A stretch of 47,521 nt of DNA, taken from a virus. Positions 1 through 47,521 of the stretch are shown one piece after another. A program made the translations under genes and the position numbers. Each line of letters begins with the position of its first letter. Within the stretch, counting starts at the first letter, position 1. Location of the stretch: positions 1-47,521 of IMG/VR virus record IMGVR_UViG_3300025086_000050; one strand, given 5' to 3'. Under the pieces are notes generated by a model. The model ran no database searches. It saw nothing but the letters and a program-made list of their open reading frames with translations, and had not been told where the DNA came from.

Positions 1-290
1 GAAATGTAAAGAAAAATTGCTTAGGACAGTCTTCATCATTTAACGTTTTCTTTATAGTATTAGCTATAAAAGCTCCACTCATATTAGAACAGTAGGAAGT
101 CGCTTTAGCATTACAGGGTTCATCTTCAGCATCTGAATCAGAATACCATGTTCTCTTATATTCTTTAAGAGTTGGTTTTCTAAATGTAAACTGATGATAT
201 TCCTCCGCACCCATACGACCATCTATTAAAAGATAAGGTTTATTCTTACCTTTCATAGATTCCTCCGCGGCTTCTAAGCGACTATCCATA
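1..290. repeat. Direct terminal repeat, left copy (circular junction)
   Basis: Matches 47232-47521 end to end with no gap; differs at 8, 27, 32, 136 and 245, so 285 of 290 bases agree. This is the signature of a circular or circularly permuted genome assembled from a mixed population rather than a true terminal repeat, which would be exact. Confidence 0.85.
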
Positions 291-628
291 CTGTCAAACC
301 CTAAAACTACTATGTCACCTTCTCCTATGGGTTTAATGAACTTGGTAAATCTACCATATTGTTCATGTACACGTACTTCTGGGTTTATATTTTCTAAATG
401 TTCACGTAATGCTACTACTTTAGGCTTTTGTATATCCTGATATATGTAGTGGCTTACACCAACATTTTGTATCTCAACTTTATCTAAGTCATACAATACA
501 AATTGCATTGCACCCATTCTTGCTAGTTGAGTAGCTGCGGAACTACCAATAGCTCCGCAACCAAGAATGTGAAAGATTTTATCGTCAAAATCACTGACTA
601 AATGCAAGCTTCTTTCATTAATTCGCAT
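1..628 (-). CDS. E1-like (ThiF/MoeB/UBA superfamily) ubiquitin-like activating enzyme, 3' end cut by window edge
   Basis: Predicted to adenylate the C-terminal glycine of the neighbouring Ubl and pass it on as a thioester. Starting at ATG 628, the translation shows a Rossmann glycine loop GCGAIG (residues 23-28), the acidic DLD at 47-49 and N55, the lysine-bearing QKPK at 67-70 and FDSMDSR at 111-117, in the order expected for E1 enzymes. The usual arginine of the NxxR motif is absent (the sequence is NVGVSH). Cys172 and Cys180, in PCNAKATSYC, are candidate catalytic cysteines. The gene overlaps the end of the JAMM gene by 11 bp, so it is translationally coupled. The last 9 codons lie beyond base 1; they are seen in the second copy at the right end, giving 218 aa in total. 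It is a compact single-domain E1 with no fused E2. Family call is strong; the substrate is inferred from neighbours. Confidence 0.88.
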   Translation of the reverse strand, partial: MRINERSLHLVSDFDDKIFHILGCGAIGSSAATQLARMGAMQFVLYDLDKVEIQNVGVSHYIYQDIQKPKVVALREHLENINPEVRVHEQYGRFTKFIKPIGEGDIVVLGFDSMDSRLEAAEESMKGKNKPYLLIDGRMGAEEYHQFTFRKPTLKEYKRTWYSDSDAEDEPCNAKATSYCSNMSGAFIANTIKKTLNDEDCPKQFFFTF

Positions 629-1535
629 TCTGTTTACTCCCTTCTATGTTTTCAAACATATCATGTGCATGTAGATATAGCAATTCATTATCTATATCTG
701 TTCTATTGCCTTTTGATATCTTCTTTAATACCCTAACATTATATTGCTTTAGTCTTTCATTTATAGATTTTACTCCTTTACGAAAGACTTTTAGCTTTAT
801 AGAACCATCAGTAAAATTATCAGATAATTTATCCATTTCTTCTACACATGCTTCAAATAATGCATCAGGTACTCCTGTTAACTCAAGTTCATTTTCATCT
901 TCCCATAAACCATACGTATAGCCATAATTATAGCCATATCCATGTGCTGGTTTTGGTTGCTTCCATAAATTACCTTGAGTTCCACCATATGTAATAACAC
1001 GTGGTGTTTCTTTAGAACATAACTTTTTAACTTCTGCATCTATTGCATCATTAACATCATGTTCTTCTTGAAGGAAGTTTAATTCTACATTTTCTTCGTG
1101 TAGGAATGGTTTAAAGAATTGAATACGTAATTTATATTCTCTCTTTAAATTAACTACTAAAGATAATGTCCAGTCATCAGCAGGGTGCCCTAATATAGTA
1201 GCATCGTCAGTACCTGACCAAAATGCTCCCATTGTATGATGACTATGCCACCAACAATGCCTTACATCGTTACCATGCTTGCCTATCATTTTAGAATAGT
1301 GAATTGCTAATTGACCACCGTCCATTTCACAATTACTAGCTGATATTTCTTGTTTAAGAATTACAGGGTCTTCTAATATATAATCACCCTCTTCATCTTC
1401 TAAAACAACTAACTGACCACCTATTTCAGACGTAAATTGTCTATAAGCTGATTCAGCATATGCTATGACTTTATCGAAGTTCTCGTGTGATATCCAGAAC
1501 TTTTTGTTTTTATTATTTTCAGGTTTAGTATTCAT
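618..1535 (-). CDS. JAB/MPN (JAMM) metallopeptidase, deubiquitinase-like
   Basis: Predicted zinc isopeptidase that would mature the Ubl by trimming its two-residue tail and/or remove it from targets. It is 305 aa from ATG 1535, which overlaps the stop of the E2 gene and sits behind an AGGAAGGTG ribosome site; a longer in-frame start at 1616 lies inside the E2 gene and is unlikely. The JAMM signature is intact: Glu37 in SEIGG, then His97-x-His99-x7-Ser107-x2-Asp110 (HSHHTMGAFWSGTD). The C-terminal half (about 160-305) has a Tyr/Gly-rich YGYNYGYTYG stretch and a helical tail I do not recognise. It sits between E2 and E1 in one operon. Catalytic family is near certain; cleavage specificity is inferred. 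Confidence 0.9.
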   Translation of the reverse strand: MNTKPENNKNKKFWISHENFDKVIAYAESAYRQFTSEIGGQLVVLEDEEGDYILEDPVILKQEISASNCEMDGGQLAIHYSKMIGKHGNDVRHCWWHSHHTMGAFWSGTDDATILGHPADDWTLSLVVNLKREYKLRIQFFKPFLHEENVELNFLQEEHDVNDAIDAEVKKLCSKETPRVITYGGTQGNLWKQPKPAHGYGYNYGYTYGLWEDENELELTGVPDALFEACVEEMDKLSDNFTDGSIKLKVFRKGVKSINERLKQYNVRVLKKISKGNRTDIDNELLYLHAHDMFENIEGSKQNAN

Positions 1536-3333
1536 ACCTAACACCTTCCTCTCTCCCGTTAAGGAATTTATTATATGTCCAATAATCTTCTCTAGCTGAC
1601 ACATATCTTTGTGCATATAGCCAAGAATAGTGATTATTTTCTATATCGTTATTTGTTAATTTACTAATAGCTTCTTCAAAGCCCATGTTTTCAGTTTGTA
1701 ATGCTAGCTCTTCATACATTTGTTTATTGTCCATATATACTTTATTTAATACAAAACCACGTGCATACATTTCATACATTAAGACAATATTATGTTCATT
1801 AGGTCCTGTTAATATAAAATTATCTACAATTTCACGATAATCATTCCAGTCTCTAACGTCAATAAATGAACCAAAAGTACGTTCTATAGTTCTACGTTTG
1901 AATTTATTAATACTTTTAAAGTAATATAAATCAGCAAACATTTCATATATTTTGCTAGTATCTACTTCACCATCTAAATGCGTACATAGTATATTAAATG
2001 CTTGTACCCAATTGGAATCAGCTACATCTGCCCATGATACTTTATCTGTATTAAGCCTTGCATATGTTCTACATGTTTCTGTAATAGCACATCCATTGCA
2101 AAACTTATCAAGAAAGCTTGATTTTTCATCAGCATTAGCATGCTTGATATATTTAAAACATGTTCCACTACTACCTGATATATGAGCTCTTACATCTGCA
2201 TCCCATTCTTCTCTAACTCCAAATGATACTTTAGATAGATTGTTTAATGGAGATGTAACTCCTACTGAAAATGAATTAGCCCATATATTAAGATACATTT
2301 TAAGTAATGTAATATTACCTTGAAATATAGCTCCATATATATCATTACCTAGTTCACCTAAGCAAATATTCCCATTGCCATACGTGTTGAAATGATTTAC
2401 CATATTAGTTCCGCTATATGTATCAGTAGTATATACAAATGGATGCTCTATTCCATATAAATGTGGAAATTTATGAGCCGCTGTTCCAACATGTTCAGTT
2501 TTAACCATATGTTGACCTTTTGCTATTCTGCGATGATTTGTAACCAATGTTACTAAATCTACAGTAAAACATACTACTAATTTACCATAAGGCAATTCAG
2601 CATATTCTCTACTCATATCAGCATTAGTTACATTGATTCTTACATCATCTAATAACACTCTTATATTAATAAACCATTTAGCTGGATTAGATTCTCCAAA
2701 ATGGTCATATTTAATATTATTAGCGTGTTCTATATTTTCATACATTACTGTGTTCCATACACCAGCAATTTCATTATTTTCATTAATCTCAGGATATAAT
2801 CTACCAACTTTATCGGTTCTAGCATCATCATAGTTGCCACCACGATATCCTCTTAATGTTCTTCCGAAATGTGGAATAGGACTAATATCTACTTTAACAT
2901 TATCATATTCTGTTGTAAAACTATTTAACAATTGATATAATAATCCTTTTGCTTCATTTAAATCTTCATCACTATAAAGCTCTGTTCCATCTTTTCGATA
3001 ACGATATAACATATTATCAAGTTTATGTAATGAATCTTGAAAGTTTTGATATCGCCAGTTATTTCTTTCTAATAGTTTATGAATACTATTAGCTCCGCGT
3101 CTCTTTTTCCAATGTGGATATAAAACGTTATTTATACTTTTTTTAAGTTTATTATATGTTCCTGGTTGCCATCTAGCACTTCTAGTAGCTACTAAATCCA
3201 TTTCATATTGTTCATTAAACTTAGCTAATTGTTCTGAAAATTCAGCGAATCCTGATAATTGTTGATAGTTTAAATGACTTAAATCTAAATCAGGTGTCTC
3301 TGGTTGTTCTGTAAAATCAAATGAATATTGCAT
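1525..3333 (-). CDS. Large E2-like (UBC fold) ubiquitin-conjugating protein with extra N- and C-terminal regions
   Basis: A 602-aa protein whose centre reads as a prokaryotic E2. Hydrophobic strands at about 219-265 are followed by HP at 297-298 (the HPN position of E2s), then GNICLGEL with the candidate catalytic Cys324, then a long amphipathic helix to about 356. Residues 1-200 are helical and charged, and unrecognised. Residues 412-421 hold a Cys-x2-Cys-x5-Cys cluster that could bind metal; the rest is helical and unrecognised. Its length is far above the 140-180 aa of a bare E2, so it is a fusion. Its place between Ubl and JAMM supports the role. The ATG at 3333 is preceded by AAAGGAGT. 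The E2 call rests on motif and context, not on an alignment. Confidence 0.72.
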   Translation of the reverse strand: MQYSFDFTEQPETPDLDLSHLNYQQLSGFAEFSEQLAKFNEQYEMDLVATRSARWQPGTYNKLKKSINNVLYPHWKKRRGANSIHKLLERNNWRYQNFQDSLHKLDNMLYRYRKDGTELYSDEDLNEAKGLLYQLLNSFTTEYDNVKVDISPIPHFGRTLRGYRGGNYDDARTDKVGRLYPEINENNEIAGVWNTVMYENIEHANNIKYDHFGESNPAKWFINIRVLLDDVRINVTNADMSREYAELPYGKLVVCFTVDLVTLVTNHRRIAKGQHMVKTEHVGTAAHKFPHLYGIEHPFVYTTDTYSGTNMVNHFNTYGNGNICLGELGNDIYGAIFQGNITLLKMYLNIWANSFSVGVTSPLNNLSKVSFGVREEWDADVRAHISGSSGTCFKYIKHANADEKSSFLDKFCNGCAITETCRTYARLNTDKVSWADVADSNWVQAFNILCTHLDGEVDTSKIYEMFADLYYFKSINKFKRRTIERTFGSFIDVRDWNDYREIVDNFILTGPNEHNIVLMYEMYARGFVLNKVYMDNKQMYEELALQTENMGFEEAISKLTNNDIENNHYSWLYAQRYVSAREDYWTYNKFLNGREEGVRYEY

Positions 3334-3356
3334 TTTTATTTACTCCTTTATTTATC

Positions 3357-3414
3357 TCAGGGGAGATTGTATCACACATCTATCTCGATAGGAAAGGATA
3401 AGTATCCCCCCTGA
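3357..3414 (-). other. Structured inverted-repeat element between Ubl and E2 (58 nt)
   Basis: Seven-base arms TCAGGGG (3357-3363) and CCCCTGA (3408-3414) enclose hairpins CTAT-CTCG-ATAG (3380-3391) and GGAT-AAGT-ATCC (3396-3407). It lies just upstream of the E2 ribosome site in the leftward transcript. It belongs to the stem-element family of this arm. An alternative ATCTC/GAGAT pairing overlaps its left arm. Confidence 0.45.
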
Positions 3415-3431
3415 TGTATTCTAGTATTATT

Positions 3432-3565
3432 CAAATAAGCTGATTAAGGATTATAGGGCGTGACTTGACTATCTATTGCTAATTTTCCATTGACTCATTA
3501 TAATGGAGTCTGGACCATAGCTCAATGTACTGTGCGTTTCCTATTCCTTAAAAGAACCTTATTTG
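3432..3565 (-). other. Structured inverted-repeat element between Ubl and E2 (134 nt, nested stems)
   Basis: Outer arms CAAATAAG (3432-3439) and CTTATTTG (3558-3565) are perfect. Inside, TTAAGGA (3444-3450) and ATAGG (3453-3457) pair with CCTAT (3540-3544) and TCCTTAA (3545-3551), with a 2-nt bulge. Deeper in, GACTC (3491-3495) pairs with GAGTC (3505-3509) around an ATTATAATG loop. No ORF covers this. It could be an RNA processing or attenuation element that sets the Ubl to E2 ratio. Confidence 0.5.
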
Positions 3566-3580
3566 TACCCAATGTGATAA

Positions 3581-3838
3581 TTACTGATTACCACCTCTTT
3601 TATTACCTGCAACATGAACAACTCTATCATCTTCAGCAATTGGTGTTGCATCAGAAGAGTCAACATCATTTACACAAATATGACCTGATAATCCTAACTC
3701 TTCTCTTAATGCTCCAACTGTATTTGCTGCATTATTTTCAGTTGCTGCCATTACTACTCTTGTTGGTTGTAATGTCATTGTACCATTCATTAGTTGAATA
3801 GTTGTTTCTGTTGTAGTTACTACTGTTTCTGTAGCCAT
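3581..3838 (-). CDS. Ubiquitin-like beta-grasp modifier (ThiS/MoaD/Ub-like) with C-terminal Gly-Gly-Asn-Gln
   Basis: An 85-aa protein predicted to be the modifier that E1 activates and E2 conjugates. Residues 14-30 and 52-78 give the alternating strands of a beta-grasp fold, and VGALREELGL (41-50) is the central helix. The segment from DVDSSDATPIAEDDRVVHV to the end reads like ThiS/MoaD and Ubl tails. It ends Lys80-Arg81-Gly82-Gly83-Asn84-Gln85, so a GG terminus would be exposed only after removal of two residues, a natural job for the adjacent JAMM. The first ten residues are Thr-rich. The ATG is 2 bp after the upstream stop, with the ribosome site inside that gene (AGAAAGAGAG). It is the first cassette gene in transcription order. 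Its distance from sulfur-carrier paralogues is untested, but E2 and JAMM argue for conjugation rather than sulfur transfer. Confidence 0.82.
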   Translation of the reverse strand: MATETVVTTTETTIQLMNGTMTLQPTRVVMAATENNAANTVGALREELGLSGHICVNDVDSSDATPIAEDDRVVHVAGNKRGGNQ

Positions 3839-3840
3839 CT

Positions 3841-4014
3841 TTATTTACTCTCTTTCTCATCTTGCGATGAATTGTGAGAACTCTTGTTCTCGTGATTAAT
3901 CAATAATATGCTAGATGCCATATCTACCATATTTACGCGTTCTTGCTTATTATATTTTAACTGTTTAAGCAATTTCTTGCCTTTTTCAGTCAATCCATAT
4001 AATTTTTCTGACAT
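3841..4014 (-). CDS. Small hypothetical protein upstream of the Ubl (57 aa)
   Basis: ATG 4014 follows the 64-aa gene by 2 bp, with AGAGGAAT as ribosome site, and its stop is 2 bp before the Ubl start, so it is tightly coupled to the cassette. The N-terminus YGLTEKGKKLLKQLK looks like the end of a winged-helix or phage regulatory small protein. The C-terminus is polar and Ser/Asn/Glu-rich, probably disordered. I cannot assign a function; a regulator or substrate of the conjugation system are both possible. Confidence 0.7.
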   Translation of the reverse strand: MSEKLYGLTEKGKKLLKQLKYNKQERVNMVDMASSILLINHENKSSHNSSQDEKESK

Positions 4015-4016
4015 AC

Positions 4017-4211
4017 TTATTCCTCCTCTACTTGTATGTTCATTTTATCTACTAAAAATAACAATACCGCTATTTCAAAGAAATCATCATGACTAACACC
4101 TTCAGCACTATCTATAATAATTAATGCTTTTTTTAGTGTTTTATTGTTCATTCTATCTACTTTCTTCTTAAATACGTGATATTGTTCCATAACACTTACT
4201 ACTTTTTCCAT
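4017..4211 (-). CDS. Small hypothetical helical protein (64 aa)
   Basis: Starts at ATG 4211 behind AAGGAGCAGT, 10 bp after the HNH gene. Basic N-terminal half (KKKVDRMNNKTLKKA) and a hydrophobic helix EIAVLLFLVDKM near residues 47-58, ending in an acidic tail. The hydrophobic stretch is too short and too charged at its edges to call a membrane segment. Part of the operon leading into the Ubl. Function unknown. Confidence 0.68.
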   Translation of the reverse strand: MEKVVSVMEQYHVFKKKVDRMNNKTLKKALIIIDSAEGVSHDDFFEIAVLLFLVDKMNIQVEEE

Positions 4212-4221
4212 ACTGCTCCTT

Positions 4222-4791
4222 CTAAAGATAGTAGATACCTTTATCTTTATTAAAGCTTAATTTTCCACCATTTTTCATTAATATAGGAAATAATTTTTCA
4301 ACAGATTTATGTGCTAAAGCATGACTGCTAGCATTACATAGCCATAAATTGTCAATATTATTATTAGTTTTAACACAATCGATATGATGGACAAATTCAT
4401 CTTTCTTTAATTGTCTACCTAAATGTTGTTCCATTACATATCTATGTTTATAAACCCATTGTCCTTTATACCTATTATCCCATATTCTTTTATATACATA
4501 GCCATCTTTCTTTACTCTCCAACCATCTTTATATACTTTTCTTTTATTCATATACATTTGCATATATTGTTGGCATTTTTTAGTACAATATGCTCTTTTA
4601 TTATTTAAAGCATCTAATCTTTGTGGACATGTATCACCACATACAGAACATTCTGTTATTCTATATGTAGTATGCTGAAATGGTCTAATAGCATCTTTAC
4701 TAATAGATTTTACCTTAATAGTATAAGTGCCATTATAATTATCTTTAACATGATTATCTACATCTTTGTTAATTAATTGATTAATTGTCAT
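4222..4791 (-). CDS. HNH endonuclease (HNH_3/homing type) with N-terminal zinc knuckle
   Basis: A 189-aa protein. Cys residues CSVCGDTC and CTKKC (about 48-75) form a zinc-binding knuckle. The HNH core is FVHHIDCVKTNNNIDNLWLC (about 133-152), with HH as catalytic histidines and N-x-x-x-N-I-x-N typical of HNH_3 homing nucleases. A YVYKRIWDNRYKGQWVYKHRYVME segment before it matches the usual DNA-binding lead-in of that family. It stands directly upstream of the Ubl-cassette genes. ATG 4791 is preceded by AAAGGAGT. It may be a free-standing mobile gene that arrived in this gap; no intron is seen around it. Confidence 0.85.
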   Translation of the reverse strand: MTINQLINKDVDNHVKDNYNGTYTIKVKSISKDAIRPFQHTTYRITECSVCGDTCPQRLDALNNKRAYCTKKCQQYMQMYMNKRKVYKDGWRVKKDGYVYKRIWDNRYKGQWVYKHRYVMEQHLGRQLKKDEFVHHIDCVKTNNNIDNLWLCNASSHALAHKSVEKLFPILMKNGGKLSFNKDKGIYYL

Positions 4792-4826
4792 TACTACTCC
4801 TTTGCGTATTTATTTAGCGTGTTTAT

Positions 4827-4905
4827 ATTAATTAAGTAGCAGTTATATACTGATATATCACAAAATGGATATATTGCGTGTTCAGCATGCTGCTACTTAA
4901 TTAAT
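4827..4905 (-). other. Structured inverted-repeat element upstream of HNH gene (79 nt, 16-bp closing stem)
   Basis: The best of the family: perfect 16-nt arms at 4827-4842 and 4890-4905 (core AAGTAGCAG / CTGCTACTT). Inside, CTGA/TCAG and ATATATC/GATATAT can pair. The short word ATATTGCGTG within it recurs in the element at 40665-40724. It is followed in the leftward transcript by an AAACACG motif (4818-4824, minus) and the HNH ribosome site. Confidence 0.6.
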
Positions 4906-4917
4906 TGTTTAATTGAG

Positions 4918-5023
4918 GTAGAGAGCTAAGTTTTGTGTTAATTGCGACTCAGCTCTCTTTTTCAGAGTATCAAAAGGGTCATAATATCTAGACCTGGCAT
5001 ATCTCACGATGGATGCTCTCTAC
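4918..5023 (-). other. Structured element with two competing stems (106 nt)
   Basis: GTAGAGAGC (4918-4926) can pair with GCTCTCTAC (5015-5023), closing a 106-nt element, or as AGAGAGCT (4920-4927) with AGCTCTCT (4951-4958). GGTC/GACC (4978-4981 and 4991-4994) forms a small inner hairpin. The local hairpin is followed by five T on the + strand, but no + strand gene is present here. On the transcribed minus strand the two left arms would compete for one right arm. Confidence 0.4.
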
Positions 5024-5035
5024 TCCGTCAGTAAG

Positions 5036-5587
5036 TTATATAAATGGCCAGAGTATAACCTCTAATATACTTGGTTGATATTTAATAATACCTATCATTA
5101 AATACCCTATAAATAGCCAACCTATTAAATAAGTTAACTCTTCATCTGTCCAGCTACTACACCATCTTTTAAATCTAGTTAATCGTGATGGTTTAGCTTT
5201 TTCCCATACTTTATTCATAAAGTCATCTCCTACTTTTAATGCTCTGTTTTCTTCTTCTATTTTCTTATAGAACTTTTCCCAATGCTCTACTTCTTCATCA
5301 GTTAATGGTTCAACAAATAACCGTTGTAATGGGGTTCGTTCTATATCATCTCTACCAACTGTATGAGTCAATGAATACTCATTATACTCATCTTCTTCTT
5401 CTCCAAATGTAAGTGATACAGGTGGATAATCAGGTGACCAACAATCATCACATGTTTTATGGTCTACGACACAATCACTAACATCATGTCCATTAGCTTG
5501 TAGTTCCATTACTGCATCTTCCATAGTTTCAGGAATATCATCACATTCTGCTTTTAATTCACCATCCTTATAATACTTCCAAGCCAT
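5036..5587 (-). CDS. Acidic protein with C-terminal membrane segment (183 aa)
   Basis: Start chosen at ATG 5587 (MAWKYYKDGEL), which has AAAGGCGG 6 bp upstream; the longer start at 5611 overlaps the 41-aa gene. Residues 1-115 are strongly acidic with a DHKTCDDCW Cys pair near 50. Residues about 150-183 (YLIGWLFIGYLMIGII and EVILWPFI) are hydrophobic and likely a tail anchor, so the bulk would face the cytoplasm. Early-operon position suggests a host-takeover role, but no family is recognised. Confidence 0.7.
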   Translation of the reverse strand: MAWKYYKDGELKAECDDIPETMEDAVMELQANGHDVSDCVVDHKTCDDCWSPDYPPVSLTFGEEEDEYNEYSLTHTVGRDDIERTPLQRLFVEPLTDEEVEHWEKFYKKIEEENRALKVGDDFMNKVWEKAKPSRLTRFKRWCSSWTDEELTYLIGWLFIGYLMIGIIKYQPSILEVILWPFI

Positions 5588-5588
5588 A

Positions 5589-5714
5589 TTAAACCGCCTT
5601 TCTTTTAGCATTTCTCGCTTTTATACGTGCTATTTGTGCAGGGGTTCTACCATGCTGTTTAAGATAAGTATTTTTCTTTTGCCTATCCATTTTAATTTGC
5701 TTACTATTTCTCAT
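5589..5714 (-). CDS. Small basic hypothetical protein (41 aa)
   Basis: Reads MRNSKQIKMDRQKK... ending RIKARNAKRKAV, with stop TAA 2 bp before the next ATG, so it is coupled to the 183-aa gene. About 40 percent of residues are Lys/Arg/Gln and it is probably nucleic-acid binding. The middle RTPAQIARIKARN looks like a short helical repeat. ATG 5714 has GGAAATAGC upstream. Confidence 0.6.
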   Translation of the reverse strand: MRNSKQIKMDRQKKNTYLKQHGRTPAQIARIKARNAKRKAV

Positions 5715-5737
5715 AATGCTATTTCCTTATGCTATGA

Positions 5738-5814
5738 AGAGATGCCAATAGTCAGATGAGTTACTAATAGCTAAACTACTAATCATCCCGGTTATCAGCC
5801 AATAAGACATCTCT
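5738..5814 (-). other. Structured inverted-repeat element (77 nt)
   Basis: Arms AGAGATG (5738-5744) and CATCTCT (5808-5814) form a 7-bp closing stem; GATGA and TCATC pair inside it. The 7-bp closing stem and length of 77 nt resemble a tRNA outline, but no T-arm GGTTC or usable anticodon arm is present. It precedes the 41-aa gene in the leftward transcript. Confidence 0.4.
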
Positions 5815-5851
5815 CCTGTTTATATTTACGTGTTTATTATTAAAAAAATTA

Positions 5852-5976
5852 AAACTACCTAAAAGTTTCTACAGCAGTTATTGTGGCCACTCTGCCTCTA
5901 TGACGACACCCATATAACACCTCTTGGGGCAAATAATTACATATATGATTGCTTGACTGTCTCTTTTAGGTAGTTT
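5852..5976 (-). other. Structured inverted-repeat element (125 nt, 13-bp closing stem)
   Basis: Perfect arms AAACTACCTAAAA (5852-5864) and TTTTAGGTAGTTT (5964-5976). The interior is less AT-rich than its surroundings and contains CCTCTTGGGG and GGCC-type short pairings. No ORF covers it. It lies just downstream of the 61-aa gene in the leftward transcript. Confidence 0.55.
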
Positions 5977-6044
5977 ATTTAAATCTAAATTTTAGACAGT
6001 TTAAAGTCATATCTAGGACTATCAAGAAAGAGTATTTATAATAT

Positions 6045-6230
6045 TTATACTGGATTTAATTCATTCGATTCTCTCCTTTTATTTATCGTTTTTATGTATG
6101 CATCTTTTATTCTCTCTTTATACTGCTTAAGAGTATACTCTAAATGCTTAATTCTTTTTTCTTGCTCAATACAACAACTACAACAATGTTCAAAATTTGT
6201 AGGCTCTTTATGCCTTGGTTTATCTGCCAT
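6045..6230 (-). CDS. Small Cys-cluster, coiled-coil protein (61 aa)
   Basis: MADKPRHKEP start with AGGAGAT upstream. CCSCC at residues 16-20 could bind metal. Residues 22-50 (KRIKHLEYTLKQYKERIKDAY) form an amphipathic coiled coil. No family recognised. Codon use and ribosome site support a real gene. Confidence 0.62.
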   Translation of the reverse strand: MADKPRHKEPTNFEHCCSCCIEQEKRIKHLEYTLKQYKERIKDAYIKTINKRRESNELNPV

Positions 6231-6319
6231 TATGTATATCTCCTATTTATTAAAATCTGCAATTATGTATAAACATATTAAAAAAGAACAGTTTATCTAC
6301 ATGTTCAGGTAGTAAGTGA

Positions 6320-6484
6320 TTACTCATCAGAACTGTCTTCATAAGCTTTAACAAGCTCAATCAAACCAGAAATCAATGGCGATGCTTTCACTCTATAACT
6401 TGAATGAATACGACATATCTTTCTACTATGTTCTAATTGCTTTTTGAGTAATTCATTTTCTTTAATTAACTCTTTTTTAAGCAT
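6320..6484 (-). CDS. Small coiled-coil hypothetical protein (54 aa)
   Basis: ATG 6484 after AAAAGGATAAA. The first 20 residues (MLKKELIKENELLKKQLEH) are a heptad-like coiled coil, followed by a Ser/Ile-rich helix and an acidic end (EDSSDE). No family recognised. Confidence 0.6.
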   Translation of the reverse strand: MLKKELIKENELLKKQLEHSRKICRIHSSYRVKASPLISGLIELVKAYEDSSDE

Positions 6485-6501
6485 TTTATCCTTTTATTAT
6501 T

Positions 6502-6533
6502 AAAAAAAATCTTTATAAACTCACATCAATGTG
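6502..6533 (-). terminator. Candidate intrinsic terminator on the minus strand
   Basis: CACAT/ATGTG arms (6522-6533) make a short hairpin. Reading leftward it is followed, after 12 nt, by eight T (complement of A at 6502-6509). The spacing is longer than ideal, so it is weak or partial. Confidence 0.35.
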
Positions 6534-6545
6534 TGTAGTAATATT

Positions 6546-6592
6546 AAAAAAAGTATATTATGCAAGAGTCGTAAATTAATACAACTCTCGCA
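6546..6592 (-). terminator. Candidate intrinsic terminator/attenuator after the first leftward gene
   Basis: TGCAAGAGT (6561-6569) pairs with ACTCTCGCA (6584-6592), with one mismatch. On the minus strand it is followed by seven T (complement of A at 6546-6552). It could limit read-through from the 110-aa gene into the early operon. Confidence 0.4.
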
Positions 6593-6617
6593 CAATATAA
6601 ATACAAACATCAATCAA

Positions 6618-6950
6618 TTAACAAGACAATAAGTCGTCGATAGATGTAGGTTGACAAACAACAATTAAACACTCAGAGTCAACACGATTCAAATAATTCA
6701 TAGAATCTCTATCGGCATTAGACCTAGAAGAGATTCGTAATTCATATTTAGAATCTTCAAACAAAGCATTAACTGAAGCAATTTGTTCATCATTTAACTC
6801 TTTAGTTAGAGATATTACAATATTACCAGATTCTTTAGAAACCCAAGTATTTTTGAATACACCTAAAGAGTTAACAATACCAAATAAATCTTTTACATTA
6901 GATTTAATAGAACTAAGAGTTGAACAAATTAAAGCAATTACATTTTTCAT
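6618..6950 (-). CDS. First leftward gene, hypothetical (110 aa)
   Basis: ATG 6950 follows AAAGGATAAT. Nearest gene to the divergent control region and followed by terminator-like hairpins, so it may be expressed first or most. Predicted alpha/beta: a helical N-terminus, strands around GNIVISL and SECLIVVCQ, and a C-terminal DDLLSC. Hydrophobic N-terminal 14 residues lack a clear signal cleavage site. Not recognised. Confidence 0.65.
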   Translation of the reverse strand: MKNVIALICSTLSSIKSNVKDLFGIVNSLGVFKNTWVSKESGNIVISLTKELNDEQIASVNALFEDSKYELRISSRSNADRDSMNYLNRVDSECLIVVCQPTSIDDLLSC

Positions 6951-7004
6951 AATATTATCCTTTCAAGATAAGTTTATTAATTATTAACCAAAGCACTAAC
7001 CATT

Positions 7005-7195
7005 AGAGCTCGGCAGAGCGACAGGGGGCAAGAGCACCCGAGAGCAAGACATAAGTGCCATGATGGGGTGTTGTAGTTCTTTTCGTTGAGCCATTGTGAA
7101 CAACACTTTTCAACGAAAATACACCCCCAAGGCAGTTATTTCGCCGCGGTAGGGTGCAGTGTATATCTCGTGCACGCATTCTACGGCAATTTTTT
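7005..7195 (+). ncRNA. Candidate structured RNA ending in an intrinsic terminator
   Basis: A GC-rich island in an AT-rich genome with three successive stems. CTCGG (7009-7013) pairs with CCGAG (7038-7042). A long hairpin spans 7065-7127: GGGGTGT/ACACCCC outside, TTTTCGTTGA/TCAACGAAAA inside. The last stem is 7143-7187, followed by six T. Strand is inferred from the T run; the block could instead be a DNA element or the leader of the leftward transcript. Confidence 0.4.
7143..7195 (+). terminator. Intrinsic terminator-like hairpin
   Basis: GCC (7143-7145) and GTAG (7149-7152) pair with CTACGGC (7181-7187); GTGCA (7154-7158) pairs with TGCAC (7170-7174) inside. AA and then TTTTTT (7190-7195) follow directly. 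Confidence 0.5.
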
Positions 7196-7433
7196 CAAAA
7201 GGGGGTATTTCAACGTGTTTTTATGAGAAATCGTGAATATCAGCAGATATGCTGTATTGACTTGTGAATTTTTTTTTGAAAATTTTTTTGAGATTAGGTA
7301 GTAGCCACTGTAATCGCTACTAGTATCTATATTTAGATATAAACACGTTAAATTGTAAGTATTGGCGTTAGTAAGTAGCTACTGAAGTAGCGTTTGAATT
7401 TACGCTGTAGATAGTATTAAAGTCAAGTTTTTT

Positions 7434-7463
7434 TTGATTTTTTTCTTGTTTTCTATATATATT
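7434..7463 (+). promoter_or_regulatory. Possible sigma70-like promoter for the rightward arm
   Basis: TTGATT (7434-7439), 18-nt spacer, TATATT (7458-7463), 17 nt before the first rightward ATG. The region is very AT-rich, so chance matches are likely. Confidence 0.2.
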
Positions 7464-7480
7464 TAATATTATATTTAGAA

Positions 7481-7684
7481 ATGGTATTTTATGGCGATAT
7501 AAAGGTAAATAGGGGTCATTGGTCAGTTTTTAAGAGAAACGTCCGTAAAAGCCCTGTTTTAGTCCTTAATAACGAGTATAGCAATGTTGACGACCCAATG
7601 CTTAATACAGCAAAAGAGGCAGCTATTAGGGATATATTAGAAGATACCACGTATATTCACCCAGAATTAATAGAAGGAGAGTAA
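7481..7684 (+). CDS. Hypothetical protein, first rightward gene (67 aa)
   Basis: Starts MVFYGDIKVNRGHW and ends in an acidic HPELIEGE. No clear ribosome site precedes ATG 7481, so the transcript may be nearly leaderless or the start mis-set. Its stop is 1 bp before the next gene, whose ribosome site GAAGGAGAG lies inside this one. Not recognised. Confidence 0.6.
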   Translation: MVFYGDIKVNRGHWSVFKRNVRKSPVLVLNNEYSNVDDPMLNTAKEAAIRDILEDTTYIHPELIEGE

Positions 7685-7685
7685 T

Positions 7686-7769
7686 ATGCCATCAGGAAAA
7701 GGTACATATGGTAGTAAAGTAGGAAGACCTAAGAAAAAAGCTGTTAAAAAGAAAAAAAAGAAGAAGTAA
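7686..7769 (+). CDS. Tiny lysine-rich protein (27 aa)
   Basis: MPSGKGTYGSKVGRPKKK followed by a poly-Lys tail. Very short PSGKGTYGS-x-VGRP-type proteins recur at this place in many marine and freshwater phages (family knowledge from memory). Probably DNA-binding or packaged. Good AAGGAGAG site. Confidence 0.65.
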   Translation: MPSGKGTYGSKVGRPKKKAVKKKKKKK

Positions 7770-7771
7770 TT

Positions 7772-7873
7772 ATGGCTAAAGCAAAGAAGAAAAAAGTAGT
7801 AAACGGCGGCAAAGCTAAGAAATCAGGTAGAGCTAAAAGTAATACTAGGCATCATCACGGGCATAAAAGATAA
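7772..7873 (+). CDS. Tiny Lys/His-rich basic protein (33 aa)
   Basis: MAKAKKKKVVNGGKAKK start and HHHGHKR end. Highly basic, 2 bp after the previous stop, and its TAA overlaps the next ATG. Probable nucleic-acid-binding small virion or condensation protein; no family assigned. Confidence 0.6.
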   Translation: MAKAKKKKVVNGGKAKKSGRAKSNTRHHHGHKR

Positions 7874-7989
7874 TGGCAGAAGGTTTACCGATGTGGTTGC
7901 GCTTAACAGTAGAATTTGGTACTCTATTAATGATGTTATGTTTTTTATTTACGTTAATATATTTATTATTTACGGAATGGGAGAGATAA
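7873..7989 (+). CDS. Small single-span membrane protein, holin candidate (38 aa)
   Basis: ATG overlaps the upstream TAA and its own TAA overlaps the transglycosylase ATG. Residues 10-34 (TVEFGTLLMMLCFLFTLIYLLF) are one strongly hydrophobic helix, ending TEWER. Position directly before a peptidoglycan-cleaving gene suggests a pinholin or release peptide. The call rests on hydrophobicity and context only. Confidence 0.55.
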   Translation: MAEGLPMWLRLTVEFGTLLMMLCFLFTLIYLLFTEWER

Positions 7990-8621
7990 TGACAATAAAA
8001 GAAGTATTGCAAGGTATGCAAAAGATACAGTCAAATACGCAAACAGTAGACTCTGTATTGTCTGATATGCCTTCTGTATCAGATTTTTTAACAAATGTTG
8101 CTTTAAAAGAGTCATATGCAGGTGCAGGTCTTGATTCTACAGCAACTCATACATTGGGCCCATGGCAAATGGACCCAATTAAAATGTTTGATATGCAACA
8201 GCGTATGACACCAGGTAGCCCGTTATATGACCCTAAGTTTGGTAAACGAGGTGATGATATTAATGCATGGTTTGTTTCTCAAGGTTATGAAGATTTTGAC
8301 ATTAAGAACTTAGCTCAAGTAATAAAAGCAGGAACTCCAGAAAAACCAAGCTATTCTTATGGGGAGCTAGGACAATATGCTAGAGACCCACTTGCTCATG
8401 CTTTTTTAGCTAGATTAGGTATTGCTCCTTTTAAAGAAGCAGTCCCTAAAGAGCTAGGTCCTCAAGGTATATACTGGAAAAAGTATTGGAATACATCAGG
8501 GAAAGGTAAACCAGAACAATTTGTTGATATGGTAAATCATTGGGATAAAGTTCAAAAAGAACAAGAAGTAATTGACAAGACTGTTAATCTTCCTGCTAAT
8601 AAAGCTTTTAAATATGAGTAA
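7989..8621 (+). CDS. Lytic transglycosylase/lysozyme-like protein (210 aa)
   Basis: Predicted to cleave peptidoglycan glycan strands, as endolysin or virion-associated enzyme. Start taken at ATG 7989, coupled to the membrane peptide; an in-frame start at 7893 would read through that gene. LKESYAGAG with candidate catalytic Glu41, followed by ATHTLGPWQMDP at about 52-63, matches the Glu-then-G-x-x-Q core of SLT/goose-type enzymes. The rest is helical. No signal peptide. Confidence 0.62.
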   Translation: MTIKEVLQGMQKIQSNTQTVDSVLSDMPSVSDFLTNVALKESYAGAGLDSTATHTLGPWQMDPIKMFDMQQRMTPGSPLYDPKFGKRGDDINAWFVSQGYEDFDIKNLAQVIKAGTPEKPSYSYGELGQYARDPLAHAFLARLGIAPFKEAVPKELGPQGIYWKKYWNTSGKGKPEQFVDMVNHWDKVQKEQEVIDKTVNLPANKAFKYE

Positions 8622-8766
8622 AGAGAAGTATATGTTTTCAAAGCCAAAAGATACTAAGAATGCTGGAAAAGGTTCAGTACAACGTTTTTTTACTGATACT
8701 GACTATAAAGAAAATTATAATAAAATATTTAGGAAAAATAAAGATGGCAATAAAAAAAGACTCTAG
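8614..8766 (+). CDS. Small basic hypothetical protein (50 aa)
   Basis: ATG 8614 overlaps the end of the transglycosylase, and the 3' end overlaps the next gene by 23 bp in another frame. Lys-rich (MSKEKYMFSKPKDTK start, NKDGNKKRL end). Not recognised; supported by its place in a chain of overlapping genes. Confidence 0.5.
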   Translation: MSKEKYMFSKPKDTKNAGKGSVQRFFTDTDYKENYNKIFRKNKDGNKKRL

Positions 8767-9034
8767 ATTAAAACGTGCAGGAGTATCAGGTTATAATAAA
8801 CCTAAGCGTACACCTGGACATAAGACTAAATCACACGTAGTTGTCGCTAAAGTTGGTACTCAGGTTAAAACTATACGTTTTGGACAACAAGGTATAAAGA
8901 CAGCTGGTAAACCTAAAGCAGGCGAGTCAGCTAAGCAAAAAGCTAGAAGAAAGTCTTTTAAAGCTAGGCATGGTAAGAATATAGCAAAAGGTAAGATGTC
9001 AGCAGCTTATTGGGCTAATAAGGTTAAATGGTAA
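8744..9034 (+). CDS. Basic phage protein of the DUF6321-like family (96 aa)
   Basis: Start MAIKKDSRLKRAGVSGYNKP; contains PGHKTKSHVVVAK, TIRFGQQG and KARRKSFKARHGKNIAKGKMSAAYWANKVKW-type ending, a pattern I recall as conserved near terminase genes in many phages. Very basic and probably DNA-associated. ATG 8744 with AGGAAAAATAAAG upstream; the longer start at 8660 overlaps the previous gene throughout. Confidence 0.75.
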   Translation: MAIKKDSRLKRAGVSGYNKPKRTPGHKTKSHVVVAKVGTQVKTIRFGQQGIKTAGKPKAGESAKQKARRKSFKARHGKNIAKGKMSAAYWANKVKW

Positions 9035-9096
9035 CGCATGTATACATAGACCCAGATTACTGGGTATCGACATATAATTACTGGGATATAGAGTAA
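9028..9096 (+). CDS. Putative micro-protein (22 aa)
   Basis: ATGGTAA overlap with the stop of the upstream gene; reads MVTHVYIDPDYWVSTYNYWDIE. Aromatic-rich. Supported only by the coupled start. Confidence 0.35.
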   Translation: MVTHVYIDPDYWVSTYNYWDIE

Positions 9097-9116
9097 TATA
9101 ATGAAATATAACAATT

Positions 9117-9179
9117 ATGGACATAGCAGTATTACTAATAGTACTATTTTTATTTTGGCAACTTTATAGGTTTACCTAG
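9117..9179 (+). CDS. Putative membrane micro-protein (20 aa)
   Basis: MDIAVLLIVLFLFWQLYRFT, almost wholly one hydrophobic helix. Its TAG overlaps the GTG start of the next gene (TAGTG), which argues for translation. A competing frame at 9101-9169 encodes 22 residues. Confidence 0.35.
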   Translation: MDIAVLLIVLFLFWQLYRFT

Positions 9180-9955
9180 TGTATATTATTAAAATAAAAC
9201 ATAGAGGTGATAAGAAAGAGACTGAATATCCTATTTATAGGGAAAAAGAGGCAAAAGAAAAGAATATCAAGTATAGACCTTGGAAAAAGGCTAAACTTGG
9301 CCAATTTGCCTTATCAGATGATGGATATGTATCAAAAGTATTATCACGTCGTGAATATACTGATAATACGGGTCGTAAGAATGTTTACATGAGGTTTCCT
9401 TTTGGTTATACGTTTTTTAACCCAAAGTATAGTAATAAGCCTTTAAATGTACAAGGGCGTAAAACAAACGTGACAATGACTGGAAAGTCATATATAAAGG
9501 TTCAGTCTAAGCAAAACAAGATGAAAGCATTAGCAATGATGTTTGCATTAAAGCCTGATTATGACCAGGCTATAGAATGGGCATTAGGTGAGGTTAATGA
9601 TTCTCAGAAGCGTAAGTGGAAGAGAACAATGAAATCGGAGATATTTCAAGGTATGGTAAGAGATGAACTAGCAAAAAGATTAACGGAGCATGGTCTAGAC
9701 GAAGACTATACGTTAGATTTATTAAAACAAGCTATTGAATTAGCACAAAGCAAAAAAGATATATCAAATCTTTTAAAAGCAGTAGATAACCTTCAAGATA
9801 TGCACGGAATGAAAGAGAAGCATCTTGTTAAAACTACTGATACAATTGAGGCCTTTTCTAGTGTAAAGCTTATAGATGAGCTAAAAGAAGAAGAAAAAGG
9901 ATTGACATTACAAAGAGTACAGATTGAGGAGAAGAAGGAAGATACAGAAGAATGA
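9179..9955 (+). CDS. Probable terminase small subunit or packaging accessory (258 aa)
   Basis: GTG start at 9179. Basic N-terminal half; a helical section at 120-215 (MKALAMMFALKPDYDQ..., DELAKRLTEHGLDEDYTLDLLKQAIELA) resembles terminase small subunit DNA-binding/oligomerisation helices, and an acidic coiled tail follows. Located two genes before the large terminase. Assigned by position and helical pattern; no HTH motif is certain. Confidence 0.45.
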   Translation: MYIIKIKHRGDKKETEYPIYREKEAKEKNIKYRPWKKAKLGQFALSDDGYVSKVLSRREYTDNTGRKNVYMRFPFGYTFFNPKYSNKPLNVQGRKTNVTMTGKSYIKVQSKQNKMKALAMMFALKPDYDQAIEWALGEVNDSQKRKWKRTMKSEIFQGMVRDELAKRLTEHGLDEDYTLDLLKQAIELAQSKKDISNLLKAVDNLQDMHGMKEKHLVKTTDTIEAFSSVKLIDELKEEEKGLTLQRVQIEEKKEDTEE

Positions 9956-10665
9956 CGGACTATAACAAATATAATACCAATTTACTACTAGAAACTGCAA
10001 TGAAAGACCCTAATATGGCTGAGCAGGTAAATCAAGCATTAGGAACTATAAGCAAGCCAACGAGCTCAGTGTTCCCAACGGGGGAATTTATGGGAATGAG
10101 CGTGTCTCCTAGAGTGCAAGATATAGTGACTATGCTTACTCAATTACCAGTTGGGGCTGGTGGTGCAGCAATAGGTGCAGCTGGTAGTAACAAAAGTCTT
10201 TTAAATAAATTGTTAGCTAAGGCTAAACAAACTAGAGCTGCAAAGAAGAGTATTGCAAGACATAAGAATAAACCTGTAGAGGATTTTGAAAGTAGAAAGA
10301 TTAGTAGAGAACATGATAAAGAGGCGAAGGCTGACTGGGAAGAATGGAAGTTTAGTGACTATTACAAGGGGATGGAACCTAGAGGAGTACATAGCTTTAA
10401 AGATATGAATAAGTATGAAAAAGGTATTATAAGGTATCATAAAAACTTTGACCAATATCGAAAGTCGTTTGAAGAGGCTAGAGAGAAGTTTATGGAAGGC
10501 ATGCATATTCAAGGTTTAGATGAAAAAGATTTTATGAAGCAATTGACAGACTTTGAAATAATATATGACCCAAGCAGTCCTGGATTTGACCCTAAAGCAT
10601 TACTTGATTTAACAAGAAGTACGAAAACAAAAAAAGTAGCATCTAATATAACTCGTCAGTTTTAA
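9952..10665 (+). CDS. Hypothetical protein before large terminase (237 aa)
   Basis: Overlaps the previous gene by 4 bp and abuts the terminase start. Gly/Ala-rich stretch LPVGAGGAAIGAAGS near 64-78, then charged helices. Not recognised. Place suggests packaging or head maturation. Confidence 0.65.
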   Translation: MTDYNKYNTNLLLETAMKDPNMAEQVNQALGTISKPTSSVFPTGEFMGMSVSPRVQDIVTMLTQLPVGAGGAAIGAAGSNKSLLNKLLAKAKQTRAAKKSIARHKNKPVEDFESRKISREHDKEAKADWEEWKFSDYYKGMEPRGVHSFKDMNKYEKGIIRYHKNFDQYRKSFEEAREKFMEGMHIQGLDEKDFMKQLTDFEIIYDPSSPGFDPKALLDLTRSTKTKKVASNITRQF

Positions 10666-12165
10666 ATGGATTTTGAAGAAAAATATGCTCAACTAGAAGC
10701 ACTAAAGAAGATGCGGAAGAATATGGCACTATTTGGAAGATACTGCTTCCCGACAGCCCTCCGCAAACAAACACCCCCGTTCCACCACGAGGTGTATTCT
10801 TCTTTAAAGGATGACGACACAAAAAGAGTGCTAATAGCTGCTCCTAGGGGAACGGCAAAGAGTACTGTTACCACTCTTATTTATCCATTGTGGAGAGCAG
10901 CTTTTAAAGCATCTAAAGAAGATTTGTTTATAGTTATAGTGTCTGAGTCACAAGCTCAGTCTATTAACTTCTTATCACGTATTAAATACCATTTGATACA
11001 TTCAGATAAGTTTAAAGGCGTTTTTGGAGATTTAGGACCAGCTACTGCACAACGTTGGACGAATACAGATGTGGTATTAGCTAATGGTACAAGAATAATA
11101 GCTGTAGGTACTGGACAAAGAGTACGTGGTTTTATTGAAGGAGATACAAGACCTAACTTGATTATAGTTGATGACTTTGAGTCAGAACTTAATGCATATA
11201 CACCAGAAGCACGTGCTAAAAATAGAAAGTGGATGACAGAAGCTGTAATACCTTCTTTATCAGATGATGGTAAGATATGTATGATTGGAACAGTAATATC
11301 AGAGGATTGTTTTTTATACTGGGCTAAAGATAGTAGCGCATGGAAAACTTTATGGTATTCTATATGGGATGATAATCAAAAGTCAATATGGCCAGAAAGA
11401 TTCCCTAAAGAACGTATATTAGGCATTAAAGATGAATTTGCATCCGTAGGTAATTTAAACGGGTTTTACCAGGAATATATGAATATAGCGCAATCTCCTG
11501 ATGATGCCCCATTTAAACCTGAATGGATAAAAATGCATCATTATAAGTTTGAAAGAAGAGGAGGACAAGGATGCTTAGTACAGGAGCTACACGATGATGA
11601 TAAAGAAAAAGTTATACCAGTTGATGTGTATTGTGGGGTTGACCCTGCTAGTTCTTTATCAAGGCGCGCTGACTTTTTTGTCATTGCTACCATTGCTGTT
11701 GATGGGGATAATAGAAAATATCTCATTGATTGTGTACAAAAACGCATATCGCCTGCAGAGCAGCCTAATGAAATTATATCTGTATTTAAAAAATTCAGGC
11801 CTAAGAGAATGAAAATAGAAACAGTCGGATATCAAGAAGCGCTAAGGACTGCGACTAAACAATTGATGCAAGAGGAGAATTTATATATTCCAGGACTAGA
11901 AAGAGGCGTTAAACCTAGAAATGCGAAATCAGAGCGCTTGCTCTCACTGGTTCCTATTTTTGCAAAAGGCGATTTTTACTTTAGGCCTGAAGATTTAAGT
12001 GCACAAAAAGAATTTTTATCTTACCCTAAAGGAAAGCATGATGACATTATGGATGCGGTATGGACTGCATTAGATGGACATAGGGCTTGTAGGGTTAAAA
12101 CATACGTTAAAAATGATGAAAAAAGTGGAATAATTAAAAAAATGCTTGACTGGAAGTTAATGTAG
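10666..12165 (+). CDS. terL: Terminase large subunit
   Basis: Packaging motor ATPase/nuclease, 499 aa. Walker A is APRGTAKST (59-67), Walker B LIIVDDFE (165-172). The RNase H-like nuclease has DVYCGVDPAS with catalytic Asp326, a second acidic residue in MKIETVGYQEAL (about 383), and KGKHDDIMDAVWTAL (about 463-477). Full length and intact. ATG immediately follows the upstream TAA. Confidence 0.97.
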   Translation: MDFEEKYAQLEALKKMRKNMALFGRYCFPTALRKQTPPFHHEVYSSLKDDDTKRVLIAAPRGTAKSTVTTLIYPLWRAAFKASKEDLFIVIVSESQAQSINFLSRIKYHLIHSDKFKGVFGDLGPATAQRWTNTDVVLANGTRIIAVGTGQRVRGFIEGDTRPNLIIVDDFESELNAYTPEARAKNRKWMTEAVIPSLSDDGKICMIGTVISEDCFLYWAKDSSAWKTLWYSIWDDNQKSIWPERFPKERILGIKDEFASVGNLNGFYQEYMNIAQSPDDAPFKPEWIKMHHYKFERRGGQGCLVQELHDDDKEKVIPVDVYCGVDPASSLSRRADFFVIATIAVDGDNRKYLIDCVQKRISPAEQPNEIISVFKKFRPKRMKIETVGYQEALRTATKQLMQEENLYIPGLERGVKPRNAKSERLLSLVPIFAKGDFYFRPEDLSAQKEFLSYPKGKHDDIMDAVWTALDGHRACRVKTYVKNDEKSGIIKKMLDWKLM

Positions 12166-12182
12166 GGGTTATATTACGAGAT

Positions 12183-14399
12183 ATGCCAGAAGAAAAATAC
12201 AATAAATTAACAGATAAAGAAATTGTACAGAAAGTACAAGACCTTTTTCGTACGTATTCTAAGAATAGAGAGACCTGGGCTAGTCATGCTCAAGAAGATA
12301 AAGAGTTTAGGCTAGGAAAACAATGGACTAACGAGCAGAAAAGAATCCTTGAATCTCGAGGTCAAGCTCCTATTGTGGTTAATAGAATACATCCTGCAGT
12401 TGAAGCTGCTAAAGCAATGATAACTGCTAATAGACCATCATTTAGATGTGCTGCTAGAGAAGACTCTGATAATAAAGTTGCTCAAGTGTTAAGTCATTTA
12501 TTATCATATATGTACGATATATCTGATGGTAGGTCAGTTATAAGAGAAGTAGTAGATGATTACTACGTAACTGGCTTGGGGTATATACATGTGTACCAAG
12601 ACCCAATGATGGATATGGGCAAAGGGGAAGTATGCTTTCATAGTGTAGACCCTCTTGATGTATACGTCGACCCTAATTCAAGGAGTCGATTTTTTGATGA
12701 TGCTGAGAATATTATAATATCTCGGTTTTTTACACGTGACCAAGCCAAAAAATTATATCCAATGTATGAAAAGGCTATTGACAATGCTGAATCGGACAGA
12801 TTCACAGATAGGCCTATTACTGATAGAGCGGATGATGGAGAAACTATATTTCCAGAAGATACCGAAACTAAAACAGAGCATGGAACATTTGGTCAGAATG
12901 ATGAATATGTACGTGGTTATGAATGGTACTCTAAAGAATTAGTGGATAAATTTAGAATCTTTGAAACTTTTAGTGGTACAGAAGATTTATTAGATGTAGA
13001 AGATTTTGATGCATATATTCAAAAGCCAGCTTGGATAATTGAAGGTCAGCCTGTAGTTGACCCAGAGCAAGCTAAACAGATTATTATGCAAATGCAACAA
13101 CAAATTGCAGCTCAATGGCAAGCAATGGTTGAAAATGCTACAGCAGAAGGTATACCAGCAGAAGACTTGCCTGCACCAGAAGAGCCTAATGTACAGCAGA
13201 TTGATTATCAACAATTAATTTTACAAGGCTTAATTGAAGTTGCAAGAGTGCAAGTTAAACGTGTTCATCATTGTGTAGTTATAGGTGATAAGAAGTTATA
13301 TAGCAGGGTGCTTCCTACTGAAGATTACCCTATTGTTCCATTTGTTAACATTCATACTAGGACACCATTTCCTGTATCAGATGTTCGAATGGTTAAAAAT
13401 ATGCAAGAATATATCAACAAAACACGTTCTTTAATAGTAGCTCATGCTACTACAAGTACTAATACAAAAATATTAGTTCCTGAAGGCAGTGTTGATATGA
13501 AAGAATTTGAAGAAAAATGGTCACAGCCTGGAGTTGCAATTCCTGTTGATATGGATGCTGGAGTTCCTATGCCTGTGCAACCAGTACCTCTTCCTAATGA
13601 GCTTTATAAGAATGAAATGGATGCTAAAAATGATATAGACCATCAATTAGGTTTATACGAGATGATGATGGGTAATTCATCAGTAGCGCCACAAACTTAT
13701 AAAGCTACTATATCTTTAGACGAATTTGGTCAAAGAAAAATTAAATCAAAATTAGCTGATATTGAAGCTAGCCTAACTCGAGTTGCTCAAGTGGCTATAC
13801 CTTTAATGCAGCAGTTGTACACTGTAGAGAAAATCTTTAGAGTTGTACAGCCAAACAATTCTATGTCAGAATACGCGATTAACCGACAGCTTTATGATGA
13901 TAAAACACGTGAAGTGAAAATCATGAATAATATTACAATTGGTAAATATGACGTAGTTGTGGTAGCAGGTTCAACCTTACCTACCAATAGATATGCAGAA
14001 CTTGAGTTTTATATGGATGCTTATTCTAAAGGGCTAATTGATAGAGAAGAAGTTCTTAAGAAAACTGAAGTATTTGACATTGAAGGCGTTATGGAGAGAA
14101 CGGATATTATTGCTAAACTCCAGCAACAACTTCAAGGCGCTCAAGAGCAAATCAAGCAACTTAGTGGTGATTTACAAACTCGTGATAGAGAAGCAGTCAA
14201 TCTTCGTAAACGAGTTGAAGTTGAGAAGTTTAAAGGAGATATGGATAAGGTTAGCAATAAAGCGCAAGCTGCTAGCACCCTATTTGAAAAACGTCTTGAT
14301 GACAACTTATCTACCGTTAAGACTGAAATCAGTCGCTCAATAAAAGAGAGCTCACCTCCAGCTGGTAGACCTGGAGCAGCCAAGAAAGAAGAAGAATAA
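12183..14399 (+). CDS. Portal protein, P22-like
   Basis: A 738-aa dodecamer-forming portal at the DNA entry vertex. NRIHPAVEAAKAMITANRP, the SVDPLDVYVDPNSRS segment and VMERTDIIAKLQQQLQGAQEQIKQL match the P22-type portal family in size and order: clip/stem core, then a long C-terminal coiled coil for the barrel. Residues 300-350 are Gln-rich. Its TAA overlaps the scaffold ATG. Confidence 0.9.
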   Translation: MPEEKYNKLTDKEIVQKVQDLFRTYSKNRETWASHAQEDKEFRLGKQWTNEQKRILESRGQAPIVVNRIHPAVEAAKAMITANRPSFRCAAREDSDNKVAQVLSHLLSYMYDISDGRSVIREVVDDYYVTGLGYIHVYQDPMMDMGKGEVCFHSVDPLDVYVDPNSRSRFFDDAENIIISRFFTRDQAKKLYPMYEKAIDNAESDRFTDRPITDRADDGETIFPEDTETKTEHGTFGQNDEYVRGYEWYSKELVDKFRIFETFSGTEDLLDVEDFDAYIQKPAWIIEGQPVVDPEQAKQIIMQMQQQIAAQWQAMVENATAEGIPAEDLPAPEEPNVQQIDYQQLILQGLIEVARVQVKRVHHCVVIGDKKLYSRVLPTEDYPIVPFVNIHTRTPFPVSDVRMVKNMQEYINKTRSLIVAHATTSTNTKILVPEGSVDMKEFEEKWSQPGVAIPVDMDAGVPMPVQPVPLPNELYKNEMDAKNDIDHQLGLYEMMMGNSSVAPQTYKATISLDEFGQRKIKSKLADIEASLTRVAQVAIPLMQQLYTVEKIFRVVQPNNSMSEYAINRQLYDDKTREVKIMNNITIGKYDVVVVAGSTLPTNRYAELEFYMDAYSKGLIDREEVLKKTEVFDIEGVMERTDIIAKLQQQLQGAQEQIKQLSGDLQTRDREAVNLRKRVEVEKFKGDMDKVSNKAQAASTLFEKRLDDNLSTVKTEISRSIKESSPPAGRPGAAKKEEE

Positions 14400-15352
14400 T
14401 GGAAAACGCAAATGTACAGGACACCCCTCAAGATGCAAATACGCAGGATACTTCAAATGCTTTTGAAGCTCCACAAGTAAATGCAACACAGGGCTCCTCA
14501 AGCGAATTGTCCGTTGATGATATTATTTTAGGCAACGTGGATGATTCGGCTTCCGCTTTTGGAACACCCGAAACAACAATACCTGAGCAAGGAACTCCTG
14601 AAACTGGAGCTAGAAACGATGATACTCGATATGAGTATTGGCAATCTCAAGCTGCAAAAAAGGATAATGAATTAAATGAATTAAAAGCTCAGCAGCAGCA
14701 AATGATGGCTATGCAACAACAAATGATGCAACAAACTCAAGCGCCTGCTCAACCTGAGCCTCAACAAGAACAGTTTCCTTCAGCTCCTGTAAAGCCTAAA
14801 AAACCAAGAAACTTTTCTAGAGAAGAAGCATATGCTGATGGCTCTAGTGAAAGTGCTCGTTATTTAGACGAGGTAGAGGAATGGCGCGATAATATAGAAG
14901 AGTATAAAGACTTAAGGCATCAGTATGATTTAGCTGTTGTACAAGAAAGTTTGAACAAAGAAAGAGAAGCACGTGTTGAAGAAGTGCAAAGACGTCAAGC
15001 TTATGCACAACAACAACAAGAAATTGCTAATGTTAATAATGTTGTTCAACAAAAATACGGCTTAAATCAACAAGAAGCTACAAGCTTTATACAAGATATG
15101 TCATCGGCTGATTCATTAACTATGGATAATTTGGTGCAATTGTGGAGGATTAAGCAAGGACAAGGCGCTCCAGTTGGAACTCCTGTTCAGCCTACTCCAT
15201 CTCCTACGTTCGAACAAACGAAGAGAGCACAGCAAATACCTTCTCCTATGGGGGTTATGCCTAGCACGGGTAATCAAGCACAAGGCTCCACAGAAGACCA
15301 GATTATGGATAAAATGGTATTGGATTTTAATAATAAAAATCCATTTAAATAA
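14399..15352 (+). CDS. Probable scaffolding protein (317 aa)
   Basis: Acidic, Gln/Thr/Pro-rich N-terminus, coiled coil at 82-120 (KKDNELNELKAQQQQMMAMQQQMM), helical middle and disordered Pro/Gly C-terminus, located between portal and capsid. This is typical of scaffolds; no enzyme motif. Directs capsid assembly and would be lost from mature virions. Confidence 0.75.
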   Translation: MENANVQDTPQDANTQDTSNAFEAPQVNATQGSSSELSVDDIILGNVDDSASAFGTPETTIPEQGTPETGARNDDTRYEYWQSQAAKKDNELNELKAQQQQMMAMQQQMMQQTQAPAQPEPQQEQFPSAPVKPKKPRNFSREEAYADGSSESARYLDEVEEWRDNIEEYKDLRHQYDLAVVQESLNKEREARVEEVQRRQAYAQQQQEIANVNNVVQQKYGLNQQEATSFIQDMSSADSLTMDNLVQLWRIKQGQGAPVGTPVQPTPSPTFEQTKRAQQIPSPMGVMPSTGNQAQGSTEDQIMDKMVLDFNNKNPFK

Positions 15353-15415
15353 ATATATACCCTACTTGAAGGCGATAAAGCAGTTGATAGAGGGTAAAGA
15401 AAGTAAGAGGTAAGT

Positions 15416-16819
15416 ATGTCGCAAGTATATAGTAATGTTGCGTCAGCCGCTGGTAATGGTACTGCCGATTTAGATAATACACGTAGAGTCTTTAACTTTG
15501 GAGATAGAGTAGCTGAATTAGCTCCTATGCAAAGTCCTTTCTTTGTTTACTTAAGTAAAGTAGCAAAAAAAGCAACTAATGACCCTGTGTTTAAATTTCT
15601 AGAACAAAGACACCAATGGCAAAGACGTAATTTCGAAGTAGTAAGTGCTGCTTTAACAACAAGTGGAGCTGAATCACATGCAGGTGAGTTTGATGCAGGC
15701 GAAGACTTGATTTTAACAGCAAAATATGATGAATATGGTAAAATATCAACTGGTTCTAATGCTAAATTTTTAGTTCCAGGATGTATATTAGCGGTAAAAG
15801 CTGATGATGGTGTAGTGTATAGATTTAAAATAGCCGAAGATGCTACTATAACAAGTGGTACTGGTTCTTATAATAGTGCTGTAGCAACTAAAACTATTTA
15901 TCATGAAACTGATACTGGATTTACTACAGTTAATGGTGAAGCTTTAAGCGCTGTAGGTACTACGATTCCTACTGGTACTGTATTTTCAGTTGGTAATAAA
16001 GGCCAAGTAATTGGTAGTGCATGGGCTGAGGGAACTGATAGTCCTCTCGGTTGGGAAGATAAAATGTATGACAGAGAAGGTTATACACAAATCTTCAAAA
16101 CTGGAATGAATATCTTTTCTGGTACAGCTTTAGCTACTGAGTACAGAGGTATCGCTAATGAGTATCAACGTATTTGGCAAGATAAATTAATGGAACATAA
16201 AATGGACATAGAGCAAGCTATGTTATTTGGTGACGGTATCACTGTTAATACTGCAGAAGCTGCAGGTGGTGGTGCTCCTACTAGGTATTCTCATGGTATA
16301 GTACCTTTTACTTCATCAAATGGTAAAGTATATAATATGTCTTATGCTTCATCTGGATATGATGCTTTCTTAGATGCAATGGAAGATTTCTTTGCACCTG
16401 AAGGCGGAAACTCTGGTGAGAAGTTAGTATTAGCTTCAAGAAAAGTAATCACGTATTTAAATAAATTAGGTAGTGGTTCTTTTATGAACAATTCTGTAGG
16501 TGCATCTCAATATCGATTAGATGTTAATACTGTACCTGGAGCTTTTGGTCATACTGTAACTGTAGTTAATACTATATTCGGTAATCTTCATTTTGTGGCT
16601 GAGCCTTTATTAAGAGGTCCATGGGAAGATTATTGTGTATGTGTAGACCTAAGCAATGTCGCTTATCGTCCTTTAGTGGGTAATGGTGTAAGTCGTGACA
16701 CCTTTATTGAGACAAATGTACAAGACAATGGAATTGATGGTAGACAAGACCAAATCATCACTGAAGCTGGCTTGGAAATAAGTCTTCCTGAAACTCACGC
16801 GATTCTTAAGTTTTCTTAA
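15416..16819 (+). CDS. Major capsid protein
   Basis: 467 aa, well placed after the scaffold and with GAGGTAAGT upstream. Residues 25-65 (FNFGDRVAELAPMQSPFFVYLSKVAKKA) and a C-terminal VDLSNVAYRPLVGNGVSRDTF look like HK97-fold/N4 gp56-like capsid proteins. A Gly/Thr-rich beta insertion (about 80-205) could be a surface domain. Confidence 0.88.
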   Translation: MSQVYSNVASAAGNGTADLDNTRRVFNFGDRVAELAPMQSPFFVYLSKVAKKATNDPVFKFLEQRHQWQRRNFEVVSAALTTSGAESHAGEFDAGEDLILTAKYDEYGKISTGSNAKFLVPGCILAVKADDGVVYRFKIAEDATITSGTGSYNSAVATKTIYHETDTGFTTVNGEALSAVGTTIPTGTVFSVGNKGQVIGSAWAEGTDSPLGWEDKMYDREGYTQIFKTGMNIFSGTALATEYRGIANEYQRIWQDKLMEHKMDIEQAMLFGDGITVNTAEAAGGGAPTRYSHGIVPFTSSNGKVYNMSYASSGYDAFLDAMEDFFAPEGGNSGEKLVLASRKVITYLNKLGSGSFMNNSVGASQYRLDVNTVPGAFGHTVTVVNTIFGNLHFVAEPLLRGPWEDYCVCVDLSNVAYRPLVGNGVSRDTFIETNVQDNGIDGRQDQIITEAGLEISLPETHAILKFS

Positions 16820-16837
16820 GAGAAGGGGGATAGATAA

Positions 16838-17296
16838 ATGGCTTTTACTAAAACTAGTGCTAATGGTAAAGCAATATATCAAGAAACATATACTTTACCA
16901 GCAAGTGCTACAATAGGTTATAGTACTGAAATTGACTTTTTTAGTTTTGACCCTAAAATTGCCAATAAAAATGTAACAGTTGTTTTAAATGCTAGTGCTG
17001 TAGATGGTAGTAATTTAGACATATCTTTACATGGAACTTGGGAAGAGGGTGGTTCTAAAGTTACGTTAGTTTCAGATACTTTAGTTGCAGACATTACAGC
17101 AACAGGTAATAATGTTGATATTCTTGACTTAAATGCATATCCAATGCCTTATTATTATATAGGGTGGACAGCAGACCAGGATGAGAGTGCAAATACTATT
17201 ACTTTAACTTGTATTGTTGAAGAAGACAATGTTAGTTTAAAAGGTAATGATATTGGCGGTGATGGAACTACTGGAATAGGTCCTGACCCATCATAA
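16838..17296 (+). CDS. Probable head decoration or minor structural protein (152 aa)
   Basis: Beta-rich, Thr/Asp/Gly-rich, starting MAFTKTSANGKAIYQETYTLPA. Strong AAGGGGGATAG site. Follows the major capsid gene and precedes a terminator-like hairpin. Likely an abundant virion protein; not identified further. Confidence 0.62.
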   Translation: MAFTKTSANGKAIYQETYTLPASATIGYSTEIDFFSFDPKIANKNVTVVLNASAVDGSNLDISLHGTWEEGGSKVTLVSDTLVADITATGNNVDILDLNAYPMPYYYIGWTADQDESANTITLTCIVEEDNVSLKGNDIGGDGTTGIGPDPS

Positions 17297-17314
17297 TAGG
17301 TTAGTTAATAATGT

Positions 17315-17338
17315 AATAGGGAGCTTCGGCTCCCTATT
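17315..17338 (+). terminator. Stable UUCG hairpin after the capsid genes
   Basis: AATAGGGAGC, TTCG loop, GCTCCCTATT: a perfect 10-bp stem with the very stable UUCG tetraloop. No T tract follows, so it may act as a partial terminator or as a 3' RNA-stabilising structure for capsid mRNA. It is the only clear strong hairpin in the rightward arm. Confidence 0.7.
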
Positions 17339-17359
17339 GCTACAAATTTAGGAAGCAGT

Positions 17360-17908
17360 ATGGCAACGACATTTGGAAAAAGTTTATTTACAGGTTCTTC
17401 AGGAACTGGTTTTTTATATCCTGAATCTATTGGTAGAATAGACAAGACACAAGCAGGGAGTATATTAGAAGAACGTGGTGTATACACATTTCATTTTGGT
17501 AATAGTGGTAATAGTGATGGGGTATCATATGTGCGAAATGGAGACACGATTTTATGTCCTTTAATGGATTATGAAGTAACATCTGATATGTCAATCTTTT
17601 TTAGAGAAAAATCAACAAATGCTATAAGTGATACAACTCTAGAATTAGGTTGGTATGGACAAAATAGCAAAAGTATCATTAGCGATGAATGGGTCACTGG
17701 AGATGCTGATGGAATTACATCTATAGATATTAATCCTAACCAAACAAATTGGGGTGTTCCTAGGATGATTGATTTTGATGCATTTGTTGATACAGGAGCT
17801 GGTTCTGTATTGCATGGTACACATACTGCAATAGGATTACGTGTAGGTACTAACCAAACTGGTGGTACTGTAAAATTACAAGTTAAAATAGTGCCATTTA
17901 GGGCATAA
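17360..17908 (+). CDS. Putative minor structural protein (182 aa)
   Basis: MATTFGKSLFTGSSGTGF start, beta-rich throughout (ELGWYGQNSKSII, GLRVGTNQTGGTVKLQVKIVPF). Looks like a virion surface or decoration protein. First gene after the UUCG hairpin. Unrecognised. Confidence 0.58.
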   Translation: MATTFGKSLFTGSSGTGFLYPESIGRIDKTQAGSILEERGVYTFHFGNSGNSDGVSYVRNGDTILCPLMDYEVTSDMSIFFREKSTNAISDTTLELGWYGQNSKSIISDEWVTGDADGITSIDINPNQTNWGVPRMIDFDAFVDTGAGSVLHGTHTAIGLRVGTNQTGGTVKLQVKIVPFRA

Positions 17909-17925
17909 AAATAAGGAAAGAAGTT

Positions 17926-18198
17926 ATGGGTGATAAGATAGATGTAGATTTACATAATATTATGGGACAAATGGGAAGTCTTATGGGGCAAATGGGAATT
18001 TCTGGCGGTCCAAAAGGCAAGTCTGGTAAAGTTGCTCCTGCTCCTAAAGGTAAAAGTGGTGGAAGCAAAGCAAAAGATAGAAAAGCGGATAAGCCTAAGC
18101 AAAAAGCAAAAGGTAAAGATAATGGCAAGTCGCCTATTTCTAAGGTTCCACCTAAGAAGCCTGGTAAAGTAGACCCGCCTAAATCTAAAAAACCTTAG
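17926..18198 (+). CDS. Gly/Lys/Pro-rich low-complexity protein (90 aa)
   Basis: MGDKIDVDLHNIMGQMGSLMGQMG then a Lys-Gly-Pro-Ser tail of about 60 residues (KGKSGGSKAKDRKADKPKQK). Disordered and basic; may bind DNA or act as a virion glue. AAGGAAAGAAG upstream. Confidence 0.6.
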   Translation: MGDKIDVDLHNIMGQMGSLMGQMGISGGPKGKSGKVAPAPKGKSGGSKAKDRKADKPKQKAKGKDNGKSPISKVPPKKPGKVDPPKSKKP

Positions 18199-18208
18199 GA
18201 GGTAAATT

Positions 18209-18673
18209 ATGGCAGACAGCGTGACAGAATGGAAAAGTGGACAAAATCCTACTCCTGGAGTAGAATCTGTGGGATATCCTTATTGTGATTTTACATGGAA
18301 TGACCCTGACACAAATAGTGATGATGCTATTACTTCTAACCCAATTGCATATCCTGGTCGTTATTTTAGTTTTGCATTAAACACTACTGGTGCAGCGGTA
18401 GGAGGGTCTGCTAATTTAGCTTTTACTATAATCGGAACTAATGATATTAGTCTAAGTGATAATAAATGGACTACTGTGTCTACAGGCACTATATTAAATG
18501 CAGCTATTGGCGGAAAAATGAGTAGTGCTAAAATTTCTACAGAGACTAAAGGAAGTACAGTTGGTGATGGTATTTTTAAATTTTATAAATTAAAATTAGA
18601 CCCTAGTGCAGACCCTGGTACAGTAGCCATGAGAGTTGGTTTAAATGCTCCGCCAATAGCAAGTAATGCCTAG
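18209..18673 (+). CDS. Putative structural protein (154 aa)
   Basis: Perfect TAGGAGGTAAATT site before ATG. Beta-rich, Gly/Ser/Thr-rich sequence without cysteine runs; likely immunoglobulin-like or decoration type. Overlaps the next small gene. Unrecognised. Confidence 0.58.
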   Translation: MADSVTEWKSGQNPTPGVESVGYPYCDFTWNDPDTNSDDAITSNPIAYPGRYFSFALNTTGAAVGGSANLAFTIIGTNDISLSDNKWTTVSTGTILNAAIGGKMSSAKISTETKGSTVGDGIFKFYKLKLDPSADPGTVAMRVGLNAPPIASNA

Positions 18674-18779
18674 TAAAAAAGTAGTATATAGTGGTGGTGT
18701 TGGGAATCAGTGGCATAGTAATGTCAAGCCTGACACCAGGCGTAAAATGAATACTGAAAAGAAAAAAGGTAAAAAATAG
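18666..18779 (+). CDS. Small basic hypothetical protein (37 aa)
   Basis: MPSKKVVYSGGVGNQWHSNVKP... ending KKKGKK. Starts inside the previous gene and its TAG overlaps the GTG of the next (TAGTG). The chain of overlaps supports it. Confidence 0.55.
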   Translation: MPSKKVVYSGGVGNQWHSNVKPDTRRKMNTEKKKGKK

Positions 18780-19564
18780 TGGCAGCAATAACAAATTATA
18801 AAGAACGTATTGAAGATTTATCAGGAGTATTAATAGATACTACTACTGCTAATGATACTATGCATCAGTTTATTATTGATGGTTGTTATGACGTAATTGA
18901 TAAATTACAAAAGTCTAATAATTTTAATCCGCAAGAATTTGTTCAAGCTAGCAATCAATTGAATGATACTACAACGTCATTAAATGTAAGTAACAAACGT
19001 GATATTTTTTATGTAGAACGAAATACGCTTCCATGTAAATTTGTGCCTGAAAATCAACGTACTTATATAGACAATGATAATTCAATTTATAAAGCGACAG
19101 ATGATGACCCAGCATATTATATTTTTAATAGAACATTACATATTAGGCCATTACCTACAAACAGCGCAACTGCATATGTATATTATTTACCTGAATATTC
19201 TGTTAGTGATATAGCAGTCGATAGTACGATTGATAATTATCCTATTAAATATACTGAACATATATTGCTATATGCAGCATATATGGTATTAGGTAAGCAA
19301 TTATTAGATTTAACTGAAGATGTAACTACTAATTCTTTATCAATGGATGTAATTAGGAAAATGTTTAATGAAAATGTTCCTGCAGAAAGCAGAGATATTT
19401 TTGATTACTTAGAAGATGAAGATAGCGAAATGGTACAAGCTACATTACAAGCTGCGCAAGGTGCAATGGCTGTAACAGCAGAAAAATATAAATGGTATCA
19501 AGATAAAATGAATATGTTAAAAAATGAATATATGATGAAATTTAGTATTGGAGGTGAAGGGTAA
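18779..19564 (+). CDS. Head-tail connector/tail structural protein (261 aa)
   Basis: GTG start. Helical N-terminus, central beta section with DPAYYIFNRTLHIRPLP and YVYYLPEYS, then YTEHILLYAAYMVLGKQLLDL and a helical end. This mix resembles phage adaptor or neck proteins. Its last codons overlap the fibre start with a GGAGGTGAAGGG site. Confidence 0.5.
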   Translation: MAAITNYKERIEDLSGVLIDTTTANDTMHQFIIDGCYDVIDKLQKSNNFNPQEFVQASNQLNDTTTSLNVSNKRDIFYVERNTLPCKFVPENQRTYIDNDNSIYKATDDDPAYYIFNRTLHIRPLPTNSATAYVYYLPEYSVSDIAVDSTIDNYPIKYTEHILLYAAYMVLGKQLLDLTEDVTTNSLSMDVIRKMFNENVPAESRDIFDYLEDEDSEMVQATLQAAQGAMAVTAEKYKWYQDKMNMLKNEYMMKFSIGGEG

Positions 19565-21237
19565 TGGCAAGTTTAACTGGACAAAGTATAGCATCAACGT
19601 ATCCTTTACTATTAAAAGTAGCAGATACAGGAATAGACGGAACATTACGTGTTATTGAAGATGGTGATGCTACAGCTAGCGCATTAAAGATATCGACTGC
19701 TGGAATACAATCTACAGGCACATTAACAATTAATGGAACTAGCACGTTAACGGGTGATGTTACTTTAGGTGCAGCATTAACTATTGGCTCAAATCTAACA
19801 TTTGGAGGTACTGCTACTACGTTGTCGGGTGCCAATAGATATGTTTTTAAGTCAAATGTAGGCCAAGATTTATTTATTAGGCTAGAAGCTGATAATTCAA
19901 CACATAACAGTGATAATTGGGAAATTCAAATTGCTAATGGTGATGCTTTTAAAATTAGGTCAAAAGCTAGCGGTATTTATGTAGATAAATTATCATTAGA
20001 TAGTAATGGCGATACAGTGGTTGCTGGTAATTTAGACGTGGTTGGAAATGTTAATATACAAGGTGGAGATATTACTACTGATGCTGGTGATATAGCAATT
20101 AAATCTAACGGAAATTTAACATTCCTTTTAGATGATAATAATGATGAAACATCTCAAAGTTTTGGATTTTACAATGATACTACAGAAATAGCTAATTTAG
20201 ATGAATCAGGGAATTTACAAATAGATGGCAGTTTAACAGTTAGTAGTAATATCATTAAAGCTTCTGATGGTGGAAGTACTATTACAATGGATACATCTGA
20301 CAATGTAACTATTGCTGGAGGTTTAACCGCTGCTACTACTCTAACATTGTCAGGTGGAGCATCTACAATAACTGTACCAGATACAGCTCACAATGCTGTA
20401 GGTTCTGCATTGTCAATTGAAGCTGGAGATACTACTGCTGGGACAACAAATAATATTGCTGGTGGTGCATTAAATTTAAGAGGTGGGCGTGGTAAAGGTT
20501 CTGGAGCTGGTGGAGATATTGTATTTCAAGTTGCTAATGCAGGTATTGGTAGCGGTAGTGCTATAAATAGTTGGGCTACTGCATTGACTATTGATGATAG
20601 TACAGCAGCTACTTTTAATTCTACCGTAACATGTACTACGTTAGTGGCAAATGGGATTACATCAACTCCTGCAAGCGATATAACTATGTCTGCAAAGAAA
20701 AGCTTTTTTGTCTTTTTAGATAGTGATGATGACGTTGATGAAACAACACACAATAGTACTTTTACAGTAAAAGACCATGATAGCACTAGTTTATTTAATG
20801 TTGATGAAAGTGGGAATACAACTACTGCAGGGACATCATCAATTACTGGTGCATTAACAGTTGGGGGTAATATGATTATTACCGACGCAACTGACGGGAT
20901 AGTACATACAAATAGCGGAACTGTAACGCAACTTACAGACCATACTACAGGTGTTCTTATTAATGCTACTAGTGGTGTAATTCAATTAGCTGCAGTTACA
21001 TTGGCTTCTACAACAAACGCTGAATTTACGGTAACTAATTCAACGGTTCAAACTGACTCAGTTATTTTAGTAACAGTGCAAGATGAAAATACAACACCCA
21101 ATGTTCAACTTGCTGCTGCTGTACATACAATTGCAAATGGTAGTTTTAAAATTAGCCTTGTAAATCCACACTCAGCTGGTGGCGCCGCATCTGCTACAGC
21201 TAGTAAAATTCATTTTTTAGTAATTAATAATAGTTAG
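19564..21237 (+). CDS. Tail fibre/appendage protein with repeated beta motifs (557 aa)
   Basis: Many short repeats of the kind TLTINGTSTLTGDVTLGAALTI, NLDVVGNVNIQGG and SLTVSSNII, giving the regular beta-prism pattern of trimeric fibres; the C-terminal 120 residues form a separate beta domain. Two related lines (FLLDDNNDETSQSFGFYNDTTE; FVFLDSDDDVDETTHNSTF) repeat a module. Probable host-binding or virion fibre. Confidence 0.75.
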   Translation: MASLTGQSIASTYPLLLKVADTGIDGTLRVIEDGDATASALKISTAGIQSTGTLTINGTSTLTGDVTLGAALTIGSNLTFGGTATTLSGANRYVFKSNVGQDLFIRLEADNSTHNSDNWEIQIANGDAFKIRSKASGIYVDKLSLDSNGDTVVAGNLDVVGNVNIQGGDITTDAGDIAIKSNGNLTFLLDDNNDETSQSFGFYNDTTEIANLDESGNLQIDGSLTVSSNIIKASDGGSTITMDTSDNVTIAGGLTAATTLTLSGGASTITVPDTAHNAVGSALSIEAGDTTAGTTNNIAGGALNLRGGRGKGSGAGGDIVFQVANAGIGSGSAINSWATALTIDDSTAATFNSTVTCTTLVANGITSTPASDITMSAKKSFFVFLDSDDDVDETTHNSTFTVKDHDSTSLFNVDESGNTTTAGTSSITGALTVGGNMIITDATDGIVHTNSGTVTQLTDHTTGVLINATSGVIQLAAVTLASTTNAEFTVTNSTVQTDSVILVTVQDENTTPNVQLAAAVHTIANGSFKISLVNPHSAGGAASATASKIHFLVINNS

Positions 21238-21248
21238 AGGAGAGTAAA

Positions 21249-21419
21249 ATGAAAGCGATTAAAAGCGATAAAAAAACAGTAGACACTAAACCTTCCAATG
21301 ATGAGGTTTTAGAGTCTTTAAGGGCACAATTTGAGCATCATAAGACTATGATGATAAAGTCTCAAGGTGCTATTGAAGTGTTAGAACAGATGAATAATGG
21401 AGAAATCCAGGAGAAATAA
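21249..21419 (+). CDS. Small hypothetical protein (56 aa)
   Basis: MKAIKSDKKTVDTKPSNDEV..., then a helix with LRAQFEHHKTMMIKSQGAIEVLEQM. Typical small virion assembly or chaperone-like helix. GAGGAGAGT upstream and TAATG overlap with the next gene. Confidence 0.6.
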   Translation: MKAIKSDKKTVDTKPSNDEVLESLRAQFEHHKTMMIKSQGAIEVLEQMNNGEIQEK

Positions 21420-22087
21420 TGAAACAGCTTCAGTTAATAGAATTAATACAGCAACATCATCCTAAAGGTTACACTGAAATACGTGCTGCACTTAATAGGG
21501 CCCAAGATGATTTTTGTGCAAGAACAGAGTTGATGAAAAAGACTTATACACAAACATCTATTGCAGGTCAAAGATATTATGAATTAGATGATAATATTAT
21601 TAAAATATTACGTGTTCAAGTTAATAATGTAGATATACCACGTTTAATTGGAAGTCCTGTTATAGATGATGATGAATTTGATGTTAGCTCAGGAACAGGC
21701 GCAGCTACTACATCTAGCAATGAAAGATATTGGTATGTTGACAGTGGCAGGTTAGGAGTTGTAGAAAAAGTTACTAATGCTGTTACACGTGATGGTAAAA
21801 CAAGTGATTATCAATCTATTTCTGTTGCTAAAGAGATGAGAATTTATTCTATTGCACAAGCAAATGATTTTACTGCTACCTTAACTCAAGAGTCAGAATT
21901 GCCAAAGCAATTTCATGAAGGGTTAGCTCATAAGGTAATTGCAGATGGATATTTAACCCCTCCAAATATTAATGCTGATGCACATAAGATATTCTATATT
22001 AAATACATGGATATGGTAAAAGAGGGAAAAAAATATGCTAGGTCAAATTATAATCAAACAGGCTTTATTAAGCCATCATATTTTTAA
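21419..22087 (+). CDS. Head-tail adaptor protein (222 aa)
   Basis: LNRAQDDFCARTELMKKTYTQTSIAGQRYYELDDNIIKILRVQVNN and ELPKQFHEGLAHKVIADGYL follow the helix/strand order of podoviral adaptor proteins that bind the portal (gp4/gp11-like role). Fully intact. Confidence 0.62.
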   Translation: MKQLQLIELIQQHHPKGYTEIRAALNRAQDDFCARTELMKKTYTQTSIAGQRYYELDDNIIKILRVQVNNVDIPRLIGSPVIDDDEFDVSSGTGAATTSSNERYWYVDSGRLGVVEKVTNAVTRDGKTSDYQSISVAKEMRIYSIAQANDFTATLTQESELPKQFHEGLAHKVIADGYLTPPNINADAHKIFYIKYMDMVKEGKKYARSNYNQTGFIKPSYF

Positions 22088-22227
22088 TGGCCTGGACTAC
22101 AGAAATAATAACATCGCAATCATGGGGTTCTCAAAAAACTAATTGGAATACGATGTCTACAGTTTGGGATTCTTCTGAAGTTCAAAGTACTGATAATTGG
22201 GTCGAAGAGTCGAATGCAACTGAATAG
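22087..22227 (+). CDS. Small Trp/Ser-rich hypothetical protein (46 aa)
   Basis: MAWTTEIITSQSWGSQKTNWN... with repeated Trp-Ser/Asn spacing; TAATG overlap upstream. Possibly a small tail component. Unrecognised. Confidence 0.55.
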   Translation: MAWTTEIITSQSWGSQKTNWNTMSTVWDSSEVQSTDNWVEESNATE

Positions 22228-22236
22228 AAAGGAAAT

Positions 22237-22389
22237 ATGCTAGACGATACTTTAAAAACAACGTTTATTGGAGGAAGTTCTGCAGGAGTAATTTTAACAG
22301 GTTGGTTGCCTGATGCTATTGCCGTATTAGTAGGGTTGTTAACAGCTTTACATTTAGCTATTAAAATAGTAAAAGAATTTAAAAAGTAA
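22237..22389 (+). CDS. Small membrane protein, holin-like (50 aa)
   Basis: MLDDTLKTTFIGGSSAGVILTGWLPDAIAVLVGLLTALHLAIKIVKEFKK: two short hydrophobic segments split by WLP and a Lys-rich C-terminus, as in small phage holins. GAAAGGAAAT ribosome site. It is the better holin candidate by sequence, though far from the transglycosylase gene. Confidence 0.6.
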   Translation: MLDDTLKTTFIGGSSAGVILTGWLPDAIAVLVGLLTALHLAIKIVKEFKK

Positions 22390-22399
22390 AAGGAGTAAT

Positions 22400-22558
22400 A
22401 TGATAAGTAAGATAATGGGCTTTACAATGAAAAATATAATGACTGAAAAACTTGTAAAAAGTGTAGTAGGCGTTTTAGGAGATTACTTAGTAGCTTCTTC
22501 AAAGAATAAGTTAGATGATAAACTTTGGAGTAAAGTTAAAACAAGTTTAGGCATTTAA
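22400..22558 (+). CDS. Small helical hypothetical protein (52 aa)
   Basis: AAAGGAGTAAT site; amphipathic helix with MISKIMGFTMKNIMTEKLVKSVVG start and KLWSKVKTSLGI end. Possibly membrane-associated; follows the holin-like gene. Unrecognised. Confidence 0.55.
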   Translation: MISKIMGFTMKNIMTEKLVKSVVGVLGDYLVASSKNKLDDKLWSKVKTSLGI

Positions 22559-22562
22559 GCCT

Positions 22563-22868
22563 GTGATACTATTAGAGGACCTTATTGTAGATAATCAAGC
22601 AGATAGCGTGATAGATTCTATAGGTGTAGAAAATGAAGAACATTTTGAAGAAAAACCAAAAAGATGTTTACATTGTAAATCACGTGACATGGAAGCAATA
22701 GAGGTATTAGGAGCAATAGATGAACCGATATTATGGGCATGCTTAAAATGCGATGCTTTATATTTGAAGTTCCCACGAAGCGAAACTGAAGTTTTGCTTG
22801 CAAGTGCAAAAGGACTCTGGACATCCCCTCTTGATTGGGGATTTAAAGAAAGAGACCTTTTCAGTTAG
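22563..22868 (+). CDS. Zinc-ribbon protein (101 aa)
   Basis: RCLHCKSRDMEA (Cys-x2-Cys) and ACLKCDALYLK (Cys-x2-Cys) about 23 residues apart form a zinc ribbon. Acidic N-terminus. GTG start at 22563 without a strong ribosome site. Late-arm position; function unknown. Confidence 0.6.
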   Translation: MILLEDLIVDNQADSVIDSIGVENEEHFEEKPKRCLHCKSRDMEAIEVLGAIDEPILWACLKCDALYLKFPRSETEVLLASAKGLWTSPLDWGFKERDLFS

Positions 22869-22880
22869 GAGTTTTTTGAT

Positions 22881-23657
22881 ATGGCTAGTATCGACAAAGG
22901 TGTCGTTAAGCGTGCAATTGTTACGCCTGATAAACACGCACCTATTCACGATAGAAAAGCAATCAGCGTAGTAAAGCAAGCGATTGAGATAGTAAAACCT
23001 GACATATACGTTGATTTAGGTGATTTAGGTGAGTTTGCAGGATGTTCACATTGGCAATGGAAAAGAAAGAAAAAACCGCCATTGGAATTTATCTTACCTC
23101 AAGTAGAGGCAGATATAAAAGGTGTGAATGAACTGTTAGATGATATTGATGAGTCATTAGATAAGGTAAATGTAAAGACAAAGCATATATGTGCTGGTAA
23201 TCACGATGAGTGGTTAGATTTCTTTAATGCAGAGCATCCTTATTTAGATTTATCGTTTGAGAAAGCTGGCAAGTTTAAAGAGCGTGGTTATAAGTATCAT
23301 GCACCAGGGAAATATCTAAAGATAGGCAAATTATATTACTATCACGGACATCACTTTGGAGGCCAATACCACACTTCTAATCATCTGAGAAAGTTAGGAT
23401 GCAATATTATATATGGTCATCATCATGCTTTACAGCAAGATACAGTAACACATATGGATGGTCCAAAGTCTGCATGGAGTTTGGGTTGTTTAAAAGATAT
23501 GAGTTCTGAAAAGAATCAGTGGTTAGGCGGAAGACAGCATAAATGGGCGCATGCATTTGCTGTAGTAGATTATTATAAGGGTGGTAATTTTACTGTTCAT
23601 GTAATACAAATAATAGATGGTAAAGCCTCATTATGGGGAGAATTACTAAAAGGATAA
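22881..23657 (+). CDS. Calcineurin-like metallophosphoesterase (258 aa)
   Basis: All family motifs are present in order: DKH (17-19), GDLGE (47-51), AGNHDEW, YYHGHHFGG and YGHHHALQQD, which supply the two-metal site. Predicted to hydrolyse phosphomono- or diesters in nucleotides or nucleic acid. It lies inside the tail gene block, unusual for a purely metabolic enzyme. AGGAGTTTTTTGAT site. Confidence 0.88.
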   Translation: MASIDKGVVKRAIVTPDKHAPIHDRKAISVVKQAIEIVKPDIYVDLGDLGEFAGCSHWQWKRKKKPPLEFILPQVEADIKGVNELLDDIDESLDKVNVKTKHICAGNHDEWLDFFNAEHPYLDLSFEKAGKFKERGYKYHAPGKYLKIGKLYYYHGHHFGGQYHTSNHLRKLGCNIIYGHHHALQQDTVTHMDGPKSAWSLGCLKDMSSEKNQWLGGRQHKWAHAFAVVDYYKGGNFTVHVIQIIDGKASLWGELLKG

Positions 23658-23659
23658 AT

Positions 23660-24025
23660 ATGTTTGAAGGATTATTAGGTAAAATAAAAAAGCGTGATGA
23701 AGATGCAAGTTTTAACAATGCTGTTAATGCTATGTTTCCTACACAAGAACACGTTAATGCTGCAATTCGCATGCAAAACAATCTAGCTCAAGGCCAGTTA
23801 GGTCCTGACCAATATAGATGGAATCAAGACGTTAATCCTTGGGAAATGTCTAGGCCTCATTTTACAGATATGATGTCTACTCAAGAAGGAATGAGTTCTG
23901 AGCAAGTTGCGCAAATGAATAGCGATTATTACTTGATGAATAATCTTCCTAGTGCAATGAATACGCCTAAAAATATAGATATATTAATTAGGGCTGCAGA
24001 AGAAGATAAGTTTAATCAGTATTAA
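23660..24025 (+). CDS. Hypothetical virion-region protein (121 aa)
   Basis: Start taken at ATG 23660 (MFEGLLGKIKKRDED), preceded by AAAAGGATAAAT, rather than the longer start at 23633 inside the phosphoesterase. Met/Gln/Asn-rich helices. Unrecognised. Confidence 0.6.
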   Translation: MFEGLLGKIKKRDEDASFNNAVNAMFPTQEHVNAAIRMQNNLAQGQLGPDQYRWNQDVNPWEMSRPHFTDMMSTQEGMSSEQVAQMNSDYYLMNNLPSAMNTPKNIDILIRAAEEDKFNQY

Positions 24026-24027
24026 AC

Positions 24028-24294
24028 ATGAATCCTATAGAAGTTATAGAAAAGTTTGGTATACCCATAGCTTTTTGTTTAGGATTAGCGTGGTTTATAT
24101 ATAAACAAAACAAGTATATTCAAGATGATTTAACAAAGGATATACATCAAAAGTTTAACAGATTAGAAGGTATTGTTATTAAATTGATTGACCAACAAAA
24201 GAAAATGCAGATAGAACAACGTGGTATAGTTAAGTCATACCAAACGTTAATTGATATCATAACACGTTTATTTAAATGGGATAAAAATGCCTAA
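24028..24294 (+). CDS. Membrane-anchored coiled-coil protein (88 aa)
   Basis: One membrane segment at 11-24 (GIPIAFCLGLAWFIY), followed by charged coiled-coil helices. The shape matches phage holin/spanin or Rz-like inner-membrane proteins. The 3' end overlaps the tail hub gene by 8 bp. Confidence 0.55.
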   Translation: MNPIEVIEKFGIPIAFCLGLAWFIYKQNKYIQDDLTKDIHQKFNRLEGIVIKLIDQQKKMQIEQRGIVKSYQTLIDIITRLFKWDKNA

Positions 24295-26818
24295 GAATAT
24301 TTTAGATATAAAAGCATTTCACGGCGGATTAAACAATTCTGCTGACCCTAGAGATATTTCAGATATTGAATTAACTGAAGCGCTTAATATTGATATTAGT
24401 TCAGTTGGTAAAATTACCATGTTAGGAGGCGCTACGGATACGCATGATGCTAATAATTTATCAAGCTCTCCTGTTGGGACGGGTTTTATAAGCAATAGTG
24501 GAATTGGATTGTTTAGTTGGTCTAGCGATTATAATTTTTTAAATATTTCAGGAGAACTAGCGGATAACATTAAAACAAGAAGTCATCAAATTGCTTTGTA
24601 TGAACCTGTTGGGGATGCAGCAAAAATTAATATATTTCAAAAAAGCGCGCATGGCGTTAACCGATGGGCGGCATCTGCGTCTAAAATTTCTTTAGGTGGA
24701 GAAACTGCAACACCTTCTTTTTACGTATCAAATGGTAATTTACGTATTTCAGATTATTCAAATACAGTTAATAATACAAGTAAATATTTTGGTATAGTAA
24801 CTCCAAAAACTTATGGTATTAATAATACAGATTTAAACTATTTTGCAGGATGTGAACGTACTGGACATGAAGATTTACCAACAACAGTTTCTCAAGATGC
24901 AAAATTAAAAGGTTGTTTCCCAGAAACTACTGCTAATTCTGACGGGGACAAAGTTGCTATTAATGCAATTGCAGGAAATGTATTTGATAATACATATGCT
25001 AACTCTCCTGCAAGCGCTATCCAACCTCTATATGCTTTTGCAAATGAAAGTGTTGACACAGGTATATTGGCTTCAGCAGATGCTTACGCAAATAATTCTG
25101 GGCAATATTGGGGCGTTGGGTTAGAGTTGGATGACGGAGCAAATGATAGCGGTACATGGATGCCTAATACAACAACGCGTTATAAATTGTACATTACTAC
25201 TGTATATGATGACGGAACACAAGAAAGTCTTCCTCAGTTAATGAGAATGTATCATTCTGGGATGTTTAATCAAAGTGGGGTAATAGATAAAGATTATATA
25301 CAAGTCGGTGCACGAAGTGAAATTTATTTTACAAACGATGATACTTATGGCACTATTGGGCAGGATGTTGCTGCATATTTTACACCAGTAGTTAAATTTG
25401 TTGGTGCAAATTTTGATAGGTCTAATACTAGTGATGTGGATGCATATAATTTTGGAGCTTCTTCAGTAAGTGGTACAAATAATGGCAATAAACGTATTTC
25501 TGGAGTACGTATATATTGGGCAGAAAATGAAGATGGTTATTCAGATTTATGGAGATTATTTGATATTGACTTTCATAAAGGCGTTAAAGCTTATGGAATG
25601 GATAGAACCTCTGGTGGAGATGGATACGCAGGCTGGACAGCTCATAGGCAAGCAAATGATGGAGCATATGTATATGTAAAACCTGATTGGGGAAGCAGTA
25701 GCAATGTTATTGAACATCCGCCTAGATTGCTATCTTATTACGCTCATAATACGCATGAACATACTGATGCAATAATGTTAAATAGTTATCGCTCAGCTGT
25801 AGTGGTAAATGGAATAGTGTATGCAGGCAATGTTAATCAAACTATTGATGATAAGCCAACACAATTTTCAGATAGAATTATGAGGTCAGTTCCTTTTCAA
25901 TATGATAAATTTCCTCAAAACAATTATATAGAAACTGCTGCAAACGATGGCGATGAAATTATTGCATTAGCAGCATATAATGATAGGTTACTACAATTTA
26001 ATAGTCAAGTATTATATATACACAATATTGCTCAAGGCGACCCTTATTTAGAAGGCACGTTTAAATTTAAAGGTGTTAATAATGAAGGAGCAGTTTGTAC
26101 AACGGATAATGGTATTGCTTGGGCTAATAATGAAGGAGCTTATTTTTACAACGGCTCTCAAATTATTGATTTAATTGAAAGAGATGGACAAAAGGTTATT
26201 GACCCTCAAGTATGGAAAGATTTTTGGACAACTCAGAATAATGCTGTAAATACTACAGGATATGTGCCAAGCAGTAAACAAATTTTATTTAATTCTTATG
26301 GTTTTTTATATCTATATAATCTAACTACACAATCATGGTCAAGAGGGACACAAGACAGCATAAGCTATTTAAATGGTGTATCAAACTTTATTAATGATTA
26401 TAATGGTGATTTAGTTTATTACGATTATGAAAATGAAAAAATAAAAAAATGGGATATTACTCCTGATTCAGCAAGTGCTAATGACGGAGATGATGAGCTT
26501 GAAATGAATATAACTACCAAAGATATTGATTTTGGCTCTCCTAATATACGTAAACGTGTTTATAAAGTATATATTACGTATAAAGGAAGTAATACTCTTC
26601 CTACAGTTACATATGGTGTAAATGGCGAAACACCCGATAGCTCAACTACTACAGTTACAGCCATGTCTGATAATACTGAATGGTCTAGAGCGGAATATAA
26701 AATGGGAAGTGACGCTAATAATTGCTATTCTTTTCAATTAAAAATAGCAGGAGCGGCAGATGCTACGTTTGAAATTAATGATATAAGTATTATATATAGG
26801 GTAAAATCGGTAAAATAA
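24287..26818 (+). CDS. Tail hub/stabilisation protein (843 aa)
   Basis: N-terminal FHGGLNNSADPRDISDIELTEALNIDI is a hallmark of podoviral tail tube/stabilisation proteins. The rest is beta-rich with repeated strands (EGAYFYNGSQIIDLIER; SYGFLYLYNLTTQSW), suggesting a beta-propeller-like domain. Probably binds below the adaptor. TAATG overlap with the next gene. Confidence 0.68.
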   Translation: MPKNILDIKAFHGGLNNSADPRDISDIELTEALNIDISSVGKITMLGGATDTHDANNLSSSPVGTGFISNSGIGLFSWSSDYNFLNISGELADNIKTRSHQIALYEPVGDAAKINIFQKSAHGVNRWAASASKISLGGETATPSFYVSNGNLRISDYSNTVNNTSKYFGIVTPKTYGINNTDLNYFAGCERTGHEDLPTTVSQDAKLKGCFPETTANSDGDKVAINAIAGNVFDNTYANSPASAIQPLYAFANESVDTGILASADAYANNSGQYWGVGLELDDGANDSGTWMPNTTTRYKLYITTVYDDGTQESLPQLMRMYHSGMFNQSGVIDKDYIQVGARSEIYFTNDDTYGTIGQDVAAYFTPVVKFVGANFDRSNTSDVDAYNFGASSVSGTNNGNKRISGVRIYWAENEDGYSDLWRLFDIDFHKGVKAYGMDRTSGGDGYAGWTAHRQANDGAYVYVKPDWGSSSNVIEHPPRLLSYYAHNTHEHTDAIMLNSYRSAVVVNGIVYAGNVNQTIDDKPTQFSDRIMRSVPFQYDKFPQNNYIETAANDGDEIIALAAYNDRLLQFNSQVLYIHNIAQGDPYLEGTFKFKGVNNEGAVCTTDNGIAWANNEGAYFYNGSQIIDLIERDGQKVIDPQVWKDFWTTQNNAVNTTGYVPSSKQILFNSYGFLYLYNLTTQSWSRGTQDSISYLNGVSNFINDYNGDLVYYDYENEKIKKWDITPDSASANDGDDELEMNITTKDIDFGSPNIRKRVYKVYITYKGSNTLPTVTYGVNGETPDSSTTTVTAMSDNTEWSRAEYKMGSDANNCYSFQLKIAGAADATFEINDISIIYRVKSVK

Positions 26819-27135
26819 TGTTTAATATTAGAGATTTAGTACATGGCAAGCAAAGAAGAATACGTTTAGGACGTGGTAAACCATTAAGAAAAGATGGTAT
26901 CGATGGAGAATTTCGCTTGAATATGTCGAGTAATGGTGTTAAATTATATGCAAAATATAAGGGCGAATGGATAAGTTTTGTTCCAGAGAAAAAACAAGAA
27001 AGTGAAACTAATTTAAATCAGACAATTAGCACAACACCAACGCAATCACAAGTGCAAGCAATTTCTGATAAAGTAGATAATATATTAGTAAAATTAAGAT
27101 TAGCAGGAATTATTAAAGAAAGAAGCAAGGATTAA
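26818..27135 (+). CDS. Small hypothetical protein (105 aa)
   Basis: N-terminal basic beta segment (HGKQRRIRLGRGKPLRKDGIDGEFRLN, then LYAKYKGEWISF) resembles fibre attachment pieces, followed by a Ser/Thr/Gln linker and a coiled-coil C-terminus. Possible tail-tip accessory. Confidence 0.55.
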   Translation: MFNIRDLVHGKQRRIRLGRGKPLRKDGIDGEFRLNMSSNGVKLYAKYKGEWISFVPEKKQESETNLNQTISTTPTQSQVQAISDKVDNILVKLRLAGIIKERSKD

Positions 27136-27137
27136 AG

Positions 27138-28022
27138 ATGGCCAATGGTAACATAGATTTATTTGATACAATTTTACAACAACGGATTGACAAGAGTGCT
27201 GAACAGATTGGACAAGCAGGTTCAGATGCAAAAAGCAATCAATCTTTTGGGGGAATGCTAGGTGGTTTACTAGGGCAATACGGCGTACCTGCGTTATTAA
27301 GTTTGATACCAGGCGTTGGTCCTGGATTAGCTGCTATGGCTTCTATAGCTGGTGCAGGAATAGGTTCTTATGCAGGTTCTGAAATAGGCAGAAAAGGCAC
27401 TAATATGCCTGAAACTGAATATTTACAGTCTAAAGGTAGAGACGTAATGAATATGTTAAAAGAAAACTCTTTAACATCTGGAATAACATCAGCAGCAACT
27501 GCAGGCGCTAGTGCAATATCAATGGGTGCAGATAAATATGCAGCTCATTTAAAAAATCCATTAGGTTTACAAAGCATGGCAGATAAAGTAAAAGCAGACC
27601 CATCTTTAGGCGTTACATTAAATACACCATCTGTATCATCAGCTTATAAACCGTGGGCTTCAATGCCAAGTCAAATAGTTTCTGGCGGAGGTAAAGCAGC
27701 AGGTCAAAATATATTATCTGCAGGTGTCCCAAGATTAAGTTCTGCTCCAGTTAATTTAGCTATTCCACCTGCTGTAAACGTTGGAGGTGTAATAGCTCCT
27801 ATTTCTACAGCTACTGGAGGAGGCACTCAATTAGGACAGTCAATACTTACTAATCGTAGTCTTTTAAATTACGTACCAAACCTAGGTGGGTTAAATGTTG
27901 GAACTAGCGGTGTAGCTCCTAGCTCTAATCCGTTATTGAATCAACAATTATTAAATTTACCTGGATTGCCTGAAAGTTCGCAAGGCAATATACATCAACA
28001 ATACATGCCACCAATTATATAG
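27138..28022 (+). CDS. Gly/Ala-rich internal virion (ejection-type) protein (294 aa)
   Basis: Glycine-zipper-like hydrophobic run PALLSLIPGVGPGLAAMASIAGAGIGSYAG near 51-81, otherwise low-complexity. With the next two genes it matches the pattern of podoviral proteins that cross the host membrane with the DNA. Role inferred from composition and position. Confidence 0.55.
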   Translation: MANGNIDLFDTILQQRIDKSAEQIGQAGSDAKSNQSFGGMLGGLLGQYGVPALLSLIPGVGPGLAAMASIAGAGIGSYAGSEIGRKGTNMPETEYLQSKGRDVMNMLKENSLTSGITSAATAGASAISMGADKYAAHLKNPLGLQSMADKVKADPSLGVTLNTPSVSSAYKPWASMPSQIVSGGGKAAGQNILSAGVPRLSSAPVNLAIPPAVNVGGVIAPISTATGGGTQLGQSILTNRSLLNYVPNLGGLNVGTSGVAPSSNPLLNQQLLNLPGLPESSQGNIHQQYMPPII

Positions 28023-28029
28023 GAAAATT

Positions 28030-28956
28030 ATGTCGATATTAAATGATTATATAGCAAAACAAGGTAGAAACGGAGATACAGAATTACGTTATGTAGATAA
28101 TAAATTGTCTCACGTTAATACTGCCGAAGCATATTTAATTGATAATTATGGAGAACTAGGAGAAGCTACCACGCAAACAATAGGTAGTGGTACTATTAAT
28201 CCATCTACTGGTTTACCTGAATATAGTTGGGGCTCAACTTTAGGCGGTCTTGCAACTGGAGTAGGAACAGGTTTATTATTATCAAACCCTGTAGGATGGG
28301 GCTTAACCGCATCTATTGCTGGCGGAGCAGGTACTGGGATATTAACAAGTATAGCAGCAAACAATAAAGACACTGTGTGGAGACCTAGTAAAGGTCATTG
28401 GGGTATATTTGGAAAAGATGCTGGTGCAATAGCTGCAGAAAAAAAAGCTAAACATGTTGCGGGACTTAAACAAGGTTATATAGATAACCCAAATAGAACT
28501 GCAGGTTTAGCTGATTTACATGGTAAAGATTTAGATTTTGCATCAATGAGCGAAGAAGAGAAGAAAAGAATATTTGGTGATGTTATGAAATTTGAATCTG
28601 ACTTTGAATGGAGTAATAAAAATATTGATGCTCAAGTAGCTATGATGGGCGAGTATGATGAAGCTGATGAGTTAAAAGCAAGAGATAAAGCGCATGATAC
28701 TTTATCTGATTATGGTACAGAAGCAACAACTTCATTGTTGGGCTTAACACAGCAAAACCAGCAAGCTCAATCACGTAGAGGATATGCAACTACTGGTCAG
28801 CCTACTATAGATAGAAATAGAAAAAACATTTTTGAAAAAGTAACAGGTGCGACTCAAAATGTATGGGAAGGTTTCCAAGATACAAAAGAAAGTTTACGTG
28901 ATGATTATAGCAACCAATGGGTAAATAGATTAGCAAAAATGGCAGGCAATTTATAA
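28030..28956 (+). CDS. Internal virion (ejection-type) protein (308 aa)
   Basis: Hydrophobic Gly-rich stretch LGGLATGVGTGLLLSNPVGW at about 72-92 and another (ASIAGGAGTGILTSIAANN) near 95-113, then charged helices. Similar composition to its neighbours. Possible membrane-channel-forming ejection protein. Confidence 0.5.
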   Translation: MSILNDYIAKQGRNGDTELRYVDNKLSHVNTAEAYLIDNYGELGEATTQTIGSGTINPSTGLPEYSWGSTLGGLATGVGTGLLLSNPVGWGLTASIAGGAGTGILTSIAANNKDTVWRPSKGHWGIFGKDAGAIAAEKKAKHVAGLKQGYIDNPNRTAGLADLHGKDLDFASMSEEEKKRIFGDVMKFESDFEWSNKNIDAQVAMMGEYDEADELKARDKAHDTLSDYGTEATTSLLGLTQQNQQAQSRRGYATTGQPTIDRNRKNIFEKVTGATQNVWEGFQDTKESLRDDYSNQWVNRLAKMAGNL

Positions 28957-28970
28957 ATTAAGGATTTATT

Positions 28971-30311
28971 ATGGCAACAATAGAAATTAAAGAATCACCA
29001 GTATCAGCAGCGTTAGCAAGTATACCAGACTTGTTAATGAGAGCTAGTGAATTACGTAATCAAAATGATTTGAGACAATCTCAAGAAAACAGATTGCAAC
29101 AACAATTTCAAATGCAGAAAGACCAAAGTACACTTAACCAAAGTGAACAACTTTTTAAAATGGAAATGCAAAAGAAGCAAATGGGCATGGATGCTGCTGG
29201 TTATGATAATTTAGAAATTACTGATTATTTTAACAATCTTATGTTAGATGAAGGCGTTATTGAAAGTGCAGGCGGCTATTTAAATTGGACAGGTAAAACA
29301 GTAATGCCTACACATGCAGAAGCATGGACACAATATAAAAATATAGCTACTAAGGGTGGTAAATCTATTACTAGTGGTGATTATAATTTATTTAACCAAA
29401 ATTGGATAAGCTTAGTACAATCACGTGACGCAAGATTACAAGGTGAAATTAAAAAGTTAACTGCGCAAGGTTATGGCACTAGCGATATTGAAGAATTATT
29501 AACTGAAAATCCAATTTTTAGTCAAAATATTAATAACTTAATGAATTATACTGGTCCTGAGTCGCAACAGTTTTATGCAGGATTTCAGCCTAAGAAAAGC
29601 AGAGGTCTATTTGGACGTATGTCAGATAGCCCTATTGCTACTAGTGCAACATTAACTGCAGCAGCTGCTTCTCCAGGACTGGCTTATGCAGGATATCAAA
29701 TGGCAAACACCCCTTCGCAAAGTGTTATTGAACAAGCTAGACTTCTTTATAATAATGATATGTCAGAAGCAAGAAATGAAGTTTCTGAAGCAAGAAAAAT
29801 GCTACAAGATGAAAAAGCTAAAAAAAGCTATAAAGGTAAAGCTAAAAACGTTAGGGCTGCTCAAGATATATTAAAAGAAGCAGAGTCTAAGCGTAATACC
29901 TTACAAAGCAAAGGTATTAAAAGCTATCAAACAGCATTAAAAGAAGGAACTTTTACATCTAAAATAAAAGCAAATAAGTTTATGCCTCAGTCACCAGGTT
30001 TATTACGTGGTATGGTTCCTGGATTAGCAAGTACAGCTGGCGGTGCAATTGGCGGATTTGTTGGAGGCGACGAAGGAGCTGCTGTTGGTAAAGGTATTGG
30101 TGCTAGTGCAGCTGGCATGTCAATGGGTAAATATGTTTTAAAACGTTTAGCACAATCAGCGCCTACAATTGCTGGTAAAGTTGGATTGGCTGCAATGGCT
30201 GATGGACCTACTTTACCAATGGGAGATGTAATTGGAGCTATTATGGGCATGGGTATGAGTATGATAGAAATTAAAAATGCAATGAGTGATTGGCAAAAAG
30301 CTAACCGATAA
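28971..30311 (+). CDS. Internal virion (ejection-type) protein (446 aa)
   Basis: N-terminal Gln-rich coiled coil (LRNQNDLRQSQENRLQQQF), middle alpha/beta section, helical Lys-rich section at about 260-330 and a Gly/Ala-rich C-terminus (GLASTAGGAIGGFVGGDEG). Third in the set before the giant gene. Not identified by family. Confidence 0.5.
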   Translation: MATIEIKESPVSAALASIPDLLMRASELRNQNDLRQSQENRLQQQFQMQKDQSTLNQSEQLFKMEMQKKQMGMDAAGYDNLEITDYFNNLMLDEGVIESAGGYLNWTGKTVMPTHAEAWTQYKNIATKGGKSITSGDYNLFNQNWISLVQSRDARLQGEIKKLTAQGYGTSDIEELLTENPIFSQNINNLMNYTGPESQQFYAGFQPKKSRGLFGRMSDSPIATSATLTAAAASPGLAYAGYQMANTPSQSVIEQARLLYNNDMSEARNEVSEARKMLQDEKAKKSYKGKAKNVRAAQDILKEAESKRNTLQSKGIKSYQTALKEGTFTSKIKANKFMPQSPGLLRGMVPGLASTAGGAIGGFVGGDEGAAVGKGIGASAAGMSMGKYVLKRLAQSAPTIAGKVGLAAMADGPTLPMGDVIGAIMGMGMSMIEIKNAMSDWQKANR

Positions 30312-30320
30312 GGAGGAGTA

Positions 30321-33300
30321 ATGTCATTATTTACCCCATATAATGTGGGACAGCCACAGCCAGAGGAGCAAACTGCTGTTGGTCAGGAACAACAATTCCA
30401 ACCTACGTGGGACAATACACAAACACGTGATGCTATTAAACAATATAATAGTAGTCCTGAATTTTTTACATCTTCTGATTTAAATAATATTAGACAACAT
30501 GCCGCTCATCACAATTTACCTTTTTATGAAGGTGAGTTTGATTTAGTTGATGCATTTAAACAAGCAGGCGCTGGATTCTTTGAAGGATTTACCACGTTAA
30601 ATCTTATGGAGCCTGCAGATAATGAATACGAACAAATATTTAGAAACTTAGGACATCTTGCAGGATTTGCTCCTGGTATTATGGCTACTCCATTTAACTT
30701 TGGTTATAAATTAACAGGTTCTGTTGGATTATCTAAGTTAGCAAAAACAGCCGCAGCATTAAATGATAAATCAGTTCCTATGGCAGGAGCTAAATTTCTT
30801 ACTACAAAAGCAAAAGAAATTGCAAAACCTGTATTTAAAATGGCATCTACTGGACACGCTGGTGCAGCCCAAGATGTTATGGGATTTTTAACAGGTAATC
30901 AAGCACGTCATATTATGGAAGGAGCATTTCATTTAGGAGCTGCTTCTGCTATATCGTCATGGCAGGGTGGTGTAGATGAAATGATGCATTCATTTACACA
31001 TGGAGCTATGGCTGGAGGAGTGTTTAGGTCTATTGGTAATTTAGCATTAACAGGTTCTGAAGCATCTAATAAAGTTATACGTGGTATTTCAGGTTCGTTG
31101 TTTATGGGTTTACCATCTACTATGAGAGGCGCTACTACTCCAGAACAAATATATGAATACGTGATGGGTGCTTACTTTGGAAAGTCAGAACGTCCATGGA
31201 CTGAAAAGGGAGCACGTAAAATGTTAGGCAAGATGGAAGAGTTGGCTAAAACTAATCCTGAAATGCAAGAAAAAATGTTGCCTGAATTACATCCTGAATT
31301 TGCAGAATTGCCTCCTGAAGTACAAAAACTAACAAAACAATATGCCTCTAAAGGTATTCCTGGTACTGATTTTAAGGGCTATGCAACTCCTGAAGAAAGA
31401 GCATTGATGAATGCTATGCTTGGGAAAGATATTAAACCTAAAAACTTAGAAGATATTCCTGCAGAAATAGAAGGTTATGAAGTAGAGCAAGTAATAGGCG
31501 CAGCAGGAGAGCCTGTATTACGTTATAAAAAAGGTTTTTTAGATAGGTTTATAACACGTATGGCTAGTGGTGGCGCTGAGGGTGCTGATAGGGCATGGGC
31601 TAATGCAGCGTCTAAATTAGGAATACCTGTATTTAACTTTACATTTGGTAAACATCAAGCACAAGCTATGCTTAACAAAGGATTGCCAAGAAAGTTAAGT
31701 GAAGTAGAATTAGAAAGAGCAAATACAGAAGTTGCTAAGTCAAGCGAAAGCTTAGATAGGCCTGTAGATAAAATGTCTGAATACGTATATAATTTAATTA
31801 GGCGTAATTGGTCTATTGTAAATAACACAGATGCTGTATATGCTGTAGCACCTATTCTGCGTCAAGGTAAACTAACTATGAAAGCTGTTGATGGTGGTAC
31901 TGGTTGGGGTGTTGATATGGCTATACGTAATAAAAAAGATGTTTACGTATTTGATAACAGTTCTAAAGATAAACATCAAGGAGCAATTACAAATAGATGG
32001 CATAAATACAATCGTACACTAGGAAGATTCGAAGAAGTTGTTGAGCCTCCTAAGCCCCCAAAAAACTGGGCTGGTATAGGAAGTCGAGAAATCAGTAAAA
32101 GTGGCGAGAATGCTATGGAATCGTTCTTAAATAGGCATTTTGAAGGTGTAGAAGTAGCTCCTACTAAGAAAGAAGCTGCAGAAATCAAAAGCGCAAAAGA
32201 ACGAGGTGAACAATTACTTGAAACTACTATTGAAAATACTAAAAAACGAGTAGAAGATATTGAAGAGACTATTGAACTAGGCGAAGCTCAATTAACTGAT
32301 TTAGTTGTTGGAGAACAAATAGCTAAGGTTAAAGAGAAGACTATTGAACGTATTAAATTAGAAACTGATATTAGCGATTTATATTTAGAACTTGGTGAAT
32401 TAGAAAAAGAATTAAAGATATATACAGGAACACGTGATATTTCATTTGTAGATAAAGTTGATGGCAAAGTGTTAATGGCTAAGCCTTTTGTAGAAGAAGC
32501 GAATACAGGTGACACTAGTCCTGGTATTACAATGCAACCGACTATCACTGCAGTTCAGTTTGTTGGCAAGCATTTAGAAAGCATGTATGATACTGCGCTG
32601 TCTCCTGGAGCTAGAAAAAATCAAATAGCAGGGCAATTAGTATTTAAAATGGCAGAGTTATCTGATTTAGCAAGGGTTGACAAAATTAACCGTTCTGAAG
32701 AATTAGTAAGTTGGGTAAAGTCATATGCTAAAAAGAATAATGTTGATATAACTCTTAACACAGAGGCTAAAGGCCAATTACGACAGTGGATGTCAAGGCA
32801 AATATTAGATGCACAAGTAGAGTATATTGGTATTAAAGATGGAAATATAAACTTTTTACTTAAAAGAGGTAAAGATGGAGAAGTATCTGTTCCATATACA
32901 TCTTCAGGAGTTCCTAAAAGGAATTATGAGCCATTAAAATTAATTCAAGAAATTTATAAAAAAGCAGGTGGCAAGTCGGATAGGCCTATAGCTATTGCAG
33001 ACCATATTACGTTAAAAGATAAAGACGGTAGAACAGTGGATATGGAAATGATGCGATATCAAGATAAGATAGAACGTGATTTAAGATTTAAAGGCAAGTC
33101 TCCAGAGCTAGCTAGAGCTTTAGCTCAAAGACAATTTAATGAGTTTAAAGCTAATATATTTAAACAAATGAATCAAAAAGAGTATTATTTATTTAGTGGT
33201 CGTGGAGATTCAGATAGAATGTATTTTGCTAAATATAATCCTAAAACTAATGAATCATTGTCGGCAGGGTTGCTAAAAGAAATACAAAAAATGGGTGGCA

Positions 33301-36300
33301 TGTCTAATGATGCAAATAGAATGCTTAAAAGTTTTCAAAGAGACTATAACAGATTAGCAGGTTTTGATAAAAAAACATTAAAAGTTATTCACGATAAAGC
33401 GTATATGTCTAATCTATTATACGACCTACAATTAAATGGGCTTGACGTTTCTACTCCTACAGCTATTAGAGCTAGTGCTAAAATGATGTTTTCTGGTAAA
33501 GGTGATTGGATACAAAATTCTAAAGGTTTTAATAAACGTTCTCAAATATGGCTAAACAATGGGTATGCAGGTGACCCTACATTTATTAAGAATTATAAAA
33601 CTGAAAAAGGTAATAATGTTAAGCTAACTGATGGTAAAGCACGTTATATATTAGCTGAAGACTTACCTCAATCTATACGTAATAAAATGGATAAAGACCC
33701 GTTATATTCTTCAGATATAACACGTAAATCTACTGAATTAGGTGAGCATATTGATGGTGTTATTATTACTGAGGGTAGAACATTACGTGCTTTAAATGCA
33801 GATGCTGGTATGCCTGAACATCACGTTCAAAACAAGTCTTTTATAGTATCTCCTAATGCACAATATGGTGCGTTGCTTGGCAAGTATATGATGCATGATG
33901 CTGGAAATGCTATGTCTAAATACATGAGAGATGCTGGTATTAACTTTATTGTACAATCCTCTGCTGCAAAGCAAATAGGATTACGTAAAATGGGCGATTA
34001 TAAAGTAACAAAAACTAAAGGATTAGATTTATTAGGTTCTGAAATATATGATTTAGATTTATCACATATTAAATATAACTATTCTGTTAAAAGTGATGTG
34101 CATATGACTAAATGGACACGTGCTGTTAAGCAAATGTTAGGCTCGTTAATGAACAATAGTCAAACTCCATTTAAAAATGAAACTATTAAAGATATGCTAA
34201 ATAGTTTAATGGATAACAGGTTTACTGGAGAAGCAAAAGCTAATAAAGAATATATAGATTATTTAAAACTTGATGCTAATGGTAAAAAACAAAAGATTAA
34301 TAGTATTATTAAAAATATTGAAAACCTTGGTATAGAGCAAATGATAGAAGGTATTAGAAGACCTGGCAATAATTTGTTTGCTGAGCGATTATATGATTAC
34401 ATGCTAACAAAGAATAAAGAAATATTAGAAGCAGATTATCGTGAAGGTGAAATTAATGAAATGGAATATCAAAATGCAATGTTTGAAATAAATGCAGAAA
34501 ATGTTTCATATCAAAAGAAATTAAAAGCATCTAAAGAATGGAGAAAGCTAAATCCAAAATCAGCTAAAAACTCTGTTGATGCTATGTTATTTGATAAAGA
34601 TGTACGTAATTATAGAATGCAAGTTATTAGAAACTTTGTTGTAAGAGAAGCAACACGTCCTGTTATGGCTAACTCTGCTATAGCTAGAATGAGACCTTAT
34701 GATAAAGCTTTACAAATGGATTTAGATGGCGCTAATCCTAGATTAAAAGAACTAAATGCTAATGATAGATTATTCTTTTTAGATAACGGTTACAAACAAA
34801 TGAAGATAGATACTGGAATTTCTGGATATGGTAAAAAAGGTATTGTTACTTTAGGCGAGCTATGGGAAGGTCGTAAAGGTACATATAAAGATGTTGCCCC
34901 TGAAATATTTGAAACATTAGCATTACGTGTTCCAATGGATTCTGTGTCTGGTGCACATGGATTAACCTTTAGAGGCTTTACTGGTAGAGAAGGATATGGC
35001 ACATTGTTACATTCTAGAACTATGAGAGCGCTAGGTGGAGCTGATTTAGATGGTGATGAGGCACATATTTATTTTGGTGGCGAGAAAAAAGGATTTAAAA
35101 AAGCATGGCGTGAAGGATTTGAAGCTAATAAAGAAGAATTTTATTATACTAAAAATGGTAAACGATATGTTGGTGACAATAAAATGTCAGAAATTCCTGC
35201 CGAATTAAGAAAAGAATTAGGATTAGACCCAAAAATTAAAACGTATCAAGATTTACTTACTACGACAAAAGAATTTAAACCTGAAGAGCGTAAATTACTT
35301 AACTCTAGAGGTGCTATGTATTCATTACATGAACGTAATAGAATATCAGAAGCGGCTAGTAGAGGTAGGGCTCAGATGGGAAGTAGTGCTGTAGTGCCTA
35401 AACAAATGATGCAACAATTACATGCTATGTTAGGTGGTGGACAAAGTGAAAAAGCTACAAGTGATAATTTTACTATATATAAAAAAGGTAAATGGAACGA
35501 AGCGTTAGGTAAATATCAGTCTACAGAGTATAAGGTCATTATAAAGCCAAGAAAGGACTCTAAATGGCGAAAACTAGCTCAAGAGATAGGTAGAGCCCAG
35601 GTAGCCTTTTCTTCTGACCCTATGGATGAATTAGGGCTTAAGTCGCCTGATTACTGGTTTAAGACATTACACAATGCTCATTTTACCGTAGATATAGTAA
35701 ATCCTAAAACAGGTAAAAAAGCAAAAGGTATTACTTTAAAAGATTTAAATGCTTGGGATTTAAAGAAGGGTAAATACGCAACTATTAATAACTTAAATAA
35801 AGCGTATTGGGGTAGAAATTATACTGAAGGTAGACGGTATACAATGGATGAAATACGTTCTATGGGAGAAGCTGTATATGACTTACCATTAGAACAACGT
35901 AATAACTTCCTAGTTAAAGTAGGCGAAAAGTTAAATCCATTAGATTGGAGTGATAATGCAATTGGCAGGATGGATGCAAAAGCTGTATTAGAGATGTATA
36001 ACCGTATTAATGAAGAAGTAGCTAGTCCTAGATATAAATATTTAAAAGAACTATTAGGTAGAAGCTCGTTTTCTGTTCCTGAAAGTAAAGAGATGGTAAG
36101 AGCAATATTTACTATCGATAAAAGTAGAACTACTGTTAATAAAGGTGAAAAAATAGAATTTGGTTTTGACCTATGGAATCCTAAAAGACGTAGAGAAATT
36201 GCTAGAGATGAAGTTGTTTTTAACGAAGCTATTAAAGGTTTAACAATTAAGAAAAAGTTAATTGATGCTACAAAAAAAGGCAATAATGAAGATATTACAG

Positions 36301-39300
36301 CTGCACGCGAAAGAATATTATCTGAAATAGCATTAAAAGCTGAAGATTATTTTATTAATGATATAAATGACATGGCAACATTTAAAGTTATATCAGATTT
36401 AGCACGTAATATGTCACAAGCAGAATTACAAATAATTCCTAAGCTACATAGATTTGCTGAAAGTTTAAAAGACAAAAGCTATTTGATGGCTCATCAGCGT
36501 AAAAATACAGGCAACGTAGACTTTAATACTTTTACTCCTGAAATGGTTAAAGAAATTAAAAAATGGATGAAAGATAGTAAGTTACAAAGTTTAATTCCTG
36601 AAGAATGGAAAACTGTTAAAGAAAAAATATCATCTACTATTGACAGGGCAGAAATAGATGTTGCAATACGTAAATTTAGAAAAGATAATAAATTAAGTAA
36701 AAAACAATCAGAAATGCTAGATTACTTATTTCTTGGCACATATAAACGTGGTAATTTAAGCGGGATTGCTCAATTGGAAAAGAAACTAGATACTAACGAC
36801 CCTTTAATGCGTGATATGATTAGTTACATGAAAGGGTTAGCTGCAGGTACATCGATGTCAAAATTAGGATGGAACTCTGAAGCGTTGTCTTCTGGAAAGT
36901 CAGCTATTAACTATGCAGGTGCCATTACTCACTTCTTTAGCGAACCTTGGAAAGCTCCTACATCAGAGCAAATTAAAAGTGCTCAAAATGTTGCAGAAAA
37001 TATTAGAGAAACAATTAAAAAAGAAACTGGAACAGACTTCTTTGAACAAGGGGTATCTGAAACAATTGAACGAACAACAGGCTTTGAAGGATTAAAAGAA
37101 GGTGTTGAATTAAATGACTTGTCTCCAACATTACGTGCTCCTGTTACTAAATTACTATCTTACATTAAAGGTGAAAATCAAAAATTTCAACAAGAATTTA
37201 ACGGTGTAGTAAGAAGTTTGTTAGGTAAAGATATTAATGTATTAAATTTAAATGATTATAATATATTAAACAGATGGTTTAAAGATGTTAAAACTGGAAC
37301 TATTTGGCAGCAAATATGGGGGAAAGATAGCCCAACAGAGCTAGCTAAAAGGCATTATTGGTTATTTCCTAAAACTATCAATAGAGAGTTAATGAAAGAT
37401 GATATACGTCTTATGGAAGAAAATGGTTTATATCTTGCACAAGGTGGCAGAATATTAACTGGTAAAGTAATGCGACCTACTCAATACGTAGATATGGTAC
37501 AACGTTGGATAGCTCGTACTATGGATGGTGCTTCTGAAACTGGTGACGCATATGTTAAACTGTTAAAAGAAAAACTATTATTTTCTAATTCTATAAAAGA
37601 TGGTGAAACATTACGTCAAATAGCAGTACGTGAAAGAGAGTATAAAGGTTGGGAGTCTTTAAAATCATTAAGTGTTGAAGATAAAATACACTTAGTAGAA
37701 TATCGTGACAGATATAATGATGTCTTAAAATTCCATGGTGAAAAATTAAATAAAACTTATCAAGTGCAAATAGAAGGTAAACGTGTTGAATTAACAGGTA
37801 GAGAAATTGTAGACCGTATCAATAAAGAATACACTAGCTATTTTGAAGAAATGCATAAATTTATTAGAGGTGAAGAAAATTGGCTAGAAAAGAATAAAAT
37901 GATTAAAGGTTATTATGGTGGAGATAAAAAATCTCCTATTATTGATAATAAACGATTTAGCAAATTTCTATTAGACTCTTGGCGTAAAGGTGAAAATGTT
38001 ACTACTAAAATAGGTGTTGACAACCTTAGAGTATTATCACGTTCATTAATGATAGACATGGCTAAAGGTACTCCTGAATATGCACAAGCTTTAAAATCTA
38101 AGCCTATTGAACCAACAGGTAAATGGCGTGGTTCTTTTGATTATTACTTTCCACATATGCATTTTAATAAAAAAATGGCTGGTGAAGGTATGAAAAGATT
38201 AATGAAAAAAATCTATGAAACGCCGTTATCAGAGTTTGATGCAGACCCTAAAAAAGCAAGAGCTAAACGTGATAATGAAGTTAAAAAAGTAATATATAAA
38301 AATCATACTTTAACAGGTGATTGGCAATTTAAAGAAGTAGAAGACTGGGCTAACCATGATAGAATTATGGATGAAATAGCTGAATCTAGAGCTGCTAAAA
38401 AAGAACAAGTAAAATGGCCTGTTGACTTAACTAAAGCTGGAAATATGAACAGTAGAATTTCACATATTCCTGGATGGTCAATTGATGCATCAGCACCTGA
38501 AGCTTATTCACGTGCTATTGTTAATACGTATTATAGACAGCTATCTCAAATATTATCACGTAATATTATGCAAGAAATGTATGGTAAAATGAAACCAATC
38601 TGGGGTGAAAAGCAAGCTGTAGCATGGCAAAAGTTTATGCAACTATATGTACAAGATGCTATTGGTAACCCTACTGTAATACCTGAAACATATTTAAATG
38701 ACCCTACTATGAAATTACGTGGAACTCCATATGCGTGGTGGGCTGATAGTAATGTTGAAAAAAGAATTAATAAAGCATTAGATGCATTTGGAATAGGGAA
38801 TAAAGATTTGCCAAAAGAAATGCGTGGTGTTGATATGCAACAACTAAGACATTGGTCTAATCTTGAAGGGCAATTTGAAATGGCTGCACTATTAGCGCAT
38901 CCTAAGTCTGCTATTACTAACGTGTTTGGTGGTACTATGCATACGGTTGAATCTGCAGGTTGGACTAATTGGCGTAATTCACGTAATATAGAATGGTTAA
39001 GACAAAACATTAATTCTAAATGGAAATCCATGGAAGATGTAATGGAATTTGTAATTGAATCAGGTGTATATCCTGAATATATGATTTATGAAGCAGGTTT
39101 AAATAAAGAAATACGTCAAGGTAAAAATAGAGAATTTATTGAAGATGTAGCTAAAAAGCTTGCTAGACAACCTGAAATGTCTGAAACTTCATTAAAAGAA
39201 ATTGCTAAGCAATATGGTGTTAAAGATAAAATAACACAATTTGCTGCTAAATTTATGACTGTTCCTGAGAAAATGATACGTAGAGATGCTTTTATGGCGC

Positions 39301-40064
39301 ATTATATTCAAGCATGGCAAAGATATGGTGGCGCTATTAAAGACCCTAAACATCCATTCTTAGTAGAACAAGCTAAAAAAGGTGTACAAGCTACACAATT
39401 CTTATATTCAGCTCCATTTAGACCTGCATTTGCACGTACTGCTCTTGGTAAGGTTATGACACGTTTTCAATTATGGTCGTGGAACTCTGTAAGATTTAGA
39501 AATGACGTTTATAGACAAGCAAAAATATATGGCTTACGTCCTGGTTCGGAAGCGTTTGATAGATATGCTAGAACTATGCAAATAGATATGTTTACTTTTG
39601 CATTAGCTAATATGTTTGCTTACTCAATATTTGAGACTGCTTTACCTGCTCCATATAACTGGATGCAAGATACTGCTGATTGGGTATTTGGTAATGAAAA
39701 AGAAAGAGATAGAGCATTCTTTGGGCAATGGCCGAAACAACTTGCTCCGTTGCAGATGGTAACTCCTCCCATCCTTCGGCTGTTGCCTACATCTATGAGA
39801 GCTATGGTAGATGATGATTGGTCTAAAATTAGTAAATATTATATTTGGACTATGTTCCCATTTGGAAGAGTAGCACGTGATTTAGTTGGACCTGGTAATC
39901 TTGTTGATAATCCAATACGTATAATGGAAAAGACTAGTGGATTTCCGTTATTACAATTACAAAGAAAAGGAACAGGTTTACAAGCAGAAATAGAATCAGG
40001 GGAAAGAGAATTGCCACCTACACCTGGCGGTGGCTTATCTCCATTTGGGTTTAATGATGAATAA
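30321..40064 (+). CDS. Giant polyvalent-like virion protein (3247 aa) with SLOG domain and RNA polymerase-like DxDGD core
   Basis: About a fifth of the genome in one ORF, last of the late arm, with a TAAGGAGGAG site. N-terminal 330 residues resemble the membrane-active ejection proteins before it. Residues about 410-610 look like a circularly permuted SLOG domain: SGGAEGAD (416-423), DGGTGWGVD (524-532), AGIGSRE (584-590). Region 1145-1225 has DG, then Lys1172 and Lys1188 in a K-x15-GK-like setting (NKSFIV...LLGKYMM) and SSAAKQIGLR. Residues 1533-1585 carry LGGADLDGDE with Asp1575, Asp1577 and Asp1579, as in NADFDGD of RNA polymerases and the DLDGD of QDE-1-type enzymes. The C-terminal 350 residues (RFQLWSWNSVRFRND; FETALPAPYN) are distinct and unknown. 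Packaging with DNA is inferred from place and size; polymerase activity is a hypothesis. Confidence 0.7.
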   Translation: MSLFTPYNVGQPQPEEQTAVGQEQQFQPTWDNTQTRDAIKQYNSSPEFFTSSDLNNIRQHAAHHNLPFYEGEFDLVDAFKQAGAGFFEGFTTLNLMEPADNEYEQIFRNLGHLAGFAPGIMATPFNFGYKLTGSVGLSKLAKTAAALNDKSVPMAGAKFLTTKAKEIAKPVFKMASTGHAGAAQDVMGFLTGNQARHIMEGAFHLGAASAISSWQGGVDEMMHSFTHGAMAGGVFRSIGNLALTGSEASNKVIRGISGSLFMGLPSTMRGATTPEQIYEYVMGAYFGKSERPWTEKGARKMLGKMEELAKTNPEMQEKMLPELHPEFAELPPEVQKLTKQYASKGIPGTDFKGYATPEERALMNAMLGKDIKPKNLEDIPAEIEGYEVEQVIGAAGEPVLRYKKGFLDRFITRMASGGAEGADRAWANAASKLGIPVFNFTFGKHQAQAMLNKGLPRKLSEVELERANTEVAKSSESLDRPVDKMSEYVYNLIRRNWSIVNNTDAVYAVAPILRQGKLTMKAVDGGTGWGVDMAIRNKKDVYVFDNSSKDKHQGAITNRWHKYNRTLGRFEEVVEPPKPPKNWAGIGSREISKSGENAMESFLNRHFEGVEVAPTKKEAAEIKSAKERGEQLLETTIENTKKRVEDIEETIELGEAQLTDLVVGEQIAKVKEKTIERIKLETDISDLYLELGELEKELKIYTGTRDISFVDKVDGKVLMAKPFVEEANTGDTSPGITMQPTITAVQFVGKHLESMYDTALSPGARKNQIAGQLVFKMAELSDLARVDKINRSEELVSWVKSYAKKNNVDITLNTEAKGQLRQWMSRQILDAQVEYIGIKDGNINFLLKRGKDGEVSVPYTSSGVPKRNYEPLKLIQEIYKKAGGKSDRPIAIADHITLKDKDGRTVDMEMMRYQDKIERDLRFKGKSPELARALAQRQFNEFKANIFKQMNQKEYYLFSGRGDSDRMYFAKYNPKTNESLSAGLLKEIQKMGGMSNDANRMLKSFQRDYNRLAGFDKKTLKVIHDKAYMSNLLYDLQLNGLDVSTPTAIRASAKMMFSGKGDWIQNSKGFNKRSQIWLNNGYAGDPTFIKNYKTEKGNNVKLTDGKARYILAEDLPQSIRNKMDKDPLYSSDITRKSTELGEHIDGVIITEGRTLRALNADAGMPEHHVQNKSFIVSPNAQYGALLGKYMMHDAGNAMSKYMRDAGINFIVQSSAAKQIGLRKMGDYKVTKTKGLDLLGSEIYDLDLSHIKYNYSVKSDVHMTKWTRAVKQMLGSLMNNSQTPFKNETIKDMLNSLMDNRFTGEAKANKEYIDYLKLDANGKKQKINSIIKNIENLGIEQMIEGIRRPGNNLFAERLYDYMLTKNKEILEADYREGEINEMEYQNAMFEINAENVSYQKKLKASKEWRKLNPKSAKNSVDAMLFDKDVRNYRMQVIRNFVVREATRPVMANSAIARMRPYDKALQMDLDGANPRLKELNANDRLFFLDNGYKQMKIDTGISGYGKKGIVTLGELWEGRKGTYKDVAPEIFETLALRVPMDSVSGAHGLTFRGFTGREGYGTLLHSRTMRALGGADLDGDEAHIYFGGEKKGFKKAWREGFEANKEEFYYTKNGKRYVGDNKMSEIPAELRKELGLDPKIKTYQDLLTTTKEFKPEERKLLNSRGAMYSLHERNRISEAASRGRAQMGSSAVVPKQMMQQLHAMLGGGQSEKATSDNFTIYKKGKWNEALGKYQSTEYKVIIKPRKDSKWRKLAQEIGRAQVAFSSDPMDELGLKSPDYWFKTLHNAHFTVDIVNPKTGKKAKGITLKDLNAWDLKKGKYATINNLNKAYWGRNYTEGRRYTMDEIRSMGEAVYDLPLEQRNNFLVKVGEKLNPLDWSDNAIGRMDAKAVLEMYNRINEEVASPRYKYLKELLGRSSFSVPESKEMVRAIFTIDKSRTTVNKGEKIEFGFDLWNPKRRREIARDEVVFNEAIKGLTIKKKLIDATKKGNNEDITAARERILSEIALKAEDYFINDINDMATFKVISDLARNMSQAELQIIPKLHRFAESLKDKSYLMAHQRKNTGNVDFNTFTPEMVKEIKKWMKDSKLQSLIPEEWKTVKEKISSTIDRAEIDVAIRKFRKDNKLSKKQSEMLDYLFLGTYKRGNLSGIAQLEKKLDTNDPLMRDMISYMKGLAAGTSMSKLGWNSEALSSGKSAINYAGAITHFFSEPWKAPTSEQIKSAQNVAENIRETIKKETGTDFFEQGVSETIERTTGFEGLKEGVELNDLSPTLRAPVTKLLSYIKGENQKFQQEFNGVVRSLLGKDINVLNLNDYNILNRWFKDVKTGTIWQQIWGKDSPTELAKRHYWLFPKTINRELMKDDIRLMEENGLYLAQGGRILTGKVMRPTQYVDMVQRWIARTMDGASETGDAYVKLLKEKLLFSNSIKDGETLRQIAVREREYKGWESLKSLSVEDKIHLVEYRDRYNDVLKFHGEKLNKTYQVQIEGKRVELTGREIVDRINKEYTSYFEEMHKFIRGEENWLEKNKMIKGYYGGDKKSPIIDNKRFSKFLLDSWRKGENVTTKIGVDNLRVLSRSLMIDMAKGTPEYAQALKSKPIEPTGKWRGSFDYYFPHMHFNKKMAGEGMKRLMKKIYETPLSEFDADPKKARAKRDNEVKKVIYKNHTLTGDWQFKEVEDWANHDRIMDEIAESRAAKKEQVKWPVDLTKAGNMNSRISHIPGWSIDASAPEAYSRAIVNTYYRQLSQILSRNIMQEMYGKMKPIWGEKQAVAWQKFMQLYVQDAIGNPTVIPETYLNDPTMKLRGTPYAWWADSNVEKRINKALDAFGIGNKDLPKEMRGVDMQQLRHWSNLEGQFEMAALLAHPKSAITNVFGGTMHTVESAGWTNWRNSRNIEWLRQNINSKWKSMEDVMEFVIESGVYPEYMIYEAGLNKEIRQGKNREFIEDVAKKLARQPEMSETSLKEIAKQYGVKDKITQFAAKFMTVPEKMIRRDAFMAHYIQAWQRYGGAIKDPKHPFLVEQAKKGVQATQFLYSAPFRPAFARTALGKVMTRFQLWSWNSVRFRNDVYRQAKIYGLRPGSEAFDRYARTMQIDMFTFALANMFAYSIFETALPAPYNWMQDTADWVFGNEKERDRAFFGQWPKQLAPLQMVTPPILRLLPTSMRAMVDDDWSKISKYYIWTMFPFGRVARDLVGPGNLVDNPIRIMEKTSGFPLLQLQRKGTGLQAEIESGERELPPTPGGGLSPFGFNDE

Positions 40065-40086
40065 TCGCATGCTGCGGTGAGTATCG

Positions 40087-40389
40087 TTAAGAATCTTCTA
40101 CCATACCCCAAAGCAGCATTAAATATACGATTATATCTGTAATTCTACCTCGTACATCTTCTCTTTGCGATTTATATCCATTAACGTAAGCTTTAATGCC
40201 ATCTACGTGTTTTAATAGATATATCATCAATACTTTTTCACGACTGATATTTAATGCATCACCAATACGTTCAAAGTTTGCGAATACATTATCCTTCTTG
40301 TGCGCGTACTCCTTCTGCCCCGACTCTCTCGTCTTTGCTATCTCCGTCAGTATCACGTCCATCAGCTTGTTCATTTTCTTGCTGTTCAT
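40087..40389 (-). CDS. DUF1599-like (nucleotide-modification associated/MazG-like) protein (100 aa)
   Basis: The last gene of the leftward arm. KKDNVFANFERIGDALNISREKVLMIYLLKHVDGIKAYV and GRITDIIVYLMLLWGMVE follow the pattern of DUF1599-type all-alpha proteins seen in phages, related to NTP-pyrophosphohydrolase folds (family memory). Overlaps the upstream gene by about 100 bp in another frame; the start may instead be the ATG at 40374. It meets the giant gene tail to tail with 22 bp between. Confidence 0.6.
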   Translation of the reverse strand: MNSKKMNKLMDVILTEIAKTRESGQKEYAHKKDNVFANFERIGDALNISREKVLMIYLLKHVDGIKAYVNGYKSQREDVRGRITDIIVYLMLLWGMVEDS

Positions 40390-40591
40390 TTACTTTCTCC
40401 TCTATTAGCGCTTTCATTTTCTCTACAAACTCATCACCGTCTGATGTATGCTCAATATAACGTTCAAATAAAGCTATATAATCTTGAACAATCATATCTA
40501 GTCTGCCTATCGCCATTTTCATTTGTTTCATTTCAGTAGCAATAACTTTTACTGCTTCTCCTGTTGTCATTTTGGTTTTCTTCTTAGCCAT
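40289..40591 (-). CDS. Hypothetical helical protein with disordered overlapping tail (100 aa)
   Basis: Starts MAKKKTKMTTGEAV; a coiled-coil middle (MKQMKMAIGRLDMIVQDYIALFERYIE), then Glu/Gln/Asp/Gly-rich ending (GRDTDGDSKDERVGAEG). The last 34 codons overlap the following gene out of frame and are less AT-rich than the rest. The start overlaps the zinc-knuckle gene by 8 bp. Confidence 0.62.
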   Translation of the reverse strand: MAKKKTKMTTGEAVKVIATEMKQMKMAIGRLDMIVQDYIALFERYIEHTSDGDEFVEKMKALIEEKVNEQQENEQADGRDTDGDSKDERVGAEGVRAQEG

Positions 40592-40808
40592 CTAGCGTTT
40601 TCTCCTTCATGTATTGTTTTACGTGTTTACTTCCATAATTTTCTCTATATGTGCAATGTCTACATACAGGATACAATATTGGCGGTATCCAATCTGACAC
40701 ATATTGCGTGCTTTGTATCCTGTAACTTAATTGTAGATTGTACATTTTTTTACACATTTTGCATGTAAAGTTTTCTTTACCTTTGTTTTCGATTAACTGA
40801 AGACTCAT
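40584..40808 (-). CDS. Zinc-knuckle protein containing an in-frame stem element (74 aa)
   Basis: CKMC and CRHC pairs (Cys-x2-Cys, 30-odd residues apart) should bind one zinc. ATG 40808 overlaps the upstream TGA (ATGA). A 60-nt, 12-bp-stem inverted element (40665-40724) encodes exactly the 20 residues between LS and CRHC, which look unlike a usual zinc ribbon loop. Small early phage regulator or DNA-binding protein likely. Confidence 0.65.
   Translation of the reverse strand: MSLQLIENKGKENFTCKMCKKMYNLQLSYRIQSTQYVSDWIPPILYPVCRHCTYRENYGSKHVKQYMKEKTLDG
40665..40724 (-). other. Structured inverted-repeat element inside the zinc-knuckle gene (60 nt)
   Basis: Perfect 12-nt arms TACAGGATACAA (40665-40676) and TTGTATCCTGTA (40713-40724); inside, ATTGG/CCAAT (40678-40682, 40689-40693) and CAC/GTG hairpins. 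Sixty nt keeps the frame. Shares ATATTGCGTG with the element at 4827-4905. It has the same architecture as the intergenic elements of this arm. Confidence 0.5.
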
Positions 40809-40909
40809 TTATTTTTAGGTTTTCCATAGTTCCTGCCTACTATTGTAGACATTTTAGCCATAGCAATTTTAAAATCTTCATTTATTCGTTCTCCAACTGA
40901 GCTTTCTCT
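40805..40909 (-). pseudogene. Small ORF, possibly frameshifted (34 aa visible)
   Basis: A frame reading RESSVGERINEDFKIAMAKMSTIVGRNYGKPKNK ends at TGA 40805-40807, overlapping the next ATG, as real neighbours do. The expected coupled start ATGA at 40917-40919 gives only Met-Lys-Ala then TAG; a +1 shift at GCC-TAG would join it to this frame. Either an indel, a programmed shift, or an internal start (ATG at codon 17). Confidence 0.35.
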
Positions 40910-40915
40910 AGGCTT

Positions 40916-41164
40916 TCATGTATAAGGCGTTTTTTCTACCCTTACAAGCGATATCTCATCGTCAGTGTGGGTAGTATCTATTTCTTCACTACCTTCCATA
41001 TTATGCCCATTTAAGCACGCTGCTCTAAATTCGTGTTTATTAAAGTTTTCATCTTCTGATTCAAAGTATTTAGATAAGCTATTAATTAACATTTCTAAAT
41101 TATTATTTCCAAGAAGATTTCCGCCTACTATTTTAGCTATTGCATTATAATGTTTAATCTCCAT
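40916..41164 (-). CDS. Hypothetical protein (82 aa)
   Basis: Start taken at ATG 41164 (MEIKHYNAIAKIVGGNLLG), overlapping the previous stop with GGAGCAG upstream. Helical N-terminus, Asp/Glu/Thr-rich C-terminus. TGA overlaps a downstream ATG. Unrecognised. Confidence 0.58.
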   Translation of the reverse strand: MEIKHYNAIAKIVGGNLLGNNNLEMLINSLSKYFESEDENFNKHEFRAACLNGHNMEGSEEIDTTHTDDEISLVRVEKTPYT

Positions 41165-41324
41165 TTTTCTGCTCCAATTTTTCAATTCTTTCTTCAAGTT
41201 TATCAAGACGACCTTCAGACCCCTGTATGAGGTCTGTTAGGTCATCGACAATTTTAAACTTCTTTCCTATAGTATTGTCAACTATCTTTAATACTTTTTG
41301 CAGTATTATATCTTGCAAGCCCAT
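41154..41324 (-). CDS. Small coiled-coil protein (56 aa)
   Basis: Start at ATG 41324 (MGLQDIILQKVLKIVDN), preceded by AAAGGATGTCG. The C-terminal half EGRLDKLEERIEKLEQK is a clear heptad coiled coil. The longer start at 41381 overlaps the previous gene. Function unknown. Confidence 0.58.
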   Translation of the reverse strand: MGLQDIILQKVLKIVDNTIGKKFKIVDDLTDLIQGSEGRLDKLEERIEKLEQKNGD

Positions 41325-41326
41325 AA

Positions 41327-41563
41327 TTACGACATCCTTTGCAATGTGCTTCTCATAATATGGTCGTATATCCACCAACATCTTCCATTGTCTGATGCTT
41401 TTAAAGCAGCTGTCTTAACTTTATCTTGAAAAGACATCCCTCTATATTCTTCAGCATATACAGGCTTTGGACCTTTATTATTTCTATTTGCTTCTTTTAT
41501 TGATTCTGCTGGCATAACATTATACCTTCTTTCTTTTCCTAAATACCTATAATTTTTACTCAT
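41327..41563 (-). CDS. Hypothetical basic protein (78 aa)
   Basis: TAAGGAGCAAATAAA before ATG. MSKNYRYLGKERRYNV start and NGRCWWIYDHIMRS near the end. Not recognised. Confidence 0.6.
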   Translation of the reverse strand: MSKNYRYLGKERRYNVMPAESIKEANRNNKGPKPVYAEEYRGMSFQDKVKTAALKASDNGRCWWIYDHIMRSTLQRMS

Positions 41564-41575
41564 TTTATTTGCTCC

Positions 41576-42346
41576 TTATAATAAGTTTTCTATTTCAGTT
41601 TCTTTAAGCCCTAGCTTAAAATTACTTGGTAACTTCATGCTCTCTTTTGGGCGTGGATTATTTCCTCTGTAATCACTATTTAACCAGTACCACAAATCTA
41701 CACAACCTTCAACTACATTTGGAAGAAATTTTAATTGTTTAAATGTTGGATTAGGCTTCTTTTTCCATTTATCATTAAGATATAATCCATATATTTCATC
41801 AATCATATATTCACTTCCTGCTCCTGTATCTTCTACTATAGTATCCCATAGTATTTTATACATTGTAGCTTGTAAATCATGTGATTTATAATGACCACCT
41901 GTTTTAATATCTATTAATACATTCTTATTATCAATACGTGCTAATATATCAAATCTACCTGCGAATCTTACTCCAGGAAATGCTAACATTACCTCTTGCA
42001 TTATTACTTCAGGTGCATAATCATTATACCATTGTTCTAAACACATTACTCTTTTTACTATTTCTGGACCAGCATCTAATATAACTTCTTCTCCATTAAG
42101 TAAATCTTCACATATTTCATGTACAATAGTACCACGTTTAGCTGCTTCATCTCTAACTTTACAAGCATTATCCCAACTTCCTTGATTAGCTAGCCATTTA
42201 TGAAAGAACTCTCCTTTACCAGCAGCTGATAATATTGATGTCACAGATGGAACCCATTGCTTACTTCCTGCAATAGAATACCATCTAGTTTTACCTTCTT
42301 TAGAATGTATTGGGTTTGTTTGTAAATATTTAATTACTGGGTGCAT
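41576..42346 (-). CDS. PD-(D/E)XK nuclease, RecB/Cas4-like (256 aa)
   Basis: VPSVTSILSAAG entry, RGTIVHEICEDLL with His76, then GRFDILARIDNKNVLIDIKTG: Asp133, and Asp146-x-Lys148, followed by the Q-x3-MY helix (about 159-163). This is the full exonuclease motif set of the RecB-like family. Predicted 5'-3' or ssDNA end processing for phage recombination. ATG overlaps the end of the second nuclease gene. Confidence 0.85.
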   Translation of the reverse strand: MHPVIKYLQTNPIHSKEGKTRWYSIAGSKQWVPSVTSILSAAGKGEFFHKWLANQGSWDNACKVRDEAAKRGTIVHEICEDLLNGEEVILDAGPEIVKRVMCLEQWYNDYAPEVIMQEVMLAFPGVRFAGRFDILARIDNKNVLIDIKTGGHYKSHDLQATMYKILWDTIVEDTGAGSEYMIDEIYGLYLNDKWKKKPNPTFKQLKFLPNVVEGCVDLWYWLNSDYRGNNPRPKESMKLPSNFKLGLKETEIENLL

Positions 42347-42795
42347 CCAAATATCTCCTCTATTGGTATTAAAGCCATTTCACTACAATTGTAATCACCT
42401 CCCATTACTATGCGACCATTACCATTGCGAACTATATCTTTAACACGTGTTTTTAAATCAGATACTGGTAAAATATGTATGCTTTTAATATTGAAATTAT
42501 CTACTAATATTGTAGCCCAAAAATCTGCTTTAGTTACTGATAAACCACTTGGTTTATTACTAGCATGATTATGTAATTCAATAGCAATATTACCTGTCTT
42601 TTTCCATGTATCTCTTTCAGTTTTAACTTCAATTGTTTTATCTTGAAGGATTAATGCTAAAGCTTTTTCATAGACTTGTCCAAACTTTAAATCTATATCA
42701 AAATTACTATTATCATTAAACATTTTTTTATTTAATTTGCTATCAAAATACTCTTGTATTTTTGTAATAGCATTGTGTCCATTATCTACTTCCAT
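42334..42795 (-). CDS. Second PD-(D/E)XK-type nuclease (153 aa)
   Basis: FGQVYEKALALIL followed by TIEVKTERDTWKKTGNIAIE: Glu56-x-Lys58 with the TGN-x-x-x-E strand and SGLSVTKADFW, a pattern of small phage PD-(D/E)XK endonucleases of Holliday-junction-resolvase type. ATG 42795 behind AAAAGGAATA. Overlaps the RecB-like gene by 13 bp, implying joint work in recombination or DNA processing. Confidence 0.72.
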   Translation of the reverse strand: MEVDNGHNAITKIQEYFDSKLNKKMFNDNSNFDIDLKFGQVYEKALALILQDKTIEVKTERDTWKKTGNIAIELHNHASNKPSGLSVTKADFWATILVDNFNIKSIHILPVSDLKTRVKDIVRNGNGRIVMGGDYNCSEMALIPIEEIFGCTQ

Positions 42796-42813
42796 TTTAT
42801 TCCTTTTGTTAAT

Positions 42814-42911
42814 ATTAATGAGAGAGCTTAACAGGCCTTATCAGCAAAGAAAGGATTTAAGACGCTTCATATGCCTTGTTGACTTCGCAGTTACAACACT
42901 CTCTCATTAAT
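42814..42911 (-). other. Structured inverted-repeat element (98 nt, 13-bp closing stem)
   Basis: Perfect arms ATTAATGAGAGAG (42814-42826) and CTCTCTCATTAAT (42899-42911). Inside, AACAGGC pairs with GCCTTGTT (one bulge) and GTTG pairs with CAAC. Lies between the membrane-coil gene and the nuclease pair. Confidence 0.55.
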
Positions 42912-42918
42912 TGTTTAT

Positions 42919-43320
42919 TTAAAATCCAGGCAATCCTGGAATTGGTTGTTTAAAGATGTCTTCTTTTTCTTCAAACTGCTCCTTTATTGCATTTTGTGCA
43001 ATCTTACTTACTCTTTTATTTATAGCGTGTGTTTCAAATTGCATATGTTCTAATGTTCTTAATGTACTATCTAATTCAGCTAATAATTCTGCTTTAGATA
43101 TATCAGTGCGTACATACAATTTTAACAAATTATTTTCTAAGCTATCAACTTTAGTTTTAAAGTTATTAACATTTTTATCTATTTGTGATACAACTGACAT
43201 AGCATTGCTTATAGTTGATTGAGCTACTTTAACTGACTCCTGCAAGTCTTTATAAATAGGGTAGTTAGCTGCTACTGCAATTATAATTAATACTACATAG
43301 TTTATGATTTGTTTTTTCAT
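42919..43320 (-). CDS. Membrane-anchored coiled-coil protein (133 aa)
   Basis: Residues 4-22 (QIINYVVLIIIAVAANYPIY) form a signal anchor; the remainder is coiled coil with few charges at the join and ends QPIPGLPGF. GGAGG lies right before ATG 43320. Topology fits an Rz-like or membrane scaffold protein, but it lies in the replication block. Role unknown. Confidence 0.65.
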   Translation of the reverse strand: MKKQIINYVVLIIIAVAANYPIYKDLQESVKVAQSTISNAMSVVSQIDKNVNNFKTKVDSLENNLLKLYVRTDISKAELLAELDSTLRTLEHMQFETHAINKRVSKIAQNAIKEQFEEKEDIFKQPIPGLPGF

Positions 43321-43803
43321 TTATCCTCCCATTACATCTGATTTTGAAAGTTTACGTAATATGTAATCCTGAGCTGGCTTAGCAATTTTACTTAAGAATC
43401 TTAATAAACTTGCAAATTGATTATGTGTCAATGGACCTTTTCTACGGTTACATCTATCACATATCATTTGCAGATTTCCTGCTGTAGAATCGCCTCCTAA
43501 GCTAAGTGGAATAATATGGTCGCAAACCATATTATTAATATTGAGTTTGTTAACACAATATCTACATTTGCGACCATATTCTTTTAATAGGATATCACGT
43601 ATTTCTTTAAGACTCATGCAAAATTCTACTTCATATTCTTTACTACGTCTTTTTAGAGTAGTTTTTAAAGTAGATGATTTTTTCATAAGTCTATGAAATA
43701 CATTTCTCCAATGATTTCCATGTAGCTTTTTAAGTTTCTTTTGAAACTTTTGTTGCCATTCAGAAATTACCTTTGTTTGTCTTGTTGGTTTACGATATAC
43801 CAT
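43321..43803 (-). CDS. HNH endonuclease (160 aa)
   Basis: CRYC and CDRC pairs bind zinc around the HNH core MVCDHIIPLSLGGDSTAGNLQMIC, with DH, N-L and the closing C-x2-C in standard order. Basic N-terminus. ATG 43803 is chosen; a GTG at 43809 is also in frame. Located between the helicase gene and the membrane-coil gene; either a packaging nick factor or a free homing gene. Confidence 0.88.
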   Translation of the reverse strand: MVYRKPTRQTKVISEWQQKFQKKLKKLHGNHWRNVFHRLMKKSSTLKTTLKRRSKEYEVEFCMSLKEIRDILLKEYGRKCRYCVNKLNINNMVCDHIIPLSLGGDSTAGNLQMICDRCNRRKGPLTHNQFASLLRFLSKIAKPAQDYILRKLSKSDVMGG

Positions 43804-44002
43804 GACCACTTAAGATGTTATCTTTGTTTACTCCAAATATAAATGTAAAACGTAATTTATATATTTGAATTGTTAAAGATGTTGAGCTTCCTATTTCATT
43901 GTTTATAGACGTAATTCCTATTAAGAATATTTTAAACAATCTAATATAAAAGCAGTTAAGTGTCAAGTTTATCTCAACCAAGAAGTTCATGATTTTATTC
44001 AT
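43790..44002 (-). CDS. Small hydrophobic hypothetical protein (70 aa)
   Basis: TTAGGAGAACAT upstream and 8-bp overlap with the helicase gene. Phe/Ile/Leu-rich sequence with FLVEINLTLNCFYIRLFKIFLIGI near the N-terminus suggests membrane association. Unrecognised and could be a spurious overlap, though the ribosome site is strong. Confidence 0.45.
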   Translation of the reverse strand: MNKIMNFLVEINLTLNCFYIRLFKIFLIGITSINNEIGSSTSLTIQIYKLRFTFIFGVNKDNILSGHGIS

Positions 44003-45770
44003 ATGTTCTCCTAAGTCTAAAACTTTCTGTCCATTCTACATCGCACTCCCAATTGGAGTCGCCGTCTGTATTTTTGAGCATCTTTATTGTTTTCTTAGGG
44101 TTATCAGCTTGTCCATCAACTGAAATAACTTTTCTACTAGCATTCTCTATGGCTCCAGAGCCTTTGGCTGAATATAATGTCAGCTCATTTGATTTACTAT
44201 GTTCTCTGCCAACTTGAGATACTTGTATAATAATTACATCCATATTAACTGCGATATTAGATAAGCTATGAGAAATATATTTAATTTTCTCATGTTCACT
44301 TCTTCCATTACCACGTGTATCTATTAAATCGATATAATCTACTATTACTAGTGATGGTTGCAACTCTTTTATCTTTTGCTGTATTTGGTCTATAGTAGGT
44401 GATATTGTTTGAAACGTGATGTGAGCTAAATCATCTTTATGCTTTTCAAACACGCCTTCAAAATTATCATTTACCTGCTCTTTATTTAAGCCAGATACAA
44501 TTTGCAATCCTCTTCTATGCATATACCAATCTGCTAATTCTAATGAAAGAAATAGTGTTGGTACTTGCCATTCAGGATTGATAGAATTAGTTGCAAAATC
44601 TACTCCTAAAGCTAAATTTTGAACAAATGTACTTTTATTTGAGCCTGTTCGCCCAAATACAGTAATAAGTTCACCAGGATATATATCACAATCAACGTGA
44701 TTCATACCCAAAGCTTTTGAAAGATTTATAGTTCGACCACTAAAGTCAGTTGTTAACCTTTCTTTTAATTTAGCTTGTAGAGTTTCTACTGATGCTGTTT
44801 CAATCATATAGTCTTTACGTTGAAAATGTATACATTTAGTTTTACAATGCTTTTCCATTATTTCATCTTTACAACCGTATTGATAACCTGCATTATAAAC
44901 ACGTTCAACTATACCATTTAAAACTTCTTTATTTAGCTGATTTTTATTCCATTCCGTTAGAACAGCTTTTGCATAATAACTAGGTACGCCATTTCGTCTT
45001 AAGTGACTGACAATACGCATGGCTGTTGTATTTCTACAACCATCTTGTGGACCTTGCATAAGCATTTGCTGCACACAAGGTACTATTGTCAACGGTTCTC
45101 TAACTTTATTTAATGCATCTATCTTTGGAACGTTAGTTTGCACGTACTCTGATAATTCTCCTTCTCCTAATAAAGACTGATACGGGAACTCTATTCTTGG
45201 CTTTTTTGCAAGCTCTATGATAGATTCTGCTTTTTCATTCATTATCTCTTTTATAGTTAAAGGTATCTTATACAAATTAGTTTTTTGATTTAGAGTGTGC
45301 TGTACTCTGTACAATGCAGTACGAATATACACCATATAATCAGCATGTGGAAATAATTTCTTCATCGTATTCTTGACAATATATGGCAAGTCTGTTGATG
45401 TTGGAAATTCAAAACAATCATTACTTAAAACGATATGATATCCACTTCCTGAAAAATAAGGTTGCATACTTTTATGAGTACAGCCTAACTCCTCTAAATC
45501 AAATACAATACTACGTGCTAAGTTGAGAGTATGCTCGTCTGTATTATCCTGTTTATCAATATCAATTAACACTTTATCAATACTACGTTCTCCATAATAA
45601 TTCTTTAGCGTGTGTCCATTCTTTTTAGCGAACTCTACAGCTTCTTCATTATATGTATAAGCAGAACGATATAACGTGCTATTCATATCAATATATTGGA
45701 ATAATTCATTTTTAGGTATTAGCATTCCTCTATTGAATGGTGTACCTTGTGCTATCTCAACATATTGCAT
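43995..45770 (-). CDS. Primase-helicase fusion: AEP primase plus DnaB-like helicase (591 aa)
   Basis: N-terminal archaeo-eukaryotic primase core: LIDID with Asp70 and Asp72, SGSGYH (107-112), and RTALYRVQHTLNQKTNLYKIPL as the third motif. Cys300/309/313 may bind zinc. The C-terminal RecA-type helicase shows Walker A GRTGSNKST (373-381), Walker B VIVDYIDLI (475-483), QVSQVGREHS and GSGAIENASRK. It should prime and unwind the phage replication fork. TAATG coupled to the upstream gene. Confidence 0.88.
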   Translation of the reverse strand: MQYVEIAQGTPFNRGMLIPKNELFQYIDMNSTLYRSAYTYNEEAVEFAKKNGHTLKNYYGERSIDKVLIDIDKQDNTDEHTLNLARSIVFDLEELGCTHKSMQPYFSGSGYHIVLSNDCFEFPTSTDLPYIVKNTMKKLFPHADYMVYIRTALYRVQHTLNQKTNLYKIPLTIKEIMNEKAESIIELAKKPRIEFPYQSLLGEGELSEYVQTNVPKIDALNKVREPLTIVPCVQQMLMQGPQDGCRNTTAMRIVSHLRRNGVPSYYAKAVLTEWNKNQLNKEVLNGIVERVYNAGYQYGCKDEIMEKHCKTKCIHFQRKDYMIETASVETLQAKLKERLTTDFSGRTINLSKALGMNHVDCDIYPGELITVFGRTGSNKSTFVQNLALGVDFATNSINPEWQVPTLFLSLELADWYMHRRGLQIVSGLNKEQVNDNFEGVFEKHKDDLAHITFQTISPTIDQIQQKIKELQPSLVIVDYIDLIDTRGNGRSEHEKIKYISHSLSNIAVNMDVIIIQVSQVGREHSKSNELTLYSAKGSGAIENASRKVISVDGQADNPKKTIKMLKNTDGDSNWECDVEWTESFRLRRTYE

Positions 45771-46381
45771 TATAGATTATCTAATGCCAATGAACCTAGT
45801 TCATTACTATCTACAGAATTAACAGGTTGAGCTTCACCTGTATCTTCTTTAATATAGCCTCTAGATTTCATCCAATCTATATCCTTTTGTAATTGCTCTT
45901 TGCAATTTCCACCATTAGGATAGATTTTATAGTGAGCAACATTATAAGCTTGCTTACCAGGTTTCTTAGGTGCTGCTTTATAGAAATAAGCTAGATATTT
46001 ACCATTTGAACCAGGAGTGTCTCCATCCCAATCAGTTGTATATTGATTTAAATAATCAGCAATACTATCTATTTTATTACCTTGAGCATCTTCCCACTCA
46101 CCTTTTATATTAATACCAGCATCACAATTGATTGCTGCGAAGAATGCGTACATTCTTTTGATTACACTACCACCTGTAACATTGCCATTTGGTTCTTTTT
46201 CAAAACCACCAACAATATTAGCATTTCTAGTGTATTTACTTCCATCTTGTAATAACTTTACTGAAAGATATATATCAGCCCATTCAAAATCTGCTGATTT
46301 ATCTTCTATATCCACTATAGTACATGGACATATTCCACTAAAGTTACTACCACTTGTATTTTCAGGTTTAAATAATGCCAT
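45770..46381 (-). CDS. Probable ssDNA-binding-like replication protein (203 aa)
   Basis: Starts MALFKPENTSGSNF at ATG 46381 behind AAAGGAGG; beta-rich OB-like first half, acidic C-terminus (NELGSLALDNL) as in SSBs. Lies between the ATPase and the primase-helicase, the usual place of phage SSB partners of Sak4-type ATPases. Family is not certain. Confidence 0.5.
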   Translation of the reverse strand: MALFKPENTSGSNFSGICPCTIVDIEDKSADFEWADIYLSVKLLQDGSKYTRNANIVGGFEKEPNGNVTGGSVIKRMYAFFAAINCDAGINIKGEWEDAQGNKIDSIADYLNQYTTDWDGDTPGSNGKYLAYFYKAAPKKPGKQAYNVAHYKIYPNGGNCKEQLQKDIDWMKSRGYIKEDTGEAQPVNSVDSNELGSLALDNL

Positions 46382-46382
46382 A

Positions 46383-47054
46383 TTATTTAGCCTCCTTTTT
46401 ATATATGTTTTTCCAATCAAATGGTAATATTTTACCACGTAAATGAGGACTTCTTGAACCTGCTTCTAAAGCATCGTCCGATTTGAATGAAATCATTAAT
46501 TTTTCATTTTCGTCTCTAAATACGTAGCCTATTGCATCACTATCTGACATTATCATGTTCTTTAAGCGTCCAGTAATATCAAGACTTTCAGGCTCTACTG
46601 TTGCTTGTCCTTCTACTACTGCTTTAGCTGTCTTTCTATGACCAACTATAATAAGATGGTCGCATACGTCTTTAAACGCATGTATAGTATTCATAACTTT
46701 ATCACGTGCTAATCCCCAACCTTTTCCGAAAGGTAGGTCAGCTAAAGCTTGAACACTATTTTCTTCACATACTGCTGCTTCTGCCCATTGTACTACTTTA
46801 TCGATAGTATCAATAGCTATATATTTAAACTCGTGTCCTTCACGTGCTTGTTTTAATATATCTATTAACTCTTTACGATTATTAGCATTAAGTATATGAC
46901 CTTCTACCATATTAGAACCAGACTCTGTATCAATAATAAGACATTTGTCTAGACTGGATAACATTGTAGTTTTACCTATTTTGGGAGGGCCATACATTAA
47001 TAGCGTACTTGGATTTTGAGAAACAGCTTTTCTCTTTGCTACTTTTAGTACCAT
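46383..47054 (-). CDS. AAA/RecA-fold ATPase, Sak4-like recombination protein (223 aa)
   Basis: Walker A GPPKIGKTT (22-30), Walker B FKYIAIDTIDKV, and GWGLARDKV plus HLIIVGHRKTAK sensor-like strands, as in phage AAA_24/Sak4 ATPases that load or anneal ssDNA. Start is ATG 47054 with ACGGAGCAAA; longer frames run into the upstream stem element. Stop is 1 bp before the SSB-like ATG. Confidence 0.82.
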   Translation of the reverse strand: MVLKVAKRKAVSQNPSTLLMYGPPKIGKTTMLSSLDKCLIIDTESGSNMVEGHILNANNRKELIDILKQAREGHEFKYIAIDTIDKVVQWAEAAVCEENSVQALADLPFGKGWGLARDKVMNTIHAFKDVCDHLIIVGHRKTAKAVVEGQATVEPESLDITGRLKNMIMSDSDAIGYVFRDENEKLMISFKSDDALEAGSRSPHLRGKILPFDWKNIYKKEAK

Positions 47055-47072
47055 TTTGCTCCGTTTCTGAAA

Positions 47073-47158
47073 TATCAAGAGTCTCACATATGTTCTCCCT
47101 GTGAACCGTCGGGTCGGATATCCACAGGAGTTATGAACTCAGTTATTGACTCTTGATA
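47073..47158 (-). other. Structured inverted-repeat element between E1 and ATPase genes (86 nt)
   Basis: Perfect 11-nt arms TATCAAGAGTC (47073-47083) and GACTCTTGATA (47148-47158). Inside are CCTGTG/CACAGG (47098-47103, 47123-47128) and a GAGTT-ATG-AACTC hairpin (47128-47140). Fills most of the 148-bp gap and ends just before the ATPase ribosome site. Confidence 0.58.
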
Positions 47159-47202
47159 ATTTCAATGTTTTTGTTAAATAACGACTATCTAATATACAAT
47201 AA

Positions 47203-47521
47203 TTATTTCGGTTTTCCAACAATTAAAGCTGGAAATGTGAAGAAAAATTGCTTAGGATAGTCCTCATCATTTAACGTTTTCTTTATAGTATTAGCTATAA
47301 AAGCTCCACTCATATTAGAACAGTAGGAAGTCGCTTTAGCATTACAGGGTTCATCTTCAGCATCTGCATCAGAATACCATGTTCTCTTATATTCTTTAAG
47401 AGTTGGTTTTCTAAATGTAAACTGATGATATTCCTCCGCACCCATACGACCATCTATTAAAAGATAAGGTTTATTTTTACCTTTCATAGATTCCTCCGCG
47501 GCTTCTAAGCGACTATCCATA
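47203..47521 (-). CDS. Second copy of E1 gene 3' part, 5' end cut by window edge
   Basis: Same protein as at 1-628 (residues about 114-218), ending TFPALIVGKPK and TAA 47203. It differs from the left copy by 5 bases, two of them changing residues (Ser to Ala in SDSDAEDE; Cys201 to Tyr). Because the Cys is not kept, it is not the catalytic one. The copy arises from the circular junction. Confidence 0.88.
   Translation of the reverse strand, partial: MDSRLEAAEESMKGKNKPYLLIDGRMGAEEYHQFTFRKPTLKEYKRTWYSDADAEDEPCNAKATSYCSNMSGAFIANTIKKTLNDEDYPKQFFFTFPALIVGKPK
47232..47521. repeat. Direct terminal repeat, right copy (circular junction)
   Basis: Counterpart of 1-290 at an offset of 47231, with five substitutions at 47239, 47258, 47263, 47367 and 47476. 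Implied unique length about 47.23 kb. Confidence 0.85.

Follow-up and report, generated by a model that had tools for sequence, protein, structure and literature searches.

A putative phage-encoded ubiquitin-like conjugation and deconjugation cassette located beside replication genes and shared with crAss-like phages

In prokaryotes, the conjugation of ubiquitin-like proteins (Ubls) is chiefly known as a means by which bacteria defend themselves against phages. The underlying cycle comprises trimming of the modifier, adenylation and thioester formation by an E1, transfer to the cysteine of an E2, isopeptide formation with a target lysine, and removal. The subunits of the Bil (ISG15-like, BilA-D) and Bub operons are a modifier, an E1, an E2 and a JAMM protease, with BilA consisting of two fused (tandem) Ubl domains. 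The PRTRC cassettes found on plasmids and in integrative elements also have ThiF and JAB members, and ThiS-ThiF and MoaD-MoeB are thiocarboxylate sulfur-carrier systems. In CBASS, Cap2 is an E1-E2 fusion that conjugates the CD-NTase (PMC10286901). Of the operon types 6a-6e described by Iyer et al. (2006), type 6d combines a separate E2, JAB and E1 with a small Ubl that stands alone and has a glycine at its C terminus; the tail assembly cluster of lambdoid phages contains paired Ubl and JAB domains (PMC1779556).

The DNA analyzed here (the window) is a complete virus record of 47,521 bases, near the left end of which the original prediction had placed a full Ubl/E2/JAMM/E1 set, owned by the phage and lying next to replication genes in its early arm. 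All four leftward ORFs were confirmed on the minus strand, and the gene map supported their placement:

2-628, minus strand: E1-like adenylating enzyme, the first 209 of its 218 aa (match to the Pfam ThiF family at 8.6e-21; GCGAIG nucleotide loop)
47203-47520, minus strand: C-terminal part of the E1, as encoded by the right-hand copy of the terminal overlap (two aa differ; supplies the stop codon)
618-1616, minus strand: JAMM/JAB metalloprotease, 332 aa (translation probably starts at Met28, nt 1535)
1525-3333, minus strand: E2-like (UBC) protein, 602 aa (Cys324 at nt 2362-2364; HP at residues 297-298)
2071-2160, minus strand: four-cysteine cluster behind the E2 core (C392-x19-C412-x2-C415-x5-C421)
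3357-3414, minus strand: RNA hairpin within the leader of E2 (all 19 pairs preserved in 6/6 relatives)
3581-3838, minus strand: Ubl beta-grasp modifier, 85 aa (ending GNKRGG-NQ; Gly82-Gly83 at nt 3590-3595)
46383-47087, minus strand: Sak4-like ssDNA-annealing ATPase, encoded by the gene that follows the E1 (linkage in 34 of 68 related viral loci)
45770-46438, minus strand: conserved 222-aa product of a replication-module gene (linkage in 31 of 68 loci)
43995-45770, minus strand: primase/DnaB-like helicase, also from the replication module (linkage in 60 of 68 loci)

Because the first and last 290 bases of the window match with five mismatches (1-290 vs. 47232-47521, end-to-end comparison), the genome is circularly permuted or terminally redundant, with a length of about 47.2 kb. 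The E1 gene was present with its motifs as predicted, but runs off the left edge of the window and is completed at the right end; owing to the 290-bp overlap, its missing end (i.e., ...FFFTFPALIVGKPK) could be located at 47203-47231. An uninterrupted E1 of 218 aa is present in the relative L001. The early genes thus mapped are read on the minus strand from about 7 kb leftwards, across the contig junction, in the order Ubl, 247-nt leader, E2-like, JAMM, E1, Sak4, 222-aa protein and primase/DnaB-type helicase, and the plus strand carries the structural genes (terminase, portal, major head protein). A plus-strand ORF opposite the Ubl gene (3490-3801) was taken as a shadow of the Ubl ORF. The four cassette genes had been described as adjacent and mostly overlapping, which holds for E2, JAMM and E1, but not for the Ubl gene, which is separated from the E2 gene by 247 nt. 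Purifying selection acts on each of the four reading frames, with a dN/dS of about 0.1-0.5 that is highest for E2.

Compared with Bil and Bub, the window holds what appear to be the same four functional parts, and BubCD was among the E1 profile matches; it differs in that the set lies in a phage genome, is linked to replication genes and includes an E2-like protein that is large and has extra helical and Cys-rich regions. Moreover, in contrast to the tandem domains of BilA, its modifier has one beta-grasp domain. With CBASS Cap2/Cap3 the cassette shares a predicted combination of E1, E2 and JAMM deconjugase activities, and its E1 is similar to the E1 portion of Cap2 (structure 7tsq, and the E1-E2 models of PADLOC), whereas the window and its relatives encode E1 and E2 as separate ORFs together with a dedicated Ubl. 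PRTRC is likewise a cassette of mobile elements, and NCBIfam PRTRC_A was the commonest match of the JAMM proteins (51/60), yet a weak one, with scores (14.9 of 101.8 and 17.7 of 144.75 bits) far under the NCBIfam cut-offs; no PRTRC match of the Ubl or the E2 was found. Type 6d of Iyer et al. likewise has its parts as separate proteins, but the operons described there are bacterial, and the phage case in that work is the tail-assembly Ubl and JAB with no mention of E1 or E2 (PMC1779556). Unlike this lambdoid pair, the window cassette lies in the replication arm, on the strand opposite to the structural genes. The type of machine is one known from the bacterial Bil, Bub and Cap2-Cap3 systems, whereas no description of a core, replication-linked, phage-owned form was found in the literature searched, a search that had most subscription journals and bioRxiv outside its scope and whose outcome does not amount to proof of absence.

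As expected from the original prediction of a beta-grasp modifier ending in GG-NQ, the 85-aa Ubl ends in KRGG-NQ and its AlphaFold model (pLDDT 81) is a single beta-grasp domain with a beta-beta-alpha-beta-beta order. Structural alignment of this model (VIA) yielded ThiS as the best match (Z 7.1), in addition to MoaD and ubiquitin-like proteins, and ThiS was also the nearest family by profile. Foldseek listed Caldiarchaeum ubiquitin, NEDD8, Urm1 and SAMP1, with weak E-values. Across 49 Ubl relatives with about 25% mean identity, the two glycines were the only invariant columns, and the two-residue NQ tail behind Gly83 is predicted to be removed.

In the E1, the GxGxIG loop, D47, D49, N55, K70, D112 and Cys172 were invariant in an alignment of 43 relatives; the loop, D47, D49, K70 and Cys172 are fully or almost fully conserved all the way to crAss and FpV4. 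Cys172 (nt 113-115, within EPCNAK) is, judging from its position, probably the catalytic cysteine; together with Lys175 it is also kept in the E1 of crAss001, DAC15, cr111_1, the frurule phage and FpV4, whereas Cys180 is not. Searches with the E1 profile returned UBA6 and UBA5 on top, followed by MccB, ThiF, Cap2 (7tsq, 1.5e-7) and BubCD (4.8e-5). No real relative emerged when 84,980 genomes of bacteria and archaea were scanned strictly, with two short patterns and not exhaustively. The scan did return two short partial E1 matches in Bradyrhizobium, which were judged to be chance and were not accompanied by a JAMM.

The JAMM active site, which had been given as E37, H97, H99, S107 and D110 by counting from Met28, proved intact; numbered from the ORF start these residues are E64, H124, H126, S134 and D137, and they were invariant in an alignment of 60 relatives. 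The Pfam JAB match of the window protein on its own was below the cut-off (E=0.0014), and the sole relative of solved structure that was found is an archaeal Rpn11-like deubiquitinase of Caldiarchaeum (1.5e-5). A single JAMM profile match in 190 genomes of one class was partial (6.7e-4) and located outside the catalytic part, and was discarded.

The E2-like protein is the least certain of the four parts, its identity resting on topology, motif and context. The E2 signature is HPN[IV] ... [IV]C[LI] ... W ... P, and since the elements of the 602-aa protein and its relatives, i.e., HP[FY][IV] ... NxC[FL]G ... W ... PLN, follow the same order, this motif was taken as E2-like. The window protein reads HPFV ... 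GNICLG, and Cys324 and Trp351 were invariant in 59 relatives with a mean identity of 14%. The predicted motif and candidate active-site cysteine were recovered, but a match to a known E2 was not: none was obtained by sequence via Pfam, PHROGs, NCBIfam, PADLOC or PDB profiles (for the whole protein, its core or the crAss homologues), and Foldseek of the whole 602-aa model against the PDB gave nothing significant. Likewise, tblastn of E2 among phage records and of E2 and JAMM among plasmids yielded no match. A search for Prok-E2_B was uninformative, as it had no match anywhere, controls included.

Lack of a UBC fold in this protein had been named beforehand as an observation that would weigh against the predicted cassette. 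Its AlphaFold model (pLDDT 88) instead displays a UBC-like topology, although the structural matches are weak. A putative UBC core at about residues 122-400 is flanked by helical N-terminal and C-terminal domains, and consists of a helix (122-140), four strands (146-151, 221-236, 243-259, 282-290), the Cys loop, and helices from residue 326 onwards; in the model, the order of these elements is that of a UBC fold plus an insert of roughly 60 residues. Among the few structures that a second aligner placed over residues 128-395 were UbcH5c (Z 3.8; 4.2 A over 131 residues) and, with a Z of 2.4, UFC1; these are low scores that would be insufficient alone. The model also weakly matched a 435-aa protein of the crAss-like phage cr128_1 (E=0.029). 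As the cr128_1 gene directly upstream of its JAMM gene (the homologue of crAss001 gp78) encodes 435 aa, the match is, by length and organism, presumably to this gene product. The four-Cys cluster behind the core is 93-99% conserved among window-type E2s and absent from the aligned crAss homologues, and presumably binds zinc or an Fe-S cluster.

The 247-nt gap between the Ubl and E2 genes is conserved and contains the RNA hairpin, in which three of the pairs show two-sided changes among the relatives. Its covariation score was reached by no shuffle. Six related sequences being few, the conserved hairpin is a strong lead and not proof. A possible role would be to adjust how much Ubl is made relative to the enzymes.

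Profile searches of IMG/VR retrieved 420 relatives for E1 and at least 332 for JAMM, from which 80 E1 loci and 80 JAMM loci were sampled for gene order. The resulting 68 distinct viral loci were chosen for having all three enzymes and consequently show order, not frequency. The four-gene order that the original prediction had proposed to look for in phage genomes was recovered: E2, JAMM and E1 followed each other on one strand in 68/68 loci, with overlapping JAMM and E1 genes in 63, and a Ubl ending in GG lay ahead of E2 in all 53 loci having at least 1.5 kb upstream of E2. The Ubl ends exactly in GG in eight of these 53; most of the remainder bear 1-18 further residues, and a small number continue for 60-126 residues past the GG. 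A DnaB/primase gene was found nearby downstream in 60 loci and Sak4 in 34, often 40-140 nt past the E1. Given that strand and order are kept in every locus and that every sufficiently long one carries a Ubl, the cassette is not a chance assembly.

Among annotated phages, E1 had relatives in 77 records and the crAss JAMM in 74, nearly all of them Bacteroides or Flavobacterium phages or uncultured crAss-like phages. A matching cassette occurs in the cultured crAss-like phages crAss001 and DAC15 and in Flavobacterium phage FpV4, where its genes are annotated as 'thiamine biosynthesis', 'metalloprotease' and 'hypothetical'. The gene order is the same in crAss001, DAC15, cr111_1, frurule, cr128_1 and FpV4, with Sak4, primase, UDG and exonuclease genes as neighbours. 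Specifically, crAss001 gp76-gp79 and their relatives resemble the window in encoding a Ubl-like protein, a Cys-motif protein, a JAMM and a ThiF-like E1, in the overlap of the E2 and JAMM genes and in the replication neighbourhood. They differ in that the genomes are near 100 kb and an extra gene follows E1, that the Ubl has a long C-terminal extension and KSGA in place of GG (FpV4 has KSGG, then an extension), and that the E2 is without the four-Cys cluster. By profile comparison, the window and crAss Ubls showed a weak relation and the E2s none, so that, for these two parts, the putative links between both groups are based on gene order and motif, plus the weak fold match in the case of E2. 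The window cassette belongs to a type that is widespread among phages, crAss-like ones included, a point that the original prediction had missed.

The presence of four parts with intact and invariant catalytic residues, in a fixed order and under purifying selection, makes it quite likely that the cassette is a phage-encoded machinery for Ubl conjugation and deconjugation. We infer all of its catalytic steps, as well as its target, from sequence. In the proposed cycle, JAMM would clip the last two residues off the Ubl so that it ends in ...KRGG, after which E1 would use ATP to adenylate the terminal glycine and then form a thioester, probably on Cys172. The Ubl would subsequently be handed to Cys324 of the E2-like protein, which would link it to a lysine of the target, perhaps with the helical, presumably metal-binding C-terminal half as substrate binder. 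Finally, JAMM would take the Ubl off the target again. Since eight Ubls lack a tail and yet the JAMM active site is invariant, the protease probably also deconjugates, and its role would not be limited to maturation.

As to the target, our tentative first choice is a protein of the replication phase, i.e., one of phage DNA replication or recombination (Sak4, the primase-helicase or a drafted host protein), because the cassette is fixed beside Sak4 and primase-helicase genes in distantly related phages. Ranked second is a strong rival, in itself rather unlikely, by which early tagging would inactivate immune or housekeeping proteins of the host. Such anti-defence or host takeover would suit the early-arm position, and bacteria defend themselves with related machinery (PMC10286901), the biochemistry of which fits an arms race; E2 is moreover the fastest-evolving part of the cassette, with its C-terminal half being the least conserved. 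Anti-defence genes are, however, usually sporadic and variable, whereas this cassette keeps its order in all 68 loci and its replication linkage in 60, and is also found in crAss phages of a different environment. Modification of the virion, in which capsid or tail proteins would carry the Ubl to serve assembly or the binding of receptors, has a precedent in the lambdoid Ubl-JAB pairing of the tail assembly cluster (PMC1779556), yet is improbable for a cassette that sits on the opposite-strand early arm, distant from the plus-strand structural genes, and adjoins replication genes in the relatives.

Still less probable is a sulfur carrier, in which Ubl and E1 would make a thiocarboxylate for a cofactor or tRNA and the E2-like protein and JAMM would be otherwise employed. 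ThiF and ThiS are indeed the nearest curated profiles, and ThiS was the best structural match of the Ubl, but the E1 reached only 76.4 bits with the nearest NCBIfam model (ThiF, cut-off 159) and 58.6 bits with that of MoeB (cut-off 275). The CxxC zinc motif, which is present in most of the sampled bacterial proteins, occurs in 0/27 phage E1s, and the accompanying genes encode an E2-like protein with an invariant cysteine and a JAMM with its active site. Furthermore, in a tree of phage E1s and 42 bacterial ThiF-family proteins of one class (the E1s of Bil, Bub and Cap2 being left out), all phage E1s, both of window type and of crAss/FpV4, formed one group with a support of 0.997. The clustering of E1 with sulfur-carrier enzymes that had been put forward as counter-evidence to the original prediction was thus not seen, as the phage E1s split from the bacterial ThiF/MoeB-type enzymes, even if ThiF is still the nearest curated profile. 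Least probable of all is a decoy or poison, in which the phage Ubl, E1 or JAMM would compete with, or deconjugate, the tags of host Bil or Bub systems: every part resembles these systems in kind, but a decoy needs no four intact active sites conserved across great divergence.

In terms of annotation, these data suggest that the phage 'thiamine biosynthesis protein ThiF' is probably an E1 and that one 'hypothetical protein' is probably an E2. The cultured crAss001 in Bacteroides intestinalis makes protein tagging by phages, and its targets, testable now. The phages described here appear to own a full Ubl machinery and to have retained it over long evolutionary time in their replication module. 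Under the replication-phase reading that we prefer, and more tentatively than the choice of target itself, reversible Ubl conjugation may be a core and ancient part of the replication and recombination programme of phages ranging from environmental ones to the crAss-like phages of the gut. If true, this would be a viral counterpart of the control of replication by ubiquitin and SUMO in eukaryotes.

The first 290 bp of the window (1-290) overlap its last 290 bp (47232-47521) with 5 mismatches. Because the contig ends overlap over this length, the genome looks complete, and the mismatches indicate that the assembly mixes two close variants. The following features were located in this genome and in the related cassettes of crAss-like phages and phage FpV4:

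2071-2160, minus strand: conserved four-cysteine cluster (C-x19-C-x2-C-x5-C), C-terminal to the core of the E2-like protein
3357-3414, minus strand: 19-pair RNA hairpin within the E2 leader
4222-4791, minus strand: HNH endonuclease gene near the cassette
43321-43809, minus strand: gene similar-looking to the HNH endonuclease gene, also near the cassette
30321-40064, plus strand: gene for a 3247-aa protein, a fifth of the genome
L006:7669-8481, with equivalents in L007-L010: divergent extra gene immediately downstream of E1

The four-cysteine cluster is suggestive of zinc or Fe-S binding; it was not found in those crAss homologues of the E2-like protein that were aligned. In the E2 leader, all 19 pairs of the hairpin, a single-copy element within the window, were present in 6/6 relatives, with two-sided changes at three pairs. 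The place of the HNH gene is taken by another gene in the related locus L003 (4373-5149) and by none in L002, and a Pfam search with the 3247-aa protein yielded no match.

At the crAss loci (L006:3998-7669, L010:5602-9009 and similar), the probable E1 is publicly annotated as 'thiamine biosynthesis protein', and the probable Ubl and E2 proteins are entered as hypothetical. The extra gene that follows E1 in these cassettes and in that of FpV4, which was not seen next to E1 in the window phage, could be an accessory or target-recognition factor. Finally, the Ubl genes of four related loci (L043, L062, L067, and L074) encode 107-126 additional residues beyond GG, with a YPFHxLK...VAAAMR-like segment common to the latter three. 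This post-GG segment is possibly a second domain that is set free by the JAMM protease.
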